A stretch of 64,000 nt of DNA from Nocardioides marmoriginsengisoli. Lineage in GTDB: Bacteria; Actinomycetota; Actinomycetes; Propionibacteriales; Nocardioidaceae. Of the stretch, positions 1 to 64,000 are shown piece by piece. The notes under the pieces are model-generated. The model ran no database searches and was not told where the DNA came from. It was given only the letters and a program-made list of their open reading frames with translations. The translations under genes were made by a program, and so were the position numbers. Each line of letters opens with the position of its first letter. Positions within the stretch are counted from its first letter, which is position 1. The stretch is from the NCBI RefSeq assembly GCF_003725695.1, contig NZ_RJSE01000007.1, positions 598,552 through 662,551 on the forward strand, read 5' to 3'.

Positions 1-1071
1 CCGCCGGTCTCGGTCGTCGTACCGGCGTACAACGAGGAGCTCGGGATCGCCGCCGCGGTGAAGTCGCTGGTCGCGAGCGACTACCCCGAGCTCGAGGTGC
101 TGGTCGTCGACGACGGCTCCACGGACGGGACCGCGGCGGTCGTCGAGGCGCTGAACCTGCCCGGCGTCCGGCTGATCCGCCAGGAGAACGGCGGCAAGCC
201 GTCCGCCTTGAACACCGGGGTGGCGGCGGCGCGCCACGACGTGCTGGTCCTGGTCGACGGGGACACCGTCTTCGAGCCGGACGCGATGCGGGCGCTGGTG
301 GCACCGCTCGCCGATCCCCGCGTCGGCGCCGTCTCCGGGAACACCAAGGTCGGGAACCGCCGGGGTCTGCTCGGCCGCTGGCAGCACATCGAGTACGTGA
401 TCGGGTTCAACCTGGACCGCCGGATGTTCGACGTGCTCCAGTGCATGCCGACCGTCCCGGGTGCCATCGGCGCCTTCCGGCGCGAGGTCCTGGACCAGGT
501 CGGCGGGGTCAGCGACGACACCCTGGCCGAGGACACCGACCTGACGATGGCGATCTGCCGCGGCGGGTGGCGGGTGGTCTACGCGCCCGAGGCCCGGGCC
601 TGGACCGAGGCGCCGGCGAGCCTGGGCCAGCTCTGGCGGCAGCGCTACCGCTGGTGCTACGGGACCATGCAGGCGATGTGGAAGCACCGGCGCGCGGTCG
701 TCGAGCGGGGCGCCTCCGGCAAGCTCGGACGTCGCGGACTGCCCTACCTGCTGGCGTTCCAGGTGCTGCTGCCGCTGCTGGCGCCGGTCATCGACGTCGC
801 CGCGCTCTACGCGATCGTCTTCCTGCCGTCGCCCACGATCGCCTACGTCTGGCTCGGGTTCCTGGCGCTGCAGTACGTCGCCGCCGGCTACGCGTTCGTC
901 CTCGACCGCGAGCGGCTCGGCCCGCTGTGGAGCCTGGTGCTCCAGCAGTTCGTCTACCGGCAGCTGATGTACCTGGTGGTGATCCAGTCCGCCGCCAGCG
1001 CGCTCTACGGGATCCGGCTGCGCTGGCAGAAGCTGCGTCGTACCGGCGACCTGGAGTCGGCTCCGGTCTGA
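1..1071 (+). CDS. family 2 glycosyltransferase, C-terminal part (5' end outside window)
   Basis: The reading frame is open from base 1, so the true start lies upstream. The visible 356 residues carry a GT-A fold: PAYNEE at the N-terminus, VVDDGSTDG near visible residues 34-42, a DGDT metal-binding (DxD-type) motif near 86-89, EDTD near 177 and a QRYRW (QxxRW) motif near 214. Hydrophobic segments follow the catalytic domain. This is the pattern of processive membrane GT2 enzymes (PgaC/NodC/cellulose-synthase-like) that polymerise a beta-linked polysaccharide from a UDP-sugar at the membrane. Some actinobacterial relatives are fused to a polysaccharide deacetylase upstream, which cannot be seen here. 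The substrate is unknown. Confidence 0.9.
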   Translation, partial: PPVSVVVPAYNEELGIAAAVKSLVASDYPELEVLVVDDGSTDGTAAVVEALNLPGVRLIRQENGGKPSALNTGVAAARHDVLVLVDGDTVFEPDAMRALVAPLADPRVGAVSGNTKVGNRRGLLGRWQHIEYVIGFNLDRRMFDVLQCMPTVPGAIGAFRREVLDQVGGVSDDTLAEDTDLTMAICRGGWRVVYAPEARAWTEAPASLGQLWRQRYRWCYGTMQAMWKHRRAVVERGASGKLGRRGLPYLLAFQVLLPLLAPVIDVAALYAIVFLPSPTIAYVWLGFLALQYVAAGYAFVLDRERLGPLWSLVLQQFVYRQLMYLVVIQSAASALYGIRLRWQKLRRTGDLESAPV

Positions 1072-1092
1072 GCTCCGTCCTCACGGCGCAGG

Positions 1093-1107
1093 TACCCCTA
1101 GGGGGTA
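1093..1107. promoter_or_regulatory. CsoR-like operator, upstream copy
   Basis: The 15-mer TACCCCTAGGGGGTA has the TACCC...GGGTA pattern reported for CsoR/RcnR-family repressors. It lies just upstream of the proposed -35 box of the MFS gene. Binding is inferred from the pattern; no csoR-like gene is in the window. Confidence 0.5.
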
Positions 1108-1108
1108 C

Positions 1109-1138
1109 TTGCGCGACCCTGGCCACTCCTGATACATA
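1109..1138 (+). promoter_or_regulatory. candidate promoter of MFS exporter gene
   Basis: TTGCGC (1109-1114) and TACATA (1133-1138) are separated by 18 bases. The boxes sit between two near-identical operator-like palindromes, the usual layout for a repressed promoter. Confidence 0.4.
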
Positions 1139-1153
1139 TACCCCCCTAGGGTA
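1139..1153. promoter_or_regulatory. CsoR-like operator, downstream copy
   Basis: TACCCCCCTAGGGTA, a second 15-mer of the same TACCC/GGGTA type, overlaps the end of the -10 box and the expected transcription start. A protein bound here would block initiation. Confidence 0.5.
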
Positions 1154-1172
1154 TCAATCTAAGGAGGACGCC

Positions 1173-2612
1173 ATGGCGTCGAATTCGGAGTCGGCGGCAC
1201 CAGACCGCCGATGGCTCGGGCTGGCGGTCATCGCCGCTGCCCAGTTCATGGTCATCATGGACACCTCGATCATCGGAGTCGCGCTGCCGGAGATGCAGGC
1301 CGACCTCGGCTTCACCCCGCAGAACCTCTCCTGGGTCTTCAACGCCTACGTGGTGGCGCTCGGCGGGCTGCTCCTGCTCGGCGGGAAGCTCTCCGACGTG
1401 CTCGGTGCTCGCCGGGTCTTCAGCGCCGGCTGGGTGGTGCTGCTGGTCGGCTCCGTGCTGGCTGCGGTCGCCACGAACCCGGCGGTCGAGCTGATCGGCC
1501 GGGCCGTCCAGGGCGCCGGGTCCGCACTGATCGCGCCGTCCGCGCTGACGCTGCTGTTCATGCTCTTCGGCGCCAAGCCTGGGGAGCTCACCAAGGCGCT
1601 CGCCGTCTACGGAGCGGCCGCGCCCGCCGGCGGCACTGCCGGGGTGTTCCTCGGCGGCGTGATCACCGAGTACCTCTCCTGGCCGTGGGTCTTCTACATC
1701 AACGTCCCGATCGCGATCGTGATCCTGGTCGCCGCACCGCGGCTGTTCCCGAGTGCGCCACCGGCGCAGGGACGTCGGGTGGACCTGCTCGGCGCGGTCA
1801 CGGTGACCGGCGGACTCGGTGCCGCCGTGTACGCCGTCGTGAAGGCGCCCGAGGTCGGCTGGGGCTCGGCGCAGACCTGGGGCGTGCTGGGACTCGCCGT
1901 CGTCCTGCTGGCCGCGTTCGTGGTGACCCAGGCGCGCGGTCGGGACCCGTTGCTGCGGCTCGGCATCTTCTCGGCGCCGAACCTGGCGGCGGCCAACCTC
2001 GCCCAGCTGCTGCTGGGCGCCGCCTGGATCCCGATGTGGTTCTTCCTCAACCTCTACCTGCAGCAGGTGCTCGGCTACTCGGCGTTCCCCTCGGGCGCGG
2101 CGCTGCTCCCGATGACCGCGCTGATCATGCTCGGCATGGTGGTGCTGGCGCCGCGGGTGATGGCGGTCCTCGGGCTGGTGCGATCGACCGTCGCCGGCCT
2201 GCTCCTGCTGGCCGTCGGGATGGGCTGGCTCGCGCTGATCGACCCGGCCGGCTCGTTCGCGGTCGACGTGCTGCCGGCCTCGCTGGTCGCGGCCCTGGGC
2301 ATGTCCCTGGCCTTCATCCCGACCCTGGGTACGGCGATCGCGGCGGCCCGGCCGGAGGAGGGCGGACTCGCCAGCGGCATCGTCAACACCAGCTACCAGG
2401 TGGGCTCGGCGCTCGGCCTGGCGGTGATGACGGCGATCGCCGCGGCCCACGGCGCCGACGAGCTCGGCGACAAGGTCGCACTCACCGACGGCTACTCGGC
2501 GGCCTTCGTCGGTGCCGCGGTGGTGGCGCTGGTCGGGGCGGTGCTGGCCGCCGTACTGCTGAGGAGTCCGGCGGTCGTCGAGGAGGACGATCCGGCGCAC
2601 GCGTCGGCGTGA
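1173..2612 (+). CDS. MFS drug-type exporter, DHA2 (EmrB/QacA) family
   Basis: A 479-residue polytopic membrane protein with about 14 hydrophobic segments. It has the MFS motif-A region after TM2 (GGKLSDVLGARR) and an MDTSIIGVALP segment in TM1, typical of DHA2 proton-coupled multidrug exporters. The start is ATG at 1173 with a strong AAGGAGG six bases upstream; the frame is open further upstream only because it overlaps the glycosyltransferase gene. The two CsoR-like operators in front suggest induction by a metal or reactive electrophile/thiol stress rather than by a classical drug sensor. The substrate is unknown. Confidence 0.93.
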   Translation: MASNSESAAPDRRWLGLAVIAAAQFMVIMDTSIIGVALPEMQADLGFTPQNLSWVFNAYVVALGGLLLLGGKLSDVLGARRVFSAGWVVLLVGSVLAAVATNPAVELIGRAVQGAGSALIAPSALTLLFMLFGAKPGELTKALAVYGAAAPAGGTAGVFLGGVITEYLSWPWVFYINVPIAIVILVAAPRLFPSAPPAQGRRVDLLGAVTVTGGLGAAVYAVVKAPEVGWGSAQTWGVLGLAVVLLAAFVVTQARGRDPLLRLGIFSAPNLAAANLAQLLLGAAWIPMWFFLNLYLQQVLGYSAFPSGAALLPMTALIMLGMVVLAPRVMAVLGLVRSTVAGLLLLAVGMGWLALIDPAGSFAVDVLPASLVAALGMSLAFIPTLGTAIAAARPEEGGLASGIVNTSYQVGSALGLAVMTAIAAAHGADELGDKVALTDGYSAAFVGAAVVALVGAVLAAVLLRSPAVVEEDDPAHASA

Positions 2613-2620
2613 GGACAAGC

Positions 2621-2657
2621 AGAAGGGCGGCCCCGGCATCGCCGGAGCCGCCCTTCT
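2621..2657. terminator. bidirectional terminator hairpin
   Basis: AGAAGGGCGGC pairs with GCCGCCCTTCT, and an inner CCGGC/GCCGG stem closes on an ATC loop. It sits between the converging MFS and He_PIG genes and can serve both. Confidence 0.85.
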
Positions 2658-2667
2658 GGTGCTCGAT

Positions 2668-4890
2668 CTAGCCTGCCGGGTTGATGTGGATCAGCAGTGC
2701 CTTGGTGTTGTAGTTCGCGCCGACGGTGAACTTGACCACGATCAGCGAGTCACCCGGGGTGGTGGGCGTTCCGGTGATCGCGCCGGTGCCGGAGTTCAGC
2801 GAGAGCCCGGCCGGCAGCGACCCGTAGGTCAGCGTCCAGTTGCCGGTGCCGACCCCGGAGAGCGTCGCGGAGTACGCGACCCCGACCTTGCCGTCGGGCA
2901 GCGAGGTCGTGTTGATCACCGGCGAGTTCGGCGCCGAGACGTGCAGCAGCAGCACCTGGGTGTCGGAGTATCCGGTGCCGGTCTCGGTGAAGGTGACCGT
3001 GAAGCCGAAGTCGCCCTGCGCCGTCGGGGTGCCGGAGAGCAGGCCCGAGGCCGACAGCGACACGCCCGGAGCCAGGTTGCCCTTGGTGACGGCCCAGGTA
3101 CCGGCGGCGCCGGTCTTGGCGAGCTGCTGGCTGTAGGCCGTGCCGGTGACGCCGTCCGGGACCGAGGTGGTCGTGATGACCGCGCTCGGCGCCAGCACCA
3201 GGGCGAAGCCCTTGACCGCGACCTTGCCGGTGGCCGTCTCGGTGATGCCGACGTACACGCTGAAGGTGCCGGTGACGGTCGGCGTACCCGAGATGACGCC
3301 GGTGGCGGCGTTCAGGGTCAGGCCGTCCGGCAGCGGGTACGACGACCAGGTGCCCGGTCCGCCGTTGTGGGTCAGGGTCACCGAGTACGGCGTTCCCTGG
3401 GTGCCGTCCGGCAGCGCGCTGGTCGTGACCGCGAGAGCCGTGGTCCCGACCTTGAGGCTGAGCGACTTCGACCCGGAGGTGCCGGTCAGGGTCTCGGTGA
3501 AGGTCGCCGCGACCGTGAAGGTGCCGAGCGTCTGGGTGGTGCCGGAGATGACGCCGGTGCTCGCGTCGACGGTCAGGCCGGACGGGAGGCCGGTGGCCGA
3601 CCAGGTGCCGGCGCCGCCGGTCTTGCTCAGCGTGGCGGAGTACGCGCGACCGTAGGTGGCGTCCGGGAGCGAGGCGGTGGTGACCGCGACACCGGTGCCG
3701 CCGACGTGCAGCGTCAGCGTCTTGGTGGCGACCCGGCCGGTCTCGGTCTCGGTGAAGGTGACGACCGCGTTGAGGTCACCGAGCTGCGGCGGGATGCCGG
3801 AGAGGACTCCCGTGTCGGCGTCGATGGTCAGCGCGGACGGGAGGCCGGTGACCGCCCAGGTGCCGTCGAACCCGGTCTTGGTGAGGGTTGTCGTGTACGC
3901 CTCGGCCCGGGTCGCGTCCGGCAGCGATGCCGTGGTGATCTCCGGAAGCGGGCTGATCGTGATGGACAGCGCCTTGCTGCCGGAGAGCGTCGACTCGGCC
4001 GTGTAGGTCGCGGTCAGGTCGAACGTGCCGGAGGCCGTGGGGGTTCCGGAGAGCTCGCCGGTGTCGGGGTCGAGGGTGATGCCGCCGGGCAGTGCGCCGG
4101 CCGAGATCGACCAGGTGCCGTCGTCCTCGCTGGAGGTCGTCAGGGTGTCGGAGTAGGGGAGACCCTGGTCGCCGTCGGCGAGCTCGGTGGTGGTGACCAC
4201 CGGGGCCTCGCCGACGATCACCGTCGCGGTCGCCGTGGAGCCGCCGCTGATCAGGCCGGCCCGCGCGATGGTGGCCCGGTAGTCGGTGGTGGCGTCCGAG
4301 GTGACGTCCTTGCTGAAGGCGCCGGTCGCGGAGAGCGTGGTGGTGCCGACCTCCGACCAGGTGCTGCCGGAGCGGCTCTCGATGGAGACGGCGGTGCCGG
4401 CCGCGAACGGGGTGACGGTGCCGGAGATGGTGCTGGTGCCGCCGGCGCTGACCGTGGGTGGGGTGGCCTTGATGGTGGTGGTGATCGGGCGCAGCGCGGT
4501 GACCGCGACGGCCGGCGACTGGGCCGGGCCGCGGGTGGTCGTCAGCGGGACCGCCGCGCGGTAGGAGTACGCCGCGGCGGTGGCCGGCAGGGTGATCGCG
4601 ACCGAGAAGTCGCCACCCGCGTTGGTGGTCTTGGTGGTGGTGACCTTGACCCAGCTCAGGCCGGACTTGCGCTGGATGTTGATCACGCTGTTGACGGGCG
4701 TGTTGGTCACGACGCCCGACAGGGTGACCGAGGAACCGGTCACGGCCGCGGTCGGGCTGGCCACCATGGTGACCTTGCGAGCGGTTGCCGCGTCCGCGGT
4801 CGTCGCGAGACCGGTGGTGGCTACGAGGAGCCCCGCCAGCATCGCGACCAGGGTCACGTACTTGTTCCGAAGAGTTGCCACCGGGGCCAC
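2668..4890 (-). CDS. secreted Ig-like/He_PIG repeat protein
   Basis: About 740 residues. The N-terminus is a Sec signal peptide (basic N-region, LVAMLAGLLVATTGLA core, cleavage near ADA-A). Two Ig-like beta domains follow (about residues 38-230), then six tandem repeats of about 85 residues with the He_PIG signature: (S/L)LPDG...G..YS.TL, then GLPxGLxLdxxTGxIsGTPt, then a closing beta strand. The repeats continue to the last residue, with no membrane anchor or sorting signal, so the protein is probably released or held non-covalently. GTG at 4890 is the longest start; a second in-frame GTG at 4881 has AGGTGG at better spacing and may be the real one. Likely an extracellular adhesive or structural protein; the ligand is unknown. 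Confidence 0.85.
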   Translation of the reverse strand: MAPVATLRNKYVTLVAMLAGLLVATTGLATTADAATARKVTMVASPTAAVTGSSVTLSGVVTNTPVNSVINIQRKSGLSWVKVTTTKTTNAGGDFSVAITLPATAAAYSYRAAVPLTTTRGPAQSPAVAVTALRPITTTIKATPPTVSAGGTSTISGTVTPFAAGTAVSIESRSGSTWSEVGTTTLSATGAFSKDVTSDATTDYRATIARAGLISGGSTATATVIVGEAPVVTTTELADGDQGLPYSDTLTTSSEDDGTWSISAGALPGGITLDPDTGELSGTPTASGTFDLTATYTAESTLSGSKALSITISPLPEITTASLPDATRAEAYTTTLTKTGFDGTWAVTGLPSALTIDADTGVLSGIPPQLGDLNAVVTFTETETGRVATKTLTLHVGGTGVAVTTASLPDATYGRAYSATLSKTGGAGTWSATGLPSGLTVDASTGVISGTTQTLGTFTVAATFTETLTGTSGSKSLSLKVGTTALAVTTSALPDGTQGTPYSVTLTHNGGPGTWSSYPLPDGLTLNAATGVISGTPTVTGTFSVYVGITETATGKVAVKGFALVLAPSAVITTTSVPDGVTGTAYSQQLAKTGAAGTWAVTKGNLAPGVSLSASGLLSGTPTAQGDFGFTVTFTETGTGYSDTQVLLLHVSAPNSPVINTTSLPDGKVGVAYSATLSGVGTGNWTLTYGSLPAGLSLNSGTGAITGTPTTPGDSLIVVKFTVGANYNTKALLIHINPAG

Positions 4891-5209
4891 CTAATTCCGT
4901 TTGTTGCACAGCAACGCACCCCACGTGCGCCGCTGGCAGGTTACGTGCTCCTCGGCGTACGCGGGAACGGTTCTCCGGGCTGCTCAGCGAGATATCAGGA
5001 ACCGCGGCGTTCCGCGTCCCCTTGGTGCTGCTTCGCGGCTTTTGTCGCTGGAGATCTGCCCCGATTTCGCGCGATCCCGCCGTCAATGGACTAGACCTCC
5101 CCGGCGGCGGCCGAAGTGTGTGACGGAGGCCACCGTGCTGGGATTTGGGTCCTGGTCGATCGCCACGTAGGGTACGAAACGAAACTGTTTCGTTTCGATG
5201 GAGGCAACG
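4891..5209. other. divergent intergenic region
   Basis: This 319-bp gap lies between the secreted-protein gene (minus) and tetR (plus). It holds the tetR operator at its right end and one copy of the recurring CTAGACCTCC motif at 5091-5100. I see no open frame worth calling and no hairpin terminator in it. Confidence 0.6.
5175..5197. promoter_or_regulatory. 23-bp perfect palindrome, probable TetR operator
   Basis: Arms CGAAACGAAAC and GTTTCGTTTCG flank a central T with no mismatch. It ends 13 bases before the chosen tetR start, where autorepression of tetR and the following mmpL-type gene would act. Confidence 0.8.
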
Positions 5210-5779
5210 ATGACCCGCTTGACCGACGAGCGTCTGCACGAGCTCTACACCGGCACCCTCAAGCTGATCGCCGAGCGCGGATTCGACAACGTGACGATGG
5301 ACCAGATCGCCGAGGCGACGAAGTCCAGCAAGGCGACGCTCTACCGCCAGTGGGGGAGCAAGGCGGCCCTGTTCGCGGACTCGCTGACGGCAGGCGGTCC
5401 GGTCCCGGACGTCGCGCCGGACACCGGCTCGCTCCGCGGCGACCTGCGGGAGATGTTCGGCGCGCACCCCAAGGAGATCGAGCACCCGCCCGAGCTGGTC
5501 GGGGCGGTCCTCCAGGCGATGAAGCAGAACGACGAGGTCGCCACTGCTGTCCGCACCAAGATCATGGACCCGCTCCACGAGCGGATCGCCCTGCTGATCG
5601 CGCGCGCCGTCGAGCGCGGCGAGGTCGCTGCCGACTGCCCGGCGATCGAGTACGTGCACCTCGTGCTGATGGCGCCGTTCGTGCTGCTCGACGCGGTCGA
5701 CGGCTGCGACCCGCAGGAGAACGACTACGTCCTGAACTACATCGACGCGCTGGTGCTGCCGGCGCTCGGCATCCACTGA
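5210..5779 (+). CDS. TetR-family transcriptional repressor
   Basis: 189 residues from ATG 5210. GGAGG lies six bases upstream, favouring this start over the in-frame ATG at 5198, which has no ribosome site of its own. The N-terminal helix-turn-helix is clear (GFDNVTMDQIAEATKSSKAT then LYRQWGSKAALF), and the C-terminal two thirds is the helical ligand-binding and dimer domain. It precedes an MMPL exporter by 28 bases and sits behind a perfect 23-bp palindrome, so it most likely represses itself and the exporter until a hydrophobic ligand binds. Confidence 0.92.
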   Translation: MTRLTDERLHELYTGTLKLIAERGFDNVTMDQIAEATKSSKATLYRQWGSKAALFADSLTAGGPVPDVAPDTGSLRGDLREMFGAHPKEIEHPPELVGAVLQAMKQNDEVATAVRTKIMDPLHERIALLIARAVERGEVAADCPAIEYVHLVLMAPFVLLDAVDGCDPQENDYVLNYIDALVLPALGIH

Positions 5780-5807
5780 TCCACCACTCAACGGGAGAAC
5801 ACACACC

Positions 5808-8051
5808 ATGGCTTGGCACCTCTACCGACTCGGGCGCTGGTCGTTCCGGCACCGCCGCGCAGTCCTCGCCCTCTGGGTCGGGCTGCTGCTCGCGATGGGC
5901 GTCGCCTCGAGCACGCTCTCGGGGAAGACCTCCGACGAGTTCGGCGTCCCCGGCATCGAGTCCACCCAGGCGTTCGACCTGATCAAGGAGCGCACCCCGG
6001 ACGCCGCGCCGGACGGCGCCACCGCCCGGATCGTCTACCAGGCGCCGAAGGGCGAGACCCTCGAGTCGGCCGCCAACAAGGCGCTCGTCCTGGAGTCGCT
6101 GGAGGCGACCCGGACCGACCACGTGATCGCCACCTCGGATCCGTACGCCGCCGGCACCGTCTCCGAGGACGGCCGGACGGCGTACGCGACGGTGTCCTAC
6201 TCCAAGCAGTCGATCGAGCTCACCGACGCCGACCGGACCGCCCTCGAGACCTCCCCGGACGAGGCGCGCGACGCCGGCCTCCGGGTCGAGATCGGCGGCG
6301 ACGCGATGCAGGAGGCGCCGGAGACCGGGACCAGCGAGCTGCTCGGCATCGTGGTCGCGATCCTGGTGCTGGTCCTCACCTTCGGATCGATGCTGGTCGC
6401 CGGGATGCCGCTGCTGACCGCGCTGATCGGCGTCGGCATCGGCGTCACCGGGATCACCACCCTGACCGGCTTCATGGAGCTCGGCTCGACGACGCCGATC
6501 CTCGCGATGATGCTCGGCCTCGCGGTCGGGATCGACTACGCGCTGTTCATCGTGTCCCGCTACCGCCACGAGGTGGAGACCGGGGTCGAGCGGGAGGAGG
6601 CCGCCGGCCGCGCGGTCGGTACGGCGGGCTCCGCCGTGGTCTTCGCCGGCCTCACCGTGATCATCGCCCTGGCGGGCCTGGCGATCGTGAACATCTCCTT
6701 CCTGACCGAGATGGGCCTGGCCGCGGCCGGCACCGTCGCGGTCGCGGTGCTGATCGCGCTGACCCTGCTGCCGGCGCTGTTCGGCTTCGCCGGTAAGCGG
6801 ATCACCTCCGGCAAGCTGCCGTTCCTCAAGGCCCGCGACCCGGAGGCGGTCACCGCCAAGCCGACCCGCGGCCGTCGTTGGGCGGACTTCGTCACCAAGC
6901 ACCGGACGGTGACCTTCGTGGCGGGCCTCGCCGTGGCCGGCGTGATCGCGATCCCGGTCGCGTCGATGCAGCTCGCGCTCCCCGACGACGGCACCGCCGC
7001 GGCCGGGAGCGGCCCGCGGGAGGCCTACGACCTGATCGCGGAGAACTTCGGCGCCGGCACCAACGGCCCGCTGATGGTCGTCGTCGACACGAAGAACTCC
7101 GGACACCCGGTCTCCGCGATCGAGCAGGTCGTGGAGAAGGTCGAGAGCATCAAGTCCGACGTCGCCGCGGTGATCTCGCCGGTCCCGGACGCCGGTGACG
7201 CCGAGGCGACCAAGGCGTTCGACGAGCAGCTCGACACCGCGCAGTACGCGCTGGTGACGGTGATCCCGGAGAGCGGTCCGTCCGAGGCGAGGACGCAGAC
7301 GCTGGTGGACGACATCCGCGACGCCGTCAAGGACACCGAGGCCAAGACCGGCGCGCAGGTGCTGGTGACCGGTCAGACCGCCCTGGGCGTGGACATCTCC
7401 GAGAGCCTCGCGAAGGCCTTCCCGCGCTACCTGCTGGTGGTCGTCGGGTTCGCGTTCCTGCTGCTGATGATCGTGTTCCGGTCGATCTGGGTTCCGCTCA
7501 AGGCGATCGTCGGGTTCCTGCTCTCGGTCGGGGTCTCGCTCGGCGCGACCGTCGCGGTCTTCCAGTGGGGCTGGCTCTCCGAGCTGATCGGCGTCGACAA
7601 GTCCGGGCCGGTGCTGTTCATGCTGCCGCTGCTGCTGACCGGCATCCTGTTCGGCCTGGCGATGGACTACGAGGTCTTCCTGGTCTCGCGGATGCGGGAG
7701 GAGTACGTCCACGGCAAGGCCGCGGTGCGCTCCGTCGTCCTCGGCTTCCAGCACGGTGCCCGGGTCGTGACTGCCGCCGCGGTGATCATGATCGGCGTCT
7801 TCGTCGGGTTCGCGCTCGCCGGGGACCCGGTGATCAAGTCGATCGGCTTCGGTCTCGCGGTCGGCGTCCTTGCCGACGCGTTCCTGGTACGGATGACCCT
7901 GGTGCCGGCGTTCATGGCGCTGATGGGCGACCGGATGTGGTGGCTGCCGCGCTGGCTCGACAAGCTGCTGCCGAACCTGGACATCGAGGGCGAGTCGCTG
8001 TCGCTGAGTGCGGACGCCTCGCTCGGCGAGAAGGAGCGGGTCGAGGCCTAA
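5808..8051 (+). CDS. MMPL/RND-family membrane exporter
   Basis: 747 residues with the MMPL duplicated layout: TM1, an extracellular domain, a five- to six-helix bundle (about residues 180-340), a second TM and extracellular domain (about 360-530) and a second bundle (about 540-720). Membrane motifs include GLAVGIDYALFIVSRYRHE in the first half and GLAMDYEVFLVSRMREEY in the second, with the conserved Asp-Tyr pairs that carry protons. The start is ATG 5808 after CGGGAGAA. It forms a unit with tetR and probably exports a lipid or hydrophobic compound. Its stop codon overlaps the converging regulator gene by four bases. Confidence 0.93.
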   Translation: MAWHLYRLGRWSFRHRRAVLALWVGLLLAMGVASSTLSGKTSDEFGVPGIESTQAFDLIKERTPDAAPDGATARIVYQAPKGETLESAANKALVLESLEATRTDHVIATSDPYAAGTVSEDGRTAYATVSYSKQSIELTDADRTALETSPDEARDAGLRVEIGGDAMQEAPETGTSELLGIVVAILVLVLTFGSMLVAGMPLLTALIGVGIGVTGITTLTGFMELGSTTPILAMMLGLAVGIDYALFIVSRYRHEVETGVEREEAAGRAVGTAGSAVVFAGLTVIIALAGLAIVNISFLTEMGLAAAGTVAVAVLIALTLLPALFGFAGKRITSGKLPFLKARDPEAVTAKPTRGRRWADFVTKHRTVTFVAGLAVAGVIAIPVASMQLALPDDGTAAAGSGPREAYDLIAENFGAGTNGPLMVVVDTKNSGHPVSAIEQVVEKVESIKSDVAAVISPVPDAGDAEATKAFDEQLDTAQYALVTVIPESGPSEARTQTLVDDIRDAVKDTEAKTGAQVLVTGQTALGVDISESLAKAFPRYLLVVVGFAFLLLMIVFRSIWVPLKAIVGFLLSVGVSLGATVAVFQWGWLSELIGVDKSGPVLFMLPLLLTGILFGLAMDYEVFLVSRMREEYVHGKAAVRSVVLGFQHGARVVTAAAVIMIGVFVGFALAGDPVIKSIGFGLAVGVLADAFLVRMTLVPAFMALMGDRMWWLPRWLDKLLPNLDIEGESLSLSADASLGEKERVEA

Positions 8052-10420
8052 ACCTCGCTGAGCGCGAGGTCGATCAGCTCCTCGACCTCGAGCTCGGTGC
8101 CCGCCCGGAACGCGTCCTCGTAACCGGCGTCGCCGAGCGCCTCCCGGGCGGCGGCCTCGGTCCGCGCCCGGAGCTCGGCGTCGGGGAGGTAGTAGGTGTA
8201 GACGTCCGCGCCCACGGCCTCCCGCAGGGCGGTGGCGGCGCCGAGCAGCGTCGCCACCCGGGAGTGCTCGGACGCGTGCGCCTCGACGTCGGCGAGGGCC
8301 TCGGTGAAGTAGGCCAGGTTCGCCAGGTCGCGGACCTCCTCGGAGAGGGTGATGCCCTCCTCGAGGTGGGCGCGGGCGAGGTCGTACTCTTCGGTGCCGA
8401 TCGCCGCCTGGGAGAGGTTGTACAGCGCCACGAAGGTCGCCAGCCGGTCGCCGCGACTACGTGCCAGCACGAGGCCGCGCTCGATCGAGCTCGTCGCCTG
8501 GACCTTCTTCCCGGTCTGCAGCAGAAGCGTTCCGAGCCAGACGTGGACCAGGGACGCGAGCCAGTCGCCGCCGGCCGGTCCTGCCTTCTCGCAGAGCTCG
8601 AGGCTCTCGGTGAAGAGCGGCTCGGCGGTGGCCAGGTCGCCGGTGGCCAGGGCGGCCAGGCCGACCCCGGCCCGCGCCTTCGCCATCACCTCGGCATCGC
8701 CCAGGGAGCCGGCGATCGTGCCGGACTCGCTCCAGTAGCCGTGCGCGGCCTCGACGTCGCCGCCGGCGTACGACATCGTCGCGGCGGTCAGGGCGACCCG
8801 GCAGCGCACCTCCGGCGACGGGTCCGCGGCCAGGCAGAGCTCCGCGAGCCGGCGGCCCCGGGAGACCTGACCCCGCATCCACCAGAACAGCCACAGGTAC
8901 CAGGTGATCAGGCTCGCGGTGTCGTCGTCGCCGCTGTCCAGGCTCCGCTCGACGGCGATCAGCAGGTTCGGTTCGGCGGCCTCGATCCGCGCCAGCCAGG
9001 CGATCTGGTCGTCGCGCTCGAACTCGATCGCTCCGCGGCGGGCCAGCTCGAGCCCGTACGCCGCGTGCGCCGCCAGCACCCGCGACGCCTCCTCGCCGGC
9101 GAGCAGGCTGCGGGCGTACTGCGCCACCGGTTCGAGCATCGTGAACCGGCTGGTCCCGTCGGCGTCCGGACGCACCACCACCAGGGAGTGCTCGACCAGG
9201 TCGTTGAGCAGCGCCAGCGCACCGGTCGCCGCCCGGCCCTCGGCCGCACCGACCACCGACTCGACCGCGTCCAGGGTGGCGCCGCCGCGGAACGCACCGA
9301 GCACCTGGAACAACCAGCGGGCGTCCTCGGAGAGCAGGCCCAGGCTCCAGTCGAGGGTGGCGCGCATCGTGCGTTGCCGGGCGGGCAGGTCGCGGGCCGC
9401 CGAGGTCGCGGTCGCCTCCTCCAGCCGGTCGACCAGGACCCGCGGCGTCAGCACCCGCAGGTGCGCGGTGGCGAGCTCGATGGCCAGCGGCAGCCCGGCC
9501 AGCCGGTGGCAGAGCTCGATGCAGGCGCGCAGGTCGTCCTCGTCCAGGGTCGACTGCGGTGCCACCGCGAGCGCCCGCTCCAGCAGGAACGCCCCGGACG
9601 GAGCCGCTTCCAGGTCCTGCCGGCTGCTCGCCTGGTCGCCCGGCAGGCCGAGCGGCTCGACGGCGTACTCCAGCTCGGCCCGGATCCGCAGCGGTGACCG
9701 GCTGGTCGCCAGCAGGGTCAGCCGCGGGCATGCGGAGGTCAGCTGGCTGAGCGGCGGCGCGGCGCTGAGCAGGTGCTCCAGGTTGTCGACCACCAGCAGC
9801 AGCTGCAGCGGCCGCAGGTGGTCCACCAGCGTCTCCAGCACGTCCGGCCCGTCGCTGCCGGCCAGGCCCAGCGCGCGGGCCAGCGACGGCAGCACCGCGC
9901 CCGCGTCGGTCACCGACACCAGGCTCACCGCGACCACGCCGTCGGCGAACCGGTCCGCCACGGCGTCGGCCACCGCCGCCGCGAGCCGGGTCTTCCCGAC
10001 CCCGCCCGGACCGGTCAGCGTGACCACCCGGGCGTCCTCGTCCAGGATCAGCCGGCCCAGCGCCGCGATGTCGGACGCGCGTCCGTGCAGCACCGTCGGC
10101 GGGACGTCGAGCGTGGGGGCCGGGCGGTCGGGCGTCGCTGGATCGGCCGGTGCCGGGCGGGCTGCCCGGCGGCCGGCCGCGGCGATCAGCGCGGACCGGT
10201 CGGCCTCGTCGACCTCGAGCGCGTCGGCGATCGATCGGATCGTGTGCGGGTACGGCCGGGTCCGGGTGCCGCGCTCCAACGCACTGATCCCGTGCGGGGT
10301 GAGCCCGGCCTTCTCGGCCAGCTCCTGCTGGGTCAGGCCGACCCGCTCCCGGAGGTCGCGCAACCGGGTCGCGAACGACTCCTGGGACTGCTGACCGGCT
10401 CCGGGCATGCGCAGCAGCAT
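8048..10420 (-). CDS. XRE-HTH / NB-ARC ATPase / TPR regulator
   Basis: About 790 residues. Residues 10-70 form an XRE-type helix-turn-helix (LTQQELAEKAGLTPHGISAL). A linker leads to a STAND ATPase with P-loop GPGGVGKTRLA and Walker B LLLVVDNLE, and the C-terminal half is helical and TPR-like. This is the layout of actinobacterial signal-transduction ATPases in which ATP and ligand binding switch DNA binding. No Shine-Dalgarno sequence precedes ATG 10420 or ATG 10408, so the start is uncertain. The gene converges on the MMPL gene with a four-base stop-codon overlap and no terminator. The target genes are unknown. Confidence 0.85.
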   Translation of the reverse strand: MLLRMPGAGQQSQESFATRLRDLRERVGLTQQELAEKAGLTPHGISALERGTRTRPYPHTIRSIADALEVDEADRSALIAAAGRRAARPAPADPATPDRPAPTLDVPPTVLHGRASDIAALGRLILDEDARVVTLTGPGGVGKTRLAAAVADAVADRFADGVVAVSLVSVTDAGAVLPSLARALGLAGSDGPDVLETLVDHLRPLQLLLVVDNLEHLLSAAPPLSQLTSACPRLTLLATSRSPLRIRAELEYAVEPLGLPGDQASSRQDLEAAPSGAFLLERALAVAPQSTLDEDDLRACIELCHRLAGLPLAIELATAHLRVLTPRVLVDRLEEATATSAARDLPARQRTMRATLDWSLGLLSEDARWLFQVLGAFRGGATLDAVESVVGAAEGRAATGALALLNDLVEHSLVVVRPDADGTSRFTMLEPVAQYARSLLAGEEASRVLAAHAAYGLELARRGAIEFERDDQIAWLARIEAAEPNLLIAVERSLDSGDDDTASLITWYLWLFWWMRGQVSRGRRLAELCLAADPSPEVRCRVALTAATMSYAGGDVEAAHGYWSESGTIAGSLGDAEVMAKARAGVGLAALATGDLATAEPLFTESLELCEKAGPAGGDWLASLVHVWLGTLLLQTGKKVQATSSIERGLVLARSRGDRLATFVALYNLSQAAIGTEEYDLARAHLEEGITLSEEVRDLANLAYFTEALADVEAHASEHSRVATLLGAATALREAVGADVYTYYLPDAELRARTEAAAREALGDAGYEDAFRAGTELEVEELIDLALSEV

Positions 10421-10532
10421 AGGACCGCGACGGACCCGCTGTCCGCCTGCATTTCGGCGCCGTCGCAACTGTACGAGGAGTGTGCGGGTCCTGACCGTGG
10501 TGCGTGAACGGCCCAGGCTGAAGGCTCGTCGC

Positions 10533-11132
10533 ATGAGCGAGAACCAGGACCAGACGCCCCGCCAGGGCCGGTGGCTGCCCGAGGGCTGGGTGCACCCGCA
10601 GCGCGTCGTGATCGCGGCCGGGCACCACCTCCGTCCGATCAGGGCGACCGACGTCGACCTGGACATGCACGCGGTGATGGGTTCCCAGGAGCGGCTCTGG
10701 TCGATCTACGGCGAGGCCTGGGGCTGGCCGCCGGCCACGATGACCGTGGAGCAGGACCGCGCCGACCTCGCCCACCACGAGGACGAGATGACTCGCGCCC
10801 AGTCCTACAACTACGCACTCTTCGACGCAGGCGAGACCGAGCTGCTCGGCTGCGTCTACCTCGACCCGCCCGCCAAGACCGGCGCCGATGCGGAGATCTC
10901 CTGGTGGGTCGTCGACTGGCTGGTCGGCGGTCCGGTCGAGGCGGCGCTGGACGCATTCGTGCCGGCCTGGATCCGGTCGAGCTGGCCGTTCACCGCCCCG
11001 CGCTACATCGGGCGCGACCTGACCTGGGCCGCCTGGCTCGCCCTGCCGGACCTGACGCCGGCCCCGGATTCGGTCTCGGTCTCGGAACACCCCCTCACCC
11101 ACGAACGGCACGATCAAGGAGAAATCAGATGA
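10533..11132 (+). CDS. GNAT-type N-acetyltransferase-like protein
   Basis: 199 residues from ATG 10533. The N-terminal LRPIRATDVDLDMHAVMGSQ resembles GNAT strand beta1 and helix alpha1. YNYALFDAGETELLGCVYLD matches strands beta3-beta4, and the ISWWVVDWLVGG region takes the place of the usual catalytic-core beta strand. The typical Q/RxxGxG/A acetyl-CoA loop is not obvious, so activity is uncertain. It is coupled to the following membrane-protein gene by an ATGA overlap, which implies joint expression. The substrate is unknown. Confidence 0.75.
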   Translation: MSENQDQTPRQGRWLPEGWVHPQRVVIAAGHHLRPIRATDVDLDMHAVMGSQERLWSIYGEAWGWPPATMTVEQDRADLAHHEDEMTRAQSYNYALFDAGETELLGCVYLDPPAKTGADAEISWWVVDWLVGGPVEAALDAFVPAWIRSSWPFTAPRYIGRDLTWAAWLALPDLTPAPDSVSVSEHPLTHERHDQGEIR

Positions 11133-11806
11133 CCATCACCACCCCGCGCGACGACACCGCGTCGATCGCGACCCCGGCGAGCCTCGGCAAGGGCTGGGCG
11201 ATCGCCGGTACGACGGCAGGCCTGGCGAGCATCGTCAGCATCGTCGGCAGCGCCATGTCCGGTGCCGCCTACGACAAGAGCGTGGCCGGCGACGCCGTCG
11301 GCATCACCGAGAAGCTCTCCGAGCAGACCGCGTCGATCCTGCTGATGCACACCGGCGCGATGTTCTCGGCAGTGCTGCTGCTGGTCTTCGCCCCGGGGCT
11401 GCGCCGCTACCTCCAGGCACGCGTCCCGGTCAGCAGCCTGCTGCCGGACGTCGCCGCCGGCGGTCTGCTGCTGGTCGTCGTCGCCCAGCTGATGGGGACC
11501 GCGCTGACCACCGAGTTCGCCTTCGGCCTCGCCGACACCGACCAGGTCGTCCCCGAGACGGCGGTCTTCTTCGGGCACTGGATCGGCACCGTGCCGTGGC
11601 TCTGGGTCGGTGCCGGCGTCGCCGCGCTCGCCCTCGGGATCGCGGGCCGCAGGCACGGCGCGGTGCCCGGCTGGCTGGTCTGGACGAGCCTCGTGCTCGG
11701 CGGCCTCACCACCCTCTTCGGGGTCAGCCCGCTGCAGTACATGGCCGGGATGACCGGTCCGATCTGGCTGACCGCCGCCGCCCTGGGCCTGCTCAAGCGC
11801 GCCTGA
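11129..11806 (+). CDS. multi-pass membrane protein of unknown function
   Basis: 225 residues with about five or six hydrophobic segments (for example GWAIAGTTAGLASIVSIVGS, ASILLMHTGAMFSAVLLLVF, GGLLLVVVAQLMGTALTT, IGTVPWLWVGAGVAALALGI). The ATG overlaps the stop of the preceding GNAT gene and has AAGGAGAA upstream. It loosely resembles integral membrane proteins of the DUF4386 type; I cannot assign a function. Confidence 0.8.
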   Translation: MTITTPRDDTASIATPASLGKGWAIAGTTAGLASIVSIVGSAMSGAAYDKSVAGDAVGITEKLSEQTASILLMHTGAMFSAVLLLVFAPGLRRYLQARVPVSSLLPDVAAGGLLLVVVAQLMGTALTTEFAFGLADTDQVVPETAVFFGHWIGTVPWLWVGAGVAALALGIAGRRHGAVPGWLVWTSLVLGGLTTLFGVSPLQYMAGMTGPIWLTAAALGLLKRA

Positions 11807-11840
11807 TCCACCCCTCCCAGCAATCGCAAGGAACCCCGTG

Positions 11841-14800
11841 ATGACCACTCACCACCCCGTCTCCCACCGGTCCGGCCCTCGCCGGGCCCTGGTCGCCGCC
11901 GTCCTGGTCGCGCTCGCGTCGGCGATGACGCCGGTGCTCGGCTCGGCACCCTCCGCGGCTGCGGTGCGCGCTGCCGCAGCCGGGCCGGCGTACGGGTTGC
12001 AACCGGTGAGTGGTCATCACCCGGCCGAGGGCGAGTCCTTCGTCGAGCTGACCGAGATCAGCGCCTCCGGCGAGGTCGTCCTCTACAAGGCCGACCTGGG
12101 ATTCGGCCGGCCCGGGCTACTGGTTCGCGACCGGGCCGCCGGCACCACCAGGCTGGTCGACCACAAGGTCGGCGACCCGGACGCGGTGGCCTCGTGGCGC
12201 GCCGATGACGCGGCACTCGCCGCCGACGGCAGCGTCGTGGTCTTCGCCTCCGAGGCGGACGACCTGCTCGGTGACGACGGGTCGACCTGGGGCGAGGCGT
12301 ACCTCTGGACCCGGGCGACCGGCACCACCACGCGGATCGCCCGGCCGACCGCCACCGGAGGTCACGTCCAGGCCGTCGACGTCTCCGGCGACGGGGACCG
12401 GCTGGTGCTGCTGATCGGCCCGGACTGGTCCGAGGAGGACCAGTCGATGCGGCTGGTCACCCAGAACCTGCGTACCGGCGCGACCCTCGCGACCCGCCGG
12501 ATCCCCACTTCCGCCTTCGGGGCCGAGATCAGCGAGGACGGTTCGACCGTCGCCTGGATCGAGGACGACGCCGACGGCACCCCGCGGCTGCTGCTCGCCC
12601 CGGCGACCACCCTGGCCCCCGCCCACGCCCGCGACGACTGGGGCAACGGGCAGCCGTCGCTCGACCGGACCGGCGAGCACGTCCTCTACCGGGACGGCGA
12701 CGGCCGGCTGGTGATCGCGACCGGTGCCGGTGCGAGCGTCGAGGTTCCCACCCCGGACGGCACTACGGTGCGGAACGCGCGGCTGAGCAGCGACGGTTCC
12801 ACCGCGGTCTACGACGACGCGGCGTACGACGAGGGCAACGACGCCGCCGCGGTCTGGTCGACCCGGCTCCCGGACGGTGTCCCCACCCTGGTGGCCGGCA
12901 GCGAACCGGCCGAGGGGGAGGAGCCGACCGAGTCGCCCCTCGGCCACCGGGCGGTCTGGCCCGCGGTCAGTGCCGACGGGTCCACGATCGCGCTCTGGCT
13001 CGACCAGGGCGTGCAGGCCGCCGTACGGACCTCCGGTGAGGCGGACACCACGGCACCGACCTGGCCCGCCGGCGCGAAGCTGACCGCGGAGCCGCACACC
13101 GACGATGCCGTCCGGCTGCGCTGGCCCGAGGCGAGCGACGACGTCCTGCTCCGCGGCTACGAGCTGACCGCCGACGGCCGGCCGCTGGTCAACCTGGGTC
13201 CGGCGCGGACGTCGTACGACGTGCCGGTACGCCGGAACGACCCCACCCCGGTGCAGTACGCCGTCCGCGCGGCCGACGCCGCCGGCAACCTCAGCGCCGC
13301 GCTGGAGACCACCGCTCGCGGTGCGGCCGTGCTCACCGTCGACCGCGACGGGGTCGACGCGCTGCGGCTCGACTGGGCCGGCTCCGACCGGGCCGACGTG
13401 ACCGGCTACCGGGTGCTGCGCGCCGACGGCGGCGGCCGGGTCGACGGCTCCGTCGGAGACCCGGCCGACCTGACCGAGATCGCCCGGACGACGAAGGACG
13501 AGGCGCACCTGGTCGACGAGGGCCTGCGGCTGCTGCGCTGGTACGACTACCGGGTCGACCTGGTGCTGGCGGACGGCTCCACCGCGCCGTGGACCGCGGT
13601 GGCCAGCGAGCACACCGAGCTGCCCGGACCCGGGCCGCTCACGATCGACGAGGTCCGCTCGGGTTCGGCCCGGCTGACCTGGGCGCCGGCGCCGAGCACG
13701 ATGCCGCTGCAGCACTTCGTGGTCGAGCGGCAGCAGCAGTCGCCGGACCGCGAGTACGACTGGACCGAGGTCGGGACCCGTACGCCGGATCAGAGCGCCG
13801 TCCTGGTCGACGCGGACCTGAAGCCCCGGTCGACCTACCTGTGGCGGGTCCGCGCCGTGCTCGACCTGGGCTGGCCGACCCGGGACTGGACCGAGCACGC
13901 GCTGGGCTCCACCGCTGGGGAGGGCCTGACCGACTGGGACATCGAGGCGGAGCGGACCGCCGACGGAGCGGCCCTGGTGCTCGGCACCGAGCTGGTCGCG
14001 ACCGCCGCCGGTGAGCCCGGGATGGGCGCCGAGGTCCGGCTCTGGGAGCAGAGCAAGCCGGCCGAGGGCGAGGCCCCCGCGGTCACCCTGCCGCTGGCCG
14101 AGGTCGCCGCGGGGCGGTACCGGTCCGCCGGCTACGTCCTGGACGGCACCGCGCTGAAGGCTGTCGGCAAGGCCGAGGTCGTCCTGTTCGAGGGCGAGCG
14201 CCGGTTCAGCCGGTCGGGAACGGTCGGTCCGATCAGCGGCCGGCTCGACCTGGACATCGCCGAGAGCGCCGAGGAGCTGCCGCCGGTGGAGCTGGTCCTG
14301 CGCGGACCGAAGGGCACCCAGCGGCAGCCGGCGACGGCGGGTTCGAGCCCGTCGGTCCCGCTCTCGCCGGGGCGGTGGGACCTCAGCCTGGCGGCCGCCG
14401 ACGGAGACGTGCTGGCGACCCGCCTGGGCATCGACGTCGCTGCCGCGACGCCGCAGGACCTGACCGTGACGCCGGAGCGGCACGCCGAGCTCGCGGTGAC
14501 GGTCACCGGATCGCCGCTGCTGCTGCGCAAGGTGGTCGTCCGGAACGCCGCCGGAACCGTTCTCGCGACCCGTCCGGTCAACCCGGGCACCGGAACCGTG
14601 ACCATCCCGGGGCTGCCGCGCCGGACCGAGGTCACCGTGCAGGCCCGCCTCGACGACCAGGCGCAGCAGGTCAGCCAGCCGACGGAGACCGTCCGGCTCG
14701 GCGTCGGCCGGCAGGAGCTGACCCTGACCTCCGAGGCGCTGCCGACGTCCCGGGTGCGGGCGCTGGTCACCGGCTCCGGGGGCCCGCTCGCCGACGCCGC

Positions 14801-17800
14801 GGTGGCCGTGACCCAGAAGGTGGACGGCCGCGACTGGCGCTTCACCGGGCGCACCGACGCCACCGGGCGGGTCACCGTCGACGCCCTGTCCGGGGACGCG
14901 AACGTCCGAGCCACCGCGGAGCGCTTCCTGGCGAGCGGTGCCGAGGTCCGGCTCGTGGCCGGGGAGACCGCGGACGTCGAGCTCGACCTGGTGCCGGCGC
15001 CGACGTACCTGATCCGGCCGCAGGTGTTCACCACGAACGCCGGCGGGCAGCCGACGCCCCAGCCGATGGACTGGTCGACCAACTACCACCTGCACGTCGA
15101 CCTGACCGCGAACGGCCGTCCGCTCAAGGCCGCCCCCGCGGTCGCCTACGCCGGCAACGAGGGCGAGACCGTGAAGCTCTGCGCCGACGGCTTCGAGCGC
15201 GGGCTCTCCGCGACCTGTGCCTCGGTCAAGCTCGGGACCGAGAGCGAGGTGCCGCTGCGGATCGACCTCACCCAGGCCGGTCTCGCGACCGGACGCCTGG
15301 TCGACACCGCCGGTGCCGCCGTCACCGGGTCGACCGCGACGGTCTACAAGGTGGAGAGCACCGGGATGCGGCACCTCGCGACCGTCTACTCCTACTCCGC
15401 GAACCCGCTGGTCGGCATCGCCCTCCCCGGGGTGTACCAGGTGGTCTTCGCGGCCGGCGCCGGCACCAGCTCGCCGATGCAGTTCTCGGTCTCCGGCGGC
15501 TCGGTCGTCGACCTCGGCACCGTGCGGCTGGCCGGCGGCAGCCCGACCGGCAGGGGCGCCACCTTCGACGCGCTGCCCGACCCGGTGCTGCCCGGCGGCC
15601 GGCTGACCTACCGCGTCAGCATCCCCGGGACGGCGTGGCCGAACCGGACCGCGCTCAAGGTCACCGTCCCGTCCGGTACGACGCCCAGCAACGACGGCGT
15701 CGTGGTCGACGGCAAGCCGGTCGGGGCGACCCGGTCGGGCAACGAGCTGACGATCCCGGTCTCCGGCTCGGGGGCGACCGTGATCCGCTACTCCGTGGAC
15801 GTCGCGGCCGACGTACCGGCGGGACGGCTGTCCTCGATCGTCCGCCTGGTGCACGACAACGGTGCGACCACGTCCGAGCTTGGCAGCGTCGCCGGCACCG
15901 TCGCCGGGGTGACCGTCTCCGGGCCGCGGATCGTGACCGAGCCCGAGGTCCGGCTCAACGGGACCGCTCCGCCCGGAGCCACCGTCTCGCTGGCGGTCGA
16001 CGGTGGTGCCGAGGTGCGTTCCGCGACCGCCGGACCGGGCGGCCGCTGGACGGTGAGCGTGCCGCTGGCGCACTCCCAGCGCGGCTCCCGGCACGAGGTG
16101 CTCGCCTCGGTCGAGCACGCCGGCCAGCGCCTGGTCTCGACGCCGTTCCCGGTGCGGTTCGACCCGACCTTCGTGCAGCCCGACCGGGTGGTCATCGACA
16201 ACATCGGGGTGACGGCGGCCGGTTCGCGCAGCATCGCGTTCGACCCGAGCGAGGGCGTGGCCGCGTTCACGATGGTCTACATCCCGAGCCACCCGATCCG
16301 GGTGCGGGCCGAGTTCGCGGACGCCTCGAGGATCCACGACTTCGTCGCGCACGTCGGCTCGACGCAGGCCGCAGGGACCTGCGACGCGACCAGCTGCACC
16401 GCGGAGGTGCGACCGGCGACGTCCGCGGACGTGGGGGACATCTGGGTCGACTACGACTCGGACGCGCTGCCGCGGGCCTCGATCGAGGAGGTGACAGCGC
16501 CCTCGGAGGAGGAGCTCCGGCACAACACCCGGGAGCCGTTCAACGACCCGCGCCCGCTCGAGCCGGCCGCGTCCAACCAGCTCAGGTTCGCCCTCGGTGC
16601 CACCGGGGTGGACGTCACCGCGACGGTCGGCGGGGCCGCCGACGTCGAGTACACGACGACGCCTGCCGACGAGCGGATGCTGGCGCGCACGGGGGTGCCG
16701 GCGTACGGGATGGGGATCACGGGTGAGCAGACCGCGGACGGCATCGAGCTCCGGCTCAAGGCAGCCGTGCCCCGGGACTTCATCGCCGGCGGTGCCGGTG
16801 CCCGCACGCTGGGGCTCTCCAAGAAGCAGGTGGACCTGATCGAGCTCGCCTTCAAGCTCAAGGCCGGCGCCCAGATCGGCGTCGACCAGCTGAAGCACCT
16901 CTTCGACGCGGGCGACGAGGAGGAGGAGTTCGTCCGGATGGAGGACTACATCCGGACTCAGATCGAACCGTGCTCGCCGGACATCGCGCGGGAGCTCTAC
17001 AACGACGTGCGCTTCTCCCGGGCGACGGTGATCTACTACCGGCTGACCAGCGACGCCCTGAACGCGCTCGGACTCCTCGGCGGATCCTGGACGACGATGG
17101 CCGAGGGTCTGGTCAAGACGCTGGTGGAGACGCTGATCGGTGAGCTGATGGACATGGGGATCGGCAACATGATCTCCGACGAGGTCGACTCCACGAAGAA
17201 GCGCGTCTACAACAAGCCGCGCTGCGACAAGCGGATCAAGTGGATCCCGCCGGAGTTCAAGTTCCCGAAGGCGACGCCGACCTGGATCTTCGACCCGAGC
17301 GGCTACGTCTACGAGGCCCTCGGCGCGAACCGGATCGAGGGCGTCAAGGCCACCGTGCTCGCCGGAGCCTCGGAGCAGGGGCCGTGGACGGAGTGGGACG
17401 CGGCCGCCTTCGGGCAGTCGAACCCGCAGCGCACGACTGCCGACGGCCGCTACGGCTGGGACGTCACCCCCGGCTGGTGGAAGGTCCGCTACGAGAAGGA
17501 CGGCTACCGCACCACCGAGTCCGAGGCGATGGAGGTGCTCCCGGAGCGGTACGACGTCAACATCGACCTGCACCGGACGGCACGACCGGCGCTGGCATCG
17601 GCGAGCCTCGCGAACGGCGCCGCCGAGGTCGCGTTCGACACCTGGATGTCGGTGGACTCGGTAAGCGCTGGGCTCCGGGTCGAGTCCGGGGGCACCCGGG
17701 TGGCCGGCACGGTGCAGCCGGTGGCCGCGGAGACCTCGCCCCGGGGCGTCGCCCTGGCGAAGACCTTCCGGTTCGTGCCGACCAAGGCGTTCACCCCCGG

Positions 17801-18188
17801 GCAGCGACTCCGGCTCACCGTGGCGTCGGGCACCCTCGACCACGGCCGGGTCGACCTGGGCGCGGACGCGGTGCGCGAGCTGACGGTGCCGGGAACGCCG
17901 CCGCCGGCGGAGCCGGGCTGGTGCTCGGCGACGACGCTGACGCTCTCGGCGACGCAGGTCCGGAAGGGGCAGCCGGTGACGGCGCGGGTGAGCACCCGAA
18001 AGCTGGCCCTGGTCGGGTTCTACGCGCGGACCGCGCCGGCGATGTCGTACCGGCTGGTGGGCTACGGCTTCACCTGGTTCGGCGGCACCGCGTCGTTCAC
18101 GCTGCGACCGTCGGCGACGACGAGCGTCTACGCGCGACCGTTCGGCTGCAAGTCCGCGAGCGAGCCCCGCACGGTGACGGTCAGGTGA
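11841..18188 (+). CDS. giant secreted multidomain protein (2115 aa)
   Basis: An N-terminal signal peptide (twin Arg in SGPRRALVAAVLVALASA; cleavage probably near SAAA) is followed by a TolB/WD40-like beta-propeller rich in S.DG..V.. repeats (about 50-400), two or three fibronectin III-like domains (about 400-690), carboxypeptidase-regulatory or Ig-like beta modules (about 700-1500), and a unique region around 1600-1850 with helical LIELAFKLKAG and CSPDIARELYNDV stretches. A DPSGYVYEALGANRIEGV module and a closing Ig-like domain end the protein. There is no C-terminal anchor. A GTG three bases upstream could also be used; AAGGAA precedes both. Probably an extracellular binding or surface-layer protein; the ligand is unknown. 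Confidence 0.85.
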   Translation: MTTHHPVSHRSGPRRALVAAVLVALASAMTPVLGSAPSAAAVRAAAAGPAYGLQPVSGHHPAEGESFVELTEISASGEVVLYKADLGFGRPGLLVRDRAAGTTRLVDHKVGDPDAVASWRADDAALAADGSVVVFASEADDLLGDDGSTWGEAYLWTRATGTTTRIARPTATGGHVQAVDVSGDGDRLVLLIGPDWSEEDQSMRLVTQNLRTGATLATRRIPTSAFGAEISEDGSTVAWIEDDADGTPRLLLAPATTLAPAHARDDWGNGQPSLDRTGEHVLYRDGDGRLVIATGAGASVEVPTPDGTTVRNARLSSDGSTAVYDDAAYDEGNDAAAVWSTRLPDGVPTLVAGSEPAEGEEPTESPLGHRAVWPAVSADGSTIALWLDQGVQAAVRTSGEADTTAPTWPAGAKLTAEPHTDDAVRLRWPEASDDVLLRGYELTADGRPLVNLGPARTSYDVPVRRNDPTPVQYAVRAADAAGNLSAALETTARGAAVLTVDRDGVDALRLDWAGSDRADVTGYRVLRADGGGRVDGSVGDPADLTEIARTTKDEAHLVDEGLRLLRWYDYRVDLVLADGSTAPWTAVASEHTELPGPGPLTIDEVRSGSARLTWAPAPSTMPLQHFVVERQQQSPDREYDWTEVGTRTPDQSAVLVDADLKPRSTYLWRVRAVLDLGWPTRDWTEHALGSTAGEGLTDWDIEAERTADGAALVLGTELVATAAGEPGMGAEVRLWEQSKPAEGEAPAVTLPLAEVAAGRYRSAGYVLDGTALKAVGKAEVVLFEGERRFSRSGTVGPISGRLDLDIAESAEELPPVELVLRGPKGTQRQPATAGSSPSVPLSPGRWDLSLAAADGDVLATRLGIDVAAATPQDLTVTPERHAELAVTVTGSPLLLRKVVVRNAAGTVLATRPVNPGTGTVTIPGLPRRTEVTVQARLDDQAQQVSQPTETVRLGVGRQELTLTSEALPTSRVRALVTGSGGPLADAAVAVTQKVDGRDWRFTGRTDATGRVTVDALSGDANVRATAERFLASGAEVRLVAGETADVELDLVPAPTYLIRPQVFTTNAGGQPTPQPMDWSTNYHLHVDLTANGRPLKAAPAVAYAGNEGETVKLCADGFERGLSATCASVKLGTESEVPLRIDLTQAGLATGRLVDTAGAAVTGSTATVYKVESTGMRHLATVYSYSANPLVGIALPGVYQVVFAAGAGTSSPMQFSVSGGSVVDLGTVRLAGGSPTGRGATFDALPDPVLPGGRLTYRVSIPGTAWPNRTALKVTVPSGTTPSNDGVVVDGKPVGATRSGNELTIPVSGSGATVIRYSVDVAADVPAGRLSSIVRLVHDNGATTSELGSVAGTVAGVTVSGPRIVTEPEVRLNGTAPPGATVSLAVDGGAEVRSATAGPGGRWTVSVPLAHSQRGSRHEVLASVEHAGQRLVSTPFPVRFDPTFVQPDRVVIDNIGVTAAGSRSIAFDPSEGVAAFTMVYIPSHPIRVRAEFADASRIHDFVAHVGSTQAAGTCDATSCTAEVRPATSADVGDIWVDYDSDALPRASIEEVTAPSEEELRHNTREPFNDPRPLEPAASNQLRFALGATGVDVTATVGGAADVEYTTTPADERMLARTGVPAYGMGITGEQTADGIELRLKAAVPRDFIAGGAGARTLGLSKKQVDLIELAFKLKAGAQIGVDQLKHLFDAGDEEEEFVRMEDYIRTQIEPCSPDIARELYNDVRFSRATVIYYRLTSDALNALGLLGGSWTTMAEGLVKTLVETLIGELMDMGIGNMISDEVDSTKKRVYNKPRCDKRIKWIPPEFKFPKATPTWIFDPSGYVYEALGANRIEGVKATVLAGASEQGPWTEWDAAAFGQSNPQRTTADGRYGWDVTPGWWKVRYEKDGYRTTESEAMEVLPERYDVNIDLHRTARPALASASLANGAAEVAFDTWMSVDSVSAGLRVESGGTRVAGTVQPVAAETSPRGVALAKTFRFVPTKAFTPGQRLRLTVASGTLDHGRVDLGADAVRELTVPGTPPPAEPGWCSATTLTLSATQVRKGQPVTARVSTRKLALVGFYARTAPAMSYRLVGYGFTWFGGTASFTLRPSATTSVYARPFGCKSASEPRTVTVR

Positions 18189-18193
18189 CCGCG

Positions 18194-18249
18194 CCGGGGG
18201 CTCGCCCCCGGGACCGTACGGGTGTCACCAGAACGGGTGACACCCGTAC
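18194..18249 (+). terminator. tandem terminator hairpins
   Basis: CCGGGGG/CCCCCGG closes on CTCG at 18194-18211. A second perfect 14-bp stem (18216-18229 with 18236-18249, loop AGAACG) follows, with a short T run at 18264-18268. They end the giant-protein transcript. Confidence 0.8.
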
Positions 18250-18494
18250 CGTCGCGGCACTCATTTTTGTCACTGCGATTCCGAGATTTATCGAAATTGC
18301 CTGTTATCGGCCTAGACCGTACATAGGGAGGTTTGGCGCCATTCCGGGCTGCGGGCGTTTGATGTCTTGATTGCCGACAACACATCGACGCGGCCGATGA
18401 GGCGTTCTGCGGTTCCCTCGACGGGGGCCGAAGGTTCCGCAAGTCACATCACGCGTTCGCCATCAACATTTCGAGAAACCCTTGGGGGAACCTC
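18250..18494. other. upstream region of the surface-protein gene
   Basis: The rest of a 306-bp gap. It is visibly A/T-richer than its neighbours near 18260-18310 and contains a GGCCTAGACC copy of the recurring motif at 18310-18319, 177 bases before the start codon. No open frame is convincing. Confidence 0.5.
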
Positions 18495-19547
18495 ATGATC
18501 CGCATCAACGCAACGAAGAAGCAGGGCGTACGACGCCTCGCTCCGTTCCTGGCCGCGCTCGGCATGCTCGTCATGTCCAGTGGTGCGGCACTGATGGTCA
18601 CGGCCGGTCCGGCCACGGCTGCCACGAAGGTGGGCATCTGTCACGCCACCAACTCCGACAGCAACCCGTACGTGTACGTGAACGTCGATGACGACTCGGT
18701 GAAGTACAAGGGTCACCTGCAGCACCAGACCAACCCGAACAAGACGTGGAAGACCGCCGGCAGCTTCAACGGCGTCCCGCACGCGGCCGGTGACCCGAAG
18801 CCGGACATCATCGGTGTCCCGAACGCGGCCGCCTGCGAGCCTGCCGTCCCGGTCATCGAGGCCGTCGCGGACGTCGACTTCGACGACCCGAGCTGCGCGA
18901 ACCTGGGCGTGCCGTCGTACGACACCACCGGCGACCACGTGACCTTCAGCATCCTGAGCGGCTCGGTCGCTCCGGACACCGACATCGTGGTCCGGGCGAC
19001 CGCTGACCCGAACACCACGTTCGACGGTGGCGGGACGACGCAGGACTTCCCGCACCACTTCGGTCCTGCCGTCGACCCGAACGGTCCTCCGTGCGTGATC
19101 GTGGCTCCGCCGGGTGTCGCGCTGGCCTCGGTCGACTTCGTCGACCCGAGCTGCGCGAACCTGAACGACGCGTCGTTCGCGTCCGACGGTGACAACGTGA
19201 CCTTCGCGATCACCAACGGCAGCAACGCTCCGGGTGCCGACATCGAGGTCACCGCGACCGCCGACGCGAACAACGAGTTCGCCGGGGGCGCGACGACGAA
19301 GGTGTTCACGCACACCTACGGTGCCGCTGTCGATCTCGAAGCCGAGCCGTGCGTCTCGGTCGAGCCGCCGACGATCACGCCGACGGGCACGGTCACCACG
19401 CCGACGCTGGTCCACGCCGGTCTGATCGACGCGCCGGCCGACCTGCGCGGTGAGCAGGGCCTCGCGCTCCTGATCGCCGGAATGGTCCTGATGGTGGCCG
19501 CTGGTGCTCTCGGTCTGATCCGACCGGGTGCCAAGGCCAGCCGCTGA
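18495..19547 (+). CDS. cell-surface protein, candidate sortase substrate
   Basis: 350 residues. A signal peptide (LAPFLAALGMLVMSSGAALM, cleavage near ATAA) leads to an ICHATNSDSNPYVYVNVDD module and two homologous beta repeats starting DVDFDDPSCANL and SVDFVDPSCANL. The C-terminus has LVHAGLIDAPADLRGEQ, a hydrophobic stretch (LALLIAGMVLMVAAGALGLI) and a basic RPGAKASR tail. That is the layout of sortase-anchored proteins, but with LVHAG in place of LPxTG or LAxTG. A sortase gene follows immediately. ATG 18495 is preceded by GGGGGAA. Its role is unknown; anchoring is inferred. Confidence 0.85.
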   Translation: MIRINATKKQGVRRLAPFLAALGMLVMSSGAALMVTAGPATAATKVGICHATNSDSNPYVYVNVDDDSVKYKGHLQHQTNPNKTWKTAGSFNGVPHAAGDPKPDIIGVPNAAACEPAVPVIEAVADVDFDDPSCANLGVPSYDTTGDHVTFSILSGSVAPDTDIVVRATADPNTTFDGGGTTQDFPHHFGPAVDPNGPPCVIVAPPGVALASVDFVDPSCANLNDASFASDGDNVTFAITNGSNAPGADIEVTATADANNEFAGGATTKVFTHTYGAAVDLEAEPCVSVEPPTITPTGTVTTPTLVHAGLIDAPADLRGEQGLALLIAGMVLMVAAGALGLIRPGAKASR

Positions 19548-19560
19548 TCTGAGCAAGGAC

Positions 19561-19599
19561 GAAGGCGGCGTTCGGAGGAGACTCCGCAACGCCGCCTTC
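19561..19599 (+). terminator. terminator hairpin between surface protein and sortase
   Basis: GAAGGCGGCGTT pairs with AACGCCGCCTTC, extended by CGGAG/CTCCG around a GAGA loop with one bulged C. It separates the surface-protein transcript from the sortase gene. Confidence 0.85.
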
Positions 19600-19659
19600 G
19601 GCCTTGTCGTCGTTGGCGTTACCCGGCATTTGACGCGGCGGCGGGAGGATCCTGAGGAC

Positions 19660-21168
19660 ATGGAGAAGGAGCCGCTGCCGCTGGGCGACTGGAACCGTCC
19701 CCTCAGCGCGCTCGATCGGGTCCGGCAGGAGGACGAGCCGGAGGAGCCCTGGGACTGGGACCCCGAGTCGACCGAGTCCGCCCCAGGGGCGGAGCCGGCT
19801 GCTCCCGGTCCGGCGGTCGTGCGCTCCGCGGCCGCGATCTGGGCCTGGGTCCCGGACAAGCCACCGGTAGCCCCGCAGGAGGAGGCGGCGCCTCCCGCCG
19901 TCGAGCCTGAGCCGACGCCCAAGCGCGTCTCCAAGCGCAGGGCGAAGGCCGCGCCCGAGCAGGATCCGGCGCTCGTTCCCGAGACCATCTCGGCGTGGAA
20001 GTGGGAGGCGGATCCCGCGCCCGCGCCTGCGCTCGTAGCCGAGCCGGCTCCGGAGCCCGAGCCGAAGCGCCGGTGGTGGAGCAAGGCGGCGCCGGCGCCC
20101 GAGGTCGTGCTGGCGCCAGCTCCCGAGGTCGTGCTGGAGCGCGAGGTCGCTCCGACCGCCGAGCCGGAGATCGCTCCGACACCCAGGTCGAAGCGGAAGC
20201 GCAAGCCGGAGCCCGAGCCGGCGGCGGAGCCTGTTGCCGAGCCCAAGCGGAAGCGGAAGGCGAAGGCGGAGCCTGCGCCCGAGCCGGTCGCGGAGCCTGT
20301 TGCCGAGCCCAAGCGGAAGCGGAAGTCCAAGGCCGAACCCGCTCCCGAACCGACCCCGGAGGTCGTGGGCAAACGCCGCCGTGGTCGGAAGAACGTGGTG
20401 GTCCCCGACTGGGAGTCCCTCGAGCCCGAGCCGGTGGCGGAGCCCGACGCTCCGGCCTCACGGCGCCGTCGTACGGTCAAGATCGCGGCGGTCGTCTTCG
20501 TGGTCGGGGTGTGCGCGACCCTGCCCTGGGCGGTCCCGCAGATCCCGGACCTGTTCGCCAAGGCGGTCCCGGAGCCGACCAGCTCACCGCACCCGACCGA
20601 CCCGAAGATCGACCCGCCGAGCTCGCCGACCGCGACGGTGACCGGCAACCCGACCCTGCTCGGGACCCGGCTGAAGTCGGCGGGCAAGCCCCTCGAGCTC
20701 TGGGTTCCGCGGCTGAAGGTCCGCTCCGAGGTGGTCCCGATCAGCGGCCAGTCCGGCGAGTTGCTTCCCCCGGACGACCCGCAGATCCTCGGCTGGTGGC
20801 AGGAGGGCCGGTACGCCGGCGCCGGGCACGGATCGGTCGTCATCACCGGCCACACCGTGAACGGAGGCGGGGGAGCCTTCGACCACCTCGGCGAGCTGGT
20901 CCCCGGCGACAAGATCCGGGTGCGGACCGAGGCCGGATCGATCCGGTACGTCGTCCAGCAGTCCCGGGACGTGTCGGTCGACAAGCTGGCTCGGACCGCC
21001 GAGGAGATCTTCCGGCAGTCGGGCGACGGCCGGCTGGTGCTGATCACCTGCAGCGACTTCAACGGCGAGGTGTACCTGTCGAATTCGGTCGTCTACGCGA
21101 CCCCGGTGAAGGACGAGCCGAACAAGCCCGTCGAGTCCCTTAGGGATTACCAGGAGATAAGGCAATAG
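19660..21168 (+). CDS. sortase (class E/F-like) with long cytoplasmic Pro/Glu/Lys region
   Basis: About 502 residues. Residues 1-265 are low complexity with repeated AEPVAEPKRKRK-type units and lie before the only TM (VKIAAVVFVVGVCATLPWAV), so they are cytoplasmic. The extracellular C-terminal domain has the sortase signature: ITGHTVN with the catalytic His and LVLITCSDF with the catalytic Cys. The usual arginine motif two strands later (often YRDN) reads YLSN here. It transpeptidates a sorting motif onto the envelope; the adjacent surface protein is the obvious partner. The start is ATG 19660, chosen because the frame upstream runs through a terminator hairpin. GGGAGG lies 12 bases away, so spacing is poor. 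Confidence 0.87.
   Translation: MEKEPLPLGDWNRPLSALDRVRQEDEPEEPWDWDPESTESAPGAEPAAPGPAVVRSAAAIWAWVPDKPPVAPQEEAAPPAVEPEPTPKRVSKRRAKAAPEQDPALVPETISAWKWEADPAPAPALVAEPAPEPEPKRRWWSKAAPAPEVVLAPAPEVVLEREVAPTAEPEIAPTPRSKRKRKPEPEPAAEPVAEPKRKRKAKAEPAPEPVAEPVAEPKRKRKSKAEPAPEPTPEVVGKRRRGRKNVVVPDWESLEPEPVAEPDAPASRRRRTVKIAAVVFVVGVCATLPWAVPQIPDLFAKAVPEPTSSPHPTDPKIDPPSSPTATVTGNPTLLGTRLKSAGKPLELWVPRLKVRSEVVPISGQSGELLPPDDPQILGWWQEGRYAGAGHGSVVITGHTVNGGGGAFDHLGELVPGDKIRVRTEAGSIRYVVQQSRDVSVDKLARTAEEIFRQSGDGRLVLITCSDFNGEVYLSNSVVYATPVKDEPNKPVESLRDYQEIRQ
20224..20325 (+). repeat. 36-bp direct repeat inside the sortase gene
   Basis: Bases 20224-20259 and 20290-20325 are identical, at a period of 66. They encode the repeated AEPVAEPKRKRK units of the cytoplasmic region and could change copy number by slippage. 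Confidence 0.85.
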
Positions 21169-21401
21169 CGAGTATCGATTCTGTGTCCCAATTGTCGCTT
21201 TCTCGAATATTCTGGCGCGTATTCGACGGCGTCGGAATGAGTTCAGCGCACCCGGGTCCAGAAGTGTCACACCCCGGGGTGCGCGGCCTAGACCGGATTT
21301 CCGACATGTCCGATTCGAGTGACTGCGAACCACGGGTGTCGTTAGCGTTTTCCTCTTACTCCCGCAGCACTTGAGCTGCACCAAACAGTCTGGAGACAAC
21401 C
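21169..21401. promoter_or_regulatory. leader/promoter region of the major pilin gene
   Basis: A 233-bp gap, A/T-richer than flanking genes. It contains the palindrome CACCCCGGGGTG (21270-21281) directly before GCGGCCTAGACC, the recurring motif, 108 bases before the pilA start. No terminator is visible for the sortase gene. The promoter assignment is a guess from position. Confidence 0.35.
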
Positions 21402-21758
21402 ATGCTCAGAAGTGCTGTGAACCGGGCCCGCGCGGGCCGTCGGGACGAGGCCGGCTTCACCCTCATCGAGTTGCTGATCGTCATCGTGATCCTGGGCATC
21501 CTGGCCGGCATCGTCGTGTTCTCGGTCGCCGGAATCACGGACAAGGGTGACAAGGCGGCGTGCAAGTCCACGATCGCGAGCATCGACACCGCGTACGAGG
21601 CGGCTTACGCGCAGGGCACTGCGACGAGCACTGCGGTCAACGTGTCGACCCTGGGCGCGTTCTTCCACGGTGGCACCGCGCCGACGACCGTGAAGAACGG
21701 CGCGGGCACGACAGTGACCCTGACGACTGTCGCCGCCGCCGACGCGATCGTCTGCTGA
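21402..21758 (+). CDS. pilA: type IV major prepilin
   Basis: 118 residues. A short leader ends RRDEAG, followed by FTLIELLIVIVILGILAGIV: the class III cleavage site G|F with Glu at +5, then the N-terminal polymerising helix. The mature part is only about 100 residues, small for a pilin, with one Cys mid-protein and one at the very C-terminus that could form the D-region disulfide. TGGAG lies upstream of the ATG. A strong terminator follows, so the pilin can be made in excess over the assembly genes. It is cleaved by the peptidase at 29287 and polymerised by PilB/PilC. Confidence 0.93.
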   Translation: MLRSAVNRARAGRRDEAGFTLIELLIVIVILGILAGIVVFSVAGITDKGDKAACKSTIASIDTAYEAAYAQGTATSTAVNVSTLGAFFHGGTAPTTVKNGAGTTVTLTTVAAADAIVC

Positions 21759-21772
21759 TCCGCTGAACGACC

Positions 21773-21802
21773 GGAGGGCCGCCGTCTCTGCGGCGGCCCT
21801 CC
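21773..21802 (+). terminator. terminator after pilA
   Basis: GGAGGGCCGCCG pairs perfectly with CGGCGGCCCTCC over a TCTCTG loop. It separates pilin expression from the assembly operon and may be partly read through. Confidence 0.85.
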
Positions 21803-21838
21803 CTTCAGTATCAATCGAGACCAGGCCTTGGGGGCTTC

Positions 21839-22936
21839 GTGTTCCATCACCTGCACCGCATCGGAGACCGGGTAGACCGGCTGCTGGAAGCACTCTGGAA
21901 CACCCGCGGGACCGACTTGATGCTGACAGTTGGCCTCCCTCCGATGACGCGAGTCGACGGGGAGTTGCGGCCCATCGAGGGCGAGGCCGTGCTCACCCCC
22001 GCGGAGACCGACGGGTTACTCGCTGAGGTGTTGACCCAGGAGCAGAGCGACGCCTGGAGCACCCAGCACGAGTACGACTTCTCCTTCTCGTGGCGCGAGC
22101 ATGCCCGAATCCGCGGCAACGCCTTCACCCAGCGCGGGATGACTGCCGTGGCTCTGCGGATGATTCCGCGTCAGATCCCGAGCCCTGATGAGCTCGGCCT
22201 CCCTGCTGTGCTCCGCGAGCTGTCGATGACCCACCAGGGCCTGATCCTGATGACCGGCCCGACCGGCTCCGGCAAGTCCACCACTCTCGCCTCGCTCGTC
22301 GACCTGATCAACACCAACCGCGCTTGCCACATCATCACGGTCGAGGACCCGATCGAGTACGTCCACGACCACAAGAGGTCCGCCGTCAACCAGCGCGAGG
22401 TCGGCACCGACACGGGCTCCTTCCACAAGGCGCTCCGATCCGTTCTCCGTGAAGACCCGGACGTGCTGCTCGTCGGTGAGATGCGCGACCTGGAGTCGAT
22501 CGCCTTCGCTCTCACTGTCGCCGAGACCGGCCACCTGGTCTTCGCGACCCTGCACACCAACGACACCGCCCAATCGCTGGGCCGGATGATCGACGTCTTC
22601 CCGGCCGAGCAGCAGGCCCAGATCCGGGTCCAGCTCGCCTCGGCACTGAGCTGCGTGGTGTACCAGCGATTGATTCCGAAGATCGGCGGCGGGATGACCG
22701 CGGCGTACGAGATCCTGGTGGCGACCCCGGCGGTGCGCAACCTGATCAAGGAAGGCAAGACGCACCAGCTGCGCAACTCGCTGGTGACCGGGTCGCGGGA
22801 AGGCATGGTGACGCTCGAGCAGTCCCTGTCGACGCTGGTCCAGGCCGGGATCGTGACCGAGGAGGATGCGACTGCGCGCAGCCTCTACCCGAAGGACATC
22901 GAATCCAGGCCGCGCCTCGCAGCGGGCCTCGGCTAG
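21839..22936 (+). CDS. pilT: type IV pilus retraction ATPase
   Basis: 365 residues, the usual PilT length, without the MshEN domain of PilB. Walker A GPTGSGKSTT is near residues 140-149, the Asp box and Walker B include LLVGEMRD, and the His box includes ATLHTNDT. The PilT-specific C-terminal motif appears as AVRNLIKEGK (AIRNLIRE in model PilT). It depolymerises the pilus from the cytoplasmic side. The start is GTG 21839 with a GGGGG stretch upstream. It is the first gene of the assembly operon, followed by pilB after 19 bases. Confidence 0.93.
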   Translation: MFHHLHRIGDRVDRLLEALWNTRGTDLMLTVGLPPMTRVDGELRPIEGEAVLTPAETDGLLAEVLTQEQSDAWSTQHEYDFSFSWREHARIRGNAFTQRGMTAVALRMIPRQIPSPDELGLPAVLRELSMTHQGLILMTGPTGSGKSTTLASLVDLINTNRACHIITVEDPIEYVHDHKRSAVNQREVGTDTGSFHKALRSVLREDPDVLLVGEMRDLESIAFALTVAETGHLVFATLHTNDTAQSLGRMIDVFPAEQQAQIRVQLASALSCVVYQRLIPKIGGGMTAAYEILVATPAVRNLIKEGKTHQLRNSLVTGSREGMVTLEQSLSTLVQAGIVTEEDATARSLYPKDIESRPRLAAGLG

Positions 22937-22955
22937 TGGATCAGGACGGCAGCCG

Positions 22956-24698
22956 ATGAGACTGAAGCGACGCAACCGGATCGAGGAAGGCCCCGTCGAG
23001 CCGACCCGCGCAGAGCGGGACCAGCGGTTGGCTGGAGTCCTCGTGGCGGCGGGCAAGGTCGGCCAGGCGGAGCTCGACCAGGCGCTGGTGGCCCCGAGCT
23101 CCGGTGGTCTGGCCGACCTGCTGATCAGTCGCGGCGCGATCAGCGACATGGAGCTGGCCGCGGCCGTGGCAGGCCACTACGAGGTCCCGGTGCTCGACTT
23201 CCGGGACCTCACTCCGGAACCGGAGGCAGTCGCGACCCTGACGCCTGAGCGTGCGGCCGAGCTCGAAGCCCTGCCGATCTCGGTGAACCCCGAGACCGAC
23301 GCCCTGGCCGTGGCGGTTCGGGACGCCTCTCCCGAGCACCTGGAGACGATCGCCCGTGCTGTCGGCCGACCGGTGATCGGTGTGGTCGCCACCCGACGGG
23401 ATCTGCAGAGGGCCCTTGGCACCGCCTACAGCGCCACCAAGGACGTCGGCGGTCAGGTCAAGGAGTTCGAGGCCCGGGACGCGCTGCGCCTGGAGGCCTC
23501 CCGGCTGGAGAACGCCAGTGCCAGTGACGAGGCGCCGGTGGTCCGGGTGGTGCAGATGATCATCACCCAGGGCCTGCGGGACCGCGCCTCGGACATCCAC
23601 ATCGAACCTTTCGGGGATCGGGTTCGGGTCCGGTACCGGATCGATGGCGCCCTCAACGAGGTGCTGGACCTGCCCGGCTCGATCGGTCCGGCGATCGTGA
23701 GCCGGGTGAAGATCCTGGCCGAGCTGAACATCGTCGAGCGCCGGCGCTCCCAGGACGGTCAGATCAGCATGGCGGTCGAGGGCCGTGACGTGGACATCCG
23801 GGTCGCCACGACGGCGGTCGTGGGCGGCGAGAAGGTGGTGCTGCGGCTGCTCGACAAGAGCCGCCCGCTCTTCAAGCTTGAGCAGCTCGGCATGCCCGCC
23901 GACACGGCCGAGCGGTACAGCGCGCTGATCCGGTCGCCGTACGGGATGGTGATCTGTGCCGGACCGACCGGGGGTGGCAAGACCACCACGCTGTACGCGT
24001 CCCTGGGTGAGCTGAACAGCGCGGACCGCAACATCATGACGATCGAGGACCCGGTCGAGTACACCTTCGACTCGATCAACCAGATCCAGATCAACGAGCA
24101 GGCCGGGGTCACCTTCGCCGACGGTCTGAAGGCGATCCTGCGGCAGGATCCGGACGTGATCCTGGTTGGCGAGGTGCGTGACGTCGACACCGCGCGGATC
24201 GCGGTGCAGTCCGCCCTGACCGGCCACTTCGTGCTCTCGTCGCTGCACGCCACCGAGGCCGTGTCGGCGCTGTACCGGTTGCTCGACATGGGGATCGAGC
24301 CGTTCCTGATCGCCTCCTCGGTGACAGCGGTGGTCTCGCAGCGACTGGTTCGGCGCAGCTGCACCTCGTGCCTGGAGACCTACAAGCCGTCTCCGGACGA
24401 GCTGGACTTCCTGCACACCTTCGGCGGGCGTGAACCGGTTGGCGGGTTCAAGCACGGTGTCGGCTGCAACTTCTGCGCGCACACCGGCTACCTGGAGCGG
24501 ATCGGCGTCTACGAGTTGCTGGCGGTCACCGACGACGTGCGCGAGATGATCGTCGACCGGGTGCCGCACGACGAGATGCGCAAGCTCGCGATCAGCCAGG
24601 GCATGAGCACGCTGCAGGAACAGGCTGTCCGGTTGGTCATGGACGGCACCACCACCGCCTCCGAAGTCATGCGCTCCATCTACGTCGCAGGAGTCTGA
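22956..24698 (+). CDS. pilB: type IV pilus extension ATPase
   Basis: 580 residues. An N-terminal MshEN/GspE-N domain (about 20-160; RLAGVLVAAGKVGQAELDQA and VPVLDFRDL) precedes the hexameric secretion ATPase. Walker A GPTGGGKTTT is near 336-345, Walker B ILVGEVRD near 402-409, and a zinc-binding tetracysteine (CTSC at about 469-472, CNFC at about 507-510) marks PilB/GspE. It powers pilin polymerisation through PilC. The start is ATG 22956; the frame is open upstream only through overlap with pilT. It is followed by pilC after two bases. Confidence 0.93.
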   Translation: MRLKRRNRIEEGPVEPTRAERDQRLAGVLVAAGKVGQAELDQALVAPSSGGLADLLISRGAISDMELAAAVAGHYEVPVLDFRDLTPEPEAVATLTPERAAELEALPISVNPETDALAVAVRDASPEHLETIARAVGRPVIGVVATRRDLQRALGTAYSATKDVGGQVKEFEARDALRLEASRLENASASDEAPVVRVVQMIITQGLRDRASDIHIEPFGDRVRVRYRIDGALNEVLDLPGSIGPAIVSRVKILAELNIVERRRSQDGQISMAVEGRDVDIRVATTAVVGGEKVVLRLLDKSRPLFKLEQLGMPADTAERYSALIRSPYGMVICAGPTGGGKTTTLYASLGELNSADRNIMTIEDPVEYTFDSINQIQINEQAGVTFADGLKAILRQDPDVILVGEVRDVDTARIAVQSALTGHFVLSSLHATEAVSALYRLLDMGIEPFLIASSVTAVVSQRLVRRSCTSCLETYKPSPDELDFLHTFGGREPVGGFKHGVGCNFCAHTGYLERIGVYELLAVTDDVREMIVDRVPHDEMRKLAISQGMSTLQEQAVRLVMDGTTTASEVMRSIYVAGV

Positions 24699-24700
24699 CG

Positions 24701-25906
24701 ATGCCCAAGTACGCCTACAGCGGGACCACCCTGGATGGGGCACCCGTCAAGGGCACTGAGAAAGCCAGTAGTCGAGCCGACGCCGAGCTCGCGCTCTACG
24801 AGCGCGAGCTCCGTGACCTGAAGGTCACCGAGAAGACCAGCTTCCTGCAGATGGAGATCACCGGGCCGCGGATCACCAAGGCCGAGGTGATGCACATGTC
24901 CCGGCAGATGGCCGCGTTCCTCCGGGCCGGGTTGCCGATTCTGGACGCCGTGCACTCGATCGGTGCCGAGTCCGAGAACTCGTCGGTCCGGCGGATGATG
25001 AACGACATCGAGGACGGCCTCCGCACCGGCGAGCGGTTCTCCGACTGCCTGGAGCGCCACCAGAAGGTGTTCCCGAGCTACTACCGCGGGATCGTCCGAT
25101 CGGCCGAGCTGACCGGTGAGCTCGACACGGTGCTGGCCAGGCTCGCGCTCTACCTGGAGCGCGATCTTGAGGCCCGCCGCAAGATCAAGTCGGCGCTGAC
25201 CTATCCGATCGTCATCGCCGCGATGTCGTGCGTCACTGTCGTCGTCCTCGCTGTCTACGTGCTGCCGAAGTTCAAGGCATTCTTCAGCGATCTCAACGCC
25301 GACCTGCCGTTGCCTACCCGGATGCTGCTCGGATTCACCGATTTCCTCGGTGACTACTGGTGGGCACTGGCTGGCGGTGCCGCGCTACTGGTGCTGGCCG
25401 GATGGACGGTCTTGCGGTTCGAGCGGGGGCGCTATGCCCGCGACGCCTTCCTGCTGAAGGTCCCGGTGCTCGGCGAGACCATCCAGTACTCGCTGGTCGA
25501 GCGGTTCTGCCGCGTCCTCGGCTCGATGGTCGGTGCCGGGGTGAACCTTCCCGAGGCTCTCGTCGTGACGATCGAGTCCCTCCAGAACCGGGTCTACGCG
25601 AAGAGACTGGGTGAGGTCGGCGAGGCCATGCTCGAGGGCCAGGGCATCGCTACGCCGCTGGCGCGGACCCAGCTCTTCCCGGGCGCCGCCACCCAGATGC
25701 TCCGGGTTGGTGAGGAAACCGGCTCGCTGGACTCGCAGCTCGAGGTCACCGCGGCGTACTACGAAGTCGAGCTCGACTACAAGATCAAGAAGCTCACGGC
25801 GATCTTCGAGCCGATGGTCATCGTCGTCATGGGCCTGATCGTGGGCTTTGTCGCGGTTGCTCTCGTGTCCGCGATGTACGGGATCTTCAATCAGGTCGAC
25901 GTCTGA
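24701..25906 (+). CDS. pilC: type IV pilus inner-membrane platform protein
   Basis: 401 residues with two T2SSF domains (about 70-190 and 270-390) and three membrane segments, the standard PilC/GspF layout. A hallmark is MSRQMAAFLRAGLPILDAV in the first domain, mirrored by FCRVLGSMVGAGVNLPEAL in the second. It converts ATPase rotation into pilin addition and removal. It lies two bases after pilB, and its stop overlaps the next start as TGATG. Confidence 0.93.
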   Translation: MPKYAYSGTTLDGAPVKGTEKASSRADAELALYERELRDLKVTEKTSFLQMEITGPRITKAEVMHMSRQMAAFLRAGLPILDAVHSIGAESENSSVRRMMNDIEDGLRTGERFSDCLERHQKVFPSYYRGIVRSAELTGELDTVLARLALYLERDLEARRKIKSALTYPIVIAAMSCVTVVVLAVYVLPKFKAFFSDLNADLPLPTRMLLGFTDFLGDYWWALAGGAALLVLAGWTVLRFERGRYARDAFLLKVPVLGETIQYSLVERFCRVLGSMVGAGVNLPEALVVTIESLQNRVYAKRLGEVGEAMLEGQGIATPLARTQLFPGAATQMLRVGEETGSLDSQLEVTAAYYEVELDYKIKKLTAIFEPMVIVVMGLIVGFVAVALVSAMYGIFNQVDV

Positions 25907-26403
25907 TGCTTGCGACCCTGAGGCGAGATCAGCGTGGGGAGACCTTGGTAGAGGTCCTCGTCACCGTGGTGATTCTCGGCCTCGCCGGTACGGCGATCAT
26001 GGGAGCCGTTGCCCTCTCTGCTCGTGCGTCGGACCTGAACCGAAAGCAGGCGACCGCCGGATCCTATGTCCGCGGAGTGGTCGAAACCGTGCAGAACTAC
26101 GTGGCCGCTGGTGGATACCAGACCTGCGGGGCTGCAGGCGTCTATGCGACCTACCTCAACAACAATCCCGCACTGGTGGACCTGCCCCCGGGCTACACGC
26201 TCACCCAGCCAGCCAAGGTGGATACCTGGGACGGGACCACCTCGACGTGGTCGACGTGCGCTAGTGCCGCGTCGGACTACGGGGTGCAGCGCGTGCGATT
26301 CCAGCTGCTGAAGGCCGGAACCGATGGCCGACCTGACTCGGTCGAGTCGTTGTACGTGATCCTGCGCAAGCCGTGCTCAGGAAGCGTGCCGACGCCATGC
26401 TGA
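25906..26403 (+). CDS. type IV minor prepilin, PilV-like
   Basis: 165 residues. The leader LRRDQRG is followed by ETLVEVLVTVVILGLAGTAI, giving a G|E cleavage site with Glu at +5 and a hydrophobic polymerising helix. The C-terminal part has four Cys and no recognisable domain. It overlaps pilC by one base and the next prepilin gene by seven, so it is translated with them. It probably joins the initiating minor-pilin complex at the pilus tip. Confidence 0.85.
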   Translation: MLATLRRDQRGETLVEVLVTVVILGLAGTAIMGAVALSARASDLNRKQATAGSYVRGVVETVQNYVAAGGYQTCGAAGVYATYLNNNPALVDLPPGYTLTQPAKVDTWDGTTSTWSTCASAASDYGVQRVRFQLLKAGTDGRPDSVESLYVILRKPCSGSVPTPC

Positions 26404-27074
26404 ACGACCGACGACGTAACGAGGACGGGTTCACCCTGGTCGAGCTCCTGATCACGACCGTCATCGTGGGCACCATCATCGGCGCCCTCGCCGGCATCCT
26501 GATCCAGTACTTCAGGGTCAGCACGAACACGCAGTCGCGGTTGAGCGAGACGACGGACCAGCAGTTCGTCTCCGCCTACTGGCAGCAGGACGTCAGCAGC
26601 TTGGGCCTCCGCGGCTACACGCCGGCGAACGCCGGCGACCAGTTCCCGGTCAGGCAATCGGCCTGGACCGGCTCTGCGCCCTCAGGGGTTCCTGCGGGCT
26701 GCGTGAACGGGCTGACGGGCACGGTGGTGGTGGGATTCGTCTGGAACGACTATCCGATCGGGAACCCCTCAGCAACCGCATTCGATGCCACGGTCAACGG
26801 TGTCGTCTACACGGCTCAGCAAGTCGGTGCCCAGTGGGAGCTCACCAGGGTGCGGTGCAGCAGCACGGCGGCGGCGAAGTCGAACGTGATCGCGCACCGG
26901 CTCACGGAACGACCCACCGCGACGTGCCTCAACTCTGCCAACGTCGTGGTCCAGTGCTCTTCGACGTCGCCGCTGCCTGCCGTGGTGAAGCTGGCCATGA
27001 GTGTCAAAGACCTCACCAACGCCGACTCGACGGGCTACACCAGCACGCTGATCGCTCAACGGAGGCAAGGATGA
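26397..27074 (+). CDS. type IV minor prepilin, PilW/PilJ-like
   Basis: 225 residues. The leader RRRNEDG is followed by FTLVELLITTVIVGTIIGAL, a class III prepilin site with Glu at +5. The rest is a pseudopilin-like globular domain of about 190 residues containing several Cys. ATG 26397 is preferred to GTG 26373 because AGGAA lies upstream and the leader then has normal length. It overlaps both neighbours (26397-26403 and an ATGA at 27071). Confidence 0.85.
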   Translation: MLNDRRRNEDGFTLVELLITTVIVGTIIGALAGILIQYFRVSTNTQSRLSETTDQQFVSAYWQQDVSSLGLRGYTPANAGDQFPVRQSAWTGSAPSGVPAGCVNGLTGTVVVGFVWNDYPIGNPSATAFDATVNGVVYTAQQVGAQWELTRVRCSSTAAAKSNVIAHRLTERPTATCLNSANVVVQCSSTSPLPAVVKLAMSVKDLTNADSTGYTSTLIAQRRQG

Positions 27075-29290
27075 TCGCGAACAGAAGGCGCTCCGACGAC
27101 GGGGCCGTCTTGATCCTCGCGCTGCTGGTGATCACGACCGTTGCGGTGGTCACCATGGCTCTACTGACGAGGGGGCAGGGGAACTTCAAGACGACCGTCG
27201 CATTGCGGTCGGTGGCGGCCAGTGCCTATGCGGCAGATGCCGCAGCTCAGGTAGCCATCACCAATCTCGAACTGGGTGCGGCTTCGACGAACAAGACGAT
27301 GCCCAACAAGTTCTTCCCGAGCCAGAGCCCTGCTTGGGTCTACAACGGCTACCTCGACGGAACCGGATGCTTCGGTTGGAACGAGGCGAGCGCACCTCAT
27401 ACAGCTCGTAACTCGTTCGTCATGAGCAATCTCTACCCCAAGACCGGGAGCCAGACAGCGGCGGCATCCGCTCGCGTCGACTGCACCTTGGTCGACGGGT
27501 CGGGCATCTTCGGCACGGGACCGGGCGCCGGGGTGGATTCCGGGAACGGACGCGCGCTGACCATTGTCGGTACCGCCTCGAGCGACGAGCTCAACGTCTC
27601 CGCGAAGTCCGGAGACTTCTTGGTCAGGGGTGGCATTCAGTCCGCCGCGAAGATGACCACGAACGGGCTCTTCACCAACAGCTCCGTGCAAGCCAGGTCG
27701 TGCTCTTCAGGAACTGCGGCAAACGTACAAAGTACCCCGGCAGTGGACTGCAACTACACCGGGGCCGTCACCGAGCCGAGCGGTATCACCAACCCGATCT
27801 CCTCCTTGCCCACGACGCTCCGCACGAAGAACGGCACCGTGCAGCACGACACGGGGGACTCGTGCAAGTTCCAGCCGGGCTACTACGACGACGCAGACGC
27901 ACTGACGAGCGCCACGGACGACTGCGCGACCTCCGTCTTCACACCGGGTCTGTACTACTTCGATTTCCACAACGACTCCACCGACAAGATGGCCAACGAG
28001 TTCGTGATGAATGACGCATCACCCTCGACCTCCGGAGGAAGCGTGTGGACGATCAGCAGGACCGTGATCGGCGGGACGCTTTCCAGTGACTCGGTCGTTC
28101 CGGGCAGGTGCGTCAGCCCGCTCGTCAGTCCTAGTGCGTCCGGAGTGCAGTTCGTCTTCGGCGGGACCAGTCGCATGTACGTTCCGATGAACGGGTCGGT
28201 CGAGCTCTGTGGCTCCTACAACGGTGGTGCGCCGCCCGTGGTGATCTACGGCCTGACGAGCGGAGACACCAACGCGCCCGATGAGCAGTTGAACCTGCCG
28301 ATGACCGCTGCCGCGACCACGGGGTCCAACCCGACCTTCACAGGGAACCCGAACTCGGCGTCCCTTCTGTCCAGCATCGCCACTGCGAGCGACAGCAATG
28401 CGGCGACCTGGGAGGCCGGGAACTCGAACAGCGACGTCAAGCTGAAGCTGACGGGTTTCGATGCAGCGGCCATTCCTGACGGTTCGATCCTCCAGAGCGC
28501 GACGCTCAAGATCGTCAACAGAACCACGGGTCTCGGGACCGCCACCTACGACCTGACGGTGGCCTCCGACGGAGCGCCGGACACCACCGGGACGATCCCG
28601 AAGAACGCAAGTTATGCCCCGAACACCTTCGATGTGACGAGCACGCTGAGCAAGGCCGTGCACGACGGCACGCTCGGGTCCGACCCGACCGTGACGATCG
28701 CGAAGACGAAGTTGAAGAACGTGAAGCTGGAGATCGACAAGGTCAGCCTGGACATCTCCTACATCACGCCCACGCTGCGCGGCCAGATCGATGACGCGGT
28801 CGTCGCTGGCAAGACCAACTGCGTCGCCACGCCGTCCTCGTCGTCCGTGCCGGGTGCTGATTCCTGCGAGTTCGTCTCGACCAAGACGAACGGCAATCCG
28901 AAGGCCACCTTCGTGATCCAGGGCCTGACCTACGCGCCGAAGGCGTCGTTCTACCTCAACCTGGCGAACAACGCATCGAGCGACGGACTGATCGCGCTCA
29001 AGTACGGCCTGGTCGCACGGAGCTTGAACTCGTCGGGATGGCCGAACTACACCTTCGCGGATCCTGTGGTCTCGATCCCGGACTCCGGGCCCGGTTTCGG
29101 GTCGAACGTGTCGATCGTCGACCTCAAGGTCTCGGTCTGCCCCTCGAGCGCTACCTGCAGTACGGGCGGGACACTGGCGCTGACCGTGCGGGTTCGGATC
29201 ACAGATCCGCCGATCACAGATCCGTTCAACCCTCCGACACTGTCGGGTGCCCGCAAGGTCGACATCATGTCCTGGAGTGAGCAGCGCTGA
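27071..29290 (+). CDS. very large minor pilin (PilX/GspK-like N-terminus)
   Basis: 739 residues from ATG 27071 (GGAGG upstream). The N-terminus RRSDDG|AVLILALLVITTVAVVT is prepilin-like but has no Glu at +5, as in GspK/PilX tip components. Behind the helix come about 700 residues of beta-rich sequence. One segment near 420-570 (LKLTGFDAAAIPDGSILQSA and following) looks like a jelly-roll carbohydrate-binding domain. Lacking Glu5 and too bulky for the filament, it probably caps the pilus and acts as tip adhesin. The binding role is inferred. Confidence 0.82.
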   Translation: MIANRRRSDDGAVLILALLVITTVAVVTMALLTRGQGNFKTTVALRSVAASAYAADAAAQVAITNLELGAASTNKTMPNKFFPSQSPAWVYNGYLDGTGCFGWNEASAPHTARNSFVMSNLYPKTGSQTAAASARVDCTLVDGSGIFGTGPGAGVDSGNGRALTIVGTASSDELNVSAKSGDFLVRGGIQSAAKMTTNGLFTNSSVQARSCSSGTAANVQSTPAVDCNYTGAVTEPSGITNPISSLPTTLRTKNGTVQHDTGDSCKFQPGYYDDADALTSATDDCATSVFTPGLYYFDFHNDSTDKMANEFVMNDASPSTSGGSVWTISRTVIGGTLSSDSVVPGRCVSPLVSPSASGVQFVFGGTSRMYVPMNGSVELCGSYNGGAPPVVIYGLTSGDTNAPDEQLNLPMTAAATTGSNPTFTGNPNSASLLSSIATASDSNAATWEAGNSNSDVKLKLTGFDAAAIPDGSILQSATLKIVNRTTGLGTATYDLTVASDGAPDTTGTIPKNASYAPNTFDVTSTLSKAVHDGTLGSDPTVTIAKTKLKNVKLEIDKVSLDISYITPTLRGQIDDAVVAGKTNCVATPSSSSVPGADSCEFVSTKTNGNPKATFVIQGLTYAPKASFYLNLANNASSDGLIALKYGLVARSLNSSGWPNYTFADPVVSIPDSGPGFGSNVSIVDLKVSVCPSSATCSTGGTLALTVRVRITDPPITDPFNPPTLSGARKVDIMSWSEQR

Positions 29291-30078
29291 CCGCCGACCA
29301 CGCGGAGGTCGTCGTCTACGCCGTCCTCTCCGGCCTGCTCGGCCTGGCCATCGGCTCGTTCCTCAACGTGGTCGCCTACCGCGTCCCGCGAGGCGAGTCG
29401 ATCGTCAGCCCGCCGTCGGCGTGCCCGCGCTGCGGGACCCCGATCCGGAACCGGCACAACGTCCCGGCGCTCGGCTGGCTGCTGCTGCGCGGGAGATGCT
29501 TCGACTGCCACGAGCCGATCAGCCCGCGCTACCCGCTGGTCGAGCTCGGCACCGGGCTGGCGTTCGCGGCGGTCGCGGTCCGGTTCGCCGACGAGCCGCG
29601 GCTGCTGCCGGCGTACCTGGCCTTCACCGCGATCGGGATCGCGCTGGCGTTGATCGACCTGGATGTGCGCCGGCTGCCGGACGTGATCGTGCTGCCGTCG
29701 TACCCGGTGCTGTTGGCGCTGCTCGCGATCGACGCGGACGGGCACGCCCTCCTGCGAGCCCTCTACGCCGGCGCAGCGCTGTTCGCGTTCTACTTCCTGA
29801 TCGCGATGGCCTCACCCGGGAGCATGGGCTTCGGGGACGTGAAGCTCTCCGGCGTGATCGGCGGCGTGCTCGGCTACCTGTCCTGGGGTGCGCTGCTGAC
29901 CGGGGCCTTCCTGGGCTTCGTCCTGGGTGCGCTGGTCGGCGTGCTGCTACTGGCGGTCGGGAAGGCGGGCCGGAAGACGGCGGTGCCGTTCGGGCCGTTC
30001 ATGCTGGTCGGGGCGTGGGTCGCGATCCTCGGGGCCAGTGGACTCGGGGAAGCGTACTTGCGATCTCTCGGGGCTTGA
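29287..30078 (+). CDS. pilD: prepilin peptidase / N-methyltransferase
   Basis: A24 aspartic protease of the inner membrane, 263 residues. The N-terminal GSFLNVVAYR motif is followed by the zinc pair CPRC...CFDC, and the catalytic aspartates lie in LIDLDVRRLPD and GFGDVKL. The first Met/Val-type codon (GTG 29368) would remove the first helix and half of the conserved GSFLNVV motif. The only better in-frame start after the stop at 29278 is CTG 29287, with GGAG nine bases upstream. This CTG overlaps the previous stop as CTGA, exactly like the ATGA overlaps elsewhere in the operon. It processes the pilins encoded here. Confidence 0.88.
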   Translation: MTADHAEVVVYAVLSGLLGLAIGSFLNVVAYRVPRGESIVSPPSACPRCGTPIRNRHNVPALGWLLLRGRCFDCHEPISPRYPLVELGTGLAFAAVAVRFADEPRLLPAYLAFTAIGIALALIDLDVRRLPDVIVLPSYPVLLALLAIDADGHALLRALYAGAALFAFYFLIAMASPGSMGFGDVKLSGVIGGVLGYLSWGALLTGAFLGFVLGALVGVLLLAVGKAGRKTAVPFGPFMLVGAWVAILGASGLGEAYLRSLGA

Positions 30079-30080
30079 TG

Positions 30081-30109
30081 GTCGAGCAACGTTGCTCATG
30101 TTGCTCGAC
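30081..30109 (+). terminator. terminator after pilD
   Basis: GTCGAGCAAC pairs with GTTGCTCGAC over a nine-base loop, starting two bases after the stop codon. No strong T run follows. Confidence 0.65.
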
Positions 30110-30420
30110 GAGATTGATACTCCGATGTGACGCGGCATTGCCATCCGCATTCGCTGCGCCTGTGCCCAGCCCTAGGAAAGCCTTGGGGTCGCCAGAAGTC
30201 GACTGCGTCTGCGCATCTCTGCTGGGAGGCGCGAAGTTCGGCGAGCGTTGATCGTTGCTGGCACTCGCGAATCTTCGGGAATGGCTGAAGAAGGGTTGTG
30301 TTCAGATCAACGCCGCGGGGGTGGTCAAAGACCGGCGTGGGCCGATTGTCCGGGCTTCGTGAGGGACCACTTCGCTAGGTTTGGAATCGCTATCACCCTG
30401 CCTAGACCTCCGGAGACTCC
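30110..30420. other. gene-free stretch at the start of a lower-GC patch
   Basis: About 310 bases with no convincing gene. Near the right end, TTTGGA (30381) and TAGACC (30403) are spaced like -35 and -10 boxes for the next gene; the second is part of a CTAGACCTCC copy at 30402. I cannot identify any remnant gene here. Confidence 0.45.
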
Positions 30421-30972
30421 ATGACGAGGCCAACTGCTGTCTTCCGAATGTCGCCGCAGTCGGATCAGCAGAATCCTGGGCTAGCCGTTGGACACCCCCT
30501 GAACGAGGGAGTCGATTGGAGGGCATTCACTCGATATGCCCGTGACGGAGACCCGTCGAACCCTGAACCGTGGAAGTTCTTCGTGAAGACCAACGGTCCC
30601 TTGGATACGGTTTGGCCCGGTTCTGAGCCGGTAGTTTCGACAAGGTTGCGTTCCGTGCTCGAACCTTTGGTGGGGCACGCTGCACAGTTCCTTCCGGTCA
30701 CGATCAACGACGACACGTTCTGGGTGATCAAGGTCAATCTCGTTGTAGACGCATTGGATCTGGAGCGCACGGAGTTCTTCCGCAGCGATGGAGCGATCCA
30801 TGAATTCGAGAAGCCAGTTTGGATCGGCAATCGGATCGAGAGTCCAGCGCTCTTCCGCATTCCAATGCATGAGTTCAGGCACAAGTTCTTCGCGACTGCC
30901 GAGGTCAAGGAGGCCTACGAGGCCTCGGGATGTGGCGGCATGAGGTTCTGGTTCCCGGGTGAAGTGATCTGA
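30421..30972 (+). CDS. Imm11/DUF1629-like immunity-type protein
   Basis: 183 residues. The C-terminal 110 residues follow the Imm11 (DUF1629) pattern: FLPVTINDDTFWVIKVNLVV, then DALDLERTEFFRSDG, IFRIP-like SPALFRIP and FATAEVKEAYEASGCGGMRF. Such proteins often protect against polymorphic toxins. No toxin gene is in the window, so this could be an orphan immunity gene or have another role. ATG 30421 has CCGGAG upstream. Base composition is visibly lower in GC than in neighbours, suggesting transfer. Confidence 0.75.
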   Translation: MTRPTAVFRMSPQSDQQNPGLAVGHPLNEGVDWRAFTRYARDGDPSNPEPWKFFVKTNGPLDTVWPGSEPVVSTRLRSVLEPLVGHAAQFLPVTINDDTFWVIKVNLVVDALDLERTEFFRSDGAIHEFEKPVWIGNRIESPALFRIPMHEFRHKFFATAEVKEAYEASGCGGMRFWFPGEVI

Positions 30973-30974
30973 CA

Positions 30975-31484
30975 GTGTCTGGCGACAACAGAATCTACGA
31001 ATCCACCGCAGGCGACGGTCTGGGTAGCGACTCGGGCATCATCGCAGTCGTGGACGCGCACGACCTCGATGGGTTTCTAGAGGAGTCACGACGGGGATGG
31101 GACGGCACTGATCTCCTGCCGACCGGCGGGTTGTTCACGACGCAAGGCGCGTTGATCAGCGTTGGTGGCGCGGACGTCTTCGCCTGGCGAGCCATGGGAA
31201 CCAGCGTCGAGGTGACTGAGTTGGAGATCGCACTTGACGACGATGAGACCACCAATTGGAAGTCGCTAGGAGTAGTGCCGACTCGGAAGGGGATCCTCCT
31301 GGTCGGAGGGCCTGAGGCCCTGGTTCATTACGTTCCGTGCCCGCCGAATCGGCCGGTAGATGTCCAGAGCATGTGGCTCGCGTTGACCGTTCGACCGGGA
31401 CTTGTAGAGCTTGTTCTCGGAACCAGTCGTGCGTCTGAGTACCCAACCAGTTTGAAACTGGTACACCGCAACGTGTCGTACTGA
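30975..31484 (+). CDS. hypothetical protein paired with the Imm11-like gene
   Basis: 169 residues from GTG 30975, two bases after the preceding stop, so probably co-transcribed. I do not recognise a family. The sequence is acidic at the N-terminus and rich in beta-type segments (GIIAVVDAHDLDGFLEESRR, LPTGGLFTTQGALISVGG), with no signal peptide or membrane segment. It shares the lower GC content of the previous gene. It could be a second immunity-type protein; this is only a guess from context. Confidence 0.65.
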   Translation: MSGDNRIYESTAGDGLGSDSGIIAVVDAHDLDGFLEESRRGWDGTDLLPTGGLFTTQGALISVGGADVFAWRAMGTSVEVTELEIALDDDETTNWKSLGVVPTRKGILLVGGPEALVHYVPCPPNRPVDVQSMWLALTVRPGLVELVLGTSRASEYPTSLKLVHRNVSY

Positions 31485-31542
31485 TCTTCGAAGCGCCCAT
31501 CGGGGCGGTGCGGGCGTCTCGGCGTCCGAGCTCCGGGAGTCC

Positions 31543-31719
31543 TTAGCGCTGCTCGAAGCAGAGCAGGCAGGAGTGCGGGTTGTGCTGGATGTTCGCGCGG
31601 TGCAGGCGGTCGCAGTGCCCGAACAGGTCGGCGAGCTCGCGCTCCGCGGCGGCGATCGCGGTCAGGGCAATCGGGGCCTCGAGGTCCTCGGGCCCGGTGT
31701 AGCTGGCTACTGCGCTCAT
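31543..31719 (-). CDS. small conserved-looking protein with C-terminal CxxC
   Basis: 58 residues from ATG 31719, with GGGAGGG upstream. It is helical and acidic (IALTAIAAAERELADLFGHC) and ends HSCLLCFEQR; the single CxxC plus nearby His and Cys suggest a metal site. Small proteins of this kind are common in actinobacteria without known function. Confidence 0.6.
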   Translation of the reverse strand: MSAVASYTGPEDLEAPIALTAIAAAERELADLFGHCDRLHRANIQHNPHSCLLCFEQR

Positions 31720-31828
31720 GGGGTTCCCTCCCGCTGGCAATCTCCTGGTGCCTCGTCGTCCAGTGACGAGCCACTTCAGGATGCCATAAAACGGACAAAA
31801 GGGATACGAAGTTCGACCGAAAAGGGCA

Positions 31829-31861
31829 AAGGCGGCGACCCCCGTTGCCTGCCGCCGCCTT
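31829..31861 (-). terminator. terminator of the sigma-factor operon
   Basis: AAGGCGGCG/CGCCGCCTT stem downstream of the minus-strand gene ending at 31882, followed on that strand by a T-rich TTTGCCCTTTT. Confidence 0.75.
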
Positions 31862-31881
31862 GGGGCCCGTGGCCCAAACCG

Positions 31882-32649
31882 TCAGCCGGCAGGCGTGGTC
31901 GTCGTCTGGGTGGCGTGCGGGTGCGGCTTCTTGGTCTGCTTGACCTTCTTGGTGGGCTGCGTCGGGTGCGGCTTCTTCGTCGGCTCCGCGCCCGCGGACT
32001 CCGACGGGTCCGTGTCCGGGCCGATCAGCCCGTCGCAGTACGCGCCGATCTGCTCCTTGCCGCCCGCAGCGGCCGCCAGAGCGCTGAACGCCGGGTTGTC
32101 GAGCGCCTTGCCCGGGTTGTCCGCGACGCCCGCCTGATAGGCGTTGCAGAGGCCCTTGAGGGACGGTGACGGGGCCGTGGTCGCCTTCGGGCCGGACGGC
32201 GAGGAGGTCTTGGTCGGCTTGCCCGGCGCCGGCTTGTCGCTCGGGCGTCCCGGCGCCTTCTTGCCCGGCGTGTGGGTCGCGTGCGCGGGCGGCTTCGGCT
32301 TCGGGTCGTCGTTCTTCTGGCCGGGCAGGTGGCCGGTACTGGCCGCGAAGGCGACCCCGCCGCCAGCGAGCAGGACCGCGGTGCCGGCGGCGACCGCCAC
32401 CTTCGCGGCCGCGAGCCGGGCCAGGGTGGCCTGGAGCAGGCTGCGTCGTACCGGGGCTGCGACCGGGCTGAGCTGCACGGTGCGGAACATCGCGACCGTG
32501 TCGGCCTCGCGGTTGAGCTCGAAGTTGGTCGGCGGCGCGGTGGCCGCGTCCAGGATCTTGTCGACGGACGCCGTACCGGACGCGCCGGTTCGGTCCAGGG
32601 CGCGCTCTGCCGCACGGCGGCTCAGGCGCTTCTCACGTCGGGTAGTCAT
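31882..32649 (-). CDS. single-pass membrane protein partner of the ECF sigma factor
   Basis: 255 residues: a cytoplasmic N-terminus (about 1-78) with many basic residues, one TM (VAVAAGTAVLLAGGGVAFAA), then an extracytoplasmic Pro/Lys/Thr-rich part with a small domain (GLCNAYQAGVADNPGKALDN) containing two Cys. Its ATG overlaps the sigma-gene stop as ATGA. Position and topology suggest an anti-sigma factor or sensor. No HxxxCxxC zinc motif is present, so it is not a classic ZAS anti-sigma protein. Confidence 0.8.
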   Translation of the reverse strand: MTTRREKRLSRRAAERALDRTGASGTASVDKILDAATAPPTNFELNREADTVAMFRTVQLSPVAAPVRRSLLQATLARLAAAKVAVAAGTAVLLAGGGVAFAASTGHLPGQKNDDPKPKPPAHATHTPGKKAPGRPSDKPAPGKPTKTSSPSGPKATTAPSPSLKGLCNAYQAGVADNPGKALDNPAFSALAAAAGGKEQIGAYCDGLIGPDTDPSESAGAEPTKKPHPTQPTKKVKQTKKPHPHATQTTTTPAG

Positions 32650-33239
32650 CTCAACTCCTCAGCGGTTGAGGGACCGGATTTGTCACCGGGCGGGCGCGCG
32701 GCCCGCTTGGCGAGCGTGCGCAGGCCCCGGTACGCCGCCGTACGGACGGCGCCCGGGCTGCGGCCGAGGATCTTGCCCGCTGCCTTCGCGTCGAGCCCCA
32801 TCACGGCCCGCAGGAGCACGGCCTCGGCCTGCTCGGGCGGCAGCGAGCCGATCAGCTCGATCGCGTCCGCGGTGGAGAGGATCTCGGCCACGGCCGACTC
32901 GACGTCCTCGAGCGTCGGGCGGTCCGGGAAGTCCTCGATCGGTCCGGCCGTGACCGGTCGCCGGCCCTTGGTGCGCAGGTGGTCCAGCGCGCGGTGCCGG
33001 CCGATCGTGGTGACCCAGCCGCGGAACCCGTCGGCGTCGCCGGAGAACTTCGCCAGGTCACGGCAGACGTGCGCCCAGGTGTCCGAGGAGACGTCCTCGG
33101 CGTCGTTCTGGCCGACCAGGGCGCTCAGGTAGCGCACCAGGCGTGGCTGGATGCTGCGGTACATGATCCGGAACGCCTCGTCGTCGCCGCGCAACATGCG
33201 TTGCACGACGTCATCATGCGGGTCTTCGGCGCGGGCCAC
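32646..33239 (-). CDS. ECF RNA polymerase sigma factor
   Basis: 197 residues from GTG 33239. Region 2 is DEAFRIMYRSIQPRLVRYLS through DAEDVSSDTWAHVCRDL and GWVTTIGRHRALDHLR. Region 4 is LPPEQAEAVLLRAVMGLDAK followed by a helix-turn-helix (LGRSPGAVRTAAYRGLRTL). The start is chosen by family length; no ribosome site is visible. TAGAAA lies seven bases upstream on the minus strand, so the message may be leaderless. It is coupled to the membrane protein downstream, which probably controls it. Confidence 0.9.
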   Translation of the reverse strand: MARAEDPHDDVVQRMLRGDDEAFRIMYRSIQPRLVRYLSALVGQNDAEDVSSDTWAHVCRDLAKFSGDADGFRGWVTTIGRHRALDHLRTKGRRPVTAGPIEDFPDRPTLEDVESAVAEILSTADAIELIGSLPPEQAEAVLLRAVMGLDAKAAGKILGRSPGAVRTAAYRGLRTLAKRAARPPGDKSGPSTAEELR

Positions 33240-33638
33240 AGGGCCGTTTCTACGCCATCGAGCGTCCGGTGCGCCGCAGAACCGCGATGTCTCGGCGCGA
33301 ATCACATGAAGAACGCCCCATCAGCTTCTGGAAGCTGACGGGGCGTTCGCGGTTCGGTCTCGGGTCCGAACCAGGACCAACTAAACACCGGAAACGGCCC
33401 GGATGCACGCCGCCGGCGGAGATCAGTCTCGAATGTCTAGGCCTCCGAAACGGGCCTGTGACACTGGCGTTCGAAAATGCGCTGACCTTGGACGAGCGCT
33501 GTCTGAAGGGTCCGAAATGCCGCGGTGCCGGTCGCCCGTCGGTGCCTCCGAATTTGGGAGATGCCGTTCCACGCTCCACAATGGGAGGCTACGAAACCGA
33601 TCGCGGGCACGACCCGTGGAGTCAGCGAGGGTCCCAAC
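33240..33638. other. divergent intergenic region with RNA-like structure
   Basis: A 399-bp gap between the sigma-factor gene (minus) and the LCP gene (plus). It has a long near-perfect inverted repeat (33311-33348), an adjacent GGTTCGG/CCGAACC hairpin (33351-33372) and a CTAGGCCTCC variant of the recurring motif at 33436. I see no supported gene. Confidence 0.5.
33311..33348. repeat. 18-bp inverted repeat in the sigma/LCP gap
   Basis: Arms 33311-33328 and 33331-33348 (GAACGCCCC...CAGCTTC) pair at 17 of 18 positions around TG. It looks like a terminator but has no gene ending next to it on either strand. Confidence 0.8.
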
Positions 33639-34832
33639 GTGTCGGAGGCTGCACCGCGTCATCGCGTGCGATCCCCTCGATCCCGCATCATCCTCAAACG
33701 GGTCGGCATCGGCTTCGCCGTCTTCCTGATGGCGCTCACGCTGTTCGCGGTCTACGAGTACAAGAAGCTCCAGGGCAACATCGACACCGTCGAGTTCGAC
33801 CCCGACCCGCGGCCGGCCGCGGTGGCGCCGAAGGCGATCAACATCCTGGTGATGGGATCGGACACCCGTGACGGCGCGAACGGCAAGGGGATCGGCGGCG
33901 ACACCCCGGGCCTCTCCGACACCACGATGATCCTGCACCTCTCGGCGAACCGGAAGTTCGCGTACGGCGTCAGCCTGCCCCGCGACGCGATGGTGATGCG
34001 GCCCAGCTGCCGGCGCAAGGACGGCAACGGCAAGGACCCCGGCGGCCTCACCATGTTCAACACCGCGTACGCCGTCGGCGGACCCGCGTACACCGTCAAG
34101 ACCGTCGAGCGGTTGACCGGCATCCGGATGGACCACTTCGTGGTCGTCGACTTCGTCGGGTTCAAGGCGATGGTCAACGCGATCCACGGCGTCAAGATCT
34201 GCGTGCCGACCGAGGTCAACGACACCGTCGGCAACATCAACCTCCCGGCCGGCACCTACACGGTCACCGGCCAGCAGGCGCTCGACTACGTCCGGGTCCG
34301 GCACGACATCGGGGCGCCGACCGGTGACATCGGCCGGATGAAGCGGCAGCAGTCGTTCATCGCCGCGATGATCAAGAAGGTCATCTCCGCGGGCACCCTG
34401 ACCAACCCGATCCGGACCCTCAACTTCCTCGAGGCCGCCACCGAGTCGCTCACCACCGACCCGGAGTTCGCGAACCTCAAGCAGCTCGCGTCCCTGGGCA
34501 ACTCCCTCAAGAACATCGGCCTGGACAACGTCCAGTTCATCACCGTGCCGTTCCAGGAGTACGCCCCCGACCCGAACCGGGTGGAGTGGTCCTCGGACGC
34601 GACCGCGCTCTGGTCGCTGATCAAGCGCGACAAGAACATCGGCGCCCGCTTCAACGACGGTGCGGTCAGCCCCGGGTCGGGGACCACGCCGTCCGCCAAC
34701 GCGTCGTCGACGCCGAGCGGGAACGCCTCCGGGACGCCGTCGGGCAACGCCAGCAACACCCCGTCGAGCAAGCCGACGAAGTCCCAGGCCGAGAAGGACG
34801 CCGAAGCCGAGGCTGCGGGGCTCTGCACCTGA
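33639..34832 (+). CDS. LytR-CpsA-Psr (LCP) family cell-wall glycopolymer ligase
   Basis: 397 residues from GTG 33639 (GAGGG eight bases upstream). A short cytoplasmic N-terminus and one TM (VGIGFAVFLMALTLFAVYEY) lead to the LCP domain: INILVMGSDTRDG, a GVSLPRDAMV strand and the C-terminal arginine motif (DYVRVRHD). The C-terminus is a low-complexity tail with TPSGNAS-type repeats. LCP enzymes attach polyprenyl-linked polymers (arabinogalactan, teichoic or capsular type) to peptidoglycan outside the membrane. The polymer here is unknown. Confidence 0.92.
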   Translation: MSEAAPRHRVRSPRSRIILKRVGIGFAVFLMALTLFAVYEYKKLQGNIDTVEFDPDPRPAAVAPKAINILVMGSDTRDGANGKGIGGDTPGLSDTTMILHLSANRKFAYGVSLPRDAMVMRPSCRRKDGNGKDPGGLTMFNTAYAVGGPAYTVKTVERLTGIRMDHFVVVDFVGFKAMVNAIHGVKICVPTEVNDTVGNINLPAGTYTVTGQQALDYVRVRHDIGAPTGDIGRMKRQQSFIAAMIKKVISAGTLTNPIRTLNFLEAATESLTTDPEFANLKQLASLGNSLKNIGLDNVQFITVPFQEYAPDPNRVEWSSDATALWSLIKRDKNIGARFNDGAVSPGSGTTPSANASSTPSGNASGTPSGNASNTPSSKPTKSQAEKDAEAEAAGLCT

Positions 34833-34921
34833 CCGGTTCGCTACTCGTCGGTAGCGTGGCTGGCCGGATAAATCGCTTGCCTGTGCACGATGAGTTGTGC
34901 GTTACCGGTTCGTTATGCAAG

Positions 34922-35845
34922 ATGGGCCGGGTGAAGGTAGTCGTTTCGGGAGGGACCGGCGTCATCGGACGAGCCGCTGTGCGGGCGCTCGTCGACGCCG
35001 GGCACGACGTCGACGTCCTAGCCCGATCGGCCGCCAACACCGAGGTGATCCGGCGCCTCGGCGCGGACCCGGTCTCCGCCGACCTCTTCGACCGCGAGAG
35101 CCTCGCCCGGATCTACTCCGGTGCCGACGTCGCCATCAACCTGGCCACCGAGGTGCCCGTCGGCTACGCCGCCGCCTGGCCGACCGCGTGGCGGCACAAC
35201 GACCAGCTCCGCACCCGGGCCGTGTCCAACGTCGTCGCTGCGGCCCGGGCCTCCGGCGTCCGGCGGATCATCCAGGAGAGCGCCAGCTTCGTGTACGCCG
35301 ACGCCGGCGACGCGTGGATCAGCGAGCGCGACCCGATCGAGATCACCCCGGCCACCGAGCCGGTCGCCGTGGGGGAGTCGCACGTGCAGGAGTACGCCGG
35401 CGGCTTCCGTGCCGGGGTGCTGCTCCGCTTCGGCTGCATCCTCGGTGACGACCCGCTGACCAAGTTCTGGCTCCGCGCCGCCGCGACCGGACGCCCGGTC
35501 GGCATCGGTTCGCCGGACGCGTGGACCCACCTGGTGCACACCGACGACCTCGGCACCGCCGTGCTGGCCGCGCTGCACGCCCCGAGCGGGGTGTACAACG
35601 TCGGCGCGGCTCCGGTGCGTCGTACCGAGCTGGTCGAGGGGTTCGCGAAGGCGGTCGGTTCCGACGAGGGCGGCTACCTCGGCCCGGTGCTGCGGCGCCT
35701 GGCCGGCGGCCGGATCGAGCCGATGACCCGCTCGCTGCGGATCTCTTCCGACCACTTCTCGGCGCAGACCGGCTGGCAGCCGAGCCGCCCGGCCTTCGAC
35801 CCGGCCTGGTTCGATGCCGCGCTCGAGGCGCAGCCGGTCCGATGA
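34922..35845 (+). CDS. NAD-dependent epimerase/dehydratase (extended SDR-like)
   Basis: 307 residues. The Rossmann motif VVVSGGTGVIGRAAV (GxxGxxG) opens the protein, followed by NTEVIRRLGADPVSADLFD and a downstream HLVHTDDLGTAVLAAL segment typical of NAD-dependent sugar epimerases. The catalytic YxxxK appears as YAGGF, so the active-site Lys is missing and the protein may be an atypical reductase or NAD-binding regulator. ATG 34922 and GTG 34931 are both possible starts. It is coupled by ATGA to a small gene. Confidence 0.85.
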   Translation: MGRVKVVVSGGTGVIGRAAVRALVDAGHDVDVLARSAANTEVIRRLGADPVSADLFDRESLARIYSGADVAINLATEVPVGYAAAWPTAWRHNDQLRTRAVSNVVAAARASGVRRIIQESASFVYADAGDAWISERDPIEITPATEPVAVGESHVQEYAGGFRAGVLLRFGCILGDDPLTKFWLRAAATGRPVGIGSPDAWTHLVHTDDLGTAVLAALHAPSGVYNVGAAPVRRTELVEGFAKAVGSDEGGYLGPVLRRLAGGRIEPMTRSLRISSDHFSAQTGWQPSRPAFDPAWFDAALEAQPVR

Positions 35846-36021
35846 GCACCGAGCCGGGGCCCGAGCTCACCCCCGCCGAGCGCGCGGCCCGTCGCAAGCG
35901 CCTGGCCGAGGTGTTCGGCGACGTGCTGCCCGATCAGACCAGCGACGACCTGTCCCCCGAGGGAGACGTCGCCGCTGCCGAGGACTGGCTCAAGCGACAG
36001 GTCCCGCCCCACCACGGCTGA
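35842..36021 (+). CDS. small hypothetical protein
   Basis: 59 residues starting MSTEPGPELTPAERAARRKR, overlapping the epimerase stop as ATGA. It is a charged helical protein ending AAAEDWLKRQVPPHHG. Short proteins of this pattern are widespread in actinobacteria; the function is not known to me. Confidence 0.75.
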   Translation: MSTEPGPELTPAERAARRKRLAEVFGDVLPDQTSDDLSPEGDVAAAEDWLKRQVPPHHG

Positions 36022-36071
36022 GCCCGTCGAGTGGGCCCGAAATGCCCGCCGAACAGGCCCGTTCTCCATGC

Positions 36072-36116
36072 GAATGGGCCCTTCCCGTCCGTCGTACGAA
36101 CAAGAAGGGCCCATTC
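36072..36116. terminator. bidirectional terminator
   Basis: GAATGGGCCCTTC pairs with GAAGGGCCCATTC (13 bp, 19-base loop) between the small gene ending at 36021 and the converging mscL. Confidence 0.8.
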
Positions 36117-36144
36117 AAAGGGCAACTAGGGCCTACTCAACGGC

Positions 36145-36492
36145 TCAGGACTGCTTCGACGCGAGCAGGTCGCGGATCTCCTCGAGGAGGGCGATATCGG
36201 CCGGCTTGCCGTCCTCGGGCGTGGGGAAGAGCTTCTCCTTCGCGGCGGTGTACGGCACGACCACGAAGAAGTAGACGATCGCGGCCAGCAGCACGAACGC
36301 GACGACCGCGTTGAGGAAGGCACCGAAGCTGTTGGCGTCGTTGCTGAAGATCTTCGACGCGCTGTCCGGCATCAGACCGGTCAGCCAGTTGGTGAAGGTG
36401 GTCACCACGGTCGCGAACGCGACGCCGATGATGAACGCGACCGCGAGGTCGACCAGATTGCCGCGAAGAATGAAATTCTTGAACCCACTCAT
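36145..36492 (-). CDS. mscL: large-conductance mechanosensitive channel
   Basis: 115 residues, normal MscL length. N-terminal FKNFILRGNLVDLAVAFIIG matches the conserved amphipathic helix and pore-lining TM1. TM2 is FLNAVVAFVLLAAIVYFFVV, and the C-terminal helix EEIRDLL closes the pentamer. It opens under membrane tension to release solutes. GGAG/AAGG lies upstream of the ATG. Confidence 0.97.
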   Translation of the reverse strand: MSGFKNFILRGNLVDLAVAFIIGVAFATVVTTFTNWLTGLMPDSASKIFSNDANSFGAFLNAVVAFVLLAAIVYFFVVVPYTAAKEKLFPTPEDGKPADIALLEEIRDLLASKQS

Positions 36493-36539
36493 GGTGCCGC
36501 TCCTTCTCCAGATCCCGGATATCGGTACGGTCCCTCACG

Positions 36540-37184
36540 CTAGCGGTTCCATATCGGGGTGAGGAAGAGGGTGGCCCCGGTCGCCGCGACATGCGCCGCG
36601 TCGTCGCTCGGGACCGCGAACACCACGAGCCGGCCGGGGTGGTCGCCGGCTCCCGGCCCGCTCGCCGCACGCGGTACGGCGAGCACGATCGCGTCCCGGA
36701 CCAGGGTCTCCGGGTCCCGAGAACCGGCACCTCGCTGCTGCGGGTCGCTGGCGACCAGGTCGACGTGGTCGTCGGGCCGGAGCAGCGCGGCAGCGTCGGC
36801 GTCCGGGATCCGGAGTCCGACGGCCGAGCGTCCCGGGTAGCCGTCCAAGCGCCGGGAGCCGACCAGGTCGGCGCGGGTGAGCACGTCGCCGCGCGCCAGG
36901 GGCGCGGCCAGGGTCCGGCCGACCAGCTGCTCAGCACGCAGCGCCGCGGCCGGCGGTGCGGTCTCGGCCAGGAACTTCGTTCGGCGCAGGTCGTCGGCGG
37001 TGAGCGCGGCTCCGCCGGGAAGGTCGTGCGCGGCCGTCCAGACCTCGACGGTCCGGGCCGGTCCGGCACGGACCTCGCCGAGCACCAGCCAGCAGCTCAG
37101 TCCCAGGCAGAGCGCGGCCAGACCCCGGCGGTGGATCAGGAGGGATCGGTGGATGCGGGCGACGACTGCGGCGGGCGTGAGCAT
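36540..37184 (-). CDS. SAF-domain protein, CpaB/RcpC-like
   Basis: 214 residues: one N-terminal TM (GLAALCLGLSCWLVLGEVRA) and an extracytoplasmic SAF domain (TVEVWTAAHDLPGGAALTAD, then LAAPLARGDVLTRADLV), as in Flp pilus assembly protein CpaB. No other tad/flp genes are in the window, so a pilus role is not supported here. There is no Shine-Dalgarno sequence; TAGCGT lies exactly six bases before the ATG, suggesting a leaderless message. Confidence 0.82.
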   Translation of the reverse strand: MLTPAAVVARIHRSLLIHRRGLAALCLGLSCWLVLGEVRAGPARTVEVWTAAHDLPGGAALTADDLRRTKFLAETAPPAAALRAEQLVGRTLAAPLARGDVLTRADLVGSRRLDGYPGRSAVGLRIPDADAAALLRPDDHVDLVASDPQQRGAGSRDPETLVRDAIVLAVPRAASGPGAGDHPGRLVVFAVPSDDAAHVAATGATLFLTPIWNR

Positions 37185-37260
37185 CGCGCCACGCTAGGGA
37201 GCGACCGCCGGGACCGGCCGGCGTCGTCCACAGCCGGTCGAAAGGACCGGCCGGATCGGA

Positions 37261-37542
37261 TCAGGAGGACGCGGCCGCCGTCGAGGCGGGAGCCGCGGAC
37301 TCGGTCTTGGTCGGTGCGGGTGTCGACTCCGAGGGGCTCGCCGCCGGCGAGGTCGAGGTGGTCGTGCCGCGGCTGTCGTTGCGGTAGAAGCCGGAACCCT
37401 TGAAGACGACGCCGACCGCGTTGAACACCTTGCGGAGCTTGCCGTCGCACTCCGGGCAGACGGTCAGCGAGTCGTCGCTGAAGCTCTGGACGGCCTCGAA
37501 GAAGTGGCCGCAGTCGGTGCAGGAGTACTGGTAGGTGGGCAC
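37261..37542 (-). CDS. FmdB-family zinc-ribbon protein
   Basis: 93 residues from GTG 37542 (AAGGAC upstream). N-terminal PTYQYSCTDCGHFFEAVQSF and VCPECDGKLRKVFNAVGVVF give two CxxC pairs of a zinc ribbon, ending in the typical GSGFYRNDSR. A Ser/Thr/Ala-rich tail follows. It lies in the same place as Rv0991c of M. tuberculosis, a related zinc protein connected with protein quality control (recalled, not checked). Confidence 0.9.
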   Translation of the reverse strand: MPTYQYSCTDCGHFFEAVQSFSDDSLTVCPECDGKLRKVFNAVGVVFKGSGFYRNDSRGTTTSTSPAASPSESTPAPTKTESAAPASTAAASS

Positions 37543-37636
37543 GGTTGGTCCTTGCTGCGATCGACAGGGGGTTGGCACTCGATGGCGCCGACTGCCAATC
37601 GTACGGCACTGACGCCCAGATCCCAGGTGAGTCCGC

Positions 37637-38218
37637 TCACCCGAAGCGGACCAGCCGTTCCTCGGTCACCGCCGCGGTCACCGGGCGGTCGTGCGGCGCG
37701 GCCGGTACGTCGGCCAGCACCTCGCTCTCGTTGAGCACCACGCAGACGAAGGTGCCGACCGGGACCCGGCCGAGGGCACGGTCGTAGGAACCACCCCCGC
37801 GCCCCATCCGGACCCCGGTCGAGCCGACCGCGAGACCGGGCACGATCACGACGTCGGCGGTGCCGATCGCGTCCGGCCCGAGCGGCTCGCCTGCCGGCTC
37901 AAGCAGGCCGCGCCCGGCCCTGGTCAGCGACTCCGGCCCGGCGTACGGGGCCCAGTCCAGGTCGTTGTCGGGCTGGAGCAGCGGCAGGATCACCCGCTTG
38001 CCGGCGGCGAGGAGGGCGTCGAGCAGGATCCCCGTCCCGGGTTCGCGCCCGACGGAGACGTACGCCGCGACGGTCGCCGCCCGGCGTACCTCGTCGGTGG
38101 CGAGCAGCAGGTCCGCGATCACCCGGCTCCGGGCCGCCAGCTCAGCCACCGGCAGCTGCCCGCGAGCGGTCAGCAATTGGTCGCGCAGGGCCAACTTGGC
38201 AGCCTCGATGTGTTCCAT
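37637..38218 (-). CDS. 5-formyltetrahydrofolate cyclo-ligase
   Basis: 193 residues, normal for the family. It converts 5-formyl-THF plus ATP to 5,10-methenyl-THF in one-carbon metabolism. The signature GVRMGRGGGSYDRAL, with the nucleotide-binding glycines, lies near residues 134-148, and KLALRDQLLTAR is the usual N-terminus. It is divergent from the UGPase gene with only 26 bases between start codons, so the promoters overlap. Confidence 0.94.
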   Translation of the reverse strand: MEHIEAAKLALRDQLLTARGQLPVAELAARSRVIADLLLATDEVRRAATVAAYVSVGREPGTGILLDALLAAGKRVILPLLQPDNDLDWAPYAGPESLTRAGRGLLEPAGEPLGPDAIGTADVVIVPGLAVGSTGVRMGRGGGSYDRALGRVPVGTFVCVVLNESEVLADVPAAPHDRPVTAAVTEERLVRFG

Positions 38219-38244
38219 GGCGAGATCAACCCTACGATCGAGGT

Positions 38245-39627
38245 ATGAACGATGCTGGAAGCGGACCCGGGCTGAGGCTTGCCCGCGAGAAGATGGCCGC
38301 CGCTGAAGTCGACCCGCTGGCCATCGACGTGTTCGCGCACTTCTACCGCCAGCTGGAGCGCGGCGAGACCGGGATGATCCCGGAGGAGACCATCGACCCG
38401 CTCGACATGCCGTCCATCGACGACGTCGAGGTGGCGCCCGAGACCGGCGCCGCGGCGCTGCGCGGCACCGCGGTGATCAAGCTCAACGGCGGTCTCGGCA
38501 CCTCGATGGGGATGGAGCGAGCCAAGTCGCTGCTCTGCGTCCGCCGCGGCCTCTCCTTCCTCGACATCATCGCCCGCCAGGTCCTGCACCTGCGCCAGGA
38601 GCACGACGCGCCGCTGCCGCTGATCTTCATGAACAGCTTCCGGACCAGTGCCGACACCCTGGCCGCCCTCGCCCGGTACGCCGACCTGGCCGTCGAGGGC
38701 CTGCCGCTGGAATTCCTGCAGAACAAGGAGCCCAAGCTCAACGAGAAGGACCTGACGCCGGTCACCTGGACCAAGGACCCGTCGCTGGAGTGGTGCCCGC
38801 CGGGACACGGCGACATCTACACCGCGATGACCGCGACCGGCCTGATCGACCAGCTGCTCGCCGCCGGCTACAGCCAGGTGTTCATCTCGAACTCCGACAA
38901 CCTGGGCGCGGTCCCCGACCCGAAGCTCGCCGGCTGGTTCGCCGAGTCCGGCTCGCCATTCGCGATCGAGGCCGTACGGCGGACGCCGTCGCACCGCAAG
39001 GGCGGCCACTTCGCGATCCGGAGGAGCGACGGCCGGATCGTGCTGCGCGAGACCGCGCAGACCCTCGAGACCGACATGGCGGCTCTCGGCGACCTGAGCC
39101 GGCACAAGTTCATGAGCACCAACAACATCTGGATCAACCTGGTGGCGCTCCGCGACGCGCTGGCGAGCCGGGACGGGATCCTCGGGCTGCCGCTGATCCG
39201 CAACCTGAAGACCGTCGACCCGGGCGACCCGACCAGCCCGAAGGTGATCCAGATCGAGTCCGCGATGGGGGCCGCGATCGAGATCTTCGCCGGCGCCCGG
39301 ACCATCGAGGTCGGCCACGACCGCTACGTGCCGGTGAAGTCGACCAACGACCTGCTGGTGCTGCGCTCGGACGTCTACGACATCGGTGCCGACTTCGTCC
39401 TCGACCAGGCGGCAGCCGTCGTCCCGTTCGTCGACCTGGACGGCACCTACAAGCTGGTCGCCGAGTTCGACAAGCGCTTCAAGTCCGGGGCGCCGTCGTT
39501 GCGCGCGGCCGAGTCGTTCGTCGTCGACGGCGACTGGACCTTCGGTGAGAACGTCACCGTGGTCGGCTCGGTCAAGCTCTCCGGCGAGCACGGCCGGGTG
39601 GAGTCCGGGACCGTGCTGACGGACTGA
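38245..39627 (+). CDS. UTP-glucose-1-phosphate uridylyltransferase, UDPGP (eukaryotic-type) family
   Basis: 460 residues, far longer than bacterial GalU (about 300). The nucleotide loop is KLNGGLGTSMGMERAKSLL, followed by LIFMNSFRT, NKEPKL, WCPPGHGDIY and FISNSDNLGAV, all hallmarks of the eukaryotic-type UGPase family (PF01704). It makes UDP-glucose for envelope polysaccharides and trehalose. TACGAT lies six bases before the ATG and no Shine-Dalgarno is evident, so a leaderless message is plausible. It occupies the galU position of the conserved block. Confidence 0.92.
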   Translation: MNDAGSGPGLRLAREKMAAAEVDPLAIDVFAHFYRQLERGETGMIPEETIDPLDMPSIDDVEVAPETGAAALRGTAVIKLNGGLGTSMGMERAKSLLCVRRGLSFLDIIARQVLHLRQEHDAPLPLIFMNSFRTSADTLAALARYADLAVEGLPLEFLQNKEPKLNEKDLTPVTWTKDPSLEWCPPGHGDIYTAMTATGLIDQLLAAGYSQVFISNSDNLGAVPDPKLAGWFAESGSPFAIEAVRRTPSHRKGGHFAIRRSDGRIVLRETAQTLETDMAALGDLSRHKFMSTNNIWINLVALRDALASRDGILGLPLIRNLKTVDPGDPTSPKVIQIESAMGAAIEIFAGARTIEVGHDRYVPVKSTNDLLVLRSDVYDIGADFVLDQAAAVVPFVDLDGTYKLVAEFDKRFKSGAPSLRAAESFVVDGDWTFGENVTVVGSVKLSGEHGRVESGTVLTD

Positions 39628-39640
39628 GGGCCCCGCGGGG

Positions 39641-39770
39641 CGTCTCGGCAGGCTCGACGTCCGAGCTCACCGCGTCTCGACAGGCTCGACGCCCGAGCTC
39701 ACCGCGTCTCGACAAGCTCGACGCCCGAACGCACCGCCCCGGTCATCGAGCTTGTCGAGATGCGGTGACG
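39641..39770. repeat. REP-like repeat cluster
   Basis: Three tandem units of about 32 bp (39641-39672, 39673-39704, 39705-39736) are built on CGTCTCGACAGGCTCGACG. An inverted copy, CATCGAGCTTGTCGAGATG, follows at 39744-39762. The last direct unit and the inverted copy can form a hairpin that may terminate the UGPase message before moeA. Confidence 0.85.
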
Positions 39771-39805
39771 GACCGCGGACGTCTCCTACCGCATAGGGTT
39801 GGGAC

Positions 39806-41041
39806 ATGCCTGATCCCGAGCCCTTGAGCGTTGACGAACACCTGGCGCTGATCCTCGACCGGATCCACGAGCTGCCGGCGTACGACCAGCCGTTGCTGGA
39901 GACTCTGGGCCTGCCCGTGGTCGCCGACATCATCTCCCCGCTGTCCCTGCCGAACTTCGACAACTCCGCGATGGACGGCTACGCGGTGGTCTTCCGCGAC
40001 GTCGCCGCGGCCACGCCGGCGAACCCGGTGCACCTGCCGGTGGTCGGCGAGATCGCCGCCGGCCAGACCAAGATCTTCGCGATCTCCCCGGGGACCGCCG
40101 TCCGGATCATGACCGGGGCTCCGATCCCGGCCGGCTGCGATGCGGTGGTGCCGGTGGAGCACACCGACAACGGCGTCGCGAAGGTGCTGATCAGTCAGGC
40201 GCCGACCGAGGGGCAGCACATCCGCCGGGCCGGCGAGGACGTCCGCGCCGGCGACGTGATCCTCAAGGCCGGCGACCGGATCGACGCCCGCAAGGTCGGC
40301 CTGCTGGCCTCGGTGGGCCTGGGTCGGGTGGCGACCCGGCCGCGCCCGCGAGTCGTGATCATGTCGACCGGCTCGGAGCTGGTCGAGCCCGGGGACACGC
40401 TCGGACGCGACAGCATCTACGACTCGAACTCCTACCTGCTGGCGGCGACCGCCAAGCACGCCGGTGCGATCGCCTACCGGGTCAGCGCCGCGCCGGACGA
40501 TCCGGCCACCTTCACCGAGGCCCTCAGTGACCAGCTCGTCCGGGCCGACCTGGTGGTCACCAGCGGCGGCGTCAGCAAGGGCACCCACGACGTGGTGAAG
40601 GAGGCGCTGGCGAAGCTCGGCACCGTCTCGTTCCACGAGGTCGCGATGCAGCCGGGCAAGCCGCAGGGGTTCGGTGTCATCGGCGAGGACTCGACGCCGA
40701 TCTTCACGCTCCCGGGCAACCCGGTCTCGGCGTACGTCTCGTTCGAGCTGTTCGTGGTCCCGGCACTGCGCAAGATGATGGGGCGGACGCCGCTGAACCG
40801 CACCCTGGTGCGCGCCCAGCTGACCACGCCGGTGACCTCGATGAAGGGGCGTCGGCAGTACCTGCGCGGCGTCTTCGAACCGAAGGTCGGCGGCTCGACG
40901 GTCACCCCTGCGGGCGGCGCCGGCTCGCACCTGCTCGGCGGGCTCTCCCAGGCCAACGCGCTGATCATCCTCGGCGAGGACGTCACCTCGGCGCAGGCCG
41001 GGACCGACGTCCCGGTGATGCTGCTGGACCGGGACTACTGA
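39806..41041 (+). CDS. moeA: molybdopterin molybdotransferase MoeA / gephyrin-like Glp
   Basis: 411 residues, full length. Family motifs are present: [28 protein letters not shown], a GSELVEPG strand, [35 protein letters not shown] and [13 protein letters not shown]. It inserts molybdate into adenylylated molybdopterin and is followed at once by moaC and mogA. The neighbourhood (UGPase upstream; rimJ and a GlpR/SepX-like gene downstream) matches the actinobacterial glp locus, where a MoeA homologue acts in cell division, so a second role is possible. TAGGGT lies six bases before the ATG: probably leaderless. Confidence 0.93.
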
Positions 41042-41526
41042 TGGACGAGCCCCAGGGAGATGCCCGGCTGACCCACGTCGACGAGTCCGGGGCGGCCCGG
41101 ATGGTCGACGTCTCCGCGAAGCAGGTCACCGCGCGGGTCGCGGTCGCCTCGGGGCGGGTGCTGGTCTCGCCGGCCGTCGTCGCGTTGCTGCGCGGGGACG
41201 GCGTCCCGAAGGGCGATGCGCTCGGGGTGGCCCGGGTCGCCGGGATCATGGCGACCAAGCGGACCCCGGACCTGATCCCGCTCTGCCACCCGCTGGCGAT
41301 CTCCGGGGTGGAGGTGGAGTTGGAGGTACTCGACGACGCGGTCGCGATCACCGCCACCGTGCGCACCGCGGACCGGACCGGGGTGGAGATGGAGGCGCTG
41401 ACCGCGGTCTCGGTGGCGGCGCTGACCGTCGTCGACATGGTCAAGGCCGTCGACAAGCGCGCTGAGATCACCGGCATCCGGGTCGAGTCGAAGTCCGGCG
41501 GCAAGAACGGGGACTGGGTCCGGTGA
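41041..41526 (+). CDS. moaC: cyclic pyranopterin monophosphate synthase
   Basis: 161 residues. [17 protein letters not shown] opens the protein, and [33 protein letters not shown] and [15 protein letters not shown] are standard MoaC motifs with the catalytic Lys and His. It forms cPMP in molybdenum-cofactor synthesis. The start overlaps the moeA stop as TGATG and its end overlaps the next gene as GTGA. Confidence 0.95.
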
Positions 41527-41993
41527 AGGCGGCTGTGGTCGTTGCGTCGAACCGCGCTGCGGCGGGGGTGTATGCCGACGAGACCGGCCCGCTGATCGTC
41601 GAGGCGCTGCGAGCCGACGGCTGGGCGGTGGGCGCTGCTGTCGTCGTACCGGACGGAGAGGCTGTCGGTACGGCGATCCGCGAGGCCGTGGAGGCCGGGG
41701 CGCGCGCCGTCCTGACCACCGGCGGCACCGGATTGACGCCGACCGACCTGACCCCTGAGGCGACCCGACCGCTGCTCGATCGCGAGGTGCCCGGCATCGC
41801 CGAGGCGATCCGCGCGTACGGCGTCAGCCAGGGCGTGCCGACGGCGGCGCTGTCGCGCGGGCTGGCCGGGGTCGTCGGCGAGGCGCTGGTGGTGAACCTG
41901 CCGGGGTCGCGCGGGGGCGTGCGGGACGGGCTCGCGGTGGTGATGCCGTTGCTGCGGCACGCGGTGGAGCAGGTCCGCGGGAGCGACCATTGA
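41523..41993 (+). CDS. molybdopterin adenylyltransferase (MogA/MoaB family)
   Basis: 156 residues with the MoCF fold: [36 protein letters not shown], the substrate loop [17 protein letters not shown], then [11 protein letters not shown] and [13 protein letters not shown]. It adenylylates molybdopterin before MoeA inserts molybdate. It is translated with moaC (GTGA overlap). Confidence 0.94.
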
Positions 41994-42015
41994 GCGTCGT
42001 AGCGGGGAGCACTCC

Positions 42016-42621
42016 GTGAGCGCGCACCCGGGCTGGCCGGTGGTCCTCGAGCACGGCCGGCTACGGCTGCGCCCGATCACGATCCGGGACAAGCGCGCCT
42101 GGCGGCGGGTGCGCCAGGAGAACCTCGCCTGGCTCTCGCGCTGGGACGCCACCACGCCGCCGGGGTCCCAGGCCCGACCGCGGTCGTTCGCGGCGATGGT
42201 GCGGGCGATGCTCGCCGAGGCCAGGGTCGGGCGGCAGCTCCCGTTCGTCGTCGAGCACGACGGCCGGTTCATCGGCCAGCTGACGGTCAGCAACATCAGT
42301 CGCGGGTCGGCGCAGCTCGCCTCGATCGGGTACTGGATCGACCAGGGCCACGCCGGTCGCGGGCTGATGACGCGCGCGGTGTCGATGGCGATCGACCACT
42401 GCTTCTTCGTGCTCAAGCTGCACCGCATCGAGATCGCCATCCGGCCGGAGAACGCGGCCTCGCTGCGGGTGGTCGAGAAGCTCGGGATCCCTGAGGTCGG
42501 GTTCGCTCCGCGGTACCTGCACATCGACGGTGACTGGCGCGACCACCGGCTGTTCGCGATCACCCGCGAGGAGGCGCCGAAGGGTGTCGAGGATCGGTTG
42601 AACCACCAGTCACAGGAGTGA
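42016..42621 (+). CDS. RimJ-type GNAT N-acetyltransferase
   Basis: 201 residues from GTG 42016 (GGGGAG upstream). RLRLRPITIRDKRAWRRVRQ is the GNAT N-terminus. The acetyl-CoA loop appears in DQGHAGRGLMTRAVSMAIDH (Q/RxxGxG/A-type), and LHRIEIAIRPENAASLRVVE is the RimJ/RimL signature. It probably acetylates protein N-termini. The position matches rimJ (Rv0995) between moeA1 and Rv0996 in M. tuberculosis. Confidence 0.92.
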   Translation: MSAHPGWPVVLEHGRLRLRPITIRDKRAWRRVRQENLAWLSRWDATTPPGSQARPRSFAAMVRAMLAEARVGRQLPFVVEHDGRFIGQLTVSNISRGSAQLASIGYWIDQGHAGRGLMTRAVSMAIDHCFFVLKLHRIEIAIRPENAASLRVVEKLGIPEVGFAPRYLHIDGDWRDHRLFAITREEAPKGVEDRLNHQSQE

Positions 42622-42681
42622 TCTCGCGACACACCGTTGCGCTTGCGTCACCACAGCCCCAGGCACTTCTACCCTCCTGTT

Positions 42682-43491
42682 GTGGACCTGTCAGGAATCA
42701 TCTTCGTGGTGCTCGCCATCGGGTGGGCCGTCTACCTGCTCCCCAAGGCTCTGAAGCGCCACGACGACCTCGACCAGAGCCGTCCGGTCGAGGAGTTCTC
42801 CGACTCGGTCCGCGTCCTCGGCCGAGGCGCCGTTCCGGCACCGGTCGTCCCCGACGTCGAACGCGGCCAGACGACCGCTCCCCGTACGCCGTCCCGTCCG
42901 GCCCCGATCTCCCGTGAGGCCGCGCGCTCCGCGGCGCGTCGTCGCCGCCGGGTCCTCGCGCTGCTGCTCACCACTCTGGTCGCCGTCTCGGTGACCAGCT
43001 ATCTCGGGTACACGCCGTGGTACTCGACCGCGATCCCGGGCACCCTGGTGCTCGCGTTCCTCGTGGTCGCCCGGCTCACTGTCCGGGCGCAACAGGTACG
43101 CCGCGTTGCGCCCGTCCAACCTGCCGCGGACGTCGCGGCTCCGGAGGTCGACGAGGTCGCGCCGGCCGCGACGAAGGCCGAGGTCGAGCCCGACCTCGCC
43201 GGCGAGGACACCCAGGGTCTCTCCCGCGACGAGCTCGCCGCCGCGGTGGCCGAACCGGTCCTCGACGAGGGCGGTCTGTGGGACCCGCTGCCGGTCACGC
43301 TGCCGACGTACGTGAACAAGCCGCGGGCCCGCCGTACGGTCCGGACGATCGATATCACCGCCGCCTCCACCGGCATCACATCGTCCGGTCACGACGCCGC
43401 CGACTCCGCGCTCGCTGCCGAGGCGGCGGCCGCGGAGAAGGAAGCAGCAGCGGAACCGGTTCCCGAAGACCGCAAGGCCGCCGGGGCCTGA
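42682..43491 (+). CDS. GlpR/SepX-like membrane protein
   Basis: 269 residues. The N-terminal TM (LSGIIFVVLAIGWAVYLLPK) is followed by KALKRHDDLDQSRPVEEFSD, a cytoplasmic linker, two close TMs (VLALLLTTLVAVSVTSYLGY and STAIPGTLVLAFLVVARL) and a long acidic C-terminal tail containing LPTYVNKPRARRTVRTID. This topology and the place after rimJ fit the family of corynebacterial GlpR and Streptomyces SepX, membrane partners in division and polar growth (recalled from the literature, not searched). TACCCT six bases before GTG 42682 and no ribosome site suggest a leaderless message. Confidence 0.82.
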   Translation: MDLSGIIFVVLAIGWAVYLLPKALKRHDDLDQSRPVEEFSDSVRVLGRGAVPAPVVPDVERGQTTAPRTPSRPAPISREAARSAARRRRRVLALLLTTLVAVSVTSYLGYTPWYSTAIPGTLVLAFLVVARLTVRAQQVRRVAPVQPAADVAAPEVDEVAPAATKAEVEPDLAGEDTQGLSRDELAAAVAEPVLDEGGLWDPLPVTLPTYVNKPRARRTVRTIDITAASTGITSSGHDAADSALAAEAAAAEKEAAAEPVPEDRKAAGA

Positions 43492-43553
43492 ACCCGCCCC
43501 GGGACCCGATTCGGCCTCCTCGCCGACGGGTGGTAACTTTTCCTCTGCATCAA

Positions 43554-43629
<76 letters not shown>

Positions 43630-43645
43630 GGTTGTTCGTATCAAG

Positions 43646-43686
43646 AACCGCGTGCAGTGGCTCACTGCACGCGGTTTGCTGTTTTT
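43646..43686 (+). terminator. terminator of the tRNA gene
   Basis: A perfect 14-bp stem (43646-43659 with 43663-43676, loop GCT) is followed by TGCTG and five T: a strong intrinsic terminator. Confidence 0.93.
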
Positions 43687-43805
43687 GCCCCGCTCCATCC
43701 GATTCAGTTCGGGCCGCTCCATCCGCCGACCCGATCGAACGTGGCTACGCGTGTGGTGACAGCACCAGCTTGCGGTTGCCGAAGGTGGCGGTGACTTCCA
43801 GTGGG

Positions 43806-43835
43806 TTGACCGGCGAATCTGCCGGTACCTAGGTT
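43806..43835 (+). promoter_or_regulatory. candidate housekeeping promoter
   Basis: TTGACC (43806-43811) and TAGGTT (43830-43835) lie 18 bases apart, with the -10 box 35 bases before the start at 43871. A close match to the actinobacterial housekeeping consensus. Confidence 0.6.
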
Positions 43836-43870
43836 GTGACCACTGTCCGGGAGCAGCAAGGGGGAGTGAG

Positions 43871-44521
43871 ATGCAGATCGACGTCACCGGGGAACGAGCG
43901 CCCGCACCACCGGACTGGGTCCCGGTCGAGCGGCGCTTCTGGGGGATGGACCGGGCGACCCTGGTCCCGGCAGGGCTGGTCGCCGTCTTGGTCGCCGTCG
44001 CGATGTGGGCGCTGCCGGGGATCAATCGGAGCATCGAGGTCGAGGACCCCGTCCGCGCGGGCGACGTCATCCGGCTCGAAGGCGTCGAGTTCGACCCCGC
44101 CGCCGGCTGGAACATCGACCAGGGCCTGCGCGCCTCCGAGCCCCCGGTTTCTGGGAGCTTCACGAAGATCGCCCAGGTCTCCAGCGGCGCCTTCTCGGTC
44201 ACGATCGTCAGCGACGGCTTTGACGGAACCCCGCGCCAGCTCCTGGCGCAGCTCCAGGACAACAACGACCGCCTGAAGCAGACGGTAGTGATCGACACCG
44301 GTCGAGCCTCCACGCTCACCAACCTCCGGGGCGACCGGGGCGCGATCGCCCGGTTCACCTCGGCCGGCACCGGCGGCCTGATCGCGGCGTACGTCTTCGA
44401 CGGCACCGGAGTCGAGATCGTCGTGATGGGACCGGACCAGGGCGACGACGACCAGGTCGAGTCCCAGATCGCGACCATGATCCGGTCGGTGCGACCGGTG
44501 ACGGAAGGGGCGACGTCATGA
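43871..44521 (+). CDS. membrane-anchored hypothetical protein, partner of PrsW
   Basis: 216 residues: a cytoplasmic N-terminus, one TM (LVPAGLVAVLVAVAMWALPG, about 36-55) and an extracytoplasmic domain of about 160 residues with alternating beta and alpha segments (ITIVSDGFDGTP-like, LAQLQDNNDRL, GTGVEIVVMG). I recognise no family. It has GGGGGAGTGAG before the ATG and overlaps the PrsW-type gene by ATGA, so the two are made together. It may be a substrate or regulator of that protease. Confidence 0.8.
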   Translation: MQIDVTGERAPAPPDWVPVERRFWGMDRATLVPAGLVAVLVAVAMWALPGINRSIEVEDPVRAGDVIRLEGVEFDPAAGWNIDQGLRASEPPVSGSFTKIAQVSSGAFSVTIVSDGFDGTPRQLLAQLQDNNDRLKQTVVIDTGRASTLTNLRGDRGAIARFTSAGTGGLIAAYVFDGTGVEIVVMGPDQGDDDQVESQIATMIRSVRPVTEGATS

Positions 44522-45684
44522 CCGGGCAGGACTTGCTGGACCGGCGGGCACGATCGGCCGACGCGGTGGGCTGGGGTGCACGCGTCAACTGGAACCAGCC
44601 GCGCAACGCCTGTCTCTGGGTCTTCGTCGCCACGATCGCGTACGGCGTCTGGTACACGATCTCGCAGGTGCGGAGCCAGGGCCCCGCCTACGGCACCGCG
44701 CTCAGCATCTCGGCACTGATCTTCACCGTGTACGCCGTCCTGTTCTGGTGGTTCACGACCCGCATCGACCGGTACTCGCGGCAGCCGGTGGACCTGCGCG
44801 TGGCCGCCTTCGTCTGGGGCGGCTTCGCCGCCACCTGGGCGATCGCCCTCCAGGGCAACACCGCGCTCCTCGGCCTCTACAGCAAGCTGGGCAGCCAGCA
44901 GTTCGCGATCGACTGGGGAGCGGGCCTGGCCGCACCGTTCATGGAGGAGCTCGGCAAGGGCTCCGGCGTCCTGCTGCTCCTGTTCATCGCCCGCCGGGTG
45001 ATCAGGACCGCGTTCGACGGGTTCGTGATCGGTGCGTTCGTCGGCCTCGGCTTCGAGATCATCGAGGACATCCTGTACTCGCTCCAGGCAGCGCCCTCCA
45101 ACTTCGGCGTGGACCCGGTGGGCTCCAGCATCCACATCGCCCTGCTCCGTCTCGGGACCGGATTCACCTCGCACATCCTCTACTCCGCGATCTTCGGCGC
45201 GGGCGTGGTCTACCTGGTCGGGACGGTGGCGCAGCGTCGCCGGATCGGCCGCGGGCTCATCCTCTGCGCGATCGCTATGGTGCTGCACGGCGTCTGGGAC
45301 AGCAACGGCGCTCTCGCCGGCGGCAGCGCCTTCATCTTCGTGCTGCTAGCCGGCGAGATCATCCTTGCCGGCATCATCGTGGTGATCGTCTACCACGTCG
45401 TCGTGGAGCCTGAACGGTCGGCGATGCGCGACCTGATGGCACCCGAGGCGGAGAACGGCACGATCACCGAGGAGGAGCTGACCGCGGTGGCCGGAGCGTG
45501 GAAGCAGCGCCGTACCTTCCGACGGGCAGGAGGAGTGCTCGACCGGCGCCGTCGGGCGCACCGGCTCGAAGCGGCGCGCGATCTCGCTGACGCGCTGGGG
45601 AGCGCGGGCGGCGAGGAGACCGAGCGGACGGCGTTCGCTCGGGCGGAGCTGGCCAGGTTCGAGGCGACCAGCTCAGCGACCTGA
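44518..45684 (+). CDS. PrsW-family intramembrane metalloprotease
   Basis: 388 residues with about eight membrane segments. The glutamyl-protease/CPBP-like motifs are in place: APFMEELGKG (EE pair) in one helix, GLGFEIIEDILYS in the next, then TSHILYSAIFGAG and MVLHGVWDSNG providing His residues. PrsW enzymes cleave membrane proteins such as anti-sigma factors inside the bilayer. The C-terminal 80 residues are a cytoplasmic charged tail (TEEELTAVAGAWKQRRTF). The obvious candidate partners are the coupled upstream protein and distant anti-sigma factors. Confidence 0.9.
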   Translation: MTGQDLLDRRARSADAVGWGARVNWNQPRNACLWVFVATIAYGVWYTISQVRSQGPAYGTALSISALIFTVYAVLFWWFTTRIDRYSRQPVDLRVAAFVWGGFAATWAIALQGNTALLGLYSKLGSQQFAIDWGAGLAAPFMEELGKGSGVLLLLFIARRVIRTAFDGFVIGAFVGLGFEIIEDILYSLQAAPSNFGVDPVGSSIHIALLRLGTGFTSHILYSAIFGAGVVYLVGTVAQRRRIGRGLILCAIAMVLHGVWDSNGALAGGSAFIFVLLAGEIILAGIIVVIVYHVVVEPERSAMRDLMAPEAENGTITEEELTAVAGAWKQRRTFRRAGGVLDRRRRAHRLEAARDLADALGSAGGEETERTAFARAELARFEATSSAT

Positions 45685-45763
45685 TCAGGACGGCCGGCGG
45701 CGCTCCTGGGGGTGCTGAAGTTCCGGCACCAGTCCTGGGCGCTGGCGTTCCAGGGGCGGTAGA

Positions 45764-46903
45764 TCAGCTCTCGTTCGACCCCTGGCCCATCCGCAGGCTG
45801 AAGAACTCGGCGGCTGAGCTGCTTCCGACGACGATCCAGGTGACGGCAGCGACTGCCACCGCGACGAGCGGGGGCAGGAATCCGAGCGCGGCGAACGGCA
45901 GGGGTAGCAGGAAGAGCGCCCAGGCCAGCCGCAAGGTCCGTTGCTGGGCGCGGTGGGCACGGGCGGCCAGCGTCACGGCCCGTACGACGACGTCGATGTC
46001 GGGTGCGTCGATGCCCACGGAGTCGGCCGAGCCGGGAACCGGGGAGTAGTCGGCGCTGTCGACGGCGAGCAGCGAGACCGAACCGCCCGGCCGGCTGTGC
46101 ACCAGGCCGACGCTCTCGCCGCCGACCGTGAGTTCGCGGGCGAGCTGCAACGGGTCGGTCTCGGCGTGCCAGGCGGGACTGGCCGACAGGGTGGCGACCC
46201 GCTCCAGCTCCGCCTCGGTCCGGAGCGCGGCCAGCACCGGGGTCAGGCCGGTACGACGCAGCAGGTCGAGCTGATGACTGGCATCGGTGCGGACCTCGTC
46301 GGCGACCGTGATCCGGCCCAGCGGCCGGTGGTCGACGTCGACGGCGACGGTGGTGCCGATGGGGGACGGGGCGTCTTCGTTGCTGAACCCGAGCCACTCG
46401 GGCTGCCCGACCCGCACCGGGTGCCGGTCGACCGAACCACGGATGCCGCGGCCGGGCTCCTGGGCGAAGTTGCTGACCTTGCCGCGACCGGCCAGCTTGG
46501 CGACGGCGCGTCCGACCGGGTCGTCGTACGAGTGGGCGAGGGCGCCGGCGAACCAGCGCAGGTTCCGCTCGTGGTCGGGGTCGATCGGGTGCACCTCGGT
46601 CACCACCAGGTTTCCGGTGGTGAGGCTGTGGAACGGGTCGAGCACGAGGGTGCTGACGTGCTGCCAGCGTTCGAGTGCCTCGGTGCCGATCGACGTCACG
46701 CCGAGGGTGCGACCGGCGCGTCGGATCAGCCACGGGGAGAGCGTGCTGGCAACGACCAGTCCGATCGGCATGGCGAGGACCAGCACCGCTGCGGTGGAGC
46801 TGCCGTCAGCGGGAGCGAGCCAGGTCGCTGCCGCTGTCACGAGACCGATGGCGAGCGCGATGCTGAGCCCGATCTTGGGCGCCGCCGTACTGCGCCCCTT
46901 CAC
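45764..46903 (-). CDS. degenerate, truncated P1B-type ATPase-like membrane protein
   Basis: 379 residues aligning in order with the second half of heavy-metal P-type ATPases. A two-helix unit at 12-60 corresponds to TM5-6, where CPC reads AMP (44-46). ALERWQHVSTLVLDPFHSLTTG (75-97, two pieces of one segment) matches the phosphorylation loop with DKTGTLT changed to DPFHSLT. DDPVGRAVAKLA (127-138) replaces the HP motif, and GRGIRGSVDRHPVRVG keeps the N-domain shape. ITVADEVRTDA is normal, but the TGD hinge and GDGxND motif are lost (VLAAL, VHSRPGG). Two closing helices follow (330-360). Transport by it alone is impossible. GTG 46903 overlaps the PucR stop. Confidence 0.8.
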   Translation of the reverse strand: MKGRSTAAPKIGLSIALAIGLVTAAATWLAPADGSSTAAVLVLAMPIGLVVASTLSPWLIRRAGRTLGVTSIGTEALERWQHVSTLVLDPFHSLTTGNLVVTEVHPIDPDHERNLRWFAGALAHSYDDPVGRAVAKLAGRGKVSNFAQEPGRGIRGSVDRHPVRVGQPEWLGFSNEDAPSPIGTTVAVDVDHRPLGRITVADEVRTDASHQLDLLRRTGLTPVLAALRTEAELERVATLSASPAWHAETDPLQLARELTVGGESVGLVHSRPGGSVSLLAVDSADYSPVPGSADSVGIDAPDIDVVVRAVTLAARAHRAQQRTLRLAWALFLLPLPFAALGFLPPLVAVAVAAVTWIVVGSSSAAEFFSLRMGQGSNES

Positions 46904-48234
46904 TGGCCCGCTTCCTTCATGTCCCGGAAGAGGTCGAAGTCCCGCTGGTCGCCGCCCTTCCAGAGCAGCAGGCTGGACTTGAGCACGAGGGTGATCTGGA
47001 TGACGAACTCCGGGTCGTGAAGGGCTTCGCCGAACAGCTCGTTGATCCGTCGCCAGCGGTAGCGAACGGTCTGCGGGTGCACGTCGAGCCGGGCGGCGAT
47101 GGCGGGTGCGCTGTCGCGGGTCTCCAGCCAGGTGAGCAGGGTCTCGGAGAGGATCTCGCGGGAGTTGGGGGACTCGGCGAGCAGTGGTTCGAGCAGCTCC
47201 TGGCAGAGGCGGCGACGCATCAACGGTTCCGCGTGCAGCCAGAGCTGGATGGTGTGGTCGACGCAGCGCACCACCTGGGTCGGCGGGATGACGCCGAGCT
47301 GCACGAGGTCGAGTGCCCTGAGCGACCAGAGCAACGCCGAGCCCGATTCCTCCGGCGTCACCGGCCAGCTGACGACAACGCGGCGGTCGGTGGCTGACCT
47401 GGTCAGGTCGGAGACGATCGTTCCGACGAGATCAGCCGGGCAGAGCAGGTGCAGCCGATCGGCCTGCAGCTTGGCGAGAACCTCGGCCGTCTCGGGGAGC
47501 GGTGGTGGCTTGCCGTGGTAGCTGACCGCGATGGCCACGACCTGGTCGGGCACGGGCCAGCCCGCCTGAAGCGCAGCCTCGTTCATGACCTCGGTATCCA
47601 GGCCGAGGGGCCGCAGCGGAGAGATTCGGCCCACGGTGCCGCCCCAGAGGAGGTCCCAGAGTCTGACGCGTGCTCGGTTCTCGTCGTAGTACGGGTCGCG
47701 GCCCCACATGCTGTGCCCGGACATCAGCTGGGCGTGCAGGTGATCGCGATACTCCAGCAGCGCGTCGATCAGGTCACGCAGGCCCTCGACGGTTTGGTTG
47801 CGGTCTACTGCGAAATCGGTCAGGTGCCGCCAGATGACCCGCATCGCCACCTGCATCGCCAGCTCGAGGTTCTCGGTGTCGTTGCCGTCCTGCGCCTCGC
47901 CCCAACCCATCCGGTGGAAGAGCTCGTCGAGCTTGCGCGGCACCGGTGCCCGTCGCGCGGCGATCTCGACGAAGGCGTCGAGGGCCGCGTCGGCGGCGCG
48001 GCTGATCAACTGGTGACGGCGGCCCCCGTCCGGTCCGCGGTAGGCGGGCACCTCGGCCCGGACCTGGTCGACGATCGGCTGGGAGAGCTGGAGGAGCACG
48101 TCGCGGTAGGACTGCAGGCCGGCTGTCGGTCGCGGGGCCAGGATCGGGGCGTCCGTCATCGCCTCGGCACCGTCATCCGCGGGTGGATCAATCTCATCCT
48201 CGGCCTCCCGGTTCCTTGGCCTGTCGTCGCTCAT
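46900..48234 (-). CDS. PucR-family transcriptional regulator
   Basis: 444 residues. The C-terminal PucR helix-turn-helix is clear (SAPAIAARLDVHPQTVRYRW, then RRINELFGEALHDPEF). The central region (LHAEPLMRRRLCQELLEPLL and upstream) matches the GGDEF-like/CdaR module of this family. The N-terminal third is helical and carries no recognised sensor. Its stop overlaps the start of the degenerate ATPase gene (GTGA), so the pair is translated together; no other target is evident. The ribosome site before ATG 48234 is weak. Confidence 0.88.
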   Translation of the reverse strand: MSDDRPRNREAEDEIDPPADDGAEAMTDAPILAPRPTAGLQSYRDVLLQLSQPIVDQVRAEVPAYRGPDGGRRHQLISRAADAALDAFVEIAARRAPVPRKLDELFHRMGWGEAQDGNDTENLELAMQVAMRVIWRHLTDFAVDRNQTVEGLRDLIDALLEYRDHLHAQLMSGHSMWGRDPYYDENRARVRLWDLLWGGTVGRISPLRPLGLDTEVMNEAALQAGWPVPDQVVAIAVSYHGKPPPLPETAEVLAKLQADRLHLLCPADLVGTIVSDLTRSATDRRVVVSWPVTPEESGSALLWSLRALDLVQLGVIPPTQVVRCVDHTIQLWLHAEPLMRRRLCQELLEPLLAESPNSREILSETLLTWLETRDSAPAIAARLDVHPQTVRYRWRRINELFGEALHDPEFVIQITLVLKSSLLLWKGGDQRDFDLFRDMKEAGQ

Positions 48235-48283
48235 GAAACCTATGGACTTCCGGATCGGCTGTCAGTGGTTCTGCTGAATAGGT

Positions 48284-48314
48284 GGTCACGGGGTCGGCGT
48301 CTGGCCCCGTGACC
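48284..48314 (-). terminator. hairpin between the RCC1-like gene and pucR-like gene
   Basis: GGTCACGGGG pairs with CCCCGTGACC over 11 bases. It lies 190 bases downstream of the minus-strand gene ending at 48503 and just upstream of the PucR gene; no T run. Confidence 0.5.
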
Positions 48315-48459
48315 GTGCGGGCGGAATCTCAGGAACTCCGCGGTACGACGCCGGACCGACCTGGGGGAGAAAGTTCGGCGCCCCGCAGCATGCATTCAGC
48401 CGGTTGGCAAGGGCGCGGGCTAGCAATCGGCAACTTTCTCGGCGGAATGAGTCAAAACT

Positions 48460-48475
48460 TGCGATGCGCATCACA
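48460..48475. promoter_or_regulatory. weak CRP/GlxR-like site
   Basis: TGCGA-N6-TCACA, one mismatch from the TGTGA-N6-TCACA consensus, 226 bases upstream of the PucR-type gene start. Low weight on its own. Confidence 0.3.
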
Positions 48476-48502
48476 ACTATTTCGTGAACGTCGAAGGGGC
48501 GG

Positions 48503-50572
48503 TCAGATCTTGAACTTGGGCCTGATGGTGACCGCCTTGACGTTGGTGTTGCCGGCGTACTGCACGGTCGCCGTGTACTTGCCGCGCTTGATCTTCTTGA
48601 CCACCACGGTGGCGACCCCGTTGGCGTTCACCTTGGCGACGACCCTCTTCTTGGTCTTGCCCTTCAGGGTGATCGTGACTTTGCCGGCCGGGGAGATTCC
48701 TGCCGTGGTCCTGACCTTGACGGTCAGCGTGACCTTCTTGGCCAGCTTCCTGGTCTTGCCTGTTGCCCTGGCCTTCAACGCCGCCGACGCGGCAGCCTTG
48801 CTGATGCCGACGTTGAGCACCGGGGAGGTCGACCCTGCGGTGGTCGCGTCACCGCTGTACGTCGCCGTCACCGCATGAGTGCCGGCCGCCAGACCGACGG
48901 GCAGCACCCAGGTGGCCTTGCCGTCGCTGACGGGGCGGGCGGGCGAGGTGGTCGTGCCTACCTTGAAGGTCACCGAACCGGTGCTGGTCCCTCCGAGTGC
49001 GGTCACGGTTGCCGTCACGGTCCGACCGGTCCGGACGGGCGAGGTACCGGGGCTGACGGTCAGGGAGGTGGTCGACACCACCTTCGCCACAGTCACGACG
49101 AGGTTCACCGAGGTGGACCCGGCGACCGACGCGTCACCGCTGTAGGCGGCCGTCACCGTGTGGTCACCCGCTGCCAGGTCGGCAGGGAGGGCCAGCGTGG
49201 CCGTGCCCGCCGTCAGTGCCGTGGCATCGCCAGCGGTGCCGTCCACGGTGAAGGTCACCGTGCCGGTGGGGGACGCGTCCGGGGCGGTCACGGTGGCCGT
49301 CAGGGTCCTGACGGTCCCGACCGGTGACGTCCCGGGGGCGACCGAGACGCTGGTGGTCGAGGTGATCTTGGCGACGGCGGCAGTCGCGTCGGAGCTGGAC
49401 ACCAGGTCCTCGTCCCCGCGGGTGGCGCTGGTGCGGTAGCTGATGGCCTGGCCGAGCTGGGCCACGCCCAGGGTCAGCGTCGTACCGGTCTCTCCGGCGA
49501 TCGGGTCCTCTCCGGCGTACCACTGGCCGGTCGCCGGGGCGTCCGGAGCCAGGGAGAAGGTGGCCGGCGTGGCGGTCAGGATCTGTCCGACGGTCGGCGT
49601 ACCCGCGATGGTCGGCTTGGTCAGGTCGCGGAAGATCGTCGTGATGGCGGCAGCGTGCGCCATGCCCACCACGACGGTGTTGACCGGCTCCCCGGTCAGC
49701 TCGTCCGGGATGGTCGTGACCGCGGTCTCGGCACCCCAGGCGTGCACGACACCGTCAGCGGTGACGGCGGCACTGTTGTTCCCGATGGCGAGGCTGATCA
49801 CCTTGGTGGCGGGGGTGAGGCCGTCGAAGGTCGGTTCGCCGTCCGGAACCGTTCCCCAGGTCTTGATGGTGCCGTCCTCGAAGATGACGCCGCTTGCTCC
49901 CGGACCGTTGCTGATCTGGACGGCCTTCTTGCCCTCGAAGTCGGGGACTTCGAGCGCACCAGTGCTGCCCCACGAAGCAACGGTGCCGTCGGAGCGGAGG
50001 GCCAGGACGGAGGTCGTGGATGCCTCGACGTCGGTCACGTCTGCCAGGCCGTTCGGGACCGGGAAGATCGGGTTCGCAATTCCCCAGGTGGCGACCGTCC
50101 CGTCCGGACGCACGGCGTACCCGGTGTCGCTGATGACGGCGATCGCCTTGGCCCGCAGTTCGCTGGGAGGTGCGGAGAACTCCTCGGTCTCGCCACCCCA
50201 GGCAGTGATGTGGCCGTCGGTGTGCAGCGCGGCGCCACTGCCGAGCGACAAAGAGAGCGCCTCGGCGTCGGTGATTCCAGCAGGAACACTCATCCACTCG
50301 GGCGCGAAGGCGGCGCCCCAGACCCGAACATGACCGTCCAGGGTGACTACGCCGGTGGCACGGAACCCGACGGCGACGGACTTCACGGGACCAGTGAGAT
50401 CCTCGGGGATCGGAATGGCTGCTGCCGCCCAGAAGTGTCCCGTGTTGCCCCAGGTGCTGAGGGTGCCGACCTTCTCCGCCGGCAGAGTGGTTGCGGAGTG
50501 CGCGGGTACGGCGGCCCCTCCGACGATCAGGCTGCTGACGGCTGTCGCTGCCAGGAAATGTCTTAGACGCAT
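48503..50572 (-). CDS. secreted RCC1-like beta-propeller / Ig-like protein
   Basis: 689 residues from ATG 50572 (AGGAGAAG upstream). A signal peptide (FLAATAVSSLIVGGAAVPAH) precedes an RCC1-like propeller (about 30-315) with repeats of the form SDGTVASWGSTGALEVPDFE. A bridging Ig-like module (PTVGQILTATPATFSLAPDA), two Big_3_5-type Ig domains (TSPVGTVRTLTATVTAPDAS and TSPVRTGRTVTATVTALGGT) and a Lys-rich terminal beta domain ending RPKFKI follow. There is no anchor. Probably an extracellular binding protein; it resembles its divergent neighbour at 50929. Confidence 0.87.
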   Translation of the reverse strand: MRLRHFLAATAVSSLIVGGAAVPAHSATTLPAEKVGTLSTWGNTGHFWAAAAIPIPEDLTGPVKSVAVGFRATGVVTLDGHVRVWGAAFAPEWMSVPAGITDAEALSLSLGSGAALHTDGHITAWGGETEEFSAPPSELRAKAIAVISDTGYAVRPDGTVATWGIANPIFPVPNGLADVTDVEASTTSVLALRSDGTVASWGSTGALEVPDFEGKKAVQISNGPGASGVIFEDGTIKTWGTVPDGEPTFDGLTPATKVISLAIGNNSAAVTADGVVHAWGAETAVTTIPDELTGEPVNTVVVGMAHAAAITTIFRDLTKPTIAGTPTVGQILTATPATFSLAPDAPATGQWYAGEDPIAGETGTTLTLGVAQLGQAISYRTSATRGDEDLVSSSDATAAVAKITSTTSVSVAPGTSPVGTVRTLTATVTAPDASPTGTVTFTVDGTAGDATALTAGTATLALPADLAAGDHTVTAAYSGDASVAGSTSVNLVVTVAKVVSTTSLTVSPGTSPVRTGRTVTATVTALGGTSTGSVTFKVGTTTSPARPVSDGKATWVLPVGLAAGTHAVTATYSGDATTAGSTSPVLNVGISKAAASAALKARATGKTRKLAKKVTLTVKVRTTAGISPAGKVTITLKGKTKKRVVAKVNANGVATVVVKKIKRGKYTATVQYAGNTNVKAVTIRPKFKI

Positions 50573-50686
50573 GTTCTTCTCCTGTTCGGTGGAGGCAGAC
50601 ACCTCCCGTGGTGTCGCCGACCATCCCTGAGGTCGAGCACGCTGAGGGGGTTTGGGAACCAACCGGGTAAGGAGAACCCAGAAAGT

Positions 50687-50702
50687 TGTGACCCGCCTCA
50701 CA
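50687..50702. promoter_or_regulatory. consensus CRP/GlxR-type site
   Basis: TGTGA-CCCGCC-TCACA matches the CRP/GlxR consensus exactly, and the palindrome extends to AGTTGTGA/TCACAACT (50684-50705). It lies 115 bases from the minus-strand start and 227 from the plus-strand start, so it could control one or both secreted-protein genes. Confidence 0.65.
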
Positions 50703-50796
50703 ACTCACGATCGACGCGTGCCTGGCGGCCCGTGGGAGCCGGATTCTTCACTCACGATCGATGCCTGCCTGGCGGCCCGTGGGAGCCGGATTCGTC
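50703..50796. repeat. tandem 47-bp repeat
   Basis: Two adjacent 47-base units (50703-50749 and 50750-50796) differ at three positions. Each begins ACTCACGATCGA and contains GGCGGCCCGTGGGAGCCGGA. They abut the CRP-type site. Confidence 0.9.
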
Positions 50797-50928
50797 ATCT
50801 GGGTGACAAGTTCGGGGACCGGGAGCGATGCATTTTCCGCGAGCGCGTCGAACGGCGCACAGGCGGACCTACCTTGTGTCGCAGGTCACGTCGGACGACG
50901 TGCGGGTTTCGTTCCCGGAGGAGTGGTT

Positions 50929-52842
50929 ATGCGCAGACGGCTGAATTGGAGCGGTGTCGCACTGGCGGCAGCCTTGGTGCTGGGAGCACTGAGTCCCGTG
51001 GGTCTGACGCCCGCGTCGGCAGAGGACGAGCCCGTCGAGGTCACGCCGATCTCGCAACCGGGCATGGCGGTCTCGTTCGACCAGGCTGGCGAACTGCGGC
51101 TGTGGGGGGACAACTCGATCGGTCAGCTGACGATGCCGGCGGAGCTGGACGGGGTTGCGTTCAAGCAGGTGCTGCTCCCGATGGACAGCGTCGTGGCGCT
51201 GACCGCAACCGGACGGGTTGTCGGGTGGGGTGCGAATCCCGTCCAGCTGGAGAAGATCCCCGCGGTGGTTCAAGCGGCCAAGGTCGTGCAGATCGCCGCG
51301 GGTGACCAGCACGCGCTGGCAGTCACCGAGGACGGACGTGTCCTTGCCTGGGGCAAGACGCGGGCGTTCGATACTCCGCTGAACGTCCCCGAAGGGCTCA
51401 CCGACGTCAAGCAGGTCGCCACCTACGCGCTCGGAGCCGCTGCCTTGAAGAACGACGGATCGGTGGTGGCCTGGGGAGACGGAGGAACCTTCAACTACGG
51501 CGTCAAGAACGTGCCGGAGGGGCTGGTGGCCACCAGTATCGCGGCGTCCGGAGCCGGGTGCTACTTGGCGCTGACTCCGGAGGGCGTGATCGAGAGCTGG
51601 GGTGACGCCTGCAACGTCGGGGGCTGGACGTCCGGTTCGCCGCGCGTCACGACTGCGGTGCGGCCGATCCTCAAGTCCCTGGCGACCAACCCCTTCGCCG
51701 CGATCGGGATCCTGCCGAGCGGCAAGATGGCCTTCTCCACCACGATGGTCAACTACTCCCCGCCTCCCGCGGTTTTCGATACGGGGGAGCCCGTCCTGAT
51801 CGCAAGCGGAACCGGCAACTACGAGATGGCGTTCGTTGACGCCGATCGGAACATCCACTACTGGAACGGACAGAATCCTCCGGGACAGGTCCCGGCCCCG
51901 ATTCCGGGTGAGATCCCTGCGGACCTGAATGGTCGGGACATCACCCAGATGGTGATCGGCAACTACTCGGGCAACATCGACACCATCCCGACCCAGGTCC
52001 GCGGGGGTGTGGTGATCCGGAAGCTGTTGCGGGCTGAGCTGCCGAAGGTGACCGGTGTCCCGGCTGTCGGGAGCACGCTGACCGGGACCCCGGGAACGTT
52101 CTCGGCCTCGCCGGACGATGTTGCCGGTCAGTGGCTGGCCAACGGGGACCCGATCGAGGGTGCCGTGACGGCGACGCTGACGGTGACCTCCGCGATGGCG
52201 GGCAAGGCGATCAGCTACCGGTCGACCGCGTCGAAGACCGGCCAGACCACCATCTCCTCGACCTCGTCGTCGTTGACCGTCCCGAGTGCAGCGAGTGTCA
52301 AGGTCACGGCTGCGGTCGGCGCGTACGGAAAGGCATCGGCGGTCACCGTCGCTGTCGCGGGGGCGGCCGGGAACGTGGCGCTCACCATCGGTGGCCGGCC
52401 GGCGGGGACGAAGGCGCTGTCCGGCGGCAAGGCCGTCTTCAGCATCGCTGGGACCACGGCACCGGGCAGGCACGCTCTCCAGGCGACCTATGCCGGGAGC
52501 GAGTCGTTCAGTCCGGGTAGTGCGACCGGGACGTTGACGATTGGCAAGGGCAGGTCCGGGGCGGTCGTCCTCAAGGTCGTCAAGGCGAGTCCGAAGAAGA
52601 AGGGCACGGCCACCGTGACGGTCGCGACCGGAGCTGGACTGGTCAAGGCGGCCGGCACCGCCCAGGTCGTGCTGAAGCAGGGCAGGGTCACCAAGAAGGT
52701 GAACCTGAGGGTCGTCAACGGCAAGGCTGTCGGCAGGCTCCCCAAGCTGAAGAAGGGCACCTGGACCGCGACGGTGACCTACCTGGGCAGCACCTACTAC
52801 CTGCCCGCGAAGTCCCGAGCGATCCGGTTCAAGTCCAAGTAG
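50929..52842 (+). CDS. secreted RCC1-like beta-propeller / Ig-like protein
   Basis: 637 residues from ATG 50929 (GGAGGAG upstream). The signal peptide is VALAAALVLGALSPVGLTPA with cleavage near ASA-E. An RCC1-like propeller (about 35-360; repeats such as EDGRVLAWGKTRAFDTPLNV and NDGSVVAWGDGG) leads to a module PAVGSTLTGTPGTFSASPDD that closely matches one in the divergent gene. An Ig-like domain and a Lys-rich C-terminal domain complete it. There is no membrane anchor. The divergent pair looks like an old duplication, with both products exported. Confidence 0.88.
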   Translation: MRRRLNWSGVALAAALVLGALSPVGLTPASAEDEPVEVTPISQPGMAVSFDQAGELRLWGDNSIGQLTMPAELDGVAFKQVLLPMDSVVALTATGRVVGWGANPVQLEKIPAVVQAAKVVQIAAGDQHALAVTEDGRVLAWGKTRAFDTPLNVPEGLTDVKQVATYALGAAALKNDGSVVAWGDGGTFNYGVKNVPEGLVATSIAASGAGCYLALTPEGVIESWGDACNVGGWTSGSPRVTTAVRPILKSLATNPFAAIGILPSGKMAFSTTMVNYSPPPAVFDTGEPVLIASGTGNYEMAFVDADRNIHYWNGQNPPGQVPAPIPGEIPADLNGRDITQMVIGNYSGNIDTIPTQVRGGVVIRKLLRAELPKVTGVPAVGSTLTGTPGTFSASPDDVAGQWLANGDPIEGAVTATLTVTSAMAGKAISYRSTASKTGQTTISSTSSSLTVPSAASVKVTAAVGAYGKASAVTVAVAGAAGNVALTIGGRPAGTKALSGGKAVFSIAGTTAPGRHALQATYAGSESFSPGSATGTLTIGKGRSGAVVLKVVKASPKKKGTATVTVATGAGLVKAAGTAQVVLKQGRVTKKVNLRVVNGKAVGRLPKLKKGTWTATVTYLGSTYYLPAKSRAIRFKSK

Positions 52843-52871
52843 GACGGGCCGAACCCAGCCCGCACGCCGGG

Positions 52872-52901
52872 CCGCAGTTGTCATCCGGGTAACAACTGCG
52901 G
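52872..52901 (+). terminator. terminator after the RCC1-like gene
   Basis: CCGCAGTTGT pairs with ACAACTGCGG over ten bases, 30 bases after the stop codon. No long T run. Confidence 0.7.
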
Positions 52902-52967
52902 TCCCGGCGCCGGACGTTCTCGCCGTTCTGCTTGCTGTGACGGCCGCCACCGATGAAAGGTCCACGC

Positions 52968-53927
52968 ATGAAGTTCAAGCAACGCGCTCGACGCTGGGCG
53001 CTGGTCGGCGCGTTCGCTGTGACCCTGGGGATGGTCGCGCCGTCCTCCCAGGCGTACGAGTACTACCCCGGACTCCCTGATTCGACGTTCGGCAACTGGA
53101 CGTCGACGTCCCAGTCCGGGATGGCGTACACCAAGCGCGCGAAGCAGTGGTTCAAGGCTCCAGCCGGCATCGTGACGACGGAGTACGTCGCGGATCAGAA
53201 GAGTCTCGACCAGACCATCGCGCACTGGGAGATCCGGGCCGAGAGCTACTTCGTCTCACCCGACGGTGCGCCGGAGCAGTTCGGCTACATGGAGCCCATG
53301 ACGGTGCGTTCCGTGGGTTTCGGCATCATGCCGGTGGAGGCCACGGTCCAGATCAGCCAGCGTCGACGCAACGGGTTCCCCGTCCCGGTGCCGGTCCTCA
53401 TCAAGACCGATCAGTACAAGCAACCGGACGGGACCTGGGACGAGTACAACCGGGAGTTCGTCGTCGAGGACAGCGTGAACGTCCGGGTCCTGTCCGTCCG
53501 GGTCGACGGGCAGGACATGCAGCTGAACGGCAACTGCCGGACCAAGGAGCCAGCACCGTTCCGGGTGGTCGGGCCCGAGACGGTTCGCCGCGACACCGAC
53601 GCCAACCCTGCGGCCGAGTGGTACGCCAAGAAGGATCCGGAAACCTACTACCACCCGTTGTACGGCGGCTCCCTGAAGGGGGCGATCACGATCCCGCCTT
53701 TCACGGGTTGCACGACCAGTGCCGGTGACGACCTGTCGCGGCTCATCACGCTCGCGGCGTCGGGGCCGGACAACCCGATGCAGGCCCGGTCCGGCTGGCC
53801 GTTCTCCTGCATCCAGCTGAACGAGACCGGCTCGATCATCGTCCCCGCTCCTCCGGGCAAGAACACGCCGAAGAAGGCGAACTGCGCCGGACCGCAACCC
53901 TTCGAGTACCCGGAACGCGACGAGTAG
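52968..53927 (+). CDS. secreted protein of unknown function next to the mce operon
   Basis: 319 residues from ATG 52968; AAAGG seven bases upstream makes it better than ATG 52953. A signal peptide (RWALVGAFAVTLGMVAPSSQ, cleavage near SQA-Y) leads to a beta-rich mature protein with four Cys (in LNGNCRTKEP, PFTGCTTSA, WPFSCIQL and KKANCAGP) likely forming two disulfides. I recognise no family. The mce operon starts 91 bases later in the same direction, so it may be a periplasmic accessory factor for that importer. Confidence 0.8.
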   Translation: MKFKQRARRWALVGAFAVTLGMVAPSSQAYEYYPGLPDSTFGNWTSTSQSGMAYTKRAKQWFKAPAGIVTTEYVADQKSLDQTIAHWEIRAESYFVSPDGAPEQFGYMEPMTVRSVGFGIMPVEATVQISQRRRNGFPVPVPVLIKTDQYKQPDGTWDEYNREFVVEDSVNVRVLSVRVDGQDMQLNGNCRTKEPAPFRVVGPETVRRDTDANPAAEWYAKKDPETYYHPLYGGSLKGAITIPPFTGCTTSAGDDLSRLITLAASGPDNPMQARSGWPFSCIQLNETGSIIVPAPPGKNTPKKANCAGPQPFEYPERDE

Positions 53928-54018
53928 GCGCGGCCCGTCGGCAGACGGCAGCTCTCCAACCTTTCGTACCAACCCACCTGGCCCAGACAGGGTCACCAAG
54001 CTATTCAGGAGGTCCCCC

Positions 54019-55776
54019 GTGGGCGGATCGGTCGAAGTCTTCGGACTCAGCAAGACGTACGGGCGCCAGAACATCTGGCACGACGTCACGCTGACCCTGC
54101 CCCCCGGCGAGATCACCGCGATGATGGGCCCCTCGGGAACCGGTAAGTCGGTGTTCCTCAAGTCGATCATCGGGCTGACCGACCCGGAGGAGGGCCAGAT
54201 CCTGATCGACGGCATCGACATGGTCTCGGCGCGGGAGTCGCACCGGCTCGAGCTGCGCAAGAAGTTCGGCGTGCTCTTCCAGGACGGTGCCCTGTTCGGG
54301 TCCCTGCCCGTCTACGACAACGTGGCGTTCCCGTTGCGCGAGCACACCAACCTCAAGGAGCACCAGGTGCGCAACCTGGTGATGGAGAAGCTCGAGATGG
54401 TCGGCCTGGTCGGGCAGGAGCACAAGCTGCCCGGCGAGATCTCCGGCGGCATGAAGAAGCGAGCCGGTCTGGCGCGCTCGCTGGTCACCGACCCCGAGAT
54501 CATCCTGATCGACGAGCCCGACTCGGGCCTCGACCCGGTCCGGACCTCCAACCTGGCCCAGCTGCTCATCGAGGTGAACGCGGCCACCGACGCCACCATG
54601 CTGGTGGTCACGCACAACATCGAGCTGGCGCGCACCCTGCCCGACAACCTCGGCATGCTCTACCGGCGCGAGCTGGTGATGTTCGGTCCGCGCGAGGACT
54701 TCCTGATGACCGACCACCCGGTCGTCTCCCAGTTCATGAGCGGTGACCCCGACGGCCCGATCGGGATGAGCGAGGAGGCTGATCACAAGCGAAACGACCC
54801 GATCGACTACGACGGCACCTACCCGGGGTCCACCACGATCCACACCGGCGCGCGGGCCATCGAGGTGCTGCCCCGGCAGCTGGCTCCCCGTTCCGGCGCC
54901 GTCCGTGCCAGCGCCGAGCGGCACCGCCAGCGGGTCACCTCCGGGGCAGCGAGCCTCTACGTCGCCGACGACGAGGAGAGCGACCGAGACCGGTCCATCG
55001 CGAAGCCGATCCTCCCGGCTCGGGCGCTCGACAGCGTCGGACACCTGTTCGCGCTCGGGCTCGACACCCTGCGCGCCGCCTTCCGGCGACCGTTCTCGGC
55101 GAAGGAGACGCTGCAGCAGTTCTGGTTCGTCGTCAGTGTCTCCTGGGTGCCGGCGGTCCTGATCTCCATCCCGCTCGGAGCGGTCATCGCCCTCCAGCTG
55201 GGCACCCTGACCAAGCAGATCGGTGCGCAGTCGATGACGGGTGCGGCGAGCGTGCTCGCGGTCGTCCAGCAGGCAGCGCCGATGGTGACCACGCTCGTGA
55301 TCGCCGGAGCTGGCGGCGCGGCGATCTGCGCCGAGATCGGATCGCGCAAGATCCGGGACGAGATCGACGCGATGAAGGTGATGGGTCTCGATCCGGTGCA
55401 GCGGATCGTCGTACCGCGGGTCGTCGCCTGCGTGGTGGCGGCGGTCCTGCTCAACGGCCTGGTCTCGGTGGTCGGCGTGCTCGGCGGGTACTTCTTCAAC
55501 GTCGTGCTCCAGGGCGGGACTCCCGGTGCCTACCTGTCCAGCTTCACCGCGCTCGCTCAGATCTCCGACCTGTGGATCGGGGAGATCAAGGCGATCGTCT
55601 TCGGGTTCCTGGCCGGCGTCGTCGCCAGCTACCGGGGCCTGAACACGGCTCCCGGCCCCAAGGGGGTCGGCGACTCGGTGAACCAGTCGGTGGTCATCAC
55701 GTTCCTGCTGCTCTTCTTCGTCAACTTCGTCCTCACGGCGCTGTACCTGACGATCGTTCCCATGAAGGGGGCCTGA
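54019..55776 (+). CDS. fused MceG-type ABC ATPase and YrbE/MlaE permease
   Basis: 585 residues in one uninterrupted frame from GTG 54019 (CAGGAGG upstream). Residues 1-250 are a MceG/Mkl-type ATPase: Walker A GPSGTGKSVFLKS, signature EISGGMKKRAGLAR, Walker B IILIDEPDSGLDP and switch VVTHNIE. A charged linker (about 255-350) leads to a full MlaE/YrbE permease with the coupling segment SRKIRDEIDAMKVMGLDPVQ and five or six TMs. In the usual mce systems, as I recall them, these are separate proteins. It energises uptake of lipids or steroids through the Mce1-6 conduit encoded downstream. Confidence 0.93.
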   Translation: MGGSVEVFGLSKTYGRQNIWHDVTLTLPPGEITAMMGPSGTGKSVFLKSIIGLTDPEEGQILIDGIDMVSARESHRLELRKKFGVLFQDGALFGSLPVYDNVAFPLREHTNLKEHQVRNLVMEKLEMVGLVGQEHKLPGEISGGMKKRAGLARSLVTDPEIILIDEPDSGLDPVRTSNLAQLLIEVNAATDATMLVVTHNIELARTLPDNLGMLYRRELVMFGPREDFLMTDHPVVSQFMSGDPDGPIGMSEEADHKRNDPIDYDGTYPGSTTIHTGARAIEVLPRQLAPRSGAVRASAERHRQRVTSGAASLYVADDEESDRDRSIAKPILPARALDSVGHLFALGLDTLRAAFRRPFSAKETLQQFWFVVSVSWVPAVLISIPLGAVIALQLGTLTKQIGAQSMTGAASVLAVVQQAAPMVTTLVIAGAGGAAICAEIGSRKIRDEIDAMKVMGLDPVQRIVVPRVVACVVAAVLLNGLVSVVGVLGGYFFNVVLQGGTPGAYLSSFTALAQISDLWIGEIKAIVFGFLAGVVASYRGLNTAPGPKGVGDSVNQSVVITFLLLFFVNFVLTALYLTIVPMKGA

Positions 55777-55777
55777 C

Positions 55778-56695
55778 ATGGCAGACAACGCCGTGTTCGC
55801 CGAACCGTCCTTTCCGCCCGAGCTGCCAGCGCCGCGCAGGCGGGCCCAGCGTCCGCCCGCCAGGACGCAGGGTCGCGCCGCGGCGCTCCTGTCGCGCCCG
55901 GTCGACCGGGTGGTCAACCTCGGCGCCGACCTCCGCTTCTACGGGTCGGTGCTCGGCCAGATCCCGGCGACGCTGAAGAGCTATCCGAAGGAGGTGCTCC
56001 GGCTGCTGTCGGAGGTCAGCTTCGGGTCAGGTGCGCTCGCCGTCATCGGCGGGACGATCGGCGTCATGCTCGGCCTGACCCTCGCGGTCGGGTTCGTCGT
56101 CGGCATCCAGGGCTACGCCGCGCTCGACCAGATCGGCGCGGCCGCGCTCAACGGGTTCATCTCGGCGTACTTCAACACGCGTGAGGTCGCCCCCATGGTC
56201 GCCGCGCTGGCGCTGTCGGCCACCGTCGGCTCCGGCTTCACCGCGCAGCTCGGCGCGATGCGGATCAACGAGGAGGTCGACGCGCTCCGTGCGATGGCGG
56301 TGTCGCCGGTGCCGTACCTGATCACGACCCGGGTGATCGCCGGCTTCGTCGCGATCATCCCGCTGTACGTCGTCGGTCTGCTCACGTCGTACGCCGGGTC
56401 CCGCCTGATCACGGTCCTCGTCTACGGCCAGTCGCCGGGGACGTACGACCACTACTTCAACCTGTTCCTGCCACCGGTGGACATCCTGCTGTCGTTCTTC
56501 AAGGTGCTGTTCTTCTCGGTGATCATCATCCTGGTGCACTGCCGGATGGGCTACCAGGCGACCGGCGGTCCGGCCGGGGTCGGCGTCGCTGTCGGCCGCG
56601 CCGTAAGGCGGAGCCTGGTGACGGTGGCGGTGCTCGACCTCGTCCTCTCGATGGCCCTGTGGGGTGCCTCGACCACGGTGAGGATCGCCGGATGA
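55778..56695 (+). CDS. YrbEB/MlaE-type permease of the mce system
   Basis: 305 residues, a stand-alone MlaE permease with five or six TMs. The coupling helix MRINEEVDALRAMAVSPVPY matches that of the fused protein, and YFNTREVAPMVAALALSATV precedes it. It probably forms a heterodimer with the permease half of the upstream fusion. It starts one base after the previous stop, and its own stop overlaps mceA (ATGA). Confidence 0.93.
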   Translation: MADNAVFAEPSFPPELPAPRRRAQRPPARTQGRAAALLSRPVDRVVNLGADLRFYGSVLGQIPATLKSYPKEVLRLLSEVSFGSGALAVIGGTIGVMLGLTLAVGFVVGIQGYAALDQIGAAALNGFISAYFNTREVAPMVAALALSATVGSGFTAQLGAMRINEEVDALRAMAVSPVPYLITTRVIAGFVAIIPLYVVGLLTSYAGSRLITVLVYGQSPGTYDHYFNLFLPPVDILLSFFKVLFFSVIIILVHCRMGYQATGGPAGVGVAVGRAVRRSLVTVAVLDLVLSMALWGASTTVRIAG

Positions 56696-58050
56696 GCGCC
56701 GCACGCGTGCGTGACCTGCTCCTCGGGATCCTGGCACTAGCCCTGATCGTCGGCGGCCTCGTCGTCGCCTACCTCTCGTTCAACCGGACCCTGGTGCCGC
56801 ACCGCGACGTGACGCTGCGGACCGACGTCGTCGGCAACGCGCTCCAGGTCGGATCCGACGTGAAGTACTTCGGCGTGCCGATCGGGGCGGTCTCCAAGAT
56901 CACCGCCACCGACGAGGGCGCCGACCTGACCCTGGCACTCGATCCCGACGTCCTGGACGACGTGCCGTCCAACGTCGTCGCCCGGCTGCTGCCCAAGACG
57001 ATGTTCGGCGAGCGCTACGTGGCGCTCGTCGTCCCCGAGATCAAGAGCAGTGCGGCGCTGGCCCAGGGTGACGTGGTCTTCCAGGACGCATCGGCCGAGG
57101 CCACCGAGCTGCAGCAGGTGCTCGACGAGCTCTTGCCGGTGCTGCGTGCCATCCAGCCTGAGAAGCTCTCGGCGATGCTCGGCGAGTTCTCCGACATGCT
57201 GCGGGGCAACGGGACCGAGATGGGCGACTCGATGGTCGCCTGGTCCAGCTACATGAAGAAGATGAATCCGAAGGTTCCTCAGATGATGGAGGACTTCAAG
57301 AAGCTGGCCGTCGTTGCCGACTCCTACAAGATCGCGGCACCGGACCTGATCGACGCCCTCGCGACGATGACGACGTCATCCCAGACGCTCGTCGAGGAGC
57401 GCGAGAACCTGCGCGACGTGTACGCGAGCGTCATCGGTTCCTCCGACACCGTGCGGGGGTGGATGACGAAGAACGAGAACACCATCGTGGTGCTCTCCGA
57501 CCGGAGCAAGGCGGCCCTGCGCGCGACCGCTCCGTACGCGTCCCAGTTCCCTTGCCTGTTCCGGGCCGTGGTGAAGATGAAGCCGCGGATGGAGCAGGCG
57601 CTCGGCAAGGGCACCGACGAGCCGGGCATCCACGCCGTGCTCAAGGTGACTCCGGCCCGGTCCAAGTACCTGGCCGGCAAGGACAACCTGACCTACACCA
57701 AGGGCACCCCGCCGCCCCGCTGCCCCTACGTCACCGGCTCCGTCGGAACCAGCCCCGCCAAGAGAACGGCAGCTGCGGCAGTCTGGCCCGATGCCGGCTC
57801 CGGGTCGATCGCGCCGGAGACGGACGGCGGTACCAACGACCCGCAGCAGATCGCGCCGCCGCCGGCAGCCCACGCGCAGGCCCACCTGGCAGCGTTGACG
57901 GGCCTGGGTGACGCGAACTCCCCGGCCGAGAACCAGCTGATCGCCGAGCTGATCGCCCCGACCCAAGGCATGGCTCCCTCCGAGTACCCGGACTGGAGCA
58001 GCCTGCTGCTCGGGCCGACCCTGCGCAACACGAAGGTGGTGCTCCGATGA
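56692..58050 (+). CDS. mceA: MceA-family protein
   Basis: 452 residues: one N-terminal TM (LLLGILALALIVGGLVVAYL), an MCE/MlaD domain (about 38-115; LRTDVVGNALQVGSDVKYFG, VPIGAVSKI) and a helical region that assembles into the needle-like conduit. The C-terminal 100 residues are Pro/Ala-rich and unstructured. It is first of six collinear mce genes, which fixes it as A by position. It binds and passes lipids across the cell wall to the YrbE pair. Confidence 0.92.
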   Translation: MSAARVRDLLLGILALALIVGGLVVAYLSFNRTLVPHRDVTLRTDVVGNALQVGSDVKYFGVPIGAVSKITATDEGADLTLALDPDVLDDVPSNVVARLLPKTMFGERYVALVVPEIKSSAALAQGDVVFQDASAEATELQQVLDELLPVLRAIQPEKLSAMLGEFSDMLRGNGTEMGDSMVAWSSYMKKMNPKVPQMMEDFKKLAVVADSYKIAAPDLIDALATMTTSSQTLVEERENLRDVYASVIGSSDTVRGWMTKNENTIVVLSDRSKAALRATAPYASQFPCLFRAVVKMKPRMEQALGKGTDEPGIHAVLKVTPARSKYLAGKDNLTYTKGTPPPRCPYVTGSVGTSPAKRTAAAAVWPDAGSGSIAPETDGGTNDPQQIAPPPAAHAQAHLAALTGLGDANSPAENQLIAELIAPTQGMAPSEYPDWSSLLLGPTLRNTKVVLR

Positions 58051-59108
58051 GCAACGACGCCAACCATGGTCCGCTCTGGGTCATTGCGGTCAAGAGCATC
58101 GTCTTCACGCTGATCACGGGGGTCGCCACCGGACTGCTCGCGCTGACGATCCGGAACTCATCCTCCGGGGACCTGCACACGTACACCGCGATCTTCACCG
58201 ATGTCACCAGCCTGAACCGGGGCGACGACGTCCGGGCCGCCGGGGTCAAGGTCGGGACGGTCGAGGACATCCAGATCACCGACAAGCGGCTCGCGCGGGT
58301 GAAGTTCACGATCCGTGACGGGGTCCCCGCCGCGTCGGACTCGGTCCTCCAGATCAAGTTCCGCAACCTGGTCGGCCAGCGCTACATCGCGCTGCAGCAA
58401 CCGGATCCCTCCGGGAGCGACGCGACGCCCGTGAGCGCGTCGGCACGGGTCGAGCCGGGCCACGTGTTCGGCGTCGAGCAGACGCGCCCCGCGTTGGACC
58501 TCACCGTCCTGTTCAACGGCTTCCGCCCCCTGATGCGGCTCCTCGACCCCGAGGACGTCAACAACCTGAGTGAGCAGATCATCGCCGTGTTCCAGGGCGA
58601 GGACGCCACCGTCGAGGGCCTGATGCAGAGCACCGCCAGCCTGACCACCGCGCTCGCTGAGAAGGACCAGGTCATCGGTGAGCTGATCACCGGCCTGAGC
58701 AGCGTGCTGACCGACATCAACTCGCGCTCCGGTCAGCTCGACACGACCCTGGTGACGATGCAGCAGCTGGTCACCGGCCTCTCCGAGGACCGGCAGGCGA
58801 TCGGCGCCTCCCTGGAGGGCATGGGGGCGCTGACCACGAGGGTCTCGACCCTGGTCGGGGAGACTCGGCCCGCGCTGCGCCGCTCGATCAGGCACCTCGG
58901 GGTGCTCGCCCAGACGCTCGACACGAACAGCGACGACGTCGAGAACTTCCTGAGGACGACGCCGATCAAGCTCGACCGGATCGCCCGGACCGCCAGCTAC
59001 GGGTCCTGGCTCAACTTCTACCTGTGCTCCATGGACGGACGGATCCCGATGGCTGAGGGCTACATGGGCGACGTCGGCGTGCTGCCGGTGGCCGGGAGGT
59101 GCCGCTGA
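58047..59108 (+). CDS. mceB: MceB-family protein
   Basis: 353 residues. The TM (IVFTLITGVATGLLALTI) and MCE domain (TDVTSLNRGDDVRAAGVKVG, TVEDIQI) are followed by a long helical part (about 120-310) with ALAEKDQVIGELITGLSSVL-type heptads and the conserved end WLNFYLCSMDG. It overlaps mceA by ATGA and mceC by TGATG. Confidence 0.92.
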   Translation: MSNDANHGPLWVIAVKSIVFTLITGVATGLLALTIRNSSSGDLHTYTAIFTDVTSLNRGDDVRAAGVKVGTVEDIQITDKRLARVKFTIRDGVPAASDSVLQIKFRNLVGQRYIALQQPDPSGSDATPVSASARVEPGHVFGVEQTRPALDLTVLFNGFRPLMRLLDPEDVNNLSEQIIAVFQGEDATVEGLMQSTASLTTALAEKDQVIGELITGLSSVLTDINSRSGQLDTTLVTMQQLVTGLSEDRQAIGASLEGMGALTTRVSTLVGETRPALRRSIRHLGVLAQTLDTNSDDVENFLRTTPIKLDRIARTASYGSWLNFYLCSMDGRIPMAEGYMGDVGVLPVAGRCR

Positions 59109-60121
59109 TGTCCCGCTTCCCCCTGGCGTTCGCCGAACGCAACCGCGTCTGGATCGCCGTTGTCGGGTTGGTCGCTCTCGGTGCGGCGTTCTACGCGGCC
59201 GTCAACATCACCTCGCTCCCGATCATCGGTGACGGGCAGCAACGTCAAGCGATCTTCCGCGAGGCCGCCGGTCTGCGTCCTGGGGACGAGGTCCGCGTCG
59301 CCGGCGTGCGCGTCGGCGAAGTGACGAAGGTCCAGCTGGAAGGCGACCAGGTCCGGGTCAGCTTCCAGGCGAAGGATGTCGACCTTCCCGACGAGAGCAG
59401 TGCCGCGATCAAGGTGAAGACGATGCTCGGGCAGAAGTACCTGGCGCTCGACCCCCTCGGATCCGGGAAGCTGTCGGGACCGATCCCGCTCGAGCGCACG
59501 CTCACGCCGTACGACGTCAACGCGGCCGTGTCCGACTTCGCCAGCACGCTCGGGGAGATCGACACCGAGCAGCTCGAGGGCAGCTTCCGCGCCCTGTCCG
59601 CTGCGTTCAAGGACACCCCCGAGTCGGTCCAGAAGCTGGTCTCCGGTCTCTCGGACCTGTCGCGGAGCATCTCGACCCGAGATGCCGACCTCGCCTCGCT
59701 CTTCGAGGCCTCCAAGGGCGTCAGCGGGACACTGGCCGAGCGCAACAACGAGCTGGCCGGTCTGATCACCGACGGGTCCGACCTGCTCGGGGAACTGCAG
59801 AAGCGACGCGATGCCGTGCACAAGCTCTGGGTCGGAACCCGGGACCTCGGGGAGCACCTGCACGGGCTGGTCAAGGACAACGAGAAGGCGCTCTCCCCGG
59901 CCCTGGAGAAGATCGACCGGGTCTCGGCGATCCTCAACCGCAACCAGGCGAACCTGAACGCCGCGCTCGCGAAGCTGGGCCCGTACTACAACGTGCTGGC
60001 CTCGGCGACCGGCAACGGCAAGTGGATCGACTCCTACCTGTGCGGCTTGTTCGACGGGAACAACGAGCCGGTCCTGGAGAACGACGTGGTTCGCAACTGC
60101 CGACCCGGAGGTGCGCAGTGA
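59108..60121 (+). CDS. mceC: MceC-family protein
   Basis: 337 residues from ATG 59108. The TM (VWIAVVGLVALGAAFYAAVN), MCE domain (FREAAGLRPGDEVRVAGVRV) and helical barrel region follow the family plan, ending with KWIDSYLCGLFDGNNEPVLE. It is translationally coupled on both sides (TGATG before, GTGA after). Confidence 0.92.
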   Translation: MSRFPLAFAERNRVWIAVVGLVALGAAFYAAVNITSLPIIGDGQQRQAIFREAAGLRPGDEVRVAGVRVGEVTKVQLEGDQVRVSFQAKDVDLPDESSAAIKVKTMLGQKYLALDPLGSGKLSGPIPLERTLTPYDVNAAVSDFASTLGEIDTEQLEGSFRALSAAFKDTPESVQKLVSGLSDLSRSISTRDADLASLFEASKGVSGTLAERNNELAGLITDGSDLLGELQKRRDAVHKLWVGTRDLGEHLHGLVKDNEKALSPALEKIDRVSAILNRNQANLNAALAKLGPYYNVLASATGNGKWIDSYLCGLFDGNNEPVLENDVVRNCRPGGAQ

Positions 60122-61179
60122 GTAGGCCAGTAGCACTCGGAAAGCGCACGATCGTCCTCGTGGCGATCGGGCTGCTCGTCGTGGCCGGGATCGGCGCCAA
60201 GGCGCTGTTCGGCACCGACCCCGTCAAGATCACCGCGATGTTCGACTCGACGGTCGGCCTGTACGTCGGCAACGACGTGCAGGTGCTCGGCGTACCGGTC
60301 GGCGAGGTCACCGGCGTGTTCGTCGAGGGCGAGAGCGTGCGGGTCACCATGGAGATCGACCCCGAGCAGCCGGTCGCCGCTGACACGAAGGCGGTGATCA
60401 TCGCGCCGACGATGGTCAGCGACCGGTTCGTCCAGCTGACCACCCCGTGGAAGAAGGGCTCGGGTGACGCCCGGCTCGGCAGCGGGACCGTGCTGAGCAC
60501 CGAGCGGACCGCCGTTCCCGTCGAGATCGACGACCTCTACCGCGGTCTCGAGGACTTCTCCGAGGCGCTGGGTCCGCGCGGCGCCAACAAGAACGGTGCG
60601 TTGAGCGAGCTGATCACCACCGGTGCCGAGAACCTCCAGGGCCAGGGCGCCAAGCTGAACCAGATGATCGCCGAGTTCGGGAAGGCCAGTGCGACGCTCT
60701 CCAGCATCGACGAGGACTTCTTCGGCACCCTGAAGAACCTCAACGACCTCAGCGACATGCTGGTCGCGAACGACGACGCGGTGGCGGCGGTGAATCACCA
60801 ATTCGCCGAGGTGGCCGGCTTCCTCGCCGACGATCGCGACGAGATGGGGGAGGCGGCCGAGAACCTCGCGGCCGCGATGACGATCCTCGACGACTTCATT
60901 ACCGAGAACCAGGACCACCTGGACCAGAGTGTTCGGAACCTGCTGCCGACGGTGCAGACGCTCAAGAAGCAGCGGAAGTCCTTGGACACGATGGTCCGGC
61001 TCGGGCCGCTCCTGCTGGCGAACCTGAAGGACAGCTACGACCCGGTCAACAACCTGATCGCGGGTCGAGGCAACGTCAACGAGGTGTCGTTGTGGAGCAA
61101 CGACGGGCTGACCGCCCGCACGTCGCGGAACGCACCGCCGACCTTGCTGGCCGGCACGAACGATCGGAGCACCCGATGA
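60118..61179 (+). CDS. mceD: MceD-family protein
   Basis: 353 residues from GTG 60118. The TM (TIVLVAIGLLVVAGIGAKAL), MCE domain (ITAMFDSTVGLYVGNDVQVL, GVPVGEVTGVF) and a long helical segment (about 130-310) rich in coiled-coil heptads are present. It ends GRGNVNEVSLWSNDG and a short tail. It overlaps mceC (GTGA) and mceE (ATGA). Confidence 0.92.
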   Translation: MSRPVALGKRTIVLVAIGLLVVAGIGAKALFGTDPVKITAMFDSTVGLYVGNDVQVLGVPVGEVTGVFVEGESVRVTMEIDPEQPVAADTKAVIIAPTMVSDRFVQLTTPWKKGSGDARLGSGTVLSTERTAVPVEIDDLYRGLEDFSEALGPRGANKNGALSELITTGAENLQGQGAKLNQMIAEFGKASATLSSIDEDFFGTLKNLNDLSDMLVANDDAVAAVNHQFAEVAGFLADDRDEMGEAAENLAAAMTILDDFITENQDHLDQSVRNLLPTVQTLKKQRKSLDTMVRLGPLLLANLKDSYDPVNNLIAGRGNVNEVSLWSNDGLTARTSRNAPPTLLAGTNDRSTR

Positions 61180-62552
61180 GGACCAAGAAGACGGTCGCAC
61201 TGGTGAGCGGCCTGGCGCTGACCGGAACGCTCATGTTCAGCGGGTGCGGAACGGACCTGTACTCGATGCCGCTCCCGGGAGGCGCCGACGTCGGCTCCGA
61301 CCCGGTGCGGATCACGGCCGACTTCTCGGACGTGCTCGACCTGGTGCCGCAGAGCGCGGTCAAGGTCGAGAACATCGCCGTCGGTCGGGTCGAGTCGATC
61401 AAGCTGAACGAGGACGGGCGTAGCGCCCGGGCGACCATCCTGATCCGCGGCGACGTCGACCTCCCCGAGGGGACCGCGGCTCGCTTGCAGCAGACGTCGC
61501 TCCTCGGTGAGAAGTACGTGGCACTGGTCCGACCCGAGGAGGGCGAGGCCGGATCGGGCTCGCTGCGCTCGGGCGCGAACATCCCGATCCGGGAGACCAG
61601 CCAGGTCGCCGAGGTGGAGCAGGTGCTCGGAGCCCTCTCGATGGTGATCAACGGTGGCGGCGTGGCCAAGTTCCAGGAGATCTCGCGGGAGCTCCAGAAG
61701 GTCTCGACCGGTCGTCCGGAGGAGATTCGCGGCTTCCTGCGCAACGTGGGGACCTTCGTGGCGGGCCTCGATGCGCGCAAGGGCGCCGTGACGGACGCGC
61801 TCGACGCGATGGCCGGGCTCTCGACCACGCTGAACCAGGACAAGGAGAAGATCGCCCAGGCCCTCGAGGGACTCAGTCCCGGGATGCAGGTGCTCGTCGA
61901 CCAGCGCAAGGAGCTGGTCTCGATGCTCACGGCGCTCGACAAGCTGAGCACCGTGTCGGTCCGCACCCTCGACGCGTCCCAGGAGGACATGATCGAGGAC
62001 ATGAAGCTGCTCGAGCCGATTCTGCGCGAGCTGGCCGAATCGGGGAATGCGCTCCCGGACTCGCTCGAGCTGCTGCTGACCTACCCGTTCCCGGACGAGG
62101 TGCTGAACGCGATCAGGGGTGACTACTTCAACGTGTTCGCGACCGCGAACTACACCTCGCTGCCGGCGAGCTGCACCGGGCTCGGGTGCCCGTGGCCGCA
62201 GATGCCGGACACCGGGACCATGCCGCCCTTTGATTGGGAAGCGGAGCTGGATTCGGCGGGACGGATGGCGATGCCCGGCTTGGTCGCTCCCGCTCCGAGC
62301 TCGCCTCCGGCAGCGTCCGACCAGCCGTCGCCGTCGGGGTCCGCGTCGCCGTCCGGACCTGCGTCGCCGTCGGGGTCCGCGACGCCAGCCGGTCCCGGGC
62401 CGTCGCCGTCGAGCTCGGCCTCGCCGACGGACGGGCCGACCTCGACGCCGTCCGTGACTCCGTCGCCGAGCCTGCTCCCCCCGACCGATTCCGCGGCTCC
62501 CGGACTCGGGCAGCGCTCGGTCCAGGTCCCCACCGCACGTAAGGCCCGCTGA
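61176..62552 (+). CDS. mceE: MceE-family lipoprotein
   Basis: 458 residues. A lipobox MFSGC follows a hydrophobic signal (TVALVSGLALTGTL), as in other MceE (LprK-like) lipoproteins that anchor the complex. The MCE domain (VKVENIAVGRVESIKLNEDG) and helical region are normal. The C-terminal 100 residues are an extreme Ser/Pro tail (repeated GSASPSGPASPS-type units), unusual in length. Confidence 0.92.
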   Translation: MRTKKTVALVSGLALTGTLMFSGCGTDLYSMPLPGGADVGSDPVRITADFSDVLDLVPQSAVKVENIAVGRVESIKLNEDGRSARATILIRGDVDLPEGTAARLQQTSLLGEKYVALVRPEEGEAGSGSLRSGANIPIRETSQVAEVEQVLGALSMVINGGGVAKFQEISRELQKVSTGRPEEIRGFLRNVGTFVAGLDARKGAVTDALDAMAGLSTTLNQDKEKIAQALEGLSPGMQVLVDQRKELVSMLTALDKLSTVSVRTLDASQEDMIEDMKLLEPILRELAESGNALPDSLELLLTYPFPDEVLNAIRGDYFNVFATANYTSLPASCTGLGCPWPQMPDTGTMPPFDWEAELDSAGRMAMPGLVAPAPSSPPAASDQPSPSGSASPSGPASPSGSATPAGPGPSPSSSASPTDGPTSTPSVTPSPSLLPPTDSAAPGLGQRSVQVPTARKAR

Positions 62553-63727
62553 TGCTGACATTCCTGACCAAGACGAAGGTGGCCGTGTTCGTCGCGCTGT
62601 CGCTGGCCACGACCGCCTTCCTCTCCGTGCACTACGTCGGCCTGGACCGGTTGCTGGGCGGCGGCTACCGGATCACGGTGGAGATGCCCGAAGCCGGTGG
62701 TCTCTTCAAGAACTCCGAGGTGACCTACCGCGGTGTGCCGGTCGGTCGGGTCGAGTCGCTGGAGGCGACGAAGGACGGTGCCCGGGCAGTGGTCCACATC
62801 GAGTCGGGCGCCCCGGAGATGCCGGCCGAGGTCACTGCCCGGGTCGTGAACCGGTCGGCGATCGGTGAGCAGTACCTGGACCTGCGCGGCGGTTCGGTCG
62901 GCAACGACGAACTGGGTGACGGTGCCCGCGTGACCATGACTGCTGCTGACCTGCCGCCCGCGATCGACAAGCTCCTCCGCAGCAGCAGGGACATGGTGGC
63001 GTCCATGCCGTCGGTGGACCTGAACACGGTCATCGACGAGGGGTACGAGTTCACCCGCGGCAACGGCCAGAACCTCTCCCGGTTGCTTGACACCTCGGCT
63101 CAGTTCGCCGAGACCGCGGACCGGAACTTCCTGATGACCGCCAGCCTGATCGACAACTCCGGGAAGGTGCTCGCCACCCAGGAGTCGACCGCGGCCAGCT
63201 TCCAGAGCTTCTCCCAGGACATGCGCCTGCTGGCGCACGCGTTCGCCGAGCAGGACGCCGACTGGCGCGAGGTGATCCGGCAGGTACCGCCGTCGATGCG
63301 CGCGCTCGACGGGCTCTTCAGCGGCGTCGGGGTTCCGCTGGGCCAGCTCATGACCAACCTGATCTCGACAGCCGAGGTCTTCGGCACCAACGCGGGTGCC
63401 GTCAAGGAGACCCTGATCAGACTCCCCGAGGGCATCTCGATCACCTTCGCGACGATGACCAGCCAAGGCATGCGCTCGGGTGTGCAGCTGAGCTTCTTCA
63501 ACCCGCTGCCCTGCGTTCAGGGGTACGAAGGCACCACGATGCGCCCAGGTCTCGATACCTCGCCGGGCAAGCCGTTCAACACCAAGGCCGGCTGCACCAT
63601 GTCACCATCCTCGGGAGTGAACGTACGCGGCCCGCGCGCCGTCCTCGACAAGAGGCCGGCCGGCTCGCGCACCACGACCGTGGACCAGGCTGACGACCTG
63701 GGAGACCTGCTGGGAGGCAGTGAGTGA
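62552..63727 (+). CDS. mceF: MceF-family protein
   Basis: 391 residues. The TM (TKVAVFVALSLATTAFLSVH), MCE domain (VEMPEAGGLFKNSEVTYRGV, PVGRVESLE) and helical barrel region are complete, with the conserved late segment SFFNPLPCVQGYEGT. It overlaps mceE as TGATG and is followed by the Mce-associated gene (GTGA overlap). Confidence 0.92.
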   Translation: MLTFLTKTKVAVFVALSLATTAFLSVHYVGLDRLLGGGYRITVEMPEAGGLFKNSEVTYRGVPVGRVESLEATKDGARAVVHIESGAPEMPAEVTARVVNRSAIGEQYLDLRGGSVGNDELGDGARVTMTAADLPPAIDKLLRSSRDMVASMPSVDLNTVIDEGYEFTRGNGQNLSRLLDTSAQFAETADRNFLMTASLIDNSGKVLATQESTAASFQSFSQDMRLLAHAFAEQDADWREVIRQVPPSMRALDGLFSGVGVPLGQLMTNLISTAEVFGTNAGAVKETLIRLPEGISITFATMTSQGMRSGVQLSFFNPLPCVQGYEGTTMRPGLDTSPGKPFNTKAGCTMSPSSGVNVRGPRAVLDKRPAGSRTTTVDQADDLGDLLGGSE

Positions 63728-64000
63728 CAACGGAGAAGCCCTTCGAGTTCCGCGGACGCAAGGGCAAGGCGGCCTCGGACGTCGAGCTTGTCGAGACGCC
63801 TGTGCCGGCCTCGGACGTCGAGCCTGTCGAGACGCCGCAACCGGCCAGCAAGGGCGTCGAGCCTGTCGAGACGCCGCAACCGGCCAGCAAGGGCGCCGGC
63901 TTTGGGACCTGGCTGTTCCTCGCCGCTGCAGTCGTCGCGGTCGTGATCGCCTTCACCTCCTGGCGAAGCGCGGACGGTGACCCCGACCGCGCCCGTGGCG
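63724..64000 (+). CDS. Mce-associated membrane protein, N-terminal part (continues beyond window)
   Basis: The frame from GTG 63724 is open to the window end (92 residues). A cytoplasmic N-terminus consists mostly of three in-frame repeat units (VELVETPVPAS and two of VEPVETPQPASKG), followed by one TM (FGTWLFLAAAVVAVVIAFTS) and the start of an outer domain. Position after mceF and single-TM topology fit Mam-type accessory proteins. The repeat DNA is the same REP-like element found between genes at 39641. Confidence 0.75.
   Translation, partial: MTTEKPFEFRGRKGKAASDVELVETPVPASDVEPVETPQPASKGVEPVETPQPASKGAGFGTWLFLAAAVVAVVIAFTSWRSADGDPDRARG
63781..63894 (+). repeat. REP-like repeat units inside a coding region
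   Basis: Three tandem units: one of 36 bp (63781-63816) and two identical 39-bp units (63817-63855, 63856-63894). Each carries GTCGAGC(C/T)TGTCGAGACG, the complement of the units at 39641-39736. Unit lengths are multiples of three, so the frame is kept. Confidence 0.9.

What the first reader, a model, noticed from the sequence alone, without database searches (positions are those of the whole stretch)
45764..48234. PucR regulator coupled to a dead, half-length P1B-type ATPase
The 379-residue product keeps the order of the TM5-6, P-domain, N-domain and TM7-8 segments of heavy-metal ATPases. Every catalytic signature is changed: CPC to AMP, DKTGTLT to DPFHSLT, HP to DP, and the TGD and GDGxND motifs are lost. 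It also lacks the N-terminal half (TM1-4 and the actuator domain). The open, undamaged frame and its GTGA coupling to a PucR-type regulator argue for a selected new role, such as a membrane-bound nucleotide or metal sensor controlling the regulator, rather than decay.
Basis: partly seen in the sequence, partly recalled or inferred. Interest (0 to 1): 0.75.

Follow-up and report, generated by a model that had tools for sequence, protein, structure and literature searches.

The report
Dead copper pump partners gene regulator
A copper-pump gene that has lost all its pumping parts has been kept by evolution in many soil bacteria as the constant neighbour of a gene regulator, and the pair appears to control a lipid-uptake system and secreted proteins.

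Summary
In detail: the 379-aa product is the C-terminal half of a P1B copper ATPase with every catalytic motif lost, GTGA-coupled to a MabR-type PucR gene. It is one member of a family that my searches found only in Nocardioidaceae. All 34 named loci have an adjacent same-strand PucR, three with swapped order. None of 55 members keeps DKTGT, CPC, TGD or GDGxND. Conservation is inverted: the N-domain is the most conserved part (pairwise identity 0.59, against 0.45 in live pumps), the membrane part the least (0.28 against 0.73). dN/dS is 0.06-0.38 in 12 pairs. AlphaFold gives pLDDT 91 and a P1B fold. The dead family is one branch; partnered PucRs group together (support 90, with four unpartnered).

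A palindrome, TTGTNAN6TNACAA, precedes PucR, RCC1/Ig, secreted-protein and Mce lipid-import genes; in this 4.46-Mb genome 5 of 6 sites lie within 6 kb of its two pairs. Other PucRs without a partner are a confounder for who binds it.

Most likely the dead pump is a membrane-anchored partner whose repurposed N-domain docks or modulates PucR. Partnership is well supported by genomics, the regulon fairly; docking, ligand and sign of regulation are inferred.

The parts
45764..46903 (-). Catalytically dead half P1B-type ATPase, 379 aa, GTG start
46619..46639 (-). Former phosphorylation motif DKTGTLT, here DPFHSLT (residues 89-95); D kept in 44 of 55 members
46304..46582 (-). N-domain (about residues 108-200), the most conserved part of the family
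46532..46567 (-). Family signature RNLRWFAGALAH (residues 113-124), N-domain helix
46394..46438 (-). Family signature GSVDRHPVRVGQPEW (residues 156-170), N-domain strands
46900..46903 (-). GTGA start/stop overlap coupling the two genes
46900..48234 (-). MabR-type PucR regulator: globin-like N-domain (weak fold match), GGDEF-like domain, HTH_30
48459..48476 (.). Operator-like palindrome (1 mismatch to TTGTNAN6TNACAA), 224 bp upstream of the PucR start
50686..50703 (.). Operator TTGTGACCCGCCTCACAA, upstream of the (-) RCC1/Ig gene (probable ATG at 50572)
50792..50809 (.). Operator-like TCGTCATCTGGGTGACAA (1 mismatch), upstream of the (+) RCC1/Ig gene (probable ATG at 50929)
52878..52895 (.). Operator TTGTCATCCGGGTAACAA, 57 bp upstream of secreted protein S3 and the Mce operon
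48503..50701 (-). RCC1-repeat/Ig-like predicted secreted protein, predicted target
50761..52842 (+). RCC1-repeat/Ig-like predicted secreted protein, predicted target
52953..53927 (+). Predicted secreted protein of family S3 (no Pfam or NCBIfam hit), predicted target
54019..56695 (+). Mce importer: ABC ATPase fused to MlaE permease, then MlaE permease; predicted targets
56659..63727 (+). Six MlaD/Mce4_CUP1 (Mce) proteins, predicted targets

Best explanation
A P1B copper ATPase of a Nocardioidaceae ancestor lost its actuator domain, metal site and catalytic motifs and became the dedicated membrane-anchored partner of a MabR-type PucR transcription factor. The two genes are usually translated as a coupled pair. 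The regulator binds palindromes TTGTNAN6TNACAA before its own gene, RCC1/Ig surface proteins, secreted S proteins and Mce lipid-import operons. The dead pump's N-domain, which faces the cytosol in live pumps (recalled), has become the working part. It most likely docks on PucR, holding it at the membrane or changing its DNA binding when an envelope or lipid signal is present. Shown by sequence and structure computation: the family, loss of catalytic motifs, selection focused on the N-domain, pairing, co-grouping in trees, and the palindrome with the genes beside it. Inferred: that this PucR binds the palindrome, that the N-domain contacts PucR, the ligand, and whether the pair represses or activates.
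For: Adjacency: 52 distinct members with PucR upstream, 44 with a 4-nt overlap (start chosen as nearest to the PucR stop); 34 of 34 named loci adjacent, three with swapped order. 34 of 41 strong PucR hits in 159 genomes are partnered (profile built from partnered PucRs). Dead family on one branch, SH-aLRT 100; the 54 partnered PucRs put in the tree fall in one clade, support 90; mirror-tree r 0.773, 0 of 2000 permutations. Dead: 0 of 55 keep DKTGT, CPC, TGD or GDGxND. Selection: omega 0.06-0.38 in 12 pairs; pooled over ten pairs N-domain 0.108, rest 0.316, with similar dS; inverted conservation. Membrane helix before and after the soluble part in 55 of 56. Operator: TTGTn10ACAA in 26 of 72 upstream regions, none in four resamplings; own genome 5 of 6 relaxed sites within 6 kb of the two pairs, reversed-pattern control 0; 18 of 33 partnered PucR upstream regions, 0.04 in shuffles; exact site in 23 of 33 genomes with strong PucR against 3 of 126; 17 of 27 sites in freshly fetched regions have a Mce, S2, S3 or RCC1 gene next to them.
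Against: No complex model or experiment. A second, lower-scoring PucR class occurs in 15 of 159 genomes, all with the exact palindrome, while genomes with only the partnered kind have it in 7 of 17; in L235 and L236 (G103, G064) the sites lie between an Mce operon and another divergent PucR. So part or all of the strict signal may belong to other PucRs; variant sites only partly remove the doubt. Six of 41 strong PucRs lack the partner, so PucR can probably act alone; G014 has PucR and palindrome but no dead pump beside it. Of 24 genus genomes, 8 have strict sites with up to 1 mismatch, six of them without a strong PucR, so in the own genome the position of the sites, not their number, is telling. 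Ten of the 27 sites have no such gene beside them. 15 of 33 partnered PucR genes have no site within 500 bp. Mirror-tree correlation and the genome table are confounded by shared ancestry.
Confidence: 0.55

Rival explanations
1. Ligand sensor: the N-domain keeps or has re-shaped its nucleotide pocket and binds a nucleotide or other cytosolic metabolite, passing that signal to PucR.
For: The second Gly of GxG is kept in 53 of 55 and the Gly three residues on in 55 of 55; the conserved residues lie on the helix and strands that form the pocket in CopA (pocket position recalled).
Against: The Glu and His positions that hold adenine (recalled) are kept in only 25 and 15 of 55 and both are lost in the window; new near-invariant residues (NLRWFAGAL, DRHPVRVG) are not those of ATP binding.
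Confidence: 0.25
2. The dead pump is a structural or assembly part of the Mce/secreted-protein machinery and is merely co-expressed with PucR.
For: Palindromes and neighbourhoods link the pair to Mce and secreted proteins.
Against: The constant neighbour is PucR, not Mce or S genes, which were not found near several pairs (crude gene calling); swapped gene order keeps PucR as neighbour.
Confidence: 0.12
3. Decaying pseudogene of a copper ATPase that happens to sit behind PucR.
For: All catalytic motifs lost; membrane helices eroded.
Against: Conserved family in many species, omega well under 1, N-domain more conserved than in live pumps, conserved adjacency.
Confidence: 0.03
4. A surviving HAD-type phosphatase or kinase activity of the P-domain.
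For: Asp of DKTGT kept in 44 of 55.
Against: GDGxND (Mg-binding, recalled) is intact in none of 55, the Lys after the Asp is kept in 16, and P2 identity falls to 0.33.
Confidence: 0.03

Closest known systems
P1B-1 copper ATPase CopA (LpCopA 3rfu; the genome's own CopA, G000:C16)
   Same: Fold, order of the last four membrane helices and P-N-P parts; clear homology
   Different: No actuator TGE, no CPC, no DKTGT/TGD/GDGxND; N-domain under strongest instead of weakest constraint
MabR (Rv2242), PucR-family regulator of the mycobacterial fas-II operon (PMC11617747)
   Same: GGDEF-like and HTH domains and probably the globin-like domain; C-terminal structure 9f80 is the best PDB hit of the partner
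   Different: In the sections I read, MabR is described without a membrane partner and its effector is unknown; the genes beside the palindrome here are Mce and secreted proteins, not fas-II
Transporter-derived signal receptors (UhpC and similar, recalled, not tested)
   Same: A transporter relative that serves signalling to gene expression
   Different: Those known to me do not derive from P-type ATPases; here a P-type ATPase half is paired with a one-component regulator

Membership tests
P1B-type ATPase (active pump) | Sequence and fold homology to P1B ATPases | tested here: met
   (below the NCBIfam member cut-off)
P1B-type ATPase (active pump) | Phosphorylation motif DKTGT | tested here: not met
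   DPFHS in the window; 0 of 55 members exact
P1B-type ATPase (active pump) | CPC metal site | tested here: not met
   MPI in the window; CPC in 0 of 55
P1B-type ATPase (active pump) | Actuator domain with TGE | tested here: not met
   column empty in all 51 aligned members
P1B-type ATPase (active pump) | TGD and GDGxND of the P-domain | tested here: not met
   0 of 55
MabR-type PucR regulator (partner gene) | HTH_30 domain | tested here: met
   E 4.9e-15
MabR-type PucR regulator (partner gene) | GGDEF-like domain and C-terminal fold of Rv2242 | tested here: met
   9f80 E 3.3e-5 by sequence (HTH part), 1.2e-5 by Foldseek over 260 columns, but TM-score only 0.48
MabR-type PucR regulator (partner gene) | Non-heme globin-like N-domain | tested here: inconclusive
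   Globin sensors incl. RsbR 2bnl and 3pmd appear with high probability but E above 0.3
MabR-type PucR regulator (partner gene) | DNA binding | not testable with these tools
   operator inferred only
Pseudogene | Relaxed selection (omega near 1), broken frames | tested here: not met
   omega 0.06-0.38 in 12 pairs, open frames

The most novel reading that the evidence does not exclude
The first P-type-ATPase-derived signal receptor in bacteria: a pump turned into a membrane pseudoenzyme that directly controls a one-component transcription factor through its former nucleotide-binding domain, supplying the missing input for a MabR-type regulator and tying a lipid importer (Mce) and surface proteins to an envelope or lipid signal.
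Probability: 0.45. Interest if true: 0.87.

Novelty: new variant of a known kind. Interest (0 to 1): 0.75.

Why it matters
It would show that the P-type ATPase scaffold can be emptied of transport and reused for gene control, with selection moved from the catalytic core to the N-domain. It offers a concrete candidate input for MabR-type PucR regulators, whose effectors remain to be identified (PMC11617747, Discussion), and a testable operator and regulon for Mce lipid-import operons in soil actinobacteria.

Tried and rejected
Single-sequence scan of genome contigs found nothing; an alignment scan found 34 loci. The tally of matches in relatives is dominated by ordinary copper ATPases and says nothing about the family. 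Aeromicrobium frames of 730-840 aa that score next to the family (L115, L116, L118) have no PucR upstream; L115 and L116, read, keep CPC, DKTGT and GDGxND and are live pumps; L118 passed the same motif filter. G532 (other family, 736-aa frame) and L117 (137 bits) were not examined further. Pseudogene, metal-sensor and HAD-phosphatase readings were rejected for the reasons given. The strict palindrome TTGTCAN6TGACAA first looked specific to the pair; one search showed a second PucR class as confounder (its members read in G085, G090, G115 and G130, as L152, L206, L201 and L144, have no dead pump of their own; the other 11 were not checked). I therefore rest more on the own genome, which has no hit of that class at E 1e-55 (a distant PucR at C4, 7e-47), and on the relaxed pattern. 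The relaxed pattern was drawn up after seeing sites in L031 and the window, so 5 of 6 is not an independent test. The regions were picked by me from the capped list, mostly away from the pairs; a site counted if the gene on either side fitted. The 72 regions include paralogues and related species. Rows dropped: four duplicate loci (L064, L079, L119, L120), and L112 (start uncertain); near-duplicate loci L122, L125, L129, L131, L133; L098, L112 and close relatives; near-identical rows. The 16 unpartnered PucRs are those at hand, not a sample; one search left out L139, L149, L150, L152 and L153. AF2 coordinates could not be read, so no surface mapping was done.

Full report
What is there. The frame at 45764-46903 (-) encodes 379 aa and starts with a GTG that overlaps the TGA of the 444-aa frame 46900-48234 (-). 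The first matches P1B ATPases (TIGR01525 E 3.4e-27; LpCopA 3rfu E 6.3e-13; family profile to 3rfu E 4e-48) and no Pfam family. AF2 on 35 aligned sequences gives pLDDT 91, pTM 0.86, with helices 11-28 and 35-66, a P/N/P soluble part and helices 303-332 and 345-378; Foldseek's best hit is 3rfu, E 3.5e-17. The second has a PucR HTH_30 domain, and its best solved relative is the C-terminal part of MabR/Rv2242, 9f80.

A family, not an orphan. The own genome holds a second pair (G000:C14) and G036 a third. A profile search of 294 family genomes and follow-up of high-scoring or short frames gave 52 distinct members with PucR upstream, 44 with a 4-nt overlap, three with a 1-nt overlap, four with gaps of 6-13 nt and one (L112) with an uncertain start. 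The start was picked as the one nearest the PucR stop, which favours short distances. The rows without PucR upstream are L113 (PucR downstream), the full-length pumps L115, L116, L118 and the weak hit L117. A scan of 84,980 species genomes for two signature peptides gave 143 stretches, 34 confirmed loci: Nocardioides, Pimelobacter, Aeromicrobium, Mumia, and MAGs or isolates with only higher names. All 34 have a same-strand neighbouring PucR (in L139 and L153 only part of it is in the adjoining frame); in N. zeae, N. sp. ChNu-153 and N. alkalitolerans it lies downstream. Searches of 196 order and 345 class genomes at E 1e-75, with only the best 5-10 candidates per genome scored, returned hits in the window's own family, plus G532, which was not examined. 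That this family is Nocardioidaceae follows from contigs shared with named records. In 159 genomes 41 strong PucR hits were found: 34 partnered, one at a contig end, six unpartnered.

Dead but selected. In 55 non-redundant members (of 56), none keeps DKTGT, CPC, TGD or GDGxND; the Asp of DKTGT is kept in 44, the His of HP in 15, the second Gly of GxG in 53. None of the 51 members aligned has the actuator TGE. The full-length comparison pumps were picked by having CPC, DKTGT and GDGxND, so their motif counts are by construction. Mean pairwise identity, dead (51) against live (38): residues 11-66 0.28/0.73, P1 0.42/0.66, N 0.59/0.45, P2 0.33/0.66, residues 301-379 0.29/0.73. Twelve close pairs have omega 0.06-0.38; pooled over ten pairs, N 0.108 and rest 0.316 with dS 0.33 and 0.37, so the N-domain is not kept by an overlapping constraint on DNA. 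The near-invariant N-domain residues (RNLRWFAGALxH, GSVDRHPVRVGxPxW) are largely absent from CopA. Hydropathy finds at least one membrane helix on each side of the soluble part in 55 of 56, L112 being the exception; N-terminal ones run from one to six.

Origin. Dead and live proteins separate on one branch (SH-aLRT 100, quick tree); the window protein groups with members from G112, G178 and G310. The 54 partnered PucRs in the tree fall in one clade (support 90) with four unpartnered ones, from G178 (two), G112 and the own genome, which also hold pairs. Distances of partners correlate (r 0.773, 43 pairs, 0 of 2000 permutations), which shared species history would also produce. The PucR C-terminal HTH part is nearly fixed (mean distance 0.21 against 0.66 and 0.62 elsewhere), suggesting one DNA target.

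Operator and regulon. Neighbourhoods repeat: secreted families S1, S2, S3 (no Pfam or NCBIfam hit for the seven examples tested), RCC1/Ig proteins and Mce operons. Dyad counting in 72 upstream regions of S1-S3 and RCC1 genes found TTGTn10ACAA in 26, the top-ranked dyad, absent from four resamplings; most sites read TTGTCAN6TGACAA. In the own genome the strict pattern with up to 1 mismatch occurs twice, both in this window; but 8 of 24 genus genomes have such sites, so only their position is telling. The relaxed TTGTNAN6TNACAA occurs six times, five within 6 kb of the two pairs, reversed-pattern control zero; in the window alone, strict sites with up to 2 mismatches number three against 0.55 expected, reached by 3 of 100 shuffles. 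Of 33 partnered PucR genes 18 have a site within 500 bp upstream (shuffles 0.04), including the window (48459-48476). The exact strict site is in 23 of 33 genomes with strong PucR and 3 of 126 others (Fisher 6e-17 if genomes were independent); the reversed pattern is in 3 of 159. Of 27 sites in 20 further regions, 17 have a Mce, S2, S3 or RCC1 gene beside them. In this window the sites precede both RCC1 genes and the S3-led row of ABC-MlaE, MlaE and six Mce genes.

Caveat. At E 1e-55, 15 genomes also carry a second PucR class, and all 15 have exact sites; of 17 genomes with only the partnered kind, 7 do, and in G103 and G064 the sites adjoin yet another PucR. The kinds may share or divide the operator. 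G014 and G066 have PucR and exact sites; G014's PucR is unpartnered, G066's surroundings were not read.

Mechanism. Membrane anchoring with weak sequence constraint, a highly conserved N-domain and strict pairing point to a protein-docking or ligand role of the N-domain towards PucR. PucR's N-terminal part resembles globin-type sensors weakly, as MabR's does (PMC11617747, section 2.2); that one of these, 3pmd, binds a fatty acid is recalled and would fit a lipid-import regulon.

Literature. Of PMC11617747 I read the outline with abstract, introduction, sections 2.2, 2.6, 2.10 and discussion; of PMC10654040 and PMC8467076 only found passages. Searches of the held library showed no paper on such a pair in their listings, which were capped except; subscription journals and preprint servers are largely outside it.

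Noticed in passing
window 54019-55776 (+): One 585-aa protein carries an ABC ATPase (21-168) and an MlaE permease domain (365-575), a fused Mce ATPase-permease; relatives of 78-81% identity lie beside palindromes in other genomes of the family.
   Followed up: partly
window 48503-52842: Two divergent RCC1-repeat/Ig-like predicted secreted proteins; relatives occur in 10 of the 37 loci compared, L032 and L122 being the same place.
   Followed up: partly
L031:3822-6675: Tandem PucR genes before the own genome's second dead ATPase; the first lacks a partner of its own.
   Followed up: partly
L094 (G064:C10; L148 Mumia quercus): Two complete PucR/dead-ATPase pairs in tandem.
   Followed up: no
L149, L150, L152: Swapped gene order: dead ATPase first, PucR after it.
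   Followed up: partly
L153:4269-8578: PucR copies before and after the dead ATPase both appear broken by frame shifts in this assembly.
   Followed up: no
window 44518-45684 (+): PrsW-type intramembrane protease convergent with the dead ATPase gene.
   Followed up: no
G000:C2:1236411-1236428: Sixth genomic operator-like site, away from both pairs.
   Followed up: no
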